From Acorus gramineus (lineage: Eukaryota > Streptophyta > Magnoliopsida > Acorales > Acoraceae): a stretch of DNA of 64,000 nt. Where the stretch lies: assembly GCA_030737835.1 (NCBI GenBank), contig CM060847.1, positions 21,788,433 through 21,852,432 on the forward strand, read 5' to 3'. Positions 1 to 64,000 of this stretch are shown piece by piece (position 1 is the first letter of the stretch; the number at the start of each line of letters is the position of its first letter). A program made the translations under genes and the position numbers. Under the pieces are notes generated by a model. It was given only the letters and a program-made list of their open reading frames with translations. It was not told where the DNA came from and made no database searches.

Positions 1-904
1 ATCCACTAGATAATATTTCCCTGGGGGGGTAATGGGAACATTTTGGCAGGGTCTCGAATCGTCTCCGACAGGATGCGCGAATCATGGGCAGTTCCTTCCC
101 ATCCCGCCAGTACATAAGTAAATAGCATGTCAAAAGAGCACACGGCAAGCACATTTTGCATGCAATCCCCCTTTCGGCCCCTGTATGGAACTTGGTTATC
201 CCTATCTATGATTGCATGCACTAGAGTTCCATCCAACGCGCCGATGCAATCCTATAAAAACATATTACTAACCCAAATGAGTTCGCCTTCACTAATGATT
301 ATGAGGTTTAAAATAACAACGAAAGGGATTGCATGTAATGTAACGAAGTTGTTCATACCTTGAATGCGGGATAAAACCTTGAACTATTCAAAATTTGGTC
401 GGGTGTATCAGACAAATTGGGTGGTTGGATATTTCGTTCACTCAGTTTCAAACAAGCCTTTAGGACCTTCCTAAAATATCGGGATATGGTCTCCCCGGAG
501 TGTTGAAAGCGGTCCTGGCAAACTCTGTTCCTCGCATTATGTCCAACAATTAGTAGGAAGATACCCACTTGTTCTTCGATGAATACATTATTTGTGTCTT
601 TCAACCATCCTTCATCTCGGAATTCTTTAACCAATGCCTTGAACACTGCCTGTTCCATGCGAAATAAATCAAGACACGGGCGTGGGTGTCCATCAAGTAT
701 CGCACTCATATATTCAGCCCCACTCAAACTAGAATCATGAACTACTCTTCGTGCCCAATGTTGATCAAGATGATCCTGTATGAAATATATCACCATAATA
801 ACTAGGATCTCATATTCTGTACCCATTCCTAAAACACACATAAACAAAAACATAGCACTAGAATCCATTAGATCATGTCCATCATAATCATCCATACATT
901 TCAA
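1..904 (-). pseudogene. PIF/Harbinger transposase (DDE nuclease), partial, with a frameshift near the left edge
   Basis: The product would be the endonuclease that cuts the transposon ends. The first exon (904-359) starts at an ATG and carries the N-terminal helical region with SGETISRYFRKVL. The donor AAG/GTATGA and acceptor ATAG/GAT remove a 107-bp intron (358-252) in phase 0. This brings AFK next to DCIGALDGTLVHA, whose Asp is the first catalytic residue of the family. The second catalytic motif follows in VLAGWEGTAHDSRIL; the third lies beyond the window. Near positions 10-30 the frame ends in GNII and a stop, while the family motif GKYYLVD is readable in another frame through a C-rich run, so this copy appears frameshifted. 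The same strand and 0.24-kb spacing from the Myb-like gene fit the two-gene element layout. Confidence 0.82.
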
Positions 905-1141
905 AAGTGGAGTTCTTCCCTACACGAACATAAACAATCATTTACACACATGTCCATTCAAAGATAATCATCCATACATGAACCTAAACATAATCATCCA
1001 TACATGAACCTAAACATAATCATCCATACATGGTTGGTGTAAAAATAAACATAAACATAAACATAAACATAACACAATCATCCACATATGTTCAAAAGTA
1101 CCAGAGCACTAGAATCCATGAAACAACAAAAATCAAGACAC
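905..1141. repeat. Spacer between the two Harbinger genes with short tandem repeats
   Basis: No gene is visible. The stretch holds tandem copies of a roughly 23-bp unit around AATCATCCATACATGAACC (about 965-1035), then a run of ATAAAC hexamers (about 1045-1070). Confidence 0.6.
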
Positions 1142-2142
1142 CTAAAGCTTGAACACTGAACGCAGTAGTGCAATCCTCGCACTGGGCCTGCTCTCCAGCA
1201 TCCAAACCCTGCGCTGCTTGACATTGAAAAAGAATTGCAAGGCGAGCACATAGAGCTCACTATCAGGGTCAATCTCAGGCATCTGTTGGAGGGACGCAAA
1301 ACATTCTTCGATCGTGGGTGGGGGTGGTGCCAATCTCGCATGCGGACCATGAGCATGCGCGCTTGCCTGGCTGGTGGCGGAGGCTGCAATCCGATCAAGC
1401 ACTCCATCAATCTTCTCCACAAAGTCTTGAACCCCTGATTTTCTCCTTGACTTGGGTGGGCAATGACGTTTGCGCCTCATTGAGGATATGGGTTCATTCA
1501 AATTATCCTCAGACTCAACATCAACATGGTCATCCACTGGGGTTTCTGGAATACTCGATGGGGAGAATGGGGTTGCAGTCGGGTAGGGGGTCTGGGACGT
1601 GGAAGCAAAGTTGCCCATGTCATCAAGAAGGGAGTCTCCAGTGGCCGGAGTGAATTGGTGCTCCCCTGTGGCCGTGACCCCCCCAAACAGCTGTTCCATC
1701 TCATCAGCATGAGGAAGGGGTTTGTATCTGAACTGTTTCACCTCGGGATTAGCCTGTACACCCAAAAATTATGCATTTATTATGTATTTCCCAAGCATTT
1801 GCAAACCTATAAATGAATATTGATTACCTTAATCTGCTCATCCCATCTCTCCTGGTCCATCTGCACGGTTTGTCCAGGGGCAACCTCTCCTATGCCTGTT
1901 ATGGAAATCAATTTCTTCCAAGCATTCCATTGTTTCCTTAGCATGTCCCAGTAATTCTTGAATTGCCTCTGATCATAATTTGTTAGATTCTTGTTATTAA
2001 ACTCTTCCCTCACCTTCTTCCATGCCGATGTTTTTAAGTTTGAACCAGGCCGACCCCCTAATTTGACTTGTTCTAAGCATAAGTCAATGAACATTTTTTT
2101 CATATCCGGACTCCATGAAGCCCTACCACACCTGGAGTCCAT
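1142..2142 (-). CDS. Myb/SANT-like DNA-binding accessory protein of the Harbinger element
   Basis: In PIF/Harbinger elements this partner binds the transposon ends and helps bring the transposase to DNA in the nucleus. Exon 1 (2142-1828) encodes a Myb/SANT-like trihelix with the tryptophan series WSPDMKKMFIDLC, AWKKVREEF and FKNYWDMLRKQWNAWKKL. The donor ATTAAG/GTAATC and acceptor TGTACAG/GCT remove a 74-bp intron (1827-1754) in phase 0, joining WDEQIK to ANPEVKQFRYKPLPHADEM, the expected continuation in plant proteins of this type. Exon 2 (1753-1142) continues with a low-complexity Pro/Ser/Asp-rich stretch, a basic SMRRKRHCPPKSRRK motif that could be a nuclear localisation signal, and a C-terminal helical region. 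The spliced product is about 308 residues and looks open throughout. Its ATG lies eight bases inside the exon that follows the acceptor TTTTGAAG/G. Confidence 0.78.
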
Positions 2143-4710
2143 ATTCTACCTTCAAAAAAAAAAATTGGTATGAGTTTCAATCCAATATCAAACTTCTGCA
2201 ACTTTAGTGCACCACATAAACCCTATCTTAAAGATCACAGACAAACCAAACCCATATAGGGGCATCAACCTATCTATGTGCACCACATAGATCAAACCCT
2301 CATAGATTTCTAACCATAAATCCACTAGACCACAATACAAAAAGAACATATGTAATCATCCCTTTAGGAGCAGTTAGATGCAACCAAGTTTTCCTATTTT
2401 CTTGAATATTATTAGTTTCATGGAATCAACGCATGGCACCTCAGATTAGTAGTCCAAGCATTTGACATATGTACATGTCAAATAGAATGTGTTATCACTT
2501 TCAAACCATAAAAGTCTCTAAAGGATCAAATGGGCCTGTTCAGTTTATGGAAGAAATGGTCATCTTACAACACAATTACATGTTTGGTGCAATTATACTT
2601 TTTTCATGCTGCAATGTACAACAATATGCTAGGCGCATTCCATCAAAAACATGTGTATATGGGATGTTTAAAAAATAGATTAAAAAAGACACGTCAAAAT
2701 AGCTGATGGATAGAATTCATGAGATCTATAAATGGATACATGAAGTGGGGAAAACTAGGATTAACTGATCAATCAACAGTGACCATGTTCTGCTCATATA
2801 TAGAATGGACTGGATATCATGCAGTTTGTCTCTGGTACAAAGGATCGATGGATGACATTTGAGGGAGTTCTGAAGAAGGTAATAGTTTTTTTTTTTTTTT
2901 TGATAACATGAAGGAAACAAAATTTTCTCCAACTGTTGTGAGAAGTGGACACAATGCAAATTTGCCAAATGTAGACAGAAATGTAGTGTTTAACAGGTCA
3001 TATAACATGTCATAAATAAAAATATGGCATGCTTAAGATATAGCAGAACCTGAAGAGAGGAGAACTGGACATCTGGACTTACTTTCTGCTAGAAGGTCAA
3101 AGAGTTAAAATCTATAAGATCCCCGAAAAGGATAAAGATAGGTGGACTAAGTTAATGAATGATTGCTTTAGGAGGGTTTTGCAAGTAGGTTAGCTGAAAC
3201 TTCTTGTTAAAGTAAAAATTGATGCGTGTTGCATATTGTATAAGAAAGAATTGAAATGATGGAAATAGTGAAGGATTTCACAAAGAACACAAAAAGTGTC
3301 AGTGAAACTGGATGAAATATTAAAGTTGTGAAAAAGCATAAAAGCATAAGCGTTTGGATGCTAATAAATCCAAAACATGACTTTGACGGCAAGAGAAAAA
3401 AACGAGGAGAAACACTTTTGCAGCTCATTTGAATTCCATGCGATGTGCAACATTTCTGTAGAGCCAAAGAAGAACCATTCCAGTGCCATACTATAAGCTT
3501 GAGATGAAATACAAGAAATAATAGCAGCAGAGACTGGAGAACCAACTGATATTACAATTGAGGCAAAATCAAATATGACAATTTATGAAAAAAATCAGAG
3601 AAATAATAGGACCCTTGATATGGAATCAGTTAATTTGGAAAAGATCAGATTGGTTAGAGGAAAACAGATGTCTACTGGCACATTAGATGTTTGGGAAAGC
3701 TACCAAGAGTGTTTTTCCCCTATTCTTAGATATAAGGTGGGATGCCCACCTAATACTACATGTATGGCAAACATTCGAAAATAGAGAAGATACGGCATCT
3801 CCTCTAAAGCATGGAAACATGCTCACTTGCACAAACCAAACACACATTTATGTTTAAAAAGTCAAGGCTTGACTGCACTACATTATTATAATTAATAATC
3901 CCTATGACTCCATGTGGGTGGGAGGGAATCACCTATGTCCTTGTTATTGTATCTAACATCATATGTACATGTCAAATAGCATTTTTGTTATCACTTTCAA
4001 ACCATAAAAGTCCCAGTCAGTTCAATCATCACTTGCACAAACCAAACACATATTTATGTTAATCCCTATGACTCCATGTTAATCCCTATGACCACAATTA
4101 ACGACACTTAAATTGAACCTGTAGCAGCAAGAAAGGTCAACAAGATCCAAACTACGCGACACATCCATATATGATATATGCTGACACCCTTGCTCAGTAC
4201 ACTAAAGTTGTCCCTTGCTCAGTACACTAAAGTTGTAAACCATATCCAAATAGTTCTAATATCCTTTGCATCATAATCAACTAAGCATATAGACCAGGCC
4301 AGTTATAAACCAATGATACTATTGTTTCACGTTCCTAAAGACCACAATCATATAGATCTACCAGGCATTGCATCGTATCATTCACCTCAACAAGTCTTTC
4401 AAACAAAGTTTATATAACAGCACAATATGAAATACACTTGCATATAGGATGTGAAAGATGATGCACATATTTAGGGCATATTGTCATCCATGAAACAATA
4501 CTTGAATTGCGGATTGTTAACATATCTAAGATGACAGGGAATCTTCAACCACATAAAAATCATTGTTTTATTTTCTGATATCAATCTAAACCCTATAATC
4601 TTTAGAAAAGCAACCTACTTTCAAATCACCTGAGCAAGAAAAATTAGGGTTAAAGATACCCACTTTCAAGAATTGATATCACATCTTATTAGCACGAAAG
4701 CAACCAAACC

Positions 4711-7700
4711 TGTCACGCCCCAGGGCGGCCGTCCCCGGGACGCGGCAAGTGTATATATAATATCAGAATCTACACAGGAGGTCAATAATATATCATACGC
4801 AAACAACTAGAATGACACACATGCAACAAAAGGGCTGACATGATATATGCACCAAATGCGGAAGCAAAAGACTGAATCTGTGAATAAACATTCTACAGAC
4901 TCGATACTCAATCATCTGTCCTGTGAGAGCCAATATACACAAATACAACTGAACATATACAAACACGTGCCAAGCACGGAAATCAAATACATACAGTCAA
5001 GAAGGGATGCTGATAACCTCTGGCACTCGCGGAACGTGGCGCTGCTCCGCTACTGAAGGAATCCCTCGGAAAGCTCCAACTGCTGCTCCGGCTCCAGCTC
5101 AGGCTCAGTGACCACTGGGGAAAAACATATGCGAGGGGTGAGCCACACGCTCAGTGAACGGCACAACCCATGCATCACAGACAATATTGACCACAACATA
5201 TTAATCCAACAATTCATCCCGCCCCCAAAGGGCAGGAACAACATAATCAATAATCCATCTTAAACCACTATTTCCATAACCCAGATCATACCCTCACCCT
5301 TACCCCTCAACAGGGGACTCAGGATATTGGGACTTACAATCATCCATAAACAAAACCAGCGGGTCGCTCATCGCCAACCCACTACACCCTCACCTTTCCA
5401 AAGGTGACATAGGATTTTGGGACTGACTAGGCTGTTGGTCACCCTTAGTCCACCGGTAGTCTCTCCTCCACTCCGTAGGCCGCTTGGTCTTCACCCACAA
5501 CTTCGGCTCAGTCCGAAACCAAATCAGGAGGCGCCTACTGATGGGAACCCTCGGAAGGGACGGCCTTTCTAACGCTGGGGCAGTCTCTACCGGATCCAAC
5601 GAAGGGAACAGAACAGCCTATCCATACGCATATGATCCACTCGGATCCGCCGACAACACATCTCTACAACTCAAATGTCATGAACTCTTCAGAGTTCCTC
5701 CAGGGTGCATAACTAAGATGCGGGGAAATGAGTATAATAAAAGCAAGGTTGTAATATCATTGGGGGAAAGAACTCGGGAGGGCGGCGTGAGTTCCCGTTA
5801 TAGGATACCCCGACAACCAAACAAGGAACACGGAGTACCCTAACCCGGGTCTCACCGCTGTCCTCGCAAGGCCCCTCCCCTATAATATTCACTAACATGC
5901 TAATAAACATACCAATCATACAACATTATTTATAATATTATTGGGACTAGAAACCTTGGGAGGGCAGCATGAGGTCCCGATACAGGACATCCCGACAACC
6001 AAACAAGGAACACGGAGTACCCTAACACGGGTCTCAATGTTGACCTCGCAAGGCTCCTCCCTATAATATTATCTAAGGCATGCGATTTAACATACACTAG
6101 CATTTAATTTAATAAATAAACTAGTAGGACGCATGCATAGGCCGAGGTTTCCTAGCATGAAAACAGGGGCATGGTGCATGGCTCTTACACCTATCCTATG
6201 GGTGCAAGTCCCTAACATAAAAGCCTAGGGTAGTATGCATTCTGTATTTAAAATCATGCTCACATGCAATACATATTACTACAGGTTAATATAATCCACG
6301 GTGCCCCAGGAGAGGTCGGTATACGCCCAAATGCGTATGACCCCTCTCTACTGGGTTGGATTGTCCCACTCACCGAAGTTCGGGTCGTTGCGCGACCGTC
6401 CCTCAAGATCTGCAAGACAGGCATTTATACGGTGAGTAAACTACATAAATACTCCAAAATACATTAAAAATACTCTAAAAATACCCAACACTCGGATAAG
6501 CGTACATACGGCCCGTACGCACGCGTATCCGAGTATCCCGACTCACTCCCGAACCCACCGGGCAACCGCACGCACGGCTACCCGCCTCGGGCGCACAGCC
6601 GAGTCCCGGCCCGCGCGCCAAGGCGCACTGCCGAGCCCAGTCCGCACACCCGGACACCACCGGCGCACTGCCGCGCCTGCCCGCGCGCCTCGACGCACCG
6701 CCGCACGCACGCGCACGCTCGCGCGCGCCCGCGCGCACCGCGCGTCCAGCCCAGCGCGCCCCCGCGCGCACTGCGCGCACGCCCCAGCACGCGCGCGCAC
6801 TGGTCCCCAGCACCGCGCCCAGGCGCATGCCCAGGCGCCCTGCCCAGCACCCAGGCACAGTGCCCAGGCGCCCTGCCCGCGCGCACCCGCGCGCACTCCC
6901 GCGCACACCCCCGCTCGCGCCAGCACCCGCGCGACCACTCCGCGCGCACCCGCGCACCCGCGCGCACGCACCCGCGCGCGACTGCGCGCCCGACTGCGCC
7001 CGCCACCCGCGCCCATCGCCCAGCGCCCAGCGCCACCCGTGCGCACGCCCCTGTCAGCTGCTGCGCCTGTGCTGCCTGTGCTGCTGCCTGCTGCCCGGGG
7101 CTGCCAGCCTGCCAGCCCGAGCTCCTCTACCACCCACCTCCGACCACCACCACAGCCTCCGACCGCCTCCCACAGCCCTCCGACGGCCACCCACCGCCGC
7201 TGACCACCACCCAACCTCAAATCCACCCTCCTAGCATACATCTATGCAAGAAAAGAGAGGAAAAGTGGCTTACTGAGGGGAAGAAGGGAAGTCCGGTTGC
7301 TCTCCGCGCACCGAAACCTCTCCCAAAGGGCCTCCAACGCTCGGATCTACTCCCACCTCCGAAATCGGCCAAAACAGAGGAGAAGAGAGGGGGGACGGAG
7401 GGGCAAAACTCACCGGAATCCGGATTTGAAAGCACCGGGGTGTAGATCGGGACCCGATCTACACTTCCTATGCTTTAGGTTTTAAGCTTTGAGGGGTCTA
7501 GGGGGCTCAAAAGTGAGAAAAGGAGAGAGGGGAGAGAGAAAATGAAATTGGTAGGGATGATGAATAGTAATCCGAAAATTAGATCCCACTTATATAGTGT
7601 GCGACTTAAAAACCCAGATACGCTCCGGAACTGTGAAATTTTGGAAACGTTACCGGAATTCGATGAAATTTTCGTGAGAGGCCTAAAATGGCGCCAGGAC

Positions 7701-7858
7701 ACCAAATATACAGTTAGATTTTTAATCGGAGTCCTCTAACTCAGGACGATAGCTAACAGTCCAAAAATTAGCGGTTCCGATCGAAAACCGAAAAAAACAA
7801 AAAACTGTCAGAACGCTCCAACGGTTACCAGTAGGTTAAAAGTGACACATATATAACA
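4711..7858 (-). mobile_element. Solo LTR of a long-LTR retrotransposon, copy 1 (fossil)
   Basis: A 3148-bp unit begins TGTCACGCCCCAGGGCGGCC and ends GTGACACATATATAACA. It is flanked by the perfect 5-bp duplication AAACC (4706-4710 and 7859-7863). No internal coding region or second LTR is present, so it is a solo LTR left by recombination. Read on the minus strand it starts TGTTATATATGTG, has a TATA box at 7589-7597 and a CT-rich leader, and ends GGGGCGTGACA. I therefore assign minus orientation. The middle (about 6490-7230) is extremely GC- and CpG-rich. LTR length and termini suggest a Ty3/gypsy element, possibly Tekay/Del-like; that lineage call is inference. Copies lie at 27183-31056 and 42030-44440. 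Confidence 0.85.
7589..7597 (-). promoter_or_regulatory. TATA box of solo LTR copy 1
   Basis: On the minus strand ACTATATAAGTGGGATC is followed about 30 bases later by ATTACTATTCATCATC and a CT-rich leader. The matching place in the other copies also holds a TATA box: 30611-30617, 44167-44176 and, on the plus strand, 32786-32794. Position conservation supports the orientation of the LTR. Confidence 0.55.
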
Positions 7859-8365
7859 AAACCCATCACATGAAATCCAAAAATTGGGTAAACCAAGATG
7901 TACACAACAACAAAAGAAAACAGAAAAGCCATAAAAAAATGCATGACACAAAACCCATTTGGGTCAAATCGATTTCGCAATGAAAATAAAGAAACCCATT
8001 TCAGAAAACCCAAAATCCGAACAACCCATCATCCAATAAGAGGTAATCAAACCAAAGACCCATAACAAGTCTCCAAAAAAAAACAAAAGCCAAAAAAGGA
8101 GGAGATTTCATGATCTACATACAATCCTAATGAAAGATAAGCCTAAAATCATGATCTAAATACAATCCCAATGTAAGAAATCAGGTTTTGCACTATTCAA
8201 AAGTAAACAATCACCTATTCAGAATCTAATCTACCAACAAAAACACATAACACACATGTCAGCCGACCTTCCAATAGATCCATATCCAAGATACCCTAAA
8301 CAATATAAATAGGTTCAGATCTGAAGAACAAAAGCCACAAAAGGAGGAGATTTCATGGGTTTTAC

Positions 8366-8655
8366 CTTGATCGTTGGTTGGGGTGGAGATCCAAAGCAGC
8401 TACGAAGCAGATCGGACTGTCGGGACGTTTGTTGGAGATGGTGAGAGGGAGATCGGAGTGTATCGGCGCTCTTCGTGGTCTGGAGACAGATCGAGAGGAA
8501 GGATTAGTGTTCGAGGGAGATCTGTGAAAACGACTTCATTAATCCGTGAGAGTTGATCGATCGGCGTAGACGAAGTCACTCGATGATCCTGATCGGCGGT
8601 TCTTCTCTCGGTTTTCAGGTGCTGTTTGTGTATTCGGCGCTGCGACGAGGAGGAG
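8366..8655 (-). other. Non-coding leader exon of the Harbinger transcript
   Basis: This GC-richer, CT-rich minus-strand stretch lies between a TATA box and a strong splice donor (GATCAAG/GTAAAA). It has no long reading frame. One short upstream frame (ATG followed by KSFSQISLEH and a stop) is present. It looks like a spliced 5' untranslated exon. Confidence 0.5.
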
Positions 8656-8680
8656 AGAGAAGATATTAGTGATGAAATAG

Positions 8681-8692
8681 GTTTTTATACCC
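8681..8692 (-). promoter_or_regulatory. TATA box of the Harbinger element
   Basis: The minus strand reads GGGTATAAAAACC, about 240 bp inside the right terminal repeat. Transcription would begin near 8650-8660, just before the CT-rich leader exon. Confidence 0.5.
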
Positions 8693-8931
8693 TTTGTAAA
8701 TAACAAGTATTGACGGGGGCAATCTCGTCTTTTCACACAGTGGTTGAAATCGCTGGATGCGATTTTCGATTTAATAAGTGCACTGAACCCAACTGAAAAG
8801 TTCCGTCTGATAATGTCTTAACGAGGAGTAAAAACAGTGCTTATTTGAACACTCTCAAACACAATTAAGGAGGATTTTAAGCTTTAATCTAAATAAGCAC
8901 TGATTATTCAGTGCTACCAAACAGCCCCTAA

Positions 8932-9393
8932 GTTTTCTCTGCCCCCAACTTGTCTGGACATAAACTCAAATTTTGCCTTTTGGGTTATGCCTGATTTATT
9001 TGCTAAGCATGCCATAGCAGCTTGAACTTCAGTTAATTACCTCTGTGACCTTAACATATGGGCTTGAGTTGTTTCTACAACTTGATGATTATGTCTTTCT
9101 TCAAATTTAGTCACCTTCCATTTACCATTGTCAACCTCGAGAATTACAATAAGAGCATTGCATCTAGTTCTTGTTTTTGCACAATTATTACTCACATGTT
9201 CACGTCGTTTATCTGGATGTTTACGAGTTCTGTTCTTTCGGATGCTAAAACCTGTCTTTCGCCCATAAAAATTATAGAACTTATATGCATCATTATCAGA
9301 GTTAAAAATCATTCCAATAGCTAGTATCCAATCATTCCCAAAATTGCGATGATTGTTTACCCTGTAATTAGGTGTTGATAAAATATCATCCAT
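8932..9393 (-). pseudogene. FAR1/FHY3-type DNA-binding domain, one in-frame stop, cut by the Harbinger insertion
   Basis: FAR1-family proteins are plant transcription factors descended from MULE transposases and act in the nucleus. From the ATG at 9393 the frame shows the typical start of the domain, IGMIFNSDNDAYKFYNFYGR followed by KTGFSIRK. The zinc-binding C-C-H-H set follows within CAKTRTRCNALIVI, NGKWKVTKFEERHNH, then HMLRSQR. There an in-frame TAA stands where the family usually has Lys. The same frame stays open beyond it through LTEVQAAMACLANKSGITQK and FEFMSRQVGGREN. It then stops being FAR1-like exactly at 8931, where the codon TTA is the target site of the Harbinger element. The rest of the gene should lie left of the window. 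It could be a host FAR1-related gene or a transposon-borne relative. Confidence 0.75.
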
Positions 9394-9699
9394 AGTTCAT
9401 AGAACATAATCTGTAGAATTAAACAAGACATAACAAATTAATTACATGAGAAAGATAATAAGTTTAGGAATACTCAACAATGCTAAATATTCAACAAATC
9501 AGCAAATGAAATGTTAAAACTTGATTTTACTAAAGGGTGTTGTTGCACACAAACCTTTTTACAACCCCAAATGCATTCTTATATAACTCGTTAGTCATCC
9601 GTAGAGGTATATAAATTAAATCATGTGAGGACTGTATTTGGGATTGTATTTTGAGGTTGTAACTAACATTATCCCTAAAAAAAGACTTTATTGGTAATC
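9394..9699. other. Non-coding AT-rich spacer
   Basis: No reading frame or repeat is recognised. This could be promoter or intron sequence of the broken FAR1-type gene. Confidence 0.4.
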
Positions 9700-9704
9700 A
9701 TACA

Positions 9705-10367
9705 TGTGAAATTTTAAAGTGAACTTTGTTATCTTTCTATCTATCTTAGCCTTTTATATTGAGGGATGTAGGGAGACAACTTTGTATTTTTTGTGGGGCA
9801 CTATTGACTTACTTGCACAAGTGTTCATCTCCTACACTCTCCACTACCAACCACCTCATTCATTTCACCACTTTCCCATAGCTTGACTTCCTATGTCAAC
9901 CACTATATTTTCCATGACTTGAAAAACCAAATTGACCATCACTTTTCCAAGAACCCCATTTACCTATACATGGATCATCACTTCCCATAAGTCTTATATT
10001 TCCCTATGTATTGGTAAATAACATTGACCACCTTTTTTCAATATCTACACTTACCCATGCTTTGGTACACCACACAAGTCATTATGGACACCAACCTTGC
10101 CTATAAAAAGAGACCCTCTCCACCATTTCCACCAACTCAACTCAATCTAACTCACTCCACAAAAATTCCAACACCACCTAAAACATACACTGGTGCAAGC
10201 TTGTCTCTAGTAGCCCAATTTTGAATGTAAGCTTGTCTCTTGTAGTAAAATATAGTTGTCAATTTTTCCTCATCTTGGAGTTGTTCATTCTTCTTCTATT
10301 CTCTGTTTTGAGTCTTGGGCTAGTGTGACTTTGGTTGCACTATTCGAGAGCCTCGTGTCTCTCCACA
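9705..10367 (+). repeat. 5' LTR of copia element 1
   Basis: It begins TGTGAAATTTTAAAGTGAAC and ends GTGTCTCTCCACA. A TATA box (CTATAAAAAGAGACC) lies near 10101-10115. It is about 28 bp shorter than the 3' LTR. Confidence 0.92.
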
Positions 10368-10380
10368 TGGTATCAGAGCT
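10368..10380 (+). promoter_or_regulatory. Primer-binding site of copia element 1
   Basis: TGGTATCAGAGCT immediately follows the LTR. It is the classic initiator-methionine tRNA primer site of plant copia elements. Confidence 0.9.
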
Positions 10381-10446
10381 ACAAGAGTTGTAGTTTGGTG
10401 CTTTTCAAGATTCCCTTGGTGAAGAAGTTTGTTTGGAGCTTCGAAG

Positions 10447-13400
10447 ATGGATTCGGGAGGTCGTATTGGCGGACTTGGCTTTGTGGTGCTTTCACAAACC
10501 AACTACAAGAGGTGGAAGTCATGTATGGAGTCCTACCTTCTTGGTGAGGACTTGTGGGAGGTTGCTGGTGGGGGTGAGAAGGAGGCTCCGGAGAATATGC
10601 AGGAGAACGCTAATGCATTGAAGAAGTGGAAGACTTCTAATGCTAAGGTAGAGTTCATATTGAAGAGATCGGTTTCCGACGAGTTGTTCGAGCATATCAT
10701 AGATTGCACATCGGCGTGAAATATATGGGAAACCCTCCATGGGTTGTTCAACAAGAAGAACGTTGCTCGGTTACAATTGTTGGAGAATGAGTTGGCGAAC
10801 TCTTCTCAAGGCGATCTCTCTATCTCTCAATTCTTCTTGAAAATCAAAAATCTTTGTTCGGAGATCTCTACTCTTGACCCGGATGAGCCTATCTCAGAGG
10901 CGCGATTAAAGCGGCACATCGTTCGTGGGCTCAAGAAGGAGAGTACATTCCCTATGTCACATCTATTCAAGGGTGGGCGGTTCAGCCATCCTTGGTGGAG
11001 TTTGAGAACCTTCTTGCTTCACAAGAGTCTCTAGCTCGACAAATGGCGGGGTGTTCTACTTCCGATGGTGACGGGAATGCCTTGTTTTCTTCCAACAAAA
11101 AATCTGGGAAGAAAGGCAAGGAGAAGAAGAAGGACGATGGCGACTCCTCTAGTAAATCAGAGGGGAATTGGAAAGGTGTCAAGTGTTACCATTGTGGTAA
11201 ACTTGGACACATTAAGAAGAATTGCCACATGAAGCTCAAAAAAGATGGTGTCAAAGAAGATTGGGGGAATTGCTTCTCGACGGAGGCAACTTTGGTCGAT
11301 GCCTTGGCCTCCATCAACTTCAAAGAGGATTGGATTATGAACTCCGGTTGTGGCCATCATCTAACCGGCGATGACTCCAAGTTCTCTACTCTCCAAGATC
11401 ATTATGATGGCAATGATCGGATTGTCACGGCAGACAGCACTATACACCCGGTGGAGAAGGTCGGGAGCGTCATCCTTGGCAGCAAAGGAGGTGACGACGC
11501 TATCACACTTAAGAGTGTGTACCATGTTCCGGGTGTGAAGAAGAACCTTCTCTCCGTTTCCAATACGGTGGATGCAGGCCATTATGTCTTGTTCGGGCCA
11601 CAAGACGTGAAGATTCTTTGGAACATTTCCAAGTTGGATGGAGACGTTGTCCACACCGGAAAGAGGGTAAATGATCTTTTTGTGTTATCAGCCTCTTCTT
11701 CGTATGTTGATAAAATGAACACCAATGATAGTGCATCCATATGGCATGCTAGACTAGGGCATCTTAGCATGGATAAGATCAAGGTCATGGTGAAAAAGAA
11801 CCTTGTTGATAAGCTTCCTACCTTGAGCACCTTTGGTGGAGGAGAGGTGTGTGAGGGATGCCAATATGGAAAAGCACATCGTCTTCCATTTGATAGGTCC
11901 CTTACTCGGTGCAAAAATTCTTTGGAGCTCATCCATAGTGACTTGATGGGGCCTTATTCTACACCATCTTATTCGGTCTCTTTATATGCTTTTATTTGTT
12001 GATAACTTTTCACGGTTCACTTGGGTGTATTTTGTGAAAGAAAAATCAGATATTTTCTCAAAGTTCAAGGAGTTCAAAGTGACCGTAGAAGGCATGCTCA
12101 ACAAGAAGATTCGGAGGCTCCGCACGGACAATGGGGGAGAGTTCACTTCGAACGACTTCACCTCATTTTGTCGTGAGCACGGCATTCAGAGGGAGTTTTC
12201 TTGTGCATACACTCCACAACAAAATGGAGTGGCGGAGAGGAAGATTCGTCACTTGGTGGAGACGTGCAAGAGTTGGTTGCATGCGAAGAATTTACTCAAG
12301 GCCTTATGGGCAGAGGGTATGGCATGTGCAACCCATGTGATCAATCGGGTGCCTCTTAGCCCGATTAACATGAAGTCTCCATATGAGCTCTTGTACGGGG
12401 AGAAGCCCAACGTCAAGCATCTCAAGGTGTTCGGATCCATTTGCTATGTTCATGTGCCCGATGCAAGGAGGTCCAAGTTGGATGCCAAGGCCAAGAAGTG
12501 CATCTTCATTGGCTACGATGAACGGAAGAAGGGGTGGAAATCCATGGATCCTGAAACTCACATATTCAAAGTTTCAAGGGATGTTGTATTTGATGAAATC
12601 ACCTCATTTTATGGCCCGGATGTTGCTGGTCCTGAAGGTGTTGGTGCTCTCTCGGACATCAACAACAAGCTAGAGGCCACCATTAGCTTGCCGATCTCTT
12701 CTAGTGCTCCTACTCCATCGGAGGGCTCTTCTTCTTTGTTGATGGGGGGAGCAAAGTGAGAGGGGGAGCCGGATTTCTTCTCTTGATTCGGATGGACAGC
12801 GAGAAGAGAATGTGGTGGAGGCTCCAAGCGAGCCTGCTCTTCGGCGATTGGAGAGGAAAATTGTGAAACCCATGCGGTATCACGATGGAAATTTGGTGAG
12901 CACCATTTCTTGTTTACTTGCCGGTCCTATTGATGAACTTGAACCTTCCTCTTTCAGTGAAGCTAAAGGTGTGAAGGAGTGGGAGGACGCCGTGGATGAG
13001 GAGATGCGTGCGCTCATCAAGAATGAGACTTCGGTCCTTATTCCAAAACCCAATGATGTGAAGTGTTGAGCGTTTCAAAGCTCGACTTGTGGCTAGGGGT
13101 TTCTCTCAAAATATGGAGAGGACTATGAGGAAACCTTTAGTTCGGTGGCCAAGATGACTTCCGTTCGGGTGGTGATTTCCTTGGCGGCTTCGCTTGGGTG
13201 GAGACTATGGCAACTCAACGTCAAGAATGCCTTCTTATATGGAGAAATTGACAAGGAGATTTATATGGACCAGCCCCCGGGATATGTCTCTAGCACTCAT
13301 CCGGAGTTTGTTTGCAAACTCAAGAAGGCTCTTTATGGGCTTAAGCAAGCACCAAAGGTGGTATGGTAAAATTGCGGAGTATTTACAATTTTGTGGATAT

Positions 13401-14423
13401 TGTGCTTCTAATTCCGATTCTAGTCTATTTGTGAAGAAGCAAGGGTGTCTCCACATGATTGTTCTCTTATATGTGGATGACATGATCGTCACGGGCAATG
13501 ATGAAGGGGAGGTTGCTAAGCTTCGGTCCGAGCATTCCATTCGATTCGAGATGAAGGATCTTGGTGAGCTAAGTCATTTTCTTGGCTTGGAGGTGGAGAA
13601 GGTGGACCTTGGGCTCTTCCTTTCTCAAAAGGGCTATGCGAAGAAGATTGTTGAGAGGTTTGGGTTGAACCAAAGGAAACGGTGTTCCACTCCTCTTGAT
13701 TCAAGCATGAAGATTGCTCGTGATGTTGGAAAGCTTCTTCTGGACCCTCGCCCATATCGTGCTCTTGTGGGTAGTCTCATCTATTTGACTATCACAAGAC
13801 CTGAAATTGCATTCTCTGTTGGACTCGTGAGCCGCTACATGCATGAACCGCGGACACCACATTTGGAGGCGACAAAACGTATTTTGAAGTATGTGAATTC
13901 CACACTTGACTTTGGTTTTCTTTGCAAGAAGAAAGTGGAGTTTTCTTTATGTGGATTCACGGATGCCGACTTGGGTGGTGATTCGGATGATTGGAGGTCT
14001 ACATCCGGTTATGTTTTTCTATGCGGATCAGCCGGGGTTTCTTGGTGTAGTAAGAAACAAGATTCTGTGTCTATTTCTACTATGGAGGTGGAATATAAAG
14101 CTGCTACTCTTGCTTGTTAAGAGTGTGTGTGGCTTCGGCGGCTCATCGAGGATGTCCATTATAACATTCACAAGCCAACCACTATTCTTGGAGACAACCA
14201 AAGTGCTATCAAGCTTGCTATCAATCCGGTTTGTCACGCAAGAACCAAGCATATTGAGATCGAGCATCATTTCATTCGTGAGAAGGTGCTTGATAGAACG
14301 CTAAACGTAGAGGATGTGCGAAGCAAAGATAATCTTGAGGATATCTTCACCAAATCTCTCTCCAAAGGGCCGTTCGAGTTTTTACGAGTCAAACTTGGGC
14401 TTGTACCCAAAAGTTCACTTTAA
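10447..14423 (+). pseudogene. gag-pol remains of copia element 1
   Basis: Fossil coding region. The gag part (about 10447-11170) starts MDSGGRIGG and is followed by a CCHC zinc knuckle, CYHCGKLGHIKKNC, near 11186-11227. Protease lies near 11330-11500, the integrase N-terminal zinc region and core near 11730-12600 (FVDNFSRFTWVYFVKEKS; FSCAYTPQQNGVAERKI), reverse transcriptase near 13050-13800 (LNVKNAFLYGEIDKEIYM; LLYVDDMIV), and RNase H near 13930-14420 (GDNQSAIKLA; IEIEHHFIREKV). The usual single long copia frame is broken in several places (about seven). It cannot encode a working polyprotein as it stands. Confidence 0.92.
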
Positions 14424-14430
14424 GGGGGAG

Positions 14431-15121
14431 TGTGAAATTTTAAAGTGAACTTTGTTGTCTATTTATCTATCTTAGCCTTTTATATTGAGGGATGTAGTGA
14501 GGCAACTTTGTATTTTGTGTGGGGCACTATTGACTTACTTGCACAAGTGTTCATCTCCTACACTCCCCACTACCAACCACCTCATTCATTTCACCACTTT
14601 CCCATAGCTTGACTTCCTATGTCACCCACCATATTTTTCATGACTTGGAAAACCAAATTGACCATCACTTTTCCAAGAACCCCATTTACCTATACATGGA
14701 CCATCAGTTCCTATAAGTCTTATATTTACCTATGCATTGGTAAATCACATTGACCACCTTTTTCCAATATCTACACTTTTAGCCATGCATTGGTACACCA
14801 CACAAGTTATTATGGACACCAACTTCCCCAACCTATTCCCCATACCAACCTTGCCTATAAAAAGAGACCCTCTCCACCATTTCCACCAACTCAACTCAAT
14901 CTAACTCACTCCACAAAAATCCCAACACCACCTAAAACATACACTTGTGCAAGCTTGTCTCTAGTAGCCCAATTTTGAATGTAAGCTTGTCTCTTGTAGT
15001 GAAATATAGTTGTCAATAATCCCTCATCTTGGAGTTGTTCATTCTTCTTCTACTCTCAGTTGTGAGTCTTGGGCTAGTGTGACTTTGATTGCACTATTCA
15101 AGAGCCTCGTGTTTCTCCACA
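14431..15121 (+). repeat. 3' LTR of copia element 1
   Basis: It starts after the purine run TAAGGGGGAG and ends TTTCTCCACA, followed by the target duplication ATACA. Confidence 0.92.
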
Positions 15122-15126
15122 ATACA

Positions 15127-17557
15127 CACTCCATTCTCTAAAAAGAAAAATAACCCATCCAACACACCAACAATAGCTTGACCATGAAAATCAATCAAAA
15201 CAGAGAAAAAAATTCCAACCTAAAGCAGTGACATTACTTATGCCTGGTCTCCTTCCTTAGCCACTCTTTATTTCCTATTATCCCCACCTACTTCTACCTC
15301 TTGTCTCCTAATGTCTCTCAATTTCAGCTCTTTTGTATCTTTCCTTTATGAATATGAAAGAACTACCTTTGCTGTAAAAAGAAATAAAATCAATGGAAAA
15401 GCACCACAAAAGTGGCCAACATTTAGACAACAAAAATAATGCACCAGTAGCATTATATGAATGTATTCCTATTGTCAAAAGAAGATTTTTCAATAACTAA
15501 TGAAAAGATTTTTCAAATAACGTGCTTATAACACCCATTATCATTATATATATATATAAAACCTTTCAAAGAAAAGAAAAGAAAAACCTTCAATCAAATT
15601 CATTCTCTACTTTCTTGACGAAAAAAAGGGTCGAGAGAATTATAAAACATTTTTGGGAAACAGTTTTTATTTTATTTGTTTTTTTTTTAATTTTCCGTCT
15701 CCACTGCCGTCATTTTGTTGGTTTAGTCAACGTTAAAATAATGTTAAATATAATGTGAATCTCTAAAAACAGGTGGCACATTGCGGACATAGGAGTAGCA
15801 GTGCTCCTATTCAGACGTAGGAGAAGCAGATTTTTGTCCCAGAGAGCCAATAAATGCACTCACACAACATACATATACCAAAATTACTCAAAATGATGTC
15901 ACATCTATCATATTAATATATATTCTCATACACAAACAATTTGATTAAGATTATAGTTGTCCTTTAAACTTATCTGCATTTTACCCGAAGTTAAAAAAAA
16001 TTTATTTTAACATTTTCTAATTAATTAAATAATAAAAAAAAAATCAAACAAAAAATTATTTATTTTGCATGAATATCTATCTATTCTGTTACGTTATAGC
16101 TATTGGAACAAATAAATCTATAGCAACAAATCTGATTCGTAGCTGGCTCACGTGTATAATGGTATTGGCGTGTATAATGGTATCGGTATTATTATTATTA
16201 TAAATATTATTTTTGGTCTTTTGGGGTATAATGGACTGGTCCGGACTCCCAACATTTTCCATGGAAAAATTCTCATATGGTGGTGATATCTCAGTCTTTT
16301 CTTTCTTTGTTTCTCATTTATTTATATTTTTTATAAATAAGTTCATCCAATTTAGAGTTATATAGAATGAATTTTTTTAACTTATAAAAAATATGATAAA
16401 TCATTCAAACTGAAATCCGTAAGTAGAAAAATTGTTTGACGAATTAAAAAGTTAGAAGAACTTACTTTACAAGACATTGTCATATCTACATATAACACGT
16501 CCTCTAATGCAATATGTCAAATCTCTAATGGATATATATATTATATTATGCAGTTGTATACTCTAGTAAGAAAGACGTAATAATGTATGCATCAATCCTT
16601 TAGAATATGTTTTTTCTTTTTTTTTTCTTTTTTTTTTTTGTTAAAGCATGTATTTTAATTCATTCAAATATGCATATCAGTAATATAACCTTACGTGAAA
16701 ATAGGTATTTTTATTAGATAAGTACATATTAGTTTAAATAAAATTCCGAACCTGTTTGATCTACAAATGTGTCCGCATGACTAAGTTTAACATTTTTGTA
16801 CTATATGTGTATGGTCACATCAAGCATCTCAATGAAGAACGTCTCTTATTATGTTGACCTAATTAACAAGAGATGGAAAAAGTGTGGTTCATGATGTTGC
16901 CACACATTGTATTTATTAACAAATTGTATAATTGGAAGATGGGATTAGATTGACTGTCTTAATTTAACTTGCATGACATTTCTATTTTCTAATCTCCTCA
17001 AAATAAAAATAAAAAAAACTAATCTCGTCCTTTAAGAAATAATTAGAACAACATTCATGAGCATATATATATACTATTTAAACCTTTTCAAACTTCATTT
17101 TTTTTTTTTTTATCATGAAAAGCTAAATGTGGTTTTGATCCCAATTTCGTGATTCGATCTGCATTTCAGAAATTTTAAGATTTATTAAAGCAGAATTCGC
17201 CTAAACGGGATCTAAATGGCTCCAAATTCCTTTTCCCTTCATAAATATATATCAAGAGTGTCATCCACTAGCATATATGAACATGAGGTTTCAAACATAT
17301 AATCACTTCATAATCAAACTATTAATTGCAATACAAGAAGACACAGCTTGGATGCGCCATTTATTCTTACAATATCACCCTTTATTTTTATAATAATCTC
17401 ATGCCAGTATACCTTGCATGTCTTCGGTTCAAAATTGATAAGTGACACCTCACAGGTCTAGTACATGAGGTTAATTTATAGTATTTCTAATCATGTTTTA
17501 GTTCTTCATATAAAGGATCTGATGAGATCTGACTAGATTCCATCTATACGAGTTGCG
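15127..17557. other. AT-rich intergenic stretch
   Basis: No gene is recognised. Small structures seen: a short perfect hairpin, ATAGGAG/CTCCTAT, at about 15790-15812; a tandem GTGTATAATGGTAT pair near 16150-16180; and long T and A runs. The part nearest 17557 is probably the 3' flank of the peptide gene. Confidence 0.4.
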
Positions 17558-19004
17558 TCAACCATGGCCTGGTGGTTTCTCATAACGAGGAGCCTTTGAA
17601 TAGGAAGTGCCACCAAGGTTGTAGTCATCACCATGGATTCCCTCAATAGTATATTTCTTTTCTGCATTTAAAAAAAAAAGAAAACATGTACAATTTGTGT
17701 GTCAATTAAGATTTATTTCACTTATAATAATCTTAACAAATCCATAATTATCATATATGCATGCATGTATAGCTTATCATCAAACACATAAAACGTGTAT
17801 GTATTTGAAAATGAAAAATGATATCTAATCCCGTTTACAGCCTCGCCTTTTGTCTTCAACAATTTTGATTTTTTAAAGTACATGTACATTCTCGCCTAAT
17901 GTGGTACATAATATTATGAAAAGTGAAATATAAACCTAGATAAACTAATACATAAAAAAAAGAAAAAAAAAGAGCATACTCTGCATGCACTAGTGAAATA
18001 TATATAGCACCAAGATAGTATAAACTACCATCGGAGTTTATAGTCGATTGGGGATCATCTCCAAAAGCTGCAAGCGAGAGACTACGTGTAGTAACCCTCG
18101 ATTGGACACACGCACACACACACACACAATATAGGGCATTTTTCACTTTTAACCCCCCAAAAATTTTAATTTAAAGTTTGACTCCATGTCAGTTTTAATT
18201 GTAAAACAGGACTTGGGGTCACTTTGACCAGGTCAATGCTATCACCTCAGCGTTGAGTTGAATTTTTTTTCTTTTTTACATATAAAAGGCAATCACAAGT
18301 TTCTTTTGAATACATTTTTTTTAAATGTTTTTCAACTTCAATTTCTAAATTTATGGATAACTTTGATGGATTCACCATGGATTTTTTCTGTTTCTATAAA
18401 ATCTTTATCAAATCTATTAATCAAATATATCAATAAGAAAATTTAAAATTTTAATATTCAAGATTCAAATTTTAAATTTAGATAACATAAAAAGTTAAAA
18501 TTACGATAAGATTATCTAAATTCACATCAAATTTAAATTAAATATTATTAAACAACATTTTAAATTTAAATTTTTTTAAAAATATGAAAAGAGATTTGTA
18601 TATGAAATGTTATCACAAATCACATTCTAAGGAGATGTGATCCATAAATAAAGGAAAAAAAAATTCCACGTCAGCGCTAAGATGACAGTGTTGACCTGGT
18701 CAAAACTAATCAAGTGTCAGTTTTATAATAAAAAATTAGATCATAGAAATTAAAATATAAAATAGGGTTAAAAATAAAAATTGCCCTACTATATATATTC
18801 CAACAACATGATTGATGAATACGAGCCTACATATGAGACTGTAAATAGAACTTTATGTAACAACACAAAAAAAGAAAAAAGAAAAAAAAACTCACTGGCA
18901 TGGTCCGGCACCGAAGTCTCTGTAAGCTCACGCGCGGCCGATTTTGAAGAGAAGAGAGATGATGAAAGAAGGACTAACAAAATAAGGAAGGCCTTTGTAG
19001 GCAT
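17558..19004 (-). CDS. Small secreted peptide precursor, three exons (host gene)
   Basis: On the minus strand, exon 1 (19004-18896) starts MPTKAFLILLVLLSSSLFSS, a clear signal peptide, then KSAARELTETSVPDHA. The donor is CCA/GTGAGT. Exon 2 (18067-18029; acceptor CTCGCTTGCAG, donor GATG/GTAGTT) gives TFGDDPQSTINSD. Exon 3 (17661-17558; acceptor TTAAATGCAG) gives EKKYTIEGIHGDDYNLGG followed by TSYSKAPRYEKPPGHG and a stop. All junctions keep frame (both introns phase 1), for about 83 residues with no cysteine. A TATA box lies about 73 bp upstream of the ATG. Intron 1 (827 bp) contains a MULE-like MITE and a CA repeat. The product should enter the secretory pathway. I do not recognise the family; the DDY motif and PP-G-H end resemble plant signalling-peptide precursors only in style. 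Confidence 0.62.
18107..18128. repeat. CA microsatellite
   Basis: An almost pure CA run in intron 1 of the peptide gene, just beside the end of the inserted MITE. Confidence 0.8.
18134..18786. mobile_element. Mutator-like MITE in intron 1 of the peptide gene
   Basis: The ends are inverted repeats: GGGCATTTTTCACTTTTAAC on the left matches GGGCAATTTTTATTTTTAAC on the right (reverse complement). Matching inner arms include TTTGACCAGGTCAA on the left and TTGACCTGGTCAAA on the right. Flanks CACAATATA and TACTATATA agree at 7 of 9 positions, suggesting a decayed 9-bp duplication. No coding capacity. Confidence 0.6.
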
Positions 19005-19076
19005 TCTTTTTTTTCACTCAAAGAAGATGTGAAGTGTGAGATGTAGCCTATAATAATGTCTGTCAACTTGAGCCCT

Positions 19077-19084
19077 ATTTATAG
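19077..19084 (-). promoter_or_regulatory. TATA box of the secreted peptide gene
   Basis: The minus strand reads CCTATAAATAGGGCTC. A start site about 30 bases downstream (near 19045-19052) would give a leader of about 45 bases before the ATG at 19004. Confidence 0.6.
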
Positions 19085-19509
19085 GCAAATTTTTTAGTCA
19101 TGCAAACTATATACTATGTTGTTTAGGACTATATATGAAAATTTAGTTGGATAGGTGATGTTTTGAACGTATTATGCTGTGAGTCAAGATGGGGAGGAAG
19201 ACTCACGACACTCACCAACCACAACAAAAAAAAAAAAAAATGGAAAACTCACAGAAGTCAAGTTGAGGTGAATAACTTATTGTTTCTCTTCAAAATCCAT
19301 TTATGATAGCTGTATGACGAGATACATATGCTTTTAGCCTTCCATTTGGGTATCCATATAAGTTATTCTGGAATAGATAACTATTCTAATATAATTAAAT
19401 AATAAATCAATTATTGTTTGGTTGTGTTTATAGTTATTCTCGTTGAGAAATATGGTAATTAATAAAAATTTTGTTGAGGGTTGATAATGAATAAATTGTG
19501 GATAAAAAG

Positions 19510-20587
19510 CAGTGGTAGACCCTGGATTTATAACAAGGGGGGGTGGGGACTAAAAATTATACTTGAAAAAAAATTATAACAAAATATATGAAGATGATAA
19601 TTTAAGACAAAAATATCAAATTCAAGTCATTCAATAATAAATCAATGCACCGATGAAGATTTCATAGATATTTTTTTATAATAGTCACAAAAATAAAGAC
19701 AATTTTTCACCGCATAAAATTCATCTACAATCATGTCATTGTCAAACTTTTCAGCTATTTACCTTTCAATATATATAATTAAACAATTTGCAAGAAATTC
19801 ATCCTCTATTTTATCACTATTGCCATTTGCTCCCCTTTTGATTCATCTTTAGATTCATCAACTATAATGCTATACTTCGCATCACCAATTTCTTTACGAA
19901 TTGCATTTTGCACCATACTTGAAAAAATAGACAATAGCTCTTTTTGAATTTTAGGGGATATATATATTAGCATTTCCTGGAGCATTTTCAAAAACAACTT
20001 CATCCACTTCTTTGTTATATTGTGCAAGAAGTTTTATAAATCTCAACACAAACATTTTATCAAAGCATATACATCGTTAATGTGAGTATATGCTCCAGTG
20101 ATTTTCTACTGATACATATATATAGTACTAAAATTGGGGCTGAAAAAAAATAAACAAATAGTTCTCATACAAAAATTTGAAGAATTGAAGATGAACTTAA
20201 TATTTTCAAATCTCACAATCCAATCAACAAAAATAAATAAAATCCACCAACAGAAAATGAACACATATCAAACACAAAGAATAAAAAATCAAAATCAAGT
20301 ATTCAAAATATGTTTCATTAAAAACAAATATTAAACATACAACAAGAAGTACTTAGAACGGGGTTGAAGATTCTTTCGATAGGGTCGGAGATGTCATGAG
20401 AGACCATGCCTGGCGCACAATTTTTTTCGATTTTTGGCTCTGTTGTGTTGGGGATTAATTTTTTTTGAAATGATGGGTTGGAAATTAATTGATTTACAAT
20501 TACAGACATGAATGCATGGGCCACTATTAAGTATTTTCTAAATCTTTGGGGTCTGGGCCCTAGCTTGTCACCCTAGGTCCTCCCCTG
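19510..20587 (-). mobile_element. hAT-type DNA transposon relic inside MITE copy A
   Basis: A 1078-bp insertion has a perfect 8-bp duplication ATAAAAAG (19502-19509 and 20588-20595), as expected of hAT. The left end CAGTGGTAGACCCTGG and right end (reverse complement) CAGGGGAGGACCTAGG match the CAGGGGCGGACCCAGG end of a second copy at 46260. A transposase fragment lies on the minus strand. The element is far shorter than an autonomous hAT. Confidence 0.82.
19806..20027 (-). pseudogene. hAT transposase fragment (DUF4371 / zinc finger MYM-type 1-like)
   Basis: The minus-strand frame reads ISPKIQKELLSIFSSMVQNA, then IRKEIGDAKYSIIVDESKD and KGEQMAIVIK. This is the characteristic start of the catalytic region of plant hAT-related proteins annotated as zinc finger MYM-type 1-like, with the Asp of VDES. 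Only about 70 residues remain of a protein that is normally 600-800 residues. Confidence 0.7.
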
Positions 20588-20762
20588 ATAAAAAGTGAAT
20601 AAGATGTGAATAAGGATTTATAAAATATTAAAAAATTGATTTGATATGTGAGTCTCCTAATTTAATAGAGGTTATAACCGATGATTGGACATGTAAACCT
20701 CTTTTATACCGGTGACTTGGAATACCAATATCAGTTTATTCTCATATATTTTAGCATAACTA

Positions 20763-21160
20763 TGTTGAAAATTTCTTTAAGGTGGGTCTACATATATCAC
20801 ATTATTAGGCATTGTTGACTGTCAAATAAAGAATGAGTGGTGTTGATTATACCTATTCAGTTGTGATTTAATTTTTTATAAGGTTAAATACACATCTCTT
20901 ATGCACGTTCAATTACACGTGTATTAAATGAGTACAGATTCAATTTTTATGTGTAGAGACCTATTAAGGACCCATTTGTAATTTCAGTTAATATGATGGG
21001 CAAATACGGAATTTGGGTTATCTATATAAATGGTTGAGGTGGAGGTGAAAAACCTACCATCAGATCTCCAAAGCAATGGCGACAGATACGCATATTATTG
21101 ATTTTTCTTTATTGATCTGCATGAGATCTAGGGTTCAAGGGTTTTATTGAAATCCCAACA
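20763..21160 (+). repeat. 5' LTR of copia element 2
   Basis: It begins TGTTGAAAATTTC and ends AAATCCCAACA. A TATA box TCTATATAAATGG lies near 21021-21033. Confidence 0.88.
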
Positions 21161-22411
21161 AGTGTTATCAAAGCCTCTTACAGGATCATTGAAGAAAATA
21201 AATAAAGCTTTATCTACCTTCATGAAATAAGCAATATTAAATTAGGATTGTGTATCGGTATGAAGTTTATTCCTGTTCGATCAAGAACTCATAAGGATAC
21301 CGAATACAATGATGTTTGCAATTATTTTTTCATATATGAAATCGAATAAAGAGGGCAGCGGGCTTGAAAAATATGATCCATCCATATTCGTAACATTCCG
21401 GATCACATGTAAATTTCATATTTATGCTTAATATAATTATATTCCGGATCACATGCTTTGTATTTGATTTCTGTCAATGTGTGTATACAATCTGATCCCA
21501 ACGATTTTTTATTTTTTAATAATTGGATATAGATGCTTAATGTGATTCGTGTATATGTAGAGGATGTGATCTCATTTAAGCTTTATTTTTTTATTATTGT
21601 TATCATTGACTACGGATAAATCAAGCCTTGCCCGAATCAAAAGGAATTTGCCGAAACTATAAAGTTTTTTTTTTTTTCATTTACAGTTTAATTGTTATGC
21701 TTCATTAATATATGCTCAATTAATATTTATATTGGGTTTATAATTAATTGATTTGAAGCATATATTCAGATCTGTAATTTGAAACAAATTTCCGCGTTTA
21801 TGTTCGGCAACAAATATATTGCTTATTTTAACAAAAAATGTATAATAGAGATTTTTGGAACACAAATCTTTCGCAATCAGAATCTTAAAATTAAAAAAAA
21901 ATTGACATGAAACGTCACCAAAGTGGCCTCTATCATGAAGATTTTCTTAATTTAAAGATAAAAGTTTATGGTTGCATAAAGTTGCGTCTATACCCATGCG
22001 AATAACAATCAGCCCAAAGGAAGGTTGTTATTTTGGCCGGATCATAGACGGTGTAAGATAGTTGATATGAGTGATGTATTTCTGGGGTCAACCCATGCAT
22101 TCAATAGCTGGCTCAAAGGAAGACTATTATTTTGCCGGGCCTAGTTTTATGTTGTTCCTATTAACTAATCTTATGTTGGAGAGAACCACTTACATGTTAT
22201 AATACTTTCCCAAAGGATTGATTGCAATGATGTGTTAGGTTTCTTAACAGAGCAAATTATTAAAAGAATATAAATAATTTTACTCTGAGGTCTAATTGCC
22301 CTATAAAGTAGACCACAAAATTAAAGAAAATGCATGATGATATTTATATTTTATATGTTTATTCATTATTGCTATAGTAGATGGGATAATTGTTAATTGT
22401 GAGCATTTCTT
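21161..22411 (+). other. Long untranslated leader of copia element 2
   Basis: No reading frame of note. It contains the primer-site variant at its start and two similar stretches around GGAAGGTTGTTATTTTGGCC (near 22020) and GGAAGACTATTATTTTGCCG (near 22118). Confidence 0.5.
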
Positions 22412-22614
22412 AGGGTGCGTTTGGTTGCGCGATTGCGCTGCGATTGCGATTGCAGAAAGCTGCGTTTACAATCGTGCAACCAAATAGTTTTACTGTAGCA
22501 GCTTCCTGCACACAAATTTTAGACAAATAGTGCCCAAAAGCTGCGATTTCAAAAAACTGAGAAAGTGAGCTTCCTGTAGATTCAGTTTTACAATCGCACA
22601 ACCAAACGCACCCT
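22412..22614. mobile_element. hAT-like MITE just upstream of the gag start of copia element 2
   Basis: A 203-bp unit has inverted ends AGGGTGCGTTTGGTTGCGCG and, at the other end, AGGGTGCGTTTGGTTGTGCG. Flanks CATTTCTT and AATCTCTT agree at 6 of 8 positions, suggesting a decayed 8-bp duplication. A decayed relative lies at 55966-56171. Confidence 0.72.
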
Positions 22615-22629
22615 AATCTCTTTTGTGTA

Positions 22630-25600
22630 GTGAATGCATCTTCTATATCTGCCAACCTGAATAACATCCCAATGCTTAATGGATCTAATTTTGCAAAATG
22701 GAAAGAGCATGTTAAAATTGTTCTTGGGTGTATGGATTTGGATTATGCGCTTCGGGTTGATGAACCTGCTAAACTCACTGAAGAAAGCACGCCTGATGAA
22801 ATAGCTTTATATGAGAAGTGGGAGCGCTCTAATCGGATTAGTCTTATGATAATGAAATACTCTATTTCTGACACTATTCGAGGTGCAATGCTGAGGAAGA
22901 AAATGCCAAGAATTTCCTTGCTGAAATTGCAAAACGATTCATTGGATCGGAAAAGGTTGAGACTTGTACGCTTCTTAGCAAACTTGTCTCTATGCGGTAT
23001 GACGGTAAAGGAAATATAAGGGAGTACATAATGGAGATGTCTAATCTTGTTACTAGATTGAGGGCATTAAAGTTAGAATTTTTCGATGAGATTCTTGTGT
23101 ACTTCATTTTGATATCTCTTCCTGCACAATTCGGTCCATTTAAAATAAATTATAATACTCAAAGGAAAAAGTGGACCGTTAACGAGCTTATTGCTCAATG
23201 TGTGCAAGAAGAGGAAAGGATAAAACAAGAGAAGACAGAAAGTGCTCATCTGACAATTTTTCCTCGTGGCAATCCAGGCACTAAGAAAAGAAAAAGAAAT
23301 AATAAGGGAAATGAAACTGCAAATGTTGGAACTTCACAAGCAAAAGGGCAATGGAATCAGGATAAAATTATCAAATTTTTCTTTTGCAAGAAAGTTGGCC
23401 ATGTGAAGAAGGATTGTTCCAAATATCAAAAGTGGCTCGCAAAGAAAGGTAAAAATTTTAGTTTTGTTTGTTCTGAATTTAATCTAGTTGAAGTGCCACC
23501 CCATTCTTGGTGGATAGATACAGGAGCTACTATTCACATAAGTGTTTCCATGCAGGGCTTTCTAAGGAGCCAGACACCCAGTGATGCCGAAAGGTTTATT
23601 TACATGGGAGATGGTAATAAAGCTTGTGTGGAAGCAATTGGAGTTTTTAGATTGAAATTAGGGTCAGGTTTTTATTTGGATTTGGATGAAACTATTTATG
23701 TACCGTCTTTTAGACGGAATTTGATTTCTGTTTCATGTTTAGACAAATGTGGTTACAATTTTTCATTTGGAAATGGAAAATTTTGTCTATTTCAAAATTC
23801 AAATATTATTGGTACTGGCTCTTTAATTGACAATCTATATAGATTGGACTTAGATTCCAACTATTTAAGGTCAAATGAAATTTTGAATGTGAATGGTGGT
23901 GGTATAAAGCGAAGATTAATAAATGAGAGCTCCTCTACGTTATGGCAAAAGCGTCTAGGACATATCTCAAAAGAGAGAATCTAAAGGCTTGTGTCAAATG
24001 GAGTTCTTGGTCCTCTTGATTTTTCTGATTTTAAGATGTGCATTGATTGCATCAAGGGAAAACAAACAAACATAAGGAAGTATGGTGCATCAAGGAGTCT
24101 AGATGTCTTAGAAGTAATACATACAGATATTTGTGGTCCATTCCCTACGGCTGCTTGGAATGGTCAAAGGTACTTTATTACTTTTACAGACGACTTTTCT
24201 CGTTATGGGTACCTATACTTAATTCATGAAAAATCACAGTCCTTGGACGTTTTTAAGGCCTATAAAGCTGAAGTTGAAAATCAACACAATAAGAAAATTA
24301 AAGCCGTTAGATATGACCGTGGTGGTGAATACTATGGTAGATATGATGGATCAGGCCAATGTCTAGGACCATTTGTGAGATACTTAGAAGAATGTGGCAT
24401 TGTTCCTCAGTACACCATGCCAGGGACACCACGTCAAAATGGTGTATCTGAGAGACGAAATCGAACCCTAAAAGATATGGTTAGGAGTATGATATGTCAT
24501 TCTTCACTACCAGAGTCATTGTGGGGAGAAGCCTTAAAGACTGCAGTTTACATTCTTAATAGAGTACCCAGTAAATCGGTAGCTAAAACCCCATATGAGT
24601 TATGGACTGAAAAATTACCTAGTATTAGGCATCTTCATGTCTAGGGTTGTCCTGTTGAAGCTAGGCCTTATAGGCCTAATGAAAGAAAATTAGATTCAAG
24701 GACAATTAGTTGCTATTTTGTCAGATACTCTGAAAAGTCAAGAGGTTTCAAGTTTTATTGCCCTTCTACAAATAGTTTGATTGAGACGGATAATGCCAAA
24801 TTTATTGAGGATGTTGAAAGTAGTGGGAGTTTACAACCTAGGAATATCATCTTTGAAGAAGAACAAGTTGTCATTCCCATGACAATTGTTGAAAGTGATG
24901 CGGTGATCACACATGTCATTGTGCAGGATGCGGATAAAGATCACCAAAATATTCCTGACTTACCTCCTACAAATATGGGAGAACCCGAACAACCTCAATT
25001 GGAGGTGCCATTAAGGAGATCGCATAGGGAGAGGAGACCAGCAATTCCAGATGATTATATTGTTTATCTCCAAGAGCATGAGTTTGATATAGGAATGGAA
25101 GATGATCCTCAATCTTTCATTCAAGCCAAACAAAGCTCTCATTCCCTAGAATGGACCAATGCCATGTTAGATGAGATGAAGTCCATGAGTGACAATGATG
25201 TTTGGGATCTTGTCGAACTGCCTAAGGATATAAAGACAATTGGTTGTAAATGGGTATTTAAAACCAAACGAGATTCTAATGGCAGTATCGAAAGATATAA
25301 GGCACGACTTGTCGCTAAGGGCTTTACTCAAAAGGAAGGCATTGATTATAAAGAGACTTTCTCTCCGGTATCAACAAAAGACTCATTCAGGATCATTATG
25401 GCACTTGTAGCTCATTATGACTTAGAGCTACATCAGATGGATGTCAAGACTGCGTTTCTTAATGGTGATGTTCAAGAAACGATATATATGGTGCAACCAG
25501 AAGGTTTTCAGGCTAAAGGATTAAAACATCTGGTATGCAAATTAAAGAAATCCATCTATGGCTTAAAGCAGGCATCCCGTCAATGGTACCTAAAGTTTGA

Positions 25601-26684
25601 TCAAGTGATTTCTTCTTTCGGGTTTAAAGAAAACATTGTAGATCAATGCATTTATCATAAGACTAGTGGGAGTAAATTTATTTTTCTGGTGCTATACGTT
25701 GATGATATTTTACTAGCAAGCAGTGACATAGGTTTATTGCATGAGACTAAGAGATTTCTTTCAAAGAAATTTGAAATGAAAGATCTTGGTGAGGCATCTT
25801 TTGTGATAGGCATACAGATCCAACGCGATATGTCACGTGGTATTATTGGTTTGTCACAAAAGCCTATGTCAATAAGGTGCTTAGTAGATTTGGTATGCAA
25901 AATTGTGCACCAGGTGATGCACCCATTTCGAAGGGTGATAAATTAAGTTTACTCAATTGCCCAAAGAATGATTTAGAAAAAAAAAATGGAGAATATCTCT
26001 TATGCATCAGCGGTAGGGAGTCTCATGTATGCTCAAGTTTGTACGCGTCCAGATATTGCGTATGTTGTTGGGATGCTTGGCAGTTATTTAAGCAATCCAG
26101 GCATGGATCACTAGAAAGCAGTTAAAAGAGTTATGCGGTACTTGCAAAGAACAAAGGATTTCATGCTCATATTCAAGCGTTCCGATCAATTGGAATTGAT
26201 TGGATATTCAGATTCAGACTTTGCTGGCTGCCTTGATAGTAGGAGGTCCACTTCATGTTACATCTTCATGTTAGCTGGAGGAGCTGTGTCATGGAAAAGT
26301 GTTAAACAAACACTTATAGCTTCATCCACTATGGAAGCCGAATTTATTGCTTGTTATGAGGCATCTAATCAAGCAATATGGCTGTAAAATTTTATCTCAG
26401 GGCTACATGTTGTGACTTGCATTGAGAAACCATTAAAGCTTTATTGTGATAACAAGGCAGTAGAACTATTTTCCAAGAATAACAAGAGTTTGGCAAAATC
26501 AAAGCATATTGATTTAAAGTTTCTTGTTGTGAAGGAAAGGGTTCAGAATCATCATATGTCAATCGAATACATTAATACAAAACTCATGATTGCTGATCCG
26601 CTCACTAAGGGCCTACCACCTAAAGTTTTCAAGGAGCATGTTGCTCGTATGGGTGTGGTTTGTCCTCGTGATGTACTTTATTAG
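22630..26684 (+). pseudogene. gag-pol remains of copia element 2
   Basis: Fossil coding region. The gag part begins near 22630 with NIPMLNGSNFAKWKEHVKIV, continues to about 23400 and ends in a zinc-knuckle-like CKKVGHVKKDC. Protease lies near 23500-23760 (WWIDTGATIHIS), integrase near 23930-24640 ([32 protein letters not shown]), reverse transcriptase near 25140-25900 (HQMDVKTAFLNGDVQETIYM; LYVDDILLAS), and RNase H near 26130-26680 (YSDSDFAGCLDSRRSTS; LYCDNKAVELFSKN). Domain order is that of Ty1/copia. Several breaks (about six) interrupt it. The lineage differs from that of element 1 judging from gag and LTR sequence. Confidence 0.92.
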
Positions 26685-27125
26685 TGAGAGTTTGTATTGT
26701 TGAATTATTTGTTTTATTTTAGATTGACATTTGGGATATCCACTTTAGTTTATTGGTGATTCTGAAAATTTATCTACTTATTCAATTATGGTTGCGCATA
26801 TATGGTTTGATTAAGTAGAATACAGATACTCATTTTGAGTCATTAAAGTGGACCAGTTGGAAATAGGCATAAAAATCACACTTGTATGTAATTTCCATGC
26901 TATACATTCTGTACTTGATCTATGTCGTTAAGGTCATTAGTATTTGTGACCATGGATGAGTCCTACCATGATAAATGTGGTAAAGGCTGTCATGATCCTA
27001 TATTGGTGGTTTCAATGGACCAGATTGTTTAAGAGATGTCACTCATAAATCTTGACAGTAAAGGTTGAGCTCATAAAGTTACAATACCTAATTTCAGGGT
27101 GACCTATGTGGCCCAAGTGGGAGAT
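26685..27125 (+). other. 3' untranslated part of copia element 2
   Basis: Non-coding stretch between the RNase H remains and the 3' LTR, ending in the purine tract AAGTGGGAGAT. Confidence 0.7.
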
Positions 27126-27717
27126 TGTTAGAAATTTCTTTAAGGTGGGCCTACATAGATCACATTATTAGGCATTGTTGACTGTCACGCCCCAGGGCGG
27201 CCGTCCCCAGGACGCGGCAAGTGTATATATCATATCAGTCTAAACAGGAGTTCAATAACATACTCACACAACAGCTAAAATGACATCACAGACAAAAGCA
27301 GGGCTGACATGATATATACACAAATAGCGGAAGCTAAAAGACTGAATCTGTAATCCAAAAACATATTACAGATTCGATACATAATCAACTGTCCTGTGAG
27401 AGCCAATATATACAAAGACATCCACATAATACACAAACGCGTGCCCAAGCACGGAATATAACACATACAATCAAAAGGGATGCTGATAGCCTCTGAAACT
27501 CGCGGGACGTGGCGCTACTCCGCTACTGGTGCAGTCCCTCGGGGAGCTCCTCCTCCAGATCCGACTCAGATGACACTGGAGAAAAAATATTATGCGAGGG
27601 GTGAGCCACACGCTCAGTGAACAGCACAACCCATGCATCACAATATATATTAACCACCAGATTTATTAACCACCATCACATTATTAAAAGCCACAAAATG
27701 GCAACAACTAAACAATC

Positions 27718-27970
27718 CAGTGGGTCGCTACCGCCAACCCACTACACCCTCACCCTCACCCCTCAATAGGTGACAAAGGATATTGGGACTGACTACACAA
27801 ATCCAGTGGGTCGCTATCGCCAACCCACTACACCCTCACCCTCACCCCTCAATAGGTGACATAGGATATTGGGACTTACAAACCAGTGGGTCGCCACATC
27901 GCCGACCCACCACACCCTCACCCTCACCCCTCAATATGGTGACATAGGATATTGGGACTGACTAGGCTGA
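27718..27970. repeat. Minisatellite of about 80-86 bp inside solo LTR copy 2
   Basis: Three units start CCAGTGGGTCGC at about 27717, 27803 and 27883, each holding CACCCTCACCCTCACCCCTC and GATATTGGGACT. The other LTR copies carry about two related units (near 5290-5430 and 42540-42740), so the number varies between insertions. Confidence 0.75.
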
Positions 27971-29215
27971 TGGTCACCCTTGGTCCACCGATAGTCTCTC
28001 CCCACTCCGTAGGCCGTTTGGCCACCCCCACATTCAGCACAGTCCGTCCCAAATCAGGAGGTGCCTACTGATGGGAGCCCCTACACGGGACAGCCTTTCC
28101 AACGCCGGGGTAGTCTCTACACGGATCCAACGAAAGGAACAGAACAGCCTATCCATCGCATATGATCCACTCGGATCCGCAGACAACACATCTCAACAAC
28201 TCTAATGTCATGAATTCTTCCGAATTCCTCCAGGGCGCATAACCAAGATGCGGGGAACATATATATAATAATTATTAACAAGAGGTATAATATTGATTAT
28301 TAACAAGAGTTATAATATTATTGGGACTAGAAACCTTGGGAGGGCAGCATGAGGTCCTGATACAGGACATCCCGACAACCAAACAAGGAACACGGAGTAC
28401 CCTAGCCCGGGTTTCAATGTTGACCTCGCAAGGCCCCTCCCTATAATATTATCTAAGACATGCTAGCAATCAATTATATAAATTAAACTAGTAGGATGCA
28501 TGCATAGGCCGAGGCTTCCTAGCATGAGAACAGGGTGACAGGATGCATGGCTCTTACACATATCCTAAGGGTGCAAGTCCTTAACATACAAGTCTAGGGT
28601 AGCATGCATACTACGTTTTTATCATGCTTGCATGGATTTCACATTACAACAAGTTAATATAAATCCATAGTGCCCCAGGGGAGGACGGTACACGCCCAAG
28701 TGCGTATAGCGCCTCCCTAGTGGGTTGGATTGTCCCACTCACAGATAGTCGGGTCGTCGAGCGACCATCCGTCAAGATCTGTAAAATAGGGTAATCAATT
28801 CGGTGAGTAAAATACCCAAATAAATTCAAAAATACATTAAAATACACAATACTCGGACAAGCGTATATACGGCCTGTACGCACGCGAGCCCGAGCACTCC
28901 GACTCACTCCCGAACACCCCGGGCAGCCGCACGCACGACCACCCGACCCAGGCACACAGCCGCGCCCCAGCCCGCGCGCCCAGTCGCACGGCCGAGCCCA
29001 GCCCGCACGCCCGGACACCCTGCCGAGCCCCCCGGGTGCACCGCGCGCCCACTGCGCCCCAGCGCAACAACCCGCGCGCACACCCGCACGCCCAGCGCCC
29101 CATCGCAGCATCCCGCGTGCACCCCGCGCGCACCACCCGCTCGCATCACCCGCTCGTCCAGCCCCGGGTGCACCCGTGCGCACTGCGCCCCAGCGCAGCG
29201 CCCCGCACGCGCACC

Positions 29216-30170
29216 CGCCCGCACTGCGCCCCAGCGCAGCGCCTGCACACCTGCCCGCTCACACTCCCCCGCTTGCACCGACTGCACGCCCTGCGCGCAC
29301 TACTCCCCCTGCGCAGCACCCTTACACCACCCGCTCGTCCACGCGCCCCTGCGCAGCGCTCCGCGCGCACGCCGCGCACTGCGCCCAGCGCGCCCGACCG
29401 CACTCGCCCAGCGAGCCCGTCAGCACGCGCCCAGCGCGCCTGCCCGCAGCTCGCCCGCCTGCGCCTGCCTGCCTGCTCGCGCAGCTGCCCGCATGCGCCC
29501 GAACAGAGCTCCACCCACGCGCACGCCCTCGCGCATGCCCTCGCGCACGCCTGCGCGCACGCCCACGCTGCCCGAGCACTGCCTGCCTGCGCGCTGCCTG
29601 CCTGCCAGAGCACTGCCTGCCTGCGCACACAGCCTACCCGAGACAGCCCTTCCACCACCCCGACGGCCACCAACGGCCTCCAACCGCCTCCCACTGCCAC
29701 CAACGCACCCGCCCGCACTGCGCCCCAGCGCAGCGCCTGCACACCTGCCCGCTCACACTCCCCCGCTCGCACCGACTGCACGCCCTGCGCACACTACGCC
29801 CCCTGCGCATCACCCACACACCACCCGCTCGTCCACGCGCCCCTGCGCAGCGCTCCGCGCGCACGCCGCGCACTGCGCCCAGCGCGCCCGACCGCACGCG
29901 CCCAGCGAGCCCGTCAGCACGCGCCCAGCGCGCCTGCCCGTAGCTCGTCTGCCTGCGCCTGCCTGCCTGCGCCTGCCTGCCTGCGCGCGCTGCTGCCCGC
30001 ATGCGCCCGAACCGAGCTCCACTCGCGCGCACGCCCGCGCGCATGCCCACGCTGCCCGAGCACTGCCTGCCTGCGCGCTGCCTGCCTGCCCGAGCACTGC
30101 CTGCCTGCGCGCACAGCCTACCCGAGATAGCCCTACCACCACTCCGATGGCCACCAACGGCCTACAACCG
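29216..30170. repeat. Tandem duplication of about 494 bp in the GC-rich leader of solo LTR copy 2
   Basis: The string GTCCACGCGCCCCTGCGCAG occurs at 29338 and again at 29831. Flanking text on both sides also repeats, including CGCAGCGCCTGCACACCTGC and ACAGCCTACCCGAGA. The block is rich in CpG and in CCTGCCTGC repeats. Confidence 0.75.
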
Positions 30171-31539
30171 CCTCCGACCGCCACCAACGGCCACCCTCCG
30201 CCACCCACAGCCACCCTAACTCAAAAACACCCTCCTAAAAGGCATCTAAGGAAGAAAAGGAAGGAAAGAAGGCTTACCCAAGGAAGGAAGGGAAGGAAGG
30301 GAAGTTCGGTTGCTCTCCGCGCACCGAAACACCTCCTCCAAGGCCACCACTACCGAGCTCTTCCTCAGCCCTCGAAATGGCTGAAAACAGAGGATAAAGG
30401 AGGGCGTGAGAAGGGGCTAAACACACCGGAACTCGAATCCGAGACCACCGGTGGATAGATCGGGATGAGATCTAACCTTTCTCTTCTTTGAGTTTTAGGT
30501 TTTGACCCCTTGAACTAGGTCAAATGGTGGTTTTAAAGAGAGGGAGAGAGAGAGAGAGAAATTTGGAGACGACGATGAATAGGGGGGGTTTTGTCTTGGT
30601 CATGGGATTTCTTTATACTCACACCCACACCTCACACACTCACACCCCCTAATTAGATTAGCCCTAATTAGGTTTAGGCTAGGTTTAGGTGATCTAAGTA
30701 CACTTTGACCCTAGTCAACCCAACCAAACTAAATTCCAAAACCTTTCGACCAAGTCAAAGATCAACCTTGACCAAGTCAAGTCTCCCAATGACTTTCGCT
30801 CGGTCAAAACCCGGATACGTTTCGGAACTGCGAAATTCTGAGACGTTACCGAAATTCGATGAAATTTACGCGAGTGGCTTGGAATGTCACCAGGACACAT
30901 AATATGTAGTTAGATTTTCAATCGGAGCCCTCAATCTCAAGGCGATAGCTAAAAGCCCGAAATTTTAGCTGTTCCGATCGAAAAACGAAAAAAATCGAAA
31001 AACTACCAGAATGTCCCAACGGTAACCAGAAGGTTAAAAGTGACACATATATAACAGTTGACTATCAAATAAAGAATGAGTGGTGTTGATTATACCTATT
31101 CAGTTGTGATTTAATTTTTTAGAAGGTTAAATACACATCTCTTATGCATGTTCAATTACACGTGTATTAAATGAGTACAGATTCAGTTTTTATGTGTAGA
31201 GATCTATTAAGAACTCATTCGTAATTCCAGTCCTTATGATGGGTAAAGACGGAATTTGGATTGTCTATATAAATGGTTGAGGTTCCCACTCCAAACCATA
31301 ATTTCTCTTTCTCATACCATCCCATCATTGTGTGAGAGAAAGCAAAAAAGAGAGGGACTTGGAGGTAGAAGACCTACCATTAGATCCTCAAAGCAATGGC
31401 GACAGGTACACATATTATTGACTTTTCTTCATCGATCTGCATGAGATCTAGGGTTTAGAGGTTTTATTAAAATCCCAACAAACTATACCCCATATTCCTT
31501 TCAAACAAGGGATTAGGGATTTAAAGAGTGTGTGGGTGT

Positions 31540-32358
31540 ACACTTGTGGTTACCAGAAAATAAATACCTAGACATAATGGATAAAAAATCAAATATCAAT
31601 TATATTTGGTTAATAAATAAATATCATTGACCATTGTGTTTTATGTTATTTTTTTATTTGGGGTTGAAAAAGACTATGTGTAACAATGCTCTTTTTTGTA
31701 AAGATTATATATCTTTTTTTTCATGAAATATAAACTGTTAATAAAAAAATGACATTTGCATGGAGTTGTAGGTAACATTTTATTGCTTTGTTTGATAAAT
31801 TTGTGGGTGCGATCTTAAAATGATCATGATTTTTATCTGTGTTACAATTACAATGATTTCTAGAGGAAAGCATCAAATGACATCAACACAAATATATTAA
31901 GGAAAATATTTGGAATACCCATTCTTAGTCTTTTTTATGGTCCTCAGCGTGTTTTAATTTTTTAATGTATATGTTTGTAATGAAGTAAAAATAAAGTACA
32001 CACTGGAATAAATTGAATATATGTCTTTTTGTAGTTTTGTAATTAATATACACTAGCTTAATACTAATGAATAATGTGTGCATGAAGCAGCTAGTTGGAT
32101 AATATAAAAACTTTAATTCATAATTTTTTCACTCATTAAAGTATGTTCTTCTATGTACATAGCCGCATAGGGTGGTATAATGTTTTCAATAATAAATAAT
32201 AACAAATCTCAAAGCCTAGGGAATCATAATAATAAAATAATAATAAATCATGTGTTTCTCATACAGGGTATGAATCTCAACTCCTAGGGCATCATTAATG
32301 GGTGAAAATGCAGGAGACATGAAACATAAGATTAGTTCATTTTATCGGTATGACTTAT
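31540..32358 (+). repeat. Dispersed repeat of about 0.8 kb, copy 1
   Basis: It aligns in the same orientation with about 50310-51480 plus a tail near 51785-51840. Shared landmarks: TCATTGACCATTGTGT, ATACACTAGCTTAATACT, GTGTGCATGAAGCA, CTTTAATTCATAATT. Non-coding; type unknown. Copy 1 lacks the MITE that interrupts copy 2. Confidence 0.6.
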
Positions 32359-32359
32359 C

Positions 32360-33290
32360 TGTTATATATGTGTTACTTTTTAGCCTTCTGGTAATCATTG
32401 GAGCATTTTGACAGTTTTTGAGTTTTTTTCGTTTTTCGATCGAAACCGCTAAAATTTTGGACTGTTAGCTATCGTCCTGTGTTTGAGGACTCCAATTGAA
32501 AATCTAACTGCATATTATGTGTCCTGGTGCCATTTTAAGCCACTCACGAAAATTTCATCGAATTCCGGTAACGTTTCAGAATTTCACAGTTCCGGGGCGT
32601 ATCCGGGTTTTGACCGAGCGAGAAGTCATTGGGAGAATTGACTCGGTCAAAGTGGGCCCATGACTTGGTCAACCCCTTTTGTTTTTATTTGTGGTTGAGT
32701 TGACCCAAGTCAAAACCCACTTTAACTCACAAATCCTCACTTAAACCTAATTAATCCTCTCTTAACCCTAATCTAAGTGAGGGATTATATATAAGTGAGA
32801 GCTAAAATATCTCCCCACTATTCATCATCTTCCCCATTTGATTTCTCTCTCTCCCTCTCTCAAAAACCTTCTTTTGACCTAGTTAGAGAGCTTGGACCTC
32901 AAAACCCAAAGAAGAGAAAGGTAAGGGGAGCTCCCGATCTATCCACCGGTGGTTTCGGATTCGAGTTCCGGTGTGTTTAGCCCCTTCTCACCCCCTCTTT
33001 TCTCCTCTGATTTCAGCCCCTTCGAAGGCTTAGGAAGAGCTTGGTGGTGGAGGTCTTTAGGGAGGTGTTTCGGTGCACGAAGAGCTCCCGGTCCCCTTCC
33101 TTTCCTTCCCTTTCCTTGGGTAAGCTCTCTTTCCTTCCTTTTCTTGTTTAGATGCATGTTAGGGGGTGTTTTTGGGTGTGTGGTGGCTGTTGGTGGTGGT
33201 TGGTGGTGGTTAGGGGCCATTGGTGGCCCGTTAGAGGAGGTAGGGTGGCTCGGGTAGATGGTTGGCTGTCTCGGGCAGGATGCTGCCTTT
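32360..33290 (+). mobile_element. Truncated fragment of the long-LTR family, opposite orientation (fossil)
   Basis: It begins TGTTATATATGTGTTACTTT, the reverse of the end of copies 1-3, and runs through the conserved TATA region (32786-32794) and CT-rich leader. It stops in the GC-rich leader near 33290. Only the promoter-side third of an LTR remains; no target duplication is visible. Confidence 0.75.
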
Positions 33291-34290
33291 TTTAAGGTGG
33301 AAAATTTTAACAATATATAGATAATATAATTACACAAAAATATTTACTTTTCCGTATTTCTAAAAAAATATTTCATCATTATGATTGTAATTATATATGT
33401 AAAATAAATTGTGAACAAATCCCATGTCACGCTTAATATGTATCTTGCCTATGGATTGTTTCTAATTTTATTAAAATGTCTATATCTATTGTATTCAACT
33501 TATACATATACTTTCATTTGACACTTTTATCATTTCCAAACAATAGAAATCTATATTTATTTAAGCATGTTAATTATTGAAAAAAAATCTAAATATGATC
33601 CGAATCCGTATCCGAAATATTAGAAATATTCGATATTCGAATATCTGGAGTGCAGATCTCGATATCAGTCTATCCGATCCAAAAAATATCTGTATCTGAC
33701 ATATATTATAAATATATATATATTTGTGTTATATATTGCCCATATTTTATAAATTAATATGATAATATATTATATTATTATTAAATTTTTAATATATAAT
33801 ATCTGGAAAAAAAATAAACCTTATACTCTCAATTTTAATTTTGGTATCTCACTAAAATATTATTTGATTATACAAATTAATGTTAATATTCAGACATATC
33901 AATTATCCTAAAAATATTTGTATCTGATTTGTATCCAAAGAGATCTGAATCTCAAAATTAATATTCGTATTGGATTCCAAAGTTAGGATATAATAGTATC
34001 ACATCGAAGCCGGTTGGTCTCTTTGGTTTCTTCCACTTACTCTTTCAACTACCCATTTTGGTCCCACATGCCCGGATAAAAGCCGGGGACTGTATTCAAT
34101 TTATTCATTGATACATCATTTATTTTTTTCGATTGAATTTATTCAATTAATTCTCTCTAGCCTCAACATTAACTGATGGGAAAACGAGGAGTCCCCCATT
34201 CCGCCATTCGTTTTCGGAAATCTCACAAAATGAAAAAAAAAAACATTGCTTCTCACCCCCTATGCTTCGTGTCGAATCCTTAACATTGTC
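33291..34290. other. AT-rich intergenic stretch with an ATCCGAATCCG-type repeat
   Basis: No gene is recognised. Between about 33590 and 33990 the text is rich in ATCCGAATCC, GATATTCGAATATC and similar words. A shorter stretch of the same style occurs at about 39600-39690, pointing to a dispersed repeat. Confidence 0.4.
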
Positions 34291-34291
34291 G

Positions 34292-35696
34292 GGATGCAAA
34301 GATGACTAAAAGAGGGGGTCAGAGAGTTGGGGTGGAGGAAGGAGAAGAGGCGGAGGAGCTGTCAAAGGGAGGAGGACCACCACCACCATCGATGCCGGTG
34401 GTTGTAAGAGCTCAAATCCCTTGTTTTTTATTTTGTTAGCCTTTATTTCATATTTTTGTTTTTCAGTGAAACCAATGAAATGTTATGATGTTTACGCGAT
34501 TTAATTACAGACTTCTTAGAATTCAAGTCAGGCCATCCCTGGTAAACCGTAACCATTTTTTATGATTGGGATGCATTTCATTCCAATTGGGATAAAACTT
34601 CATCATCTTTTTTTTTTTGAATTACTCTGCACTTTAATGTGCTGCTATCATGCTTCCTATCCTTTTCATATTTTTAACTTTAATCCTTTTTATATTTTTT
34701 TTTTAAATATATGTAGCATACAACATATTTTTCGTTTTTAATATTGGGACTCATCATTGTCTCAGATACATCTCATTTTCTCTTTTCCCAAATTCAGTTC
34801 ACATTTTTTTCCTATTGTTCTGTTTAAGGTACTCAGATGCATCACCTTCCCTTTTCAACATTCATCCTCTCTATCCAGTCTCTATCTTTTCTAAATGCAT
34901 GAGTTTTACTTGCACAAGGGAATCAAAATAGAAAAGGAAAGGCAGAAAGAGGGTTCTTTGGACCATCCGGCCATTTACATGCATTTTATTTAGCTCAAGG
35001 TAGGTAATCATCCCCTGATAATTAACAATTACTTTGATGAATGATGATTGTTTGATGTTGATCCATTCATTTTTTGGTGTAACCACTGATAGATCTAATT
35101 TTTGTGGAGTTTTTCATTTTAAAGGATTGTTATGACTGTATAAATATTTTTATGGATTTTTTTATTGTCATGATTTGTTTGAAATAAGTAATTTAATGAC
35201 TAAAAGATCATGTTTATAGGGTGGATGCTTGGCCAGAAAAATTGATTTATTTAATGCATATCATGTGATCTAATTTTATTTTTCTCCGATCTTACTTCTT
35301 TTTTTTATGTGACATTTGGAGGTTGCACTCGATGGATTTTGATGATTCAGGTAAGAAAATAAAAGATGGGCATCTGTGATTGAGATTCATTATTCCCTTT
35401 TTTGTGGTGTTTGTTTTGCCTGTTTATAGTACACAAGTGGAGTTGTTGTGCTTGTTTTCAATGAATCATTTTCAATGTGAGAGTCATTCATTTTGTCTTT
35501 TTTTTTTTTTTTTTTGGTTGACTGGGTCTATGTAACAGGATTTCATTAGTGCATCAAAGAGACCTATGTGAGTTCTTTGAATTGAAGGTAATTTTTTGAG
35601 GTTTGTCCTCTTCATCTCCTTTGTTTTGTTCACATTGTTGGATTGTTTTTGTAGGATCTATTTTGGGACAGGGGACATGCGCAGAGAAAATGTTAG
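34292..35696 (+). CDS. Weak candidate spliced gene
   Basis: An ATG at 34292 opens a low-complexity frame, MTKRGGQRVGVEEGEEAEEL followed by SKGGGPPPPSMPVV, ending at GTT/GTAAGA. Further exon-like pieces on the same strand, in T-rich intron-like surroundings: about 34523-34553, 35334-35362, 35553-35588 (RDLCEFFELK) and 35660-35697 (DLFWDRGHAQRKC and a stop). With chosen splice sites the last four pieces read in one frame, but the first junction does not fit. I recognise no family. It may be an old gene fragment or chance. Confidence 0.2.
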
Positions 35697-37127
35697 ATTT
35701 TAAATTAGTTATGACTGTCTCTATTTTCTGCAGTTATTGTGGTCAAATTTCATATGCAAAAATTTTCTGTTTTGAATCTGTTTATATCATATATTACATG
35801 TCCAAGATGAAATAAGGATTTGAGTTTCAATTCCATATATCATAGGAGTTGGTCTACAAACTGTTATCAGATGCTAGATTTTTAAAAAAGGGCTTTCACC
35901 TAAAATGACATATATATAGAATTTTATAAACACCTCGAAATGAGCCCTACGGCCCTTGAAGTATATTAATTTTATTGAGAGGGAGGCAGAATAGGCTTAT
36001 CCATGCTTATCCCGTTACTTCAATGTCTATGTTCTTGGATTTCATTACCAATGCTTTTAGTTCATTTTGTTTTATATAAATGACTTGCCATTCCAATGTC
36101 ATGCATTTTGAACCTGGATATTATTTTGGAACATGCGGGAACTCGGACCCTTGGTTGTTTGGTTCAACATTTCACATTTGAAGTGACCTCTTGTTAATCA
36201 TTAGATGCTTATTACTGGCAATAAAAATTAACTGAAATTATAAAAATTCACTCCAATAACTTGCTAGAAATGTCATGAATGACCATCCATTATGAGAATG
36301 CACGCTTTTTACTACATTTTTAACCTCAGAATCTTTGGTACAATGGTATATAGCACAATCAGCACAGAAAATCCCATTAATTTTCTTAGGAGATAAGTAG
36401 TTAAGGTAAAATATAAAAGAAATATAGAAATTGTACTCCTTTATTTAATTACTTTGGGAACTTTTTCAGTCAAGTAATAACAAGTTTTTTTTCATCTTGA
36501 TAATGCATAGCATCAAACAAAACTATACCATTCTCTTGGCAATTGCTGTTGGAATTAAACAGAATCAGAATGGAACACCATACTCTGTAAGGTTGTTTTA
36601 TGCATCCTGTTATGTTCTATTAGCTAGATATTTGGAAAAGGAAAATTTATATAATAATAATGCCTTCTTTTAGTCCAGTTTCATTTATTGAATTGCTCCA
36701 TAATGCTTTCCCATTATGATGAAAATGTGGATAAATGACGTGATCTTCAATGGAGTCATGGGGCAAGACATATACTAGCTCACAACTAAACAGAGTGGTA
36801 GAGATTATTTATTTTATTTATAATCAAGAAATCTATTGAATGGAGGTAACTTTTTATCATCATTCCTATTTTCATACCACCATTAATAAGTGGATTGCAA
36901 GGGAAAAATAGTTAAACAGTTGAATGATAGCCAGCATGGTTGAAGCATGAAGTACATGAACTGTTTTCTTAAGCTTTCCCCCTTCTTATTTCTTGAAACT
37001 GTAGAGTCTCTTTGGAAAGTTGTACTTGTTATAGTTTCTTTGGCATATGTGATGGATGTCACTATAGTTCTAAGTGTGGTTGGTAGAAGATCAGTAATTT
37101 CTTTGTAATGATCCTATTGTATCATAA

Positions 37128-37436
37128 AAAAAAATATTTAGGAGAAGTAACAAAGTTTGGATGTAGCAGGAAATAAGTACAAGAATATCTATTTCACAAT
37201 TTAAATAATACATTTTCTTTATTTCATTGTATTATCATAATAACATTGAAACAAACAGTTTTCGTTGCTGGTATATTGGATCTAAAAAAAAAAAAGATAT
37301 TTGGGAGAATTAACAAAGTTCGCATTTAGTAGGAAATAAGAACAAGAATATCTATTTCACATTTTAAGTTATACATTTTCTTCATTTCATTGTATAATCA
37401 TCATAACATTGAAACAAACAATTTTCAATGCTGGGA
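37128..37436. repeat. Tandem duplication of about 160 bp
   Basis: Two adjacent units share ACAAGAATATCTATTTCACA, TACATTTTCTT and CATAACATTGAAACAAACA. By eye they are about 85 percent identical. Confidence 0.7.
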
Positions 37437-39789
37437 TTTCTGTTTAGTAATTTCATTGATGCACTAACATGTTAATCATTGAGGTATTACGTTTTCCCTT
37501 CTAACTTTTATTAGTGTTTGAAAGTAGAAAGTATCTGCAACCGATTCAACCTTCTTATAGGCTTGTAAGTTCCTAGATGAATCATGGTTCCCAAAGTTTA
37601 CTTTGATTATAACTCAAATCACCATACTAAATTTTTCCAAACAAACTACCACAACAATGTTCCTCTGGTTACACCTCTTTTTATTTGGAATTCTATGATT
37701 TTCATGTAGGCATGCACTGCGGTTTATGACAAATTAACAAGATCTATCACCTAAGGAATTATCACTTTAATTTTCATGTGTGCTCATATGAGGATGATCG
37801 TAAGTTTTGCTTTATTTTTTTTATTTACGTTTCTACACAAAAATATCATGCCACATGAATTTTTGACATTCTTCAATTTATGTTACTCTTTTTAAACAAG
37901 GAACAATAGGCCAACACATTACCTTGTGTTGTTTGATGAGATTGGATTCAACAGATGATCTTCAGGAGCCCGTCCATTCTCTCTCTATATGTAAGTAAAC
38001 TAGCTTCTTCTTTTTCTTTATTTTTTTCATTCTTATAGGGTTATCTTTTCTCTCTTAATTTTTTTTGAACTGATGCTCCTCCATTGATGTATTAAAAGGG
38101 TGACCAAGATTAAATTTTTCAATCAAGAAATACACAATGAATAATTGATTAGTAATTTAAAAGGGTGATCGTTAAAGTCATTTATCAATTAGAGTAAATC
38201 AAAATTCTCATTGAATGATAAAAAATTGCACAGTTATGAAATTAATCATGTTGTTACATGAGAATTTGAAGGTCAACTTATGAATTTGAAATGCATTGAT
38301 GAGAAATTTAAAATATTATTTAATTTATTTATTTTATTGGACCATTAAAGAAAGAAAATGATTTTTATAATGGATTTTCAAAACAGTCAGATTAATTAGA
38401 CATTTATGATAGACATTTAGGTCTATGTCATCAATAAGTGGTCTATTTCATAATGAAGAAATGAATTGCCATTCAATTCCATTCCCATAAATGAATGCAT
38501 TATTTACATATGTGGTCTCTTTAAAATTTTCATTCTATTGGGAAGGCTCATGAAATATTTTTTTTTTTTTTTTTTAGATTGGTCTCCATAATGTGATCAT
38601 TGATAATCCTTTATATAGAATGAGTGCTAACCAATTTTCTTAAAGCTCGGTTCGCTTTTGCAGTAAATATTGTGCTTCTATTTCTTCCTTATGTATATAA
38701 ACATAGATAATTTATATATGAATTATATCTTGATTGACGCCATGAGTGTAAATGTGTGACATCCTTTATTTTTTGTTTGATTATGTTTGATGTTTTTATT
38801 GGAAGTGCATAAGAACTTCAACTTCAGAATAACTAATAGTTAGGGCATCTATGATAGATTTTTAATATATAGCACCTAATTTTTTTGCAACCAAATTCTT
38901 TTTTTTATCAAATAATAATTATGTATTTATGTCTTTTATGACATTAAATATTAAAAAGTAATATACCGATATTTGGTGTTTTTATGTGGCTTTAATGATA
39001 TTATTTGGAATATTTGTCAAAATTAAATAACATTATTAAATTAGATTTATTTCTATAATATGCATGAACTCTTTGATTTCTTTGCCATGAAACTAGAGAA
39101 TTTTGTTGAAAGAGAAGATAGGTATGCTTCATACCATTGATTTATAGTTCATAGGAAATCAATAATCATGACTAATGCTTATTTATTACATGTCAACAGG
39201 ATAATAGTCATATTTATATATTACCTAATTCCTTAACAAAATGTTCTTAGATTTTTTAAAAGATGAAACTATTGTGAATAGTGAGCAGAGGACTACATAT
39301 AGGAGTCACTCATTGTTATTTGTTGTTTCTTTGATTTAATTCGGAAAATCAAAATGAAGGGGGTGTATCTAACAGAAAAAGTTGATATCTTAGTTAATGT
39401 AAGTGGTAATTGTTATGTACTAAATTAAATTACTTTTTATCAATGCGTCTCAAAATTATATTAAACTTTTTTTTTATGTGCTTTTCATATTATAAATTAA
39501 ATACATGTGTTAAAATATACAGTACACCATTTCCTATTATGCATTAATAAATTATTTATAATGATATAAATATGCATTTAAATGTGATGATACACATATT
39601 TTTTTTATCGGATAGACTAATATCCATATCCGCATTCCAGGTCTTCGAATATAGGATATTTCTTATATTTCGGATACGGATTCGGTAACTCAGTATTGTG
39701 TTGTTTATCATCAAATATTTGTAAAGGAGGACACATATGCCACACCAAAATTGTCGAGTCAACACCAAGGTATTTAATTGTCTCTTAAA

Positions 39790-40958
39790 AAATTATTGAT
39801 GTTAGTTATCACAAAGTGATGCAACATCAAATTTTTTTGATTGAGTAGTGCTTTAATTACATATGCAGTTTATTTGATTTTCTTATTCTTCATACTTAGT
39901 TAAAAAAACTATTAATCTAGCCATTGCCTTCTGTTTTCATTTTTCAAGAATGATCATATAGATTTTCTTCTCTAACAATTGTATTATTTTTTCTTTTCGT
40001 GTCTCATTTTTTTTTAATTATTATTGTGGATGATGGAACATTGTAATATTTTAAATGTTGTATGAGAATATTTAACTTATGAGAGCATTGTACAATTTAG
40101 AATGGTGATACGACATTTATTTCTTACACGAGGATATGAATTTTTTTATTTTTGATTTTCACATTTTAAAATGAATGGGATAAGATATTTTAATTATTTT
40201 ATGATGTTTATTTTACCTTCTTATATTTTTATTATAGTGTATTATCATCAGCTTCTTCTCCAGCAACATCATATTCTATTTTCAAACCATCTTTCAACCA
40301 AAACAAGTAAGTTTTCAACATCTCTAAATATAATTATTAAACAACAAAATTTAATTAAATTAATTCCATGTATGCCCTTCATTCAAGTATTGGAAGGATT
40401 TTGTTACATGAAATCCAATGTAATGGATAGGAGCCCTAACAACTTTGCTTCCTCAAAGAGCAAGAGTTTTTGTTTATTGTTGTATTTAAATGATTTATTT
40501 ATTTATTGTACATGTAGGTGTCATACAACATATATATACCTACTACAATGTAGAGAAATAAAGTTGCGGTGATTTACTGATAATGATATAGGTAGTTTAG
40601 TTTTATAATAATTTTACCCATGCAATTCTATTAATCAAACCCGTGAAAATCCATTCACATCATTGTAATATCATTCATAATTTATTTCAATACATACATT
40701 CATTGTATCTTTATATGAAGACTAATTTAAATATATCATAAAATAATATTAATAAATTATGTCAATTGTGTTAAATTTACATTAATATATATATTTAATA
40801 AGTTATAAGTAAATTTCATAATCACGTAGATAAAGGGATGCTTATAAAATGAAAGTGTTTTCAATATTTAATGATGTTAGTTATCTCAAAGTAATGCATT
40901 ATCAAACTTTTTTATATTGAGTAATGCTTTAATTACATATGCAATTGATTTGATTTAA
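39790..40958. repeat. Pair of direct repeats of about 90 bp, 1.1 kb apart
   Basis: Copies at about 39790-39880 and 40868-40958 share GATGTTAGTTATC, CAAAGT, ATTGAGTA and GCTTTAATTACATATGCA. Confidence 0.55.
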
Positions 40959-41465
40959 TTCCAACATTTAATTCCCAGCAGCCACACCAATTTTCACAAA
41001 ATACCCCGACATTTAAAGACTAAAAAAAAATAATTTGAGAAATATATACATGCTTTATGAATTTGTAAATTCACAAATACTGCAATGAAGGATTCTAATA
41101 TATCAGATATATCACCCACATTTAGGGACTACTTGAGACATGCATGCATGCAAGTTATACTGATCATTGTCACATAAGCATACGATCACATAATAATATA
41201 GCATGCTTTATGAAGTGCAATATTTACTAATAAATAATTCTAATATTTCTAGCCCTTTATAATATACAATATATCTTGGCTGAAATAACATCCAACTTCA
41301 TTTCATTATTTCATTAATCATCTTAGTGAGATGCAATGCGTATCTTGCTCATTAATCTAATATATTTGAGAATGAAATTTGTCTCCCACAAATTACTTTA
41401 TAAATATATGCAAGAGATTATCACTTATGAAATAATAACGGAACAAATATTACAGTTAATAAATG

Positions 41466-41468
<3 letters not shown>

Positions 41469-41511
<43 letters not shown>

Positions 41512-41518
41512 AATTAGA
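41469..41518. repeat. AT microsatellite
   Basis: About 24 uninterrupted AT units. Confidence 0.95.
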
Positions 41519-42029
41519 TGAAACGTATGTGGCAACCATATTATATGCTACATCAGTTTCCAAGACAAATCAGATGCTTATAATTTCTGTAATATGGTCA
41601 TATTTATCTTATTAACATATAGGTTACATAAACCCCACATTGACGTGGATATCAAAAAATGTTATTTGATCAAGTTATTAGCATGTGAACATGAGTAAAA
41701 TGAAATGGTATTTAATCACATGCCTTAAAACTCTTCTATTTTATTGATGAAAAAATATAGAAGACAGTTAATATCGATCCATGATGTGTGCATCATAAAA
41801 CCAGAAGACCCAATATGATAATAAGCACCAAAAGATCTGAAGTCCCGATATAAGATAATATGGTCACATAAATTGATAATCAGCATACTATGATATCTGT
41901 AGAAGAATATATAGACCACTTACTTCATATATGAAAGAATCCAGAATGCCAATAAGTCCAGAATAATTATAATTCCATATATAATATTATGAGGAGAATT
42001 CCAATAACCTCATATAATAGGATTCTAAT

Positions 42030-44440
42030 TGTCACGCCCCAGGGCGGCCGTCCCCGGGACGCGGCAAGTGTATATAAGATATCAGTATACAGGAGTTCAA
42101 TAACATACTCAAACAACAGCAAATATGACAACACAGATAAAGCAGGGCTGACATAATATATACACCAAATGCGGAAGCTAAAAAGACTGAATCTGTAATC
42201 AACAACATACTACAGACTCGATACATAATCGTATGTCCTGTGAGAGCCAACATGTCCATATATATACACAAATAAAAATCCATACATAATCCCAACTAGG
42301 TGCCCAAGCACAAAATATATACATACAACAAGAGAAGGGTGCTGATGGCCTCAAACTCGAGGGACGTGGCGCTACTCCTCTACTGGTGTAGTCGCTCGGG
42401 AAGCTCCTCCCTCAGAGATCACTGAAAAAGACAATATGCGAGGGGTGAGCCACACGCTCAGTGAATAGCACAACCCATGCATACAGTTCATATTAACCAC
42501 ATTTAAATCAAGCCAATAGCCCAAAGCGGCATAAACATCACAAATCTGGGGGTTCGTCACATCACCGAACCGCCATACCCTTACCCTCACCCTCACCCTC
42601 AATAGGTGACCTAGGATGTTGGGACTTATTGGGTGGATAATCATCCATACACAATCCTGTGGGTCGTCGCATCGTCGGCCCACCATACCCTCACCCTCAC
42701 CTCTCAACAGGTGACCTAGGCTCTTGGGACTGACTAGGCTGTTGGTCACCCTCGGTCCATCGATAGTCTCTCCCCACTCCGTAGGTCGTTTGGCCACTTC
42801 CACGTTCGGCGCAGTCCTTCAACCAAATCAGGAGGCGCCTACTGATGGAAGCCCCTGCACGGGACAACCTTTCTAACGCCGGGGTAGTCTCTACACGGAT
42901 CCAACGGAGGGAACAGAACAGCCTATCCATCGCATATGATCCACTCGGATCCGCTGACAGCACCACTCTACAACTCTAATGCCTTGAATTCCTCTGAATT
43001 CCACCAGCGCGCATAACCAGGATGCGGGGAAAATACATAAGGTAAAATGAGAAAAAGAGACCTTGGGAGGGTAACCTGAGGTCCCGATGTAGGACACCCC
43101 GACAACCAAACAAGGAACACGGAGTACCCTAACCCGGGTCTCAATGTTAACCTCGCAAGGCCCCCTTTTTATTCCCCAAGGCATGCTATCAATATTATAG
43201 CTTGCATTTAAGTAAATAAATTAAACTAATAGGACGCATGCACAAGTCGGGGCTTTCCTAGCATGATAACGGGGTGACATGATACACGGCTCATGCACAA
43301 ATCCTAAGGGTGCAAGTCCCTAACATACAAGTCTAGGGTGGCATGCATTCTACACACACACATCATGCTTACATGGATTATATCAAAGCAGTTAATACTA
43401 ACTATGTGCAAGTCCCTAACGCACGCGCGCGCCCCAGCACGCACTCCGCGCGCATCGACCACTCACACATCTCCCCGCACCAGCCGCTCGACCAGACCCG
43501 CGCACAGCTGCCCGACCAGCTCCTCGCGCACAGACCCGCGCGACCAGTTCCTCGCGCACAGACCCGCGCGACCAGCCCGACCAGCACGCACGCCCTGCAC
43601 GCGCGCCCGGCTGGCCACCAGCTCCCCCGCGCGCACGCCCGCGCGCTGCCTGCGCTGCTGCCGCTGCTGCCTGATGCCCGGAACCGAGCCCCACTGCCCG
43701 AGTACCTCCACCACCACCCAATGGCCTCCGACGGCCTCCGACCGCCCCCAACCACCTCCGACGACCCCCACTGCCGCCGACCACCTCCCAAACCCAAAAA
43801 CCCCCTCCTATCAAGCATCTAAGCAAGAAGAAAGAGGGAAAGAAGCTTACCAAGGGGGAGGAAGAGGTGACCGGGTGCTCTCCGCGCACCGAAACCTTTC
43901 TCAAAGGCCCTCCTACGCCCCGATCTACCACGGCCTTCGAAACGGCCCAAAACAGAGGAGAAAGAGGGGAGGACGGGGAGGCTAGGATCGTCGGAATCGG
44001 GTTTTGAAGGTACCGGGGTGTAGATCGGGACCCGATCTACACTTCTTAGGTTTTAGGTTTTTGGTTTTGAGGGGTCTAAGGGCCTCAAATGGAAGAAAAA
44101 GAGAGAGAGAGGAGAGAGGAAAAGTTGGTAGGGATGATGAATAGTGTTTTCAAAAATTAGATCTCACTTATTTATAGTGTGCGACTTAAAAACTCAGATA
44201 CGCCCCGGAACTGCGAAATTTTGGAAACGTTGCCGGAATTCGATGAAATTTTCATGAGTGGCTTAAAATGGCACCAGGACACATAATATGCAGTTAGATT
44301 TTCAATCGGAGTCCTCTAACTCGGACGATAGCTAACAGTCCAAAATTATGCGGTTCCGATCGAAAAATGCAAAAATTTTCAAAAACTGCTAAAATGTTCC
44401 AATGGTTACCAACAGGCCAAAAAGTGACACATATATAACA
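42030..44440 (-). mobile_element. Solo LTR of the long-LTR family, copy 3 (fossil)
   Basis: It begins TGTCACGCCCCAGGGCGGCC and ends GTGACACATATATAACA. It is flanked by the perfect 5-bp duplication CTAAT (42025-42029 and 44441-44445). At 2411 bp it is the shortest copy, mainly through a shorter GC-rich leader (about 43420-43790). A TATA box lies on the minus strand at 44167-44176. Confidence 0.87.
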
Positions 44441-44445
44441 CTAAT

Positions 44446-45694
44446 AGCTCAACAGATATGAAGAATATTCTCTACTGAAATCCCCATAGCAAAGAATTGA
44501 GAATTTTCAGGATAAAGTTCGCTGATGCCCACTCAAATATAAAAAAAACCACCTGCCACGTTATCATCATACAAAATAAACAAATATTTTAAATAATTAT
44601 TTCCTCATGCCACTAATTGTAATTGTTATAAAACGGAAAGATGCACTTCACAGAAATAGTAAGTCATTAATCAAGTTAATTATCATATTCATATTGAAAT
44701 AATAACTTTAATTGTGTAACTGTCAAAAATGAAAACAACAAAAAATAATAATGGTCATATGGAAATCACATAATGCACTCATTATTATTTAAACGATCAA
44801 AATTAGTGACCCAGCCATTAATATATCTAAATTCAATAATTTTCAGAGAAAATAAGAAGGCCACGCCACACACACTACACCCATTCAGTAAAAATATGTA
44901 GTACTACATTTGCATGTATAGTAAGAATGAGACAACCCCCCCCCCCCCCCCCCCCCCATTAAAATTGCATGAATATAAGGCATATTTTCATAGATAAATT
45001 AGAAAAAATGACACTGAGATCCTTATGTATTAAATAATCATAGACACTGGCTGTACGCTTGTACTACATATATATATATATGATCTCTGCATATATGATA
45101 TTATTTATTTTTAAATACTATCATGGATGGCTCACAGTAACCTCCACCAACATGTGTTTGTAAGGTTAATGCTAATTAATTCATACGGTGCATGAGGCTT
45201 TTAAATTGCAAATCAAAACCCATGTATTTTGACCCTATCAAACATTTATCATTTCTTGCATGCAATTATAAAATATCCTAAAAATAATTGCACATGAAAT
45301 AACGTGTTGTCATGCATATATTTTTTAAATTCAATCACTTGTGTGATTATTGTCTTAGCATATATGACCATTGGATTTCTAAAATACTCGATTTAAGAAA
45401 AAATGCATGCAATTATGAAATCAATTAAACGTATCAAAAATCATACGTTTAATGCATTCACTAATAAAACGTCCACATTTCATGCATGCAGTAATGTGAT
45501 CATGCCATGAACAGATTTATTTATTCAGTATAATGACTAAACAATATATGCATGATCACTAAAATTTGTATACTAGCATATTTTCCAAATACAAGCATAT
45601 TTTACATCATCTCAAGTATAATAAAATTATATTAGCACGTATTTATTTCAAATATAAGAATTTGTAAAGAACGTATTTATTAGCATATATCTCT
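44446..45694. other. AT-rich intergenic stretch with a poly-C run
   Basis: No gene is recognised. A run of 22 C lies at 44936-44957. Confidence 0.5.
44936..44957. repeat. Poly-C tract, 22 bases
   Basis: Uninterrupted C run in otherwise AT-rich DNA. Confidence 0.9.
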
Positions 45695-46260
45695 CATGAG
45701 CCGTGACATCTCGGATTCTATCGAAAGCATCTTCAGCCTCTACGGTCCATTTTTTTTATGTTTAATATTTTTTTAAAATAAAAATATTTTGAATACTTAG
45801 TTAAGATATTTTTTTTTCTTTGTATTTGAGCTCTATTTGCTTTTTTTTGTTGATGAATTTGATTTATTTTTGTTGATTGGATTAGAAGATTTAAAAATAC
45901 TATTTTCATCTTCAATTCTTTAAATTTTTATATGAGTAATATTTGTTTATTTTTTCCAGACCCACTTTTATTTCTATATACGTCCATAGAAAATCATCGG
46001 AGCACATACTCAGGTTAACGAGATACATGCTTTGATAAAATATTTTTGTTGGGATTTATTTATTTATTTTATTTGGATAGAATTATTTTTTTGTTTTTTG
46101 TTGACTTTTAATTGAATTTTCAGGTCAATCATGAGCAAGTTTTAAATAATTGACTCATTCTTTAAAGGAAGTTGTTCCAACCAGAGAACCGATTCATTTC
46201 CTTCTTCTGATATTAATCCAACCCGGCCCCCCCTTGTTCTAAATCCTGGGTCCGCCCCTG
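45695..46260 (+). mobile_element. hAT relic, internally deleted and truncated
   Basis: The right end (reverse complement) reads CAGGGGCGGACCCAGG followed by ATTTAGAACAAGGGGGGG, matching the left end of the hAT element at 19510. The stretch 45735-45960 matches about 20143-20335 of that element in reverse. The transposase part is gone. No duplication is seen at the left side. Confidence 0.7.
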
Positions 46261-47477
46261 AATAGATATATGACATGTACTGCTTTGAAGACAATTATTA
46301 GGGACAAGATTATTGGAGCTATACAGATAAGTATGCCGGAATGACTAATTAAGAAAAACATCACATCTCCACATAATAAATCAAAATCATGTTTGTTTAT
46401 GGAGCATTCATGAACGATTATATGATGAAAAGTTTATTGTTTTTTCATGTTTCACATCATTATTTTCATCATTTGATTGAGTAAACTATAGACATTAGAA
46501 TCATTATATTTGGAGTCAATATCATGAAAATATTATTGTAACTAAATTTTTTGACATTAATATTAATTAAAACATATATTACATTTTGTCTATGTGCATT
46601 TGCACATACACAAAAACTAGTGCATATAAATGATGGATGTATTTCTATATCAATGCATATGCATCCATACAAGTGCATGTACCATTTATGATCCTAAAAG
46701 TTTGGGCTAAAAGGTTGTGTATTACTCCATACTCAATGAGTGAGTACCTTTTTTTTCTTTATGGACTGGCATAGAAGAAGATCAATGATATAGAGCAATG
46801 GTGTCCTTATTATATATCTGGCCAATGATCTCCACGAACCTTGAAAAAATAAAAGATCAAATTTAGAATCTAAATAATAGTTAGTAAATGCATAATTTAA
46901 GTTGAAGAAGCCTATTATCATGATACATAAATAAATACAATGACAAATGATTAGCAGTTGAAACCAAAGGTGTTGACATAAACATAGGTACTTTTGTTTA
47001 TTTCATTTGATCTCTTGCTACATTTTCAATATCATGTTTGTTGGTTGATCATATTTTTTTTCTTCTAAAACAAAATATGATATTGAGATAGGGGATCCAA
47101 AAAGTTCTTAAACAAAAGACTCATAGGTTTAGTGAGTTAAACCAGATGAGTAAAGAATAAATGTCAGCAAACTAGATAATAAAGTAGAAATGGTCAATGT
47201 TTACTGATGTGAGATGGAACATGGAGAAATTAACATATCTTGCAAGCAACACATCAACCATATAAATTTTACTGTCCATTTTGTTGTCATATCCCCTTTT
47301 ATTATATTATATATTTAGTTAACACATTCCAATCCATTAAAAAAACAACACTCAGTTCAATATCTTTGGTCCAAAAATAATCTCTACATATTTTACACAA
47401 AAAAGAAGCTCGAATGTAAAAGTTTAATTCAACAATTCGTTTGAACCAAATTTAAGAATACATTATTACATGTTTTG

Positions 47478-47752
47478 GGACATTTAATTAAACAAATGAA
47501 TGGAATTGAACTTGCACATCTAAATGAAATACTTGTTGATGTGGAAGGAAAAGGAAAGGATATTGGCAGTTGCAATGTGCAATATGAAAGCAAGTATAAA
47601 AATAAATGGAATTGACTAAACAAATTGGACATTTAACTAAACAAATGAATAGAATTGAACTTGCACATCTAAATGAAATACTTGCTGGATAGAAAGGAAA
47701 AGGGAAAGGATATTGATAGTTGCAATGTGGAATGTGAAACCAGGTATAAAAA
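47478..47752. repeat. Tandem duplication of about 150 bp
   Basis: Two units share GAATTGAACTTGCACATCTA, AATGAAATACTTG and GGATATTG, at about 47478-47600 and 47628-47752. Confidence 0.7.
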
Positions 47753-48034
47753 TGCAAAATAACATACATAGTATTTGGGTTGATGTTCGTAGGCCTTGGT
47801 TTTAAATTCATTACTTTTTTTTGCAAAATAGCATATATAGTATTTTGATTGATTTTTTTATGCAAAATTGCATATATATTTATATGATTTGTATAACAAA
47901 ACAGTCTATTTGTATGATTTGCATCAATGGGAGAACTGAAAAGGCCCTAAATTGATTGAGCATGATTTGCAAAACATAACACTTGTCTACCCTAAAACTA
48001 GGGTTTGTTTTGCTATAACCTGTGAATGGTTGGA

Positions 48035-48180
48035 GGGGAGCAAGCAATGACTGCGGGTGGAGCCGGAGGGGGAGCAGCGACGGCGGCTGAAGCCGAAGGG
48101 GAGCGGTGGCGGCAGGTGAAGCCGGAGGGGGAGCAAGGGCGGGGGTGGAGTCAGAGGTGGAGCAACGGTGACGAGTGAGC
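48035..48180. repeat. G-rich minisatellite
   Basis: Repeats of GGTGAAGCCGGAGGGGGAGC and variants, about four units of 33-40 bp. The opposite strand is an open proline-rich frame, which I take to be a by-product of the repeat. Confidence 0.6.
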
Positions 48181-48989
48181 CAAAGGGGGAGGATAAATGG
48201 ATCGGAGGTGGCCGGAGATGGAGAAGGTGGAGGAAAAATGGAGGGAGAGAAAACAAAGGAAAAAAGGCTTTAAAAAAAATGCTTTGGGTGGGGTTGTGAA
48301 ACAAATCTTCATGTATATATATTAGGGGTGGGTTAGAAACCTTTAAAAATTTGTTAGGGTGGGACAGAAAACGGGGTGGGTAAGAAAATACAAGGGGTGG
48401 TAATGTATGTGCCCTTAAAGTTAACATAGATGCAAATCATCAGTGCAGATGATTTTGAGATGTTGGAGGAAAAACTAAAGAATTGTAGGTTATAATAAAT
48501 TATCTATAACATCTTATAAAGAGATACAACAAATAGAACTTTTTCAACCGCACAAGCATAGATATTTCTCAAAATGAGGAGGAGAGTAACGCAATCCCAA
48601 TGTATTGACTTTCCTATATAGAGGACAACTTTTACAATAAGAGATTATAACTACTTCTCAAAATTAAGTGAACAGCCATGTAATTCTAAGTTAACTATAT
48701 TGGGTTGCATTAACATTTTTTTTCCTGAGATTTTATATCATCTGCTTTTCTTATATTTGTCTCCAAGAGGATGACAGTCTACAATGAAAGAAGAAGTGAA
48801 TCTCTAATAAAAAAATCAATACTTTCTACTTGATATAGTATCGTCTTATTAGTAGGCGCACAAGATCGTTGAATATTCAGATTATGTAAAAAAAAAAAAA
48901 AGCACTATATCGGATCAGAGCTTCAGTTTTCGTTTGCTCTAAGAGTTAAGGGAAACGGCTTCTCAAATGAAAGGGGGTGGGTGGGGGAG

Positions 48990-49230
48990 GACAAGAGCAA
49001 GGCAAGCTGGATCGGGTTATCTTTGTTGCTTGCAGGCGCATGGGCTATCTGGAGGGCACACAATGAGGTGGTTTATAGGGAGAGAGTCTTTTATTTTGAA
49101 AATATTTGAGAGATAGGTTCATTAGAGTAGGGTAAGATTTTGGCTGGTGCTTCGGGGGTTGTGGTGACCAAATGGGAGCTGCGGGTGATCGAGTAGGCCA
49201 GTGGCGCGTTTTCGATTAGAAAATTTTTCT
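48990..49230 (+). pseudogene. LINE (L1-type) ORF2 tail fragment
   Basis: In one plus-strand frame the text reads WIGLSLLLAGAWAIWRAHNE followed by VVYRERVFYFENI and a stop. This is the pattern of the segment after the zinc-binding domain of plant L1 reverse transcriptases (LLLWAIWKARNEVVF-type). Only this tail survives; reverse transcriptase and endonuclease are absent. Confidence 0.42.
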
Positions 49231-49369
49231 ACTTGACTTTTCAGTGCTTGATTTCTTTTTTTCTTGTTTTCTATCTATATTCGGACATGGTTTGTTTTGA
49301 GTATTTGAAATAGAATATGTCCAAATTTCCTTAAACAAAACACTATATCTTCAACTAGTAAATAAAATA

Positions 49370-49596
49370 GTCCCGTACTATCTTGGTGCAGTGGATGGAC
49401 ACCCCACCTCTCCTCTAACGGACGTGGGATCGAATCCTGGGCGGTCCCAATGAACAAACACAACTGGTAATGGGCCACGGGCCCATGCTGTTGTTGTCAC
49501 TTCTTGTAAAACCAGTCCTTTGGGCTGAGTATGTAATAGCCTTACAAGGCTTGTAGTCTGTATTTACCGTATAGGGCCTCCAAACCAAAAAATAAA
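49370..49596 (+). mobile_element. tRNA-derived SINE
   Basis: A polymerase III box A-like TGGTGCAGTGGATGG (about 49385-49399) and box B-like GATCGAATCC (about 49428-49437) are correctly spaced near the 5' end. The body is unrelated to tRNA and ends in an A-rich tail. A 9-bp duplication AATAAAATA lies at 49361-49369 and 49597-49605. Length of about 227 bp fits plant SINEs. Confidence 0.68.
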
Positions 49597-49869
49597 AATA
49601 AAATAACATGCAATGGCTAATTTTCTAATACAACTTCTCATTTCTGCAAAATGATTTTTTTTATTCGTCATGGATTCATCAGGTTAAATTTTACAATGTT
49701 AAAAAATTGAAAAAGAGAGAATTTGGAAGAAGAAAAAAAAGAGGAAATGAGAGATAAACGAGGAAAACCATATACATCTGATAATTCAATTATATGATTA
49801 TCTGATGTGATTCTGCGAGACAAACTCAATCATACCATCATTCATATTTTTTGAAGTTTCATTCTCTAC

Positions 49870-50300
49870 CCGCTTGGGCAGTGGAATAAAGGGATAATAG
49901 GAGGGAATAGTGGAGAATAAGCTAGAAAAGTTGTTTGTTTGAAATGAATAGATAAGTATAGCTATACTAGAATAGGTGAGAATAAATTAGTATTTGTAAT
50001 CCAGGTTACCATGGAATTATGTTATTCCACACAATTTATTCCACTTATATAAAGGGACCCACATGTCAAATCAATTGTCATCACTTCTTAAAAATCAAGG
50101 CCCACAAGTCAAATCTTATTTTCATCTTTTATAAATCATTATTCAATTTTTTTATTGTCAACTTATCCATAGTTAACCAAGCAACAAAAATTTTAATATT
50201 ATGCTAACCAATGAGAATAACTAAAAACACAATCAAACAAAAAAAACATTTATTCCACGGGTATAGTTATATATTCCCCGAATAGTTATAAATCTCATAA
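49870..50300 (-). mobile_element. MITE copy C (reverse orientation)
   Basis: The reverse complement matches MITE copies A and B: GGAATAAATG near the start, TTTGATTGTGTTTTTAGTTA, TTTGACTTGTGGGC, TTATTCTCACCTATTCTA. Ends are approximate. Confidence 0.6.
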
Positions 50301-50309
50301 CAGTTTATG

Positions 50310-51480
50310 TCTGATCAAATCAAGTATTAATTATATGTGGTTAATAAATATAATATCATTGACCATTGTGTCTTATGTTATCTTTGAATTGGAGCTAAAA
50401 AAAATTGTGTTAACAATTAATGCTCTTTGCATAAGCACACAATTCATTCTAATATATATACCTTTTTTATTTATAAAAATTATATATCTTTTTCATGAAC
50501 CTTGTTTAGATCGCGATATAAGCTATTCCAGGATAGATAATCATTCCAATATAAGTAAAGAATAAATTATTGTTTGTTTGGTTGTGTTTTTAGTTATTCT
50601 TTTTAAAAAATGTAATGATAAATTTTTGTTGTTTGGTTAATAATGAAGAATGTGATGTGAATAAGAATTTATAAAAGGTAAAAAAAAATTAATTTGATAT
50701 GTGAGTCCCCTGATTTAATAGAGATGGTAACAGGTGATTTGATATGTCAGTCCATTTGTACCAATGAAATAGATTAGATAGAATAACACAATTCCAGGGG
50801 GGACTTAGAATACCAATACCGGCTCATTCTCACCTATTCTGACATAATTATACTCTTTTATTCCTTGCAAACAAACATCTTTTGGTCTTATTCTCTTTTA
50901 TTCCTCTTTATTCCTTCCCTATACTCATATTCTCGCGTGGGGACTGGATTGCATGTGAAGTTTTAAGGAACATTTTACTGCTTTGCTTGCTAAATTTTTG
51001 GGTGCAGTCTAAATTTTTTTTTTTGTCAAAATACAATGATTTTTAGAGGAAAGAGTCAAATGACATCACCTAGATGAGACAAAAATACGAAGGAAAATGT
51101 TAGGGACACCCGATCTTTTTTATGTTCTACTTTTACAATATTTATGGTCCAAATTTTTAAATGTATATGTTTGTATAATGAAATAAAAATGAAATTTGGA
51201 TGTCTTTTTATAGTTTCATAATTAGTATACACTAGCTTAATACTTATGAATATGTGCATATCAACGCCCATTTATCAATGTGTGCATGAAGCACCTATGG
51301 ATAATATATAAACTTTAATTCATAATTATATATAATTTTTTCCCTTCATTAAAGTATGTTCGTTTATGTACATAGGTAGTATAATGTTTTTAATAATAAA
51401 TAATAGTATTAATCATGTGTTTCTCACACAAGATTTGAATCATAAAACTCAGGGGTATCAATATTTATGGAGAAAAAAGA
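50310..51480 (+). repeat. Dispersed repeat, copy 2, interrupted by MITE copy B
   Basis: It aligns with 31540-32340. The pieces on either side of 50505-50930 are continuous in copy 1, so copy 1 serves as the empty site. Confidence 0.6.
50505..50930 (+). mobile_element. MITE copy B, uninterrupted
   Basis: It starts near GCGATATAAGCTATTCCAGG and ends near TTATTCCTTCCCTATACTC. It aligns end to end with the split copy A. No coding capacity. Confidence 0.65.
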
Positions 51481-51579
51481 CATAACAAACATCATAGGTT
51501 CTTGGTGACTTGGCTAGCACCATGGTTGCCACCATAGAAAGAAAAAAAAGAAAAAAAAAAAACATGTTTGCTATGTGTT

Positions 51580-51775
51580 TCTCAACCAGAGTCTTGATGA
51601 GCTGACTAATATCATGGATTTGTTGATCTCATTGACACGTGTTCGACTCTCACCCTTGACTTATTCATATGTGTCCGTAAAGAAACTTCTGACTGAATAG
51701 GTGCGAATACAAGGAGATTAATCTTTGTTTTAAAGAGTTTAGAATACCTTCAATAATAAAATAAATAAATAAATA
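51580..51775 (+). mobile_element. Possible second SINE
   Basis: A box A-like TGATGAGCTGACTAATATC (about 51576) precedes a box B-like GTGTTCGACTCTCAC (about 51639), and the unit ends in an AATAAATAAATAAATA tail. No clear duplication was found, so this is tentative. Confidence 0.33.
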
Positions 51776-52208
51776 TGAAAAAAGGCGTGACAAACATCAT
51801 AACATTAGTTCATTTAATCAGCATGACATATCTGTCTGGGTTTGCATGAAAATGCAGGAGACATGACAACCAGATATGTTATAAGATAAAATTTATTGTT
51901 TTGTTCATCATTACATCCATGTAATTTAATATAAATAAAAACAAATTAAAATAATAGTGATAGTGAGTATTGAAGATATAAGATATTGGAGGAAAACCAA
52001 TGCTATTAATAGGTCGTTAAAGAAGTTGGTGTATACAATATTAAAAAAATATATTATAAGTTTTGTAATAATCTTGCATAAAATTTTGGGGCTGGGAAAT
52101 TGTTACCACTTATTTTATTTTATGCACCATCTTTATCTAAATGGATGTCATTCATACACTTCTCATTTATAATGACTAAGAACAACATTGGAGCAAGGAA
52201 TTAGAGCG

Positions 52209-52211
<3 letters not shown>

Positions 52212-52249
<38 letters not shown>
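52212..52249. repeat. Poly-G tract, 38 bases
   Basis: An uninterrupted run of 38 G between CGACC and CATGAGG. Confidence 0.9.
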
Positions 52250-52251
<2 letters not shown>

Positions 52252-53204
52252 TGAGGGTTAGGAGATAGAAGAAGATAAAAAGAATAATTATATATAGATA
52301 TATGATAAGTTAAAACAAAATTAAAACAATTGAATATGTAATGATCGAGTCCTTGAAGTAATGATGATTTAGTTTGAAGGTTTGTTTTTTACTTATTTTC
52401 CTGTATTTGGTGACTTGGAATAATTTATAGAAGATTTAGAAAAAAATATTGAAATATCATTATTCTCATCACAACGAATAGAACAAAAACAAAGCTTCAA
52501 AATTGAAAAAATGAATATGAAAAAAAAAAATTGATCACGAAAACATATAAGGATATCCTTAAGCTTATATTTTGAAAAAAAAAATTTAAACGTCACTCCA
52601 AAAAATCTGAAAGACTCAATATAACAATGATTAAAAATTAAAATAAATAAATAAAAAATTACTAAAATATCTAAATTAGTGATTTTTCAACCTCTCAAAA
52701 CCATATACCAATATTTCTGTGAAAACAAAACTTTTCACTTTTTTTTTTCAAAAGACATGCAACTCCAAATCTCAATGAGCGCTAATAAACTCAAGTCTTT
52801 TTTGTAATCCAATTTGCATTTGTCATGTCTAATGTAACATATAAAATCAATTAATGCAATACATGTTACACTATTACAGAAAATATAAATAAAATATATA
52901 CATTTATTTCATATGAGTATATACCTTATTTCTATAAAAGATTAATATACTTTATTATATAGACATATACTTTAAAAAAATAATGTAATGTATACATGTT
53001 AACTGGATGCAAATGGGACTACACATAATATTTTTGAATTTTAAACACACTCCTTAAATCAGGGTTTTTGCATATATAACCCCTAAAATTCAAAAGGGTT
53101 TAAATTGTGCACGAATACCATTTTGAAAGGTATTCCTGGAAAACTTTTAAAAAAAAATATTGTATAAAATACCCCTCAAAAAGGCATTCATGCAAAATTT
53201 AAAC

Positions 53205-53716
53205 CATTTTGTGGGTGGAACCACCCTACAAATTTGGCCTGGATAAGCCCACCACTCAAATCTAAAATACATATAAACCCTTCTCGTAGGTTCTGAAATT
53301 AGTTAGACATCTGAGATGTTTATGTAATTATATTTCATATACAATATACATGTCGATGGGAACAGAAAAAAAAAAGTTTATGAGTTTTAAATGGGTTAGA
53401 CACCTATGGCATAGCATTATCAGTCAATAAACATAGATTTATATCACACCATGTACATCATCAACAATTGCATTATCACATATAGCTTTTGATTTCAAAG
53501 AAAATTAAAAAAAAAAAAACATATAAATGACAATGACCTAATGTGAGAGTATCTGATCTTATTGGAGATCGATTTGACAGTGGCCTGGTGGGTGTGGTGA
53601 ATCATTTTAAGGGCATTTATATGGAAGGGGATTTAGAGAAAACTAAAATGATGGGCAGTGGTTTTAAAGAAGGTGGTGCCTAAAATAAACTAGGTGGTGA
53701 TAATATCTCTGCCATA
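53205..53716. mobile_element. Decayed relative of the 3.5-kb MULE
   Basis: It holds one full and one partial unit of the GTTAGACAC repeat (about 53300-53410) and ends in GGTGGTGATAATATCTCTGCC, like the right end of the large MULE (GGTAGTGGGAGTATCGCTGCCC). The left end is unclear. Confidence 0.45.
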
Positions 53717-54682
53717 GTTGTTTGAGCGGCTAGACGAGTCTAGACGGTGGTCAACCACCTATTCAAGTCTAGACTGTGCTTAATTACATTTACATGTTAT
53801 CAAGATTTTACATATAATACCTATATAAAATCAGATATAATCAGCCACTACAGTACATTAATTTGACATATGTAAATTAAATTATAATATTATAGTGGAT
53901 GATGATAAAACATAAATTTTTTATTGTGATATTGTACATTAAAAAAAAATAGTGAGTGATGACCAAAAAAAAAAAAAAAATTTAAGTATTAAAAAATAAT
54001 TATAATAATAAAATATGTATATGTCATATGAGTACGTGATAATATTAAAATAACAATAAATAGTCATTAAAATATAAATAAGTTAAAAGGTGAGGGAATC
54101 CATGCAATGCATGGGTGACAAGTAGCATAGAAAAAAATTTAAAAATAACCATCCTTTCTTTTTTGACACATGTTAATCACATCAGTCAAGAACTCTTTAA
54201 AAAAAACTCATCATACATGAATAAAAGGGTGGTTTTAAAATAAGAGAGAGTAATATGTGAGAGTAGAACAAAAAAAACATAAAAAAAATCAGACAAATAA
54301 AATGGAGGATTTTAAAAGAGCCTAATATGTTAAGTTAATGAACGCCTAGTTTTGTTGAGGTGAATCATTTAAATTAATTTGTTAATATTCGACTTGTCAA
54401 CAAGAATTTAAATTTTAAAAAATTAATAATTTAGCTTGAAATTTCTAATTTTAGATCAGTATTTATATAAATTAAAAAAATAATTCCATTGATTGTAAGA
54501 GTTCTAGATATTTGTAAAATTTTATTTAAGCTTATTAAAACTGTAGATATAGTTTCTGGTGATAGATTTTGTTTCATTAATTTTGTCATAAAGCTTATAC
54601 TCGTAACAATTTTATAATTTCATTTTATTTTAAATTGAAAATTTCTTACAGTCCAACCAGTTGTAGAATTACTTTTTAATAA

Positions 54683-55725
54683 GGAAAAAATCCAAATAAC
54701 CCCCTGTAAATAGGAGTGGTAAATAAGCCGAGCTGCTCGGGCTCAGTTTTGGCTCGGCTTTGTTAAAGCTCATATAGTCTTGTTCGATTAGATAAATGAG
54801 TTAAGCTTGAATAATTTTTAAAGCTCGATTATAAACGAGTCAAGCCCAAGCTAAGCCATGAGCTTATACGAGCTCGTTTCGAATATGATAGTTTAGTGAT
54901 AATTTTTAATATGATTATTTATTTTTTGCATGTTATTTGTTTTCTTCATGTTTTAATTGGTAAACGAGCTTTTTTTTAGCTAAACGAGAGTCTAACGAGC
55001 TTTTTTGAGAGCTAAATGAGCCCGAGCGCAACCCTTGGTTTGAGCATGCACTTGAGCTCGTTTTATAAACAAGTTGAGCTGAGCTTTAACCGAGCTTTTC
55101 AAGAGCCAAACGAGCCGAGCTTGAACAAAAAATTAAACTCGGTTCTGAGCTGAGCCTAATTATACATGAGCCGAGCTTGAACATGTCAAAACTTAGCTAG
55201 CTCAGCTCATTTACCACCCCTACCTGTAAACTGTCTGAAATCCATATAACCCGCTGACTTTTCCTAAAGTCCATAAAACCTAAATCCAAATAGCCCCTTG
55301 TGTTAAATTTTAGTTGACAGATTAAGATTATTCTGTCTGGTTAACCCTAGTTGGAAACATAATATATCAAAAAACCCTTAAAATGTGTTAAAAATGTGAA
55401 AAATATCTGTAAATGATGATTTAATCCCTCCAAATAGGGTTTTATAATCTATCCGGAGGGGTAAAATTATCATGTACATAATGTTTTTCGCATTTTTAAC
55501 AAATTGTAAGGATATTTTAGTATAATGTGTTTTCAGTCAAAATCAACAAAATAGAATTCACATAATATTACTCATCTATCAGTGAAATATTACTCATCTA
55601 TCAATGAAAATTTAATTGAGAGGGTTATTTGAATTTATATATACTTTTCAGGGGTTTATATGGTATTTAGGAAAAGTCAAGGGGTTATATGGATTTCAAA
55701 TACAAAGGGTTATTTGGATTTTTCC
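54683..55725. mobile_element. Mutator-like MITE with long inverted repeats, host of a hAT insertion
   Basis: The ends GGAAAAAATCCAAATAACCC and (reverse complement) GGAAAAATCCAAATAACCC are inverted. Further arms match too, such as TGAAATCCATATAACC against GGTTATATGGATTTCA. A perfect 10-bp duplication TTTTTAATAA flanks it (54673-54682 and 55726-55735), as in MULEs. It is 1043 bp, about 520 bp without the inserted hAT. Confidence 0.8.
54711..55222. mobile_element. hAT-like MITE inside the left arm of the MULE
   Basis: Inverted ends TAGGAGTGGTAAAT and (reverse complement) TAGGGGTGGTAAATGAGC, with a perfect 8-bp duplication CCTGTAAA (54703-54710 and 55223-55230). The 512-bp body is built of GAGCTCG/CGAGCC-type words in both orientations. 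No coding capacity. Confidence 0.8.
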
Positions 55726-55965
55726 TTTTTAATAATTATACATATAAAATTTTGTGTAAAATGTAGAGATAATTCTTTCTCAAGAAAAAAATTGGAACAC
55801 AAAAAACAATTCTTCTGGTGACACGTTAAATTATGAAAGCAATAACATTATCCACGAAAATTGAAAGTGTTTAATGTGGGTTAATACATGAAATCTTAAT
55901 CAAATTTAAATTAATGTTCCATAAAGTCCTTCCTCAAGACCAAGGGCCTGTTTAGCACCAATTGC

Positions 55966-56171
55966 GGGTGCATTCGATTGCATGACTGCAAAATTGATTC
56001 TGTAGAATTTTGGGTTTTAAAACTGATTATGTAGGAAACTTACTTCTCACAGCTTTTGAAAATTGTAGTTGTTTAGTACTATTTGCCTGAAATATATTTA
56101 CAAGAAGATGTTACAGTTAAACTTTTTGGTTTTACGATTGCAGAAACTGCCCAATCGTGCAACCAAACACT
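55966..56171. mobile_element. Decayed hAT-like MITE, relative of 22412-22614
   Basis: The ends GGGTGCATTCGATTGCATGA and (reverse complement) AGTGTTTGGTTGCACGATTG resemble the inverted ends of the MITE in copia element 2. Internal words such as TTCTGTAG and CTGCAATCG recur. Confidence 0.5.
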
Positions 56172-56238
56172 GACTTGTTCTAATTTTTCAAAAACATTTT
56201 TTTACCAAATAATTAATTAGTTTCGAAGAAAAAATTTA

Positions 56239-56512
56239 GGGTTTTTTATTTTTAAGTCCCCGTAACTATAGGATTTAGTGATCGATCCCTCACTTCTTCA
56301 TATTTTGGTTTTAGTCCCCAGATTTAAAGGATATGTTCCTTTTTAGTCTCTGGGAGGGACTTATCCCTAAATTATTTGGTTTTCTTTTTAGTTCATTGGA
56401 GGAACTGAAAGGAACATATCTTTTAAATCTGAGGAGTAAAATCAAAATATGAAGAAGTGAGAGATCGATCACTAAATGCTATAATTTATGGAGACTTAAA
56501 AATAAAAAACCT
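56239..56512. mobile_element. Foldback MITE with a 9-bp target duplication
   Basis: The two arms of about 115 bp are inverted copies, for example TTTAGTGATCGATCCCTCAC on the left against GTGAGAGATCGATCACTAAA on the right. A perfect 9-bp duplication AAAAATTTA lies at 56230-56238 and 56513-56521, pointing to the Mutator superfamily. Confidence 0.78.
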
Positions 56513-56804
56513 AAAAATTTATTATATATACTTTGGAAAAAAAACAACATTTATTCTTATAGGTTGAAGATCATGATGGACAATTTACCACTTCACACTT
56601 TTACAACTTCTAAATATTGAGATTCACTAAAATAGATTGGGGGCGGATATTCCCACCACCCCCATTTATATTAAACACCACCCTTTATTTACAATATTGC
56701 CATCCGTGCATAACTCTCAAAAATGCATTAAGGGCACCACCCTCTTTTTCACCACCCTAAGTAATTGGTTAGGTCAATCCCACCACCCTAAGTAATTGGC
56801 ATAA

Positions 56805-57355
56805 GTTAGACACATGGGATGTCTATGTAATTTTATTTCCTAGACAATGTCGTTGTCGATGAAAATAGAAAAAAAAAACATGTAGGTTCTGGAATGAGTT
56901 AGACACATAGGGTGTCTACATAATTATATTTCTTAGACAATTCCTATGTCGATGAACACGGAAAAAAAATCATGTAGGTTCTGGAATGAGTTAGACACAT
57001 GAGATGTCTATATAATTATATTTCCTAGACAATGGCCATGTTAATGCAAACAGAAAAGAAAACCTTAGGTTCTGGAATGCATTAGACACATAGGGTGTCT
57101 ACATAATTATATTTATTAGACAATTCCTATGTCGATAGACATAGAAAAAAAATATTGTAGGTTCTAGAATGCGTTAGACACATGAAATGTCTACATAATT
57201 ATATTTCCTAGACAATGACCCTGTCGATGGAAACAGAAAAAAAACCTGTAGGTTTTCGAATGAGTTAGACACATGGAGTGCTTACATAATTATATTTTCT
57301 AGACAATATCCATGTCGATGGAAACAGAAAAAACTCTGTAGGTTCTGGAATGAGT
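56805..57355. repeat. Tandem array 1 in the MULE, six units of about 92 bp
   Basis: Units start (G)TTAGACACAT at 56805, 56898, 56990, 57081, 57173 and 57264. Each holds AATTATATTTCCTAGACAAT, TGTCGATG, an A run and TGTAGGTTCTGGAATG. A partial unit follows. Confidence 0.85.
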
Positions 57356-57925
57356 TATAGTTGTGTGTTTTACTACACCAATGTCAATGGTTGTAGTAAT
57401 TGGAGACTATTACTGTCGAACACATAAATGTATGAAAGTTTTAATATTTTTTTTAAAGGTTAGATACATCGTGTGTCGAGTATATGTGTATTGTTAGACA
57501 GTTTGTTTTTCTATTCTTGCGTAAATCAAGTTTCCTCATGAAACATAAGGAAAAAATTCACAAATTTAACACGAATTACTTATCCAATAAAACATTTACA
57601 AACACATTCAACATTCATATTCAATAGACATTCACATTCCCCAAAACACATTGACATTAATTAACATATTCACCCCTAAAGTATTATGAGGTTCTACAAA
57701 CACAACCAAATCATAATACAATCATGTGTTGAAACCTAAATAGTTTCATTTAAACTTCTGTTTCAATACACATAATACAAATTAAAACCACAAAACACAT
57801 AAAAAATTATTCAACACTAATTGTTTGTGGGCACTGAAATCTATAACACAAAAAAATTGAAAAATTTATTCTAACATGAATCAACTAATTCATCAATGTC
57901 GATTGTGCATTTGCTTTGACATACA

Positions 57926-58118
57926 TCACACAGGTTTTGAGTCATGAAGTGGTGTTCCATCTTGCAAACAATGTATCATGTATCCAACTACTCTCTGCGT
58001 AGCCTTAATAGTTGTCTCCTGTCTCGAATTGTGGTTCATCATCTGAAACCATGCCATGTACCCCGAAACCACCTCCCAAGGTGTAGGTACTGGCTCGTCA
58101 TGCCAATAATACTCTTCT
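57926..58118 (-). pseudogene. Exon-like piece inside the MULE, tentatively plant mobile domain-like
   Basis: On the minus strand a strong acceptor (TTTTTTTCTCTTAG) precedes a frame reading WHDEPVPTPWEVVSGYMAWF, then QMMNHNSRQETTIKATQRVV and GYMIHCLQDGTPLHDSKPV and a stop. The codons look protein-coding, unlike the surroundings. The style (YMAWF after a short acidic linker) is reminiscent of the end of plant mobile domain (MAIN-like) proteins, which are known to travel with MULEs. That family call is a guess. Earlier exons were not found. It could be a captured host fragment. Confidence 0.33.
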
Positions 58119-59036
58119 CTAAGAGAAAAAAAAGAAGAGATTCATCAATGCCACCAACATACAAACACTGAAAATTTGACTAATACATAGTATTTAATTC
58201 AATGAGTTACTAAAATGCATTCACAACGCTATCTTTCAATCCTAAATCATTCAAATTCATCCAACACAATTCATTTTTCTAAAAAGATACCCTAACTTTC
58301 TCTAAATTATCTTTACTAGATTGATTGGAGCATGAATAAATTAGTATTACATTATTGTTTAAATATAGTTCTCAACAATATGTATTGAACCATTTTACAA
58401 TTTTATATCAATGTCAGTATACTAATTCATCTCATGAATATGTTCAACATGCCAACAATAATATTCTCTAAGGGGAATTTTTTTTCCCAACCAACGCCAC
58501 CAACATACAAATTAATGAAAATTAAACCAAAATGCATACCATCCCTAGCTTTGACTAATGTATTGAAATTCAACCAACACACTTCGTTATGAAATAAACA
58601 AAAAATAAAATAAAAATAAACATAACTTTATATATCAAAAAACCCAAGCTCTCTTTCAAAGCCCTAACTTTCCCTATCAAAACCCTAACTTATCTACAAG
58701 AAGAACAATAATACTCATTAGATCACAATTAACAATTGATTAAAAAGATATTTTTAAAAAATAGATATATTAATTTATTTCAAGAGAGATGAGTTTATGG
58801 CCTCAAGAGTGGCACGGGGAGGACCTTACGGGGGTGGGGGGAAAGACTCCACGATGGCTTGTCATCGGCGTCCTCACAGCTGGAATAAACGGGAGGGGTA
58901 CTGAATGAGAGAAATAGCAGAGAGAAGAGAGAGAATTATGTTATGATATGTGAAGGGTGGTGAGGTTGGTGTATATGAATCTAAAATGCATATGACCTTT
59001 ATGAAAAAAAAAAAAAAACCGTTGGCTTTGAAATGG

Positions 59037-59500
59037 GTTAGACACATGGATTGTCTATGTAATTATATTTTCTAGACAATGTACCTGTCGATGGGAACAT
59101 AAAAAAACCCCGTAGGTTTGAGAATGGGTTAGACACATAAGTTGTCTATGTAATTATATTTTCTAGACAATGCACATGTCGATGGGAACAGAAAAAAAAA
59201 ACTCATAGTTTTTGGAATGGGTTAGACACATTCCATGTCTATGTAGTTATATTTCATAGACAATGTAACTGTCGACGGGAACATAAAAAATAACTCGTAG
59301 GTTCTGGAATAGATTAGACACATGGATTGTCTATGTTGTTATATTTCATCGACAAAGTACCTGTCGATGGGAACAAAAAAAAAAACCTCGTAGGTTCTGG
59401 AATGGATTAGACACATGGGGTGTCTACATAATTATATTTCTTAGACAATGTCCTTGGCGATGGGACCAAAACGAAACTAGTAGGTTCTAAGATTTATAAC
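59037..59500. repeat. Tandem array 2 in the MULE, five units of about 92 bp
   Basis: Units begin near 59037, 59128, 59221, 59312 and 59405, in the same orientation and with the same core text as array 1 (TTAGACACATGG, GTCTATGTAATTATATTT, TAGACAATG, TCGATGGGAAC). Confidence 0.85.
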
Positions 59501-60250
59501 ACAAAAATGCAAGCTACATCAGTTTTCCTATCAACAATAAATTTGAAAACAAACACATATATAAAAAAAACCATCCAAACTCATCTTAAGCCTTAACTCA
59601 CAAGTTAATGCAAATCATTCCCATAATTCAAAAGAACCCTAAAAAATACACAACTCTAACAAAATCTCATATAGGTCACAATAAAAAAAATGAAATCATC
59701 TTAAACAAAATAACCAGATCCAGATAACAGATACCCAGCAATACAAAAACAAGAAAGACAGATTGGTTTAGATAGATTACATTGATCGACCGACCCAGAA
59801 TCCTATCAAAGAGAGTTGACAACGTTAAAAGCGGACTGGAGAGATGTGGAGCGTCTTCACGACAGCCAATCGTCGGTGTCCTCATGAGTGCAACGTATGG
59901 GATGTGCCAAAGTGGTGTTCGAGAGGCTAGATCGGAAAAAAAAAAAGAGAAAAGAAAGGGAAGAGAGAGGTCGATGGGATGAAATATGGTGGGTGGTGAG
60001 AAGGGTGTTTCTCATAGGGTGTTTATATATGGTGGTGCATTTGGTAAGTAAAAAAATTGAAGGTGGTGGACTACAAAAGGTGGTGCCCTAAGAAAAAAAG
60101 GTAGTGGGAGTATCGCTGCCCAAATAGATTACGGTACAAATTTCTATGAAACCATTTTTTTGTTTTTTTTTCTCGAAAAGCCCTTGAGCGCTGGATGGAC
60201 TAATGTTTTTTTAATAATATTAGTTGATTTTTTTAAAGTATATATATATT

Positions 60251-61571
60251 GGGTTAAAGACATCTAAGCCCCTACAAATATGGAAAAACCCATATAAGTC
60301 TCTACTAAAATTGAGACAGACATACGAGTCCCTGAAAACTCAAAAAAATCAAATTATCATCCCTGAGTTAAATTTCCATCCAAACTTAACAGAATATTCC
60401 CAGAATATTCCATCACATATAATTGTGTAGACATTGAAGTCTTTATAAATAGTCATAAAGACAAATTAGTCCCTGCAAATAACAAAATTGCCCCTAAAAG
60501 ACTTTTACATTAAATTATGTACACATTGCAATCCCTATAAATAATCATAATGACAAATTAATCCCCGCAAAAGATAAAATTGCCCAAGAAAGACTTTTAC
60601 ATTTAATTGAATAGACATTACAGTCCTTATAAACAATCGTAAAGATAAATTGGTCATTGTAAAAGGCAAAAATACCCCTGAAAGATTTTTATATTTAATT
60701 GTGTAGACATTGCAGTCTTTATAAACAATCATAAAGACAAATAATATAATTTATTTATTTATTTTTTCATCTTCTATCCTATCGCTCACACTCTACCTGA
60801 AGATCTCAATTTGGATGTAAAAAATATATTTTAACCAGTATAATACATTCTATTTACCTTTTTGTTTGTAGGGAAGTAAAAAAAGTTGTATGAGTTTATT
60901 AAAATTCTCTCTGCTAGGAATGTAAATAAACAAATTTTGTGAAAAATCATATATAGGTATTTCAAAGCAAGCAAACACCTTAAAGAAAATAGCATTATTC
61001 ATTACTTGTTCAGGTGGAGTGTGAGCGATATGATAAAAGATGAAAAAATAAATAAATAAATAAATTATATTATTTATCTTTATGATTGTTTATAAATAAA
61101 TAAGGACTTCAATGTCTACACAATTAAATGTAAAAATCCTTCAGGGGTATTTTTGCTTTTTACATTGACTAATTTGTTTTTACGATTATTTATAAAGACT
61201 GTAATGTTTATCCAATTAAATGTAAAAATCTTTCAGGGCCAATTTTATCTTTTGCATGGACTAATTTGTCTTTATGATTGTTTATAGGGACTGCAATGTG
61301 TACACAATTTAATGTAAAAGTCTTTTAGGGGCAATTTTATCTTTTGCAGGGACTAATTTGTCTTTATGACTGTTTATAAGGATTTCAATGTCTACACAAT
61401 TATATGTGATGGAATATTCTGGGAATATTCCGTTAAGTTTGGATGAAAATTTAACTCAGGGATGATAATTGGGTTTTTTTTAATTTTCAGGAACTCGTTC
61501 GTCTGCCTCAATTTTAGTTGGGACTTATATGGGTTTTCCCATGTTTGTAGGGACTTAGATGTCTTTAACCC
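60251..61571. mobile_element. Large foldback element with tandem-repeat arms (Mutator-like)
   Basis: The ends GGGTTAAAGACATCTAAG and (reverse complement) GGGTTAAAGACATCTAAG are identical inverted repeats that continue for about 170 bp (for example GGAATATTCTGGGAATATTC). Flanks ATATATATT and ATGTATATT agree at 8 of 9 positions. Each arm carries about four units of a 92-bp repeat (left about 60425-60745, right about 61085-61410). The centre is also inverted (CTCACACTCTACCTGA against GGTGGAGTGTGAG). No coding capacity. Confidence 0.75.
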
Positions 61572-61745
61572 ATGTATATTTTATATAATGAAATATGTAT
61601 ATACCTTCATAAAGAAATATATATTCAATGGATTGTAATTTGTATGTGTCATACACAGAAAAAACAAAAAATACATACATATATATGTTTCACTCAATAA
61701 ATCATATATCTCATTGGCGAAAGTTAGCCTGCATGTGGGAATGCA

Positions 61746-61852
61746 TGTAACAAAAATTATCAATACAAGCTGATATGAAAAATTTTCAATTTTAGGATTT
61801 TGTGATGACCAATAATTTTCATATCAGCATATATTGATAATTTTTTGTGTCA
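61746..61852. repeat. Hairpin of about 107 bp
   Basis: Arms of about 40-45 bp: AAAATTATCAATACAAGCTG on the left against CAGCATATATTGATAATTTT on the right, continuing with ATATGAAAA/TTTTCATAT. It may be a tiny MITE. Confidence 0.65.
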
Positions 61853-64000
61853 ATTTTTACATTACAAAGATAAGGGTTTCTCAAAAAAAGTTTACACGTG
61901 ACTCAATTACTTGAGATACAAATACAACAATGATGTAGGCCAAAATTTTGATGTAGATCACGATCTCAATTTTATATGGAGATATATTTCATGGAGATCT
62001 TCAAGCTGAGTTATTATACAACTAACCATGCTTACTTTTTAAAAAAAAAATTTCTTCATTTAGGACCTCAAATTAACGAATTTACTATTTATAGTAAATT
62101 TTAGATTTGAAATATCTCTATCATAACAGATCGGAATTAATTTCTATCAATTCATATGATTATTTAGGATCTCATAGAATTAGAAAAATTAGTTTCTGAA
62201 TTTTACTATTTTTAATAATTTTTTTAATTTTCTATTATTAATATAAATATGAGACTTGTAATTTAGGGTTTGCAGTTTTATTATTAATAATATTCCGAAT
62301 TTCCTCTCTTTTGGGGCTTTCTTCCTTATGGATTTAAAGATTCATTGTGGATTTAAGGAGCTTATGAGATCTTAACACTTGTTGGATCTTTTTTATGGTT
62401 TCGTGCTGCATTAAACAATGTGTTTATCAAATGTCTATATACACATTTTTTAAAAATTTAAATCATGTTTACATTAATTCATATTTTGTTGTTCCACGTA
62501 CATAAAGTATTTTTTCAAAAAAAAAAAAATCATTTGTTTCTCACACAGAGGACATGAATCTTAAAAGGACTCAATAACAAATAAATAAAAAATAAATAAA
62601 TAAAAATTCATCTTATGAGCATGATTTATAAGTGATATTTGCATGCAAGGCATGATTTATCTGTCATATATGTATACAAGGCACATTAATTTAGTTAGTT
62701 TAACAGAATTCAAAATGATACTTATAAATAATGGGTATGAAGAAAGCTAAGATGTTGGAGGGAAAACAAACTAATTGCAAATTAGTTTCCACATCATTCA
62801 AGTTTCCAAATCAATTGTCTCATTTTATCTCATTTAAATATTAAATTTTTTTGTGATACATTTAATTAATTAGTATTTATTTAATTATTAATGATTGGAG
62901 TTATTTTAACATGAATAGTTTAAATAAATCCAAGATTAAAATCAAACTAACCAGTACAATTTGAATCTCATTTTTGGTAGCTTTATAAAAGACATTTTAT
63001 AAGTTTTGGGTGACATATTTAAAATTAGTTTTATTTTGAAGGAATGGGGGATGTTATATTTTGAATTTGTTTAATTTGGTGCGTTAAATCTCAAAACTCA
63101 AAGAATAATGTACTATTAATTTTATACTGAAATGGAAAACTGCTTAAAGCTATTATTTTTCATTCCTAACATTTATATATCTAATTTGGATATGTGAAAT
63201 ATTTACATTATTAGTAACAAATAATTATATCACATCTCATTTTATTTTTATTTTATTTATTGTAGTTTTTGTAGCACTAATTCTAATTATTGTAGTTGTT
63301 GTAGCACTAATTCTAATTTGGATATGTCATGAATTTTATTTGTGATTGGGGGATTACTTGTGTTGGGGCAAGTAAAGTTTTATATATTAGGTAAAACTGT
63401 TATTGAGGAGTGGGCTTTAATTTTGTTATTATGGTAGAATCCTCCTCTACCTTCTTTGTGTTTTCGGCATGCTTCATTTTAATTCAAATATGCATCATCA
63501 AACACACAACAAAGCAATATAAGAAGTCAAATCTAAAAAACTATTGTTAGAATTTGACAAGTACTGTTAAGATTAGATGTTGGATAATTTAATTGAATAA
63601 ATAATTAAAAATAGAGTGGGGTGATAAAACATCATAGACACAGTTGAAAGAATTCAAAAACTGTATAACCCTCCTTTTAAGTATTTTAAAACCATAATTT
63701 CGAATTCATACCAAGTGATACCATATCATAACAATTCGTATAATTGAATATTCATGCCAATTCATTCATGTATGTGTGAAAATCTTTAGGCATTAAAAAA
63801 TGGGTGTTAGAAGTAAAACATAAATGAATATTTACACCGAATCCAGTGTATGAAAATACTTAACGCCATGTATACTCCGATATATGAGTGTATATCATTT
63901 TTTAAAAGAGTATACTTTATCAGCTAAGTATATAGTTAAAAAAAAATCATTCAAACGTGTGCAGGCTATAAATGGGACTGAATGTATCATTTTTCATGAA
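61853..64000. other. AT-rich intergenic stretch
   Basis: No gene is recognised. A roughly 33-bp tandem pair (TTGTAGCACTAATTCTAATT) lies at about 63264-63320. Near 62535 a stretch around TTTGTTTCTCACACAGAGGA resembles the tail of the dispersed repeat at 51410. Confidence 0.4.

Follow-up and report, generated by a model that had tools for sequence, protein, structure and literature searches.

A candidate two-exon gene for a short secreted peptide related to glycine-rich proteins in Acorus gramineus

Secreted glycine-rich proteins (GRPs) are sorted into classes by a signal peptide and their glycine repeats, (GGX)n or mixed GGX/GXGX, in the classification given in PMC5852109, where class II members carry a cysteine-rich C-terminus. 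Two examples of small secreted class II GRPs are CrGRP of dodder, which is located in the cell wall (PMC8096328), and AtGRP3, which interacts with the kinase AtWAK1 (PMC4777284). The nodule-specific GRPs of IRLC legumes are described as short secreted proteins with 20-30% glycine and no recognisable motif (PMC6056668). We analysed a window of 64,000 bases (C1:21788433-21852432), together with searches of the same genome that covered 398.6 Mb. The features of the locus are as follows, in window positions.

19076..19083, minus strand: TATA box TATAAATA, about 75 bases upstream of the ATG
19004, minus strand: start codon ATG, read directly
18896..19004, minus strand: exon 1, 109 nt, with the start codon and a signal-peptide-like segment
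17662..18895, minus strand: single intron of the preferred model, 1234 bases, or 577 without the inserted element
18132..18788, no strand assigned: MITE-like element in the intron, 657 bases, with inverted-repeat ends
18029..18067, minus strand: middle exon of the sequence-only reading, 39 bases, probably not an exon
17558..17661, minus strand: last exon, 104 nt, equivalent to exon 2 of the family, ending PPGHG-stop
17300..17557, minus strand: 3' flank, presumed 3' UTR of presumed extent
17386-17381 and 17365-17360, minus strand: AATAAA words in the 3' flank, read directly

Joining of the 109, 39 and 104 nt on the minus strand gives 252 nt, encoding 83 residues and a stop with both junctions in frame, which confirmed the exon borders, frames and cysteine-free product claimed by the sequence-only reading. 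The absence of cysteine in this translation sets the product apart from the class II proteins CrGRP and AtGRP3. Exon 1 ends in phase 1 (36 codons plus one base), and skipping of the middle exon keeps the frame and yields a product of 70 residues. The hydrophobic N-terminal segment of exon 1 and its match to the family make it signal-peptide-like. The TATA box, also claimed earlier, was located at 19083-19076 and is common to all six aligned genes (the C1 pair and four C6 paralogs), across which the promoter and 5' region could be aligned.

The protein search of the genome (E up to 10) revealed at least 25 matches. They split into at least 22 to exon 1 (two on C1, five on C6, ten on C4 and five on C92, the locus itself included), at least two to the last exon, both in the C1 copies, and one further match that is the middle exon itself. 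Among the matches listed, the exon-1 E-value was 1.2e-13 for the window itself, 8.4e-6 to 0.0075 for C6 and 0.019-0.37 for C4 and C92. All 18 exon-1 loci that were read, of the at least 22, begin with an ATG and have their phase-1 GT at an equivalent position; many of those on C4 and C92 are near-duplicates and thus not independent. Several of the C92 matches (C92:16059-80182) equal those of C4 (11.00-11.51 Mb) letter for letter in protein, so that C92 may represent the C4 cluster a second time, either as an allele or as unplaced sequence.

An intron was modelled in silico in seven relatives: four C6 paralogs, C4 11001553, L028 on C4 and L034 on C92. Each model starts with a signal-peptide exon, which a single phase-1 intron, identically placed, separates from a second exon. 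The introns span 688-699 bases in the four C6 paralogs and 126-312 in the three C4 and C92 genes. Glycine repeats abound in the second exon of the C4 and C92 genes and are less abundant in that of the C6 genes, and the modelled products have 130 (C4 11001553), 149 (L028) and 149 residues (L034), all three being glycine-repeat proteins, and 80, 80 and 77 residues for three of the four C6 genes. Similar to the locus, the C4 and C92 GRPs, which we take to be class I-like (our own label, after a review table), combine a signal-peptide exon of the form MxxKAFLxLxLL...ARELxE and a phase-1 intron at the same place with a second exon starting with a lysine/acidic stretch. The locus differs from them in having no glycine repeats, in its glycine content (13% against 40% in one C4 gene) and in a family score below the cut-off.

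The C6 paralogs (4890550, 4913781, 4919172 and 4928774) are closer to the locus, with the promoter, exon 1, the intron phase and the PGHG tail in common, whereas their second exons exceed that of the locus by about 6-19 residues and still contain YGGY units and proline-rich stretches. Behind a phase-1 acceptor, the four C6 second exons end in YPGHG-stop (three) or NPPGHG-stop (one). The alignment score of the last exon against these four exons was reached in 1, 8, 3 and 3 of 2000 residue-order shuffles, and that against a C4 second exon in 454 of 2000, i.e. no alignment beyond chance. In addition, about 90 bases near the 3' end of the intron align with the C6 intron ends, scoring 48, 50 and 58 against shuffle maxima of 34, 39 and 41 and thus above all 60 shuffles in each of the three genes tested. 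Exon 1 and the position of the phase-1 intron are common to the GRP-like lineage of this genome, and the promoter is common to the C6 branch. Three further places on C6 (about 4876.8-4877.7k, 4878.1-4879.4k and 4907.9-4909.3k) match the last-exon region or the 3' flank, and the third matches a portion of exon 1 and the promoter as well. At 4878k the last-exon frame is broken, and the coding part is less conserved than its own flanks. From their sequences, these three copies appear visibly decayed or incomplete.

Eight sequences were scanned against Pfam, in which the GRP family PF07172 has a curated cut-off of 30 bits. The C4 genes scored 59.6 (L028) and 48.8 bits (C4 11001553), three of the four C6 genes 36.8, 29.8 and 23.4, and the locus 15.8 (70 residues) and 16.8 (83 residues), with 16.2 for the other C1 copy; across the seven full products scanned, the score drops stepwise from C4 through C6 to C1. 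Against Pfam the product gave this sub-threshold GRP match only, without a match to any peptide-hormone family; scanned by itself, the mature part of this copy in the window matched no Pfam family. A six-frame PF07172 search of the genome also returned nothing; this is uninformative, since none of 14 control genomes gave a match either. A signal peptide forms part of the GRP model, which is reported in PMC2912341 to have given a false hit. For this reason, the case for family membership rests on layout, promoter and tail and not on the score. Glycine makes up 13.0% of the mature part here, 12.7, 12.7, 21.2 and 20.0% in the C6 genes and 40% in the single C4 gene for which it was determined. Since two C6 genes have 12.7% each, the locus is not alone in its loss of glycine, which part of C6 shares. 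No (GGX)n or mixed GGX/GXGX repeats were found in the product. The nodule-specific GRPs, compared by description only, offer a precedent for glycine loss, with the differences that their signal peptide is distinctive and their glycine content 20-30% (PMC6056668). The present gene is not known to have any connection with nodules.

The sequence-only reading had called the peptide undescribed-looking, and this is half right. Five letter strings of the family signal peptide had no match in the literature library searched, and among the papers listed there on PF07172, GRP/nodulin, AtGRP3/WAK1, nodule GRPs or unannotated secreted peptides none was seen to name the present gene; the locus is nevertheless a diverged relative of the secreted glycine-rich proteins (PF07172), at about 16 bits. 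The predicted gene is not an orphan; it derives from secreted glycine-rich cell-wall proteins and is poor in glycine. Its peptide looks like an orphan because it falls under the PF07172 cut-off. One genome spans glycine-repeat wall proteins (C4 and C92), lower-scoring C6 proteins and the short glycine-poor C1 peptide, in what is otherwise ordinary divergence within a fast-changing gene family.

Based on these comparisons, we propose with a probability of about 0.62 that the locus is a two-exon host gene (19004-18896 and 17661-17558, minus strand) for a 70-residue product, descended from the secreted glycine-rich protein family. The gene would have retained the signal-peptide exon and phase-1 intron of the family, together with the PGHG tail and TATA promoter that it has in common with the C6 branch, and its second exon is devoid of glycine repeats. 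Upon transcription and splicing of the two exons, the signal peptide would direct the mature peptide, about 46 residues long if the cut is assumed before RELTE, to the cell wall. This predicted peptide would have no cysteine, would contain Tyr, Pro and Gly with a charge of about neutral, and, like its relatives, might have a minor role in association with the wall or in binding the matrix. The earlier claim of a host gene with a signal peptide accordingly stands as that of a candidate, whose paralogs have the same start, promoter, intron phase and tail. Points against the proposal include the sub-cut-off PF07172 score, the unmatched mature part, the false hit reported for the GRP model, the weak E-values of exon 1 against C4 and C92, the C4 second exon at chance level, a glycine content no lower than in two C6 genes, the poorly conserved coding part at C6 4878k, and the coding differences between the C1 copies and borderline dN/dS of exon 1 given below.

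A near-copy of the gene, about 97% identical, lies 574 kb away at C1:22379569-22381011, as part of a segment of about 5 kb that is present twice (window 14871-19870 and C1:22376891-22381877; 97.3% identical). Comparison of the two copies bears on the foremost alternative, a decaying or silent family copy that is no longer under selection and perhaps unexpressed, and whose frame would have stayed open owing to the recent date of the C1 duplication; we regard this as unlikely, though it deserves real weight. The copies show eight coding differences in seven codons, three of them in the middle exon (5/213 without it). All eight are nonsynonymous and therefore no constraint is seen between the copies, as a silent copy would have it; however, the lack of synonymous changes has a P of about 0.09 under neutrality and decides nothing. 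The exons differ at 8/252 positions (3.2%) against 70/4959 (1.4%) in the 5-kb segment and are thus no slower. All exons together are faster than the segment rate (P 0.029), and exon 1 and the last exon alone are not (P 0.19). The three visibly decayed or incomplete C6 copies and the 657-base element within the intron also speak for this alternative. Against it, neither copy has a frameshift or stop, and the start, the GT/AG borders and the TATA box are kept in both. Exon 1 of the C1 copies compared with seven C6, C4 and C92 relatives gave dN/dS values of 0.33-0.60, with 0.36-0.60 for the window copy, the excess of dS being borderline (Fisher P 0.098, 0.058 and 0.016 in the three pairs tested). 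Past constraint on exon 1 is weakly indicated by these sequences, with no sign of it after the C1 duplication. Downstream of the stop, 0/257 aligned bases differ between the copies, and the 3' flank also aligns with the three decayed or incomplete C6 copies; the identity of the flank is not special, because the low divergence reaches to about window 15600.

The sequence-only reading had proposed three exons, of which the first and last stand, while the middle one has no counterpart in the modelled one-intron relatives. A three-exon gene for 83 residues, with the 39-base exon newly gained in this lineage, is improbable in our view, even though its AG/GT borders and frame are present in both C1 copies. 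The intron holds 43 open in-frame AG..GT mini-exons against a Markov mean of 19, and on simple splice scores three of the 43, the middle exon included, are at least as good, the other two sharing an acceptor. An equally good mini-exon occurs in three of the four C6 introns and in none of the three C4 and C92 introns. As only 13% of Markov-shuffled introns contain a mini-exon as good, the middle exon has splice signals that should not be dismissed, and this speaks in its favour. However, it was absent from the relatives examined, all seven in-silico models having one intron, and with its flanks it did not stand out against the C6 introns, its scores being reached by 10, 76 and 15 of 200 shuffles. 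None of the listed matches at the three further C6 places covers it. Between the C1 copies, 3/39 of its bases differ against 26/1184 in the two introns, faster than the rate of the 5-kb segment (P 0.019). A C6 stretch near 4878.5k resembles TINSDEKKYTIEGIHGD, which runs across the second junction of the three-exon model, in a weak match (E 0.025); we rejected it as support for the middle exon, since the C6 letters form one continuous exon-like frame and therefore favour the last exon instead. Because the middle exon has no counterpart, can be skipped in frame and is highly diverged between the copies, the two-exon gene with its 70-residue product is probably the better model on this sequence evidence.

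That all eight coding changes alter the protein while the PGHG tail is kept could also point to neofunctionalisation, with positive selection acting on a secreted signalling peptide, but the counts are too small against neutrality and no peptide-hormone family in Pfam is matched, making this highly improbable, and we hold it just as hard to believe that the C1 copies became a lineage-specific secreted signal or defence peptide by glycine loss under positive selection. Capture of the gene by a transposon is thought unlikely, because the copies sit in the duplicated 5-kb segment and the element is found inside the intron.

The MITE-like element has terminal inverted repeats of about 133 bases that are 71% alike, with GGGCA...TGCCC near its ends, and a DNA search found many diverged copies genome-wide. 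Another intron stretch (17810-17954) matches places on C5, C9 and C6 at 74-81% and is possibly a small repeat. Beyond the gene, window 19871-31518 is absent at the corresponding point of the other C1 copy, which holds about 6.2 kb near 14871 where the window has none. Related GC-rich repeats, with up to 64% GC in 2-kb windows, lie at window 4710-7862, 27182-31057 and 42030-44440, and their longest frame had no Pfam match. TGTCACGCCCC is the start of the repeat at 42030 and also of the insertion carried by the other C1 copy; this insertion ends in ATAACA, and start and end resemble LTR ends. Remnants of Copia-type retrotransposons, in several frames, lie at window 10887-14120 and 22561-25946 and match Pol_BBD, gag_pre-integrs, Retrotran_gag_2 and RVT_2.
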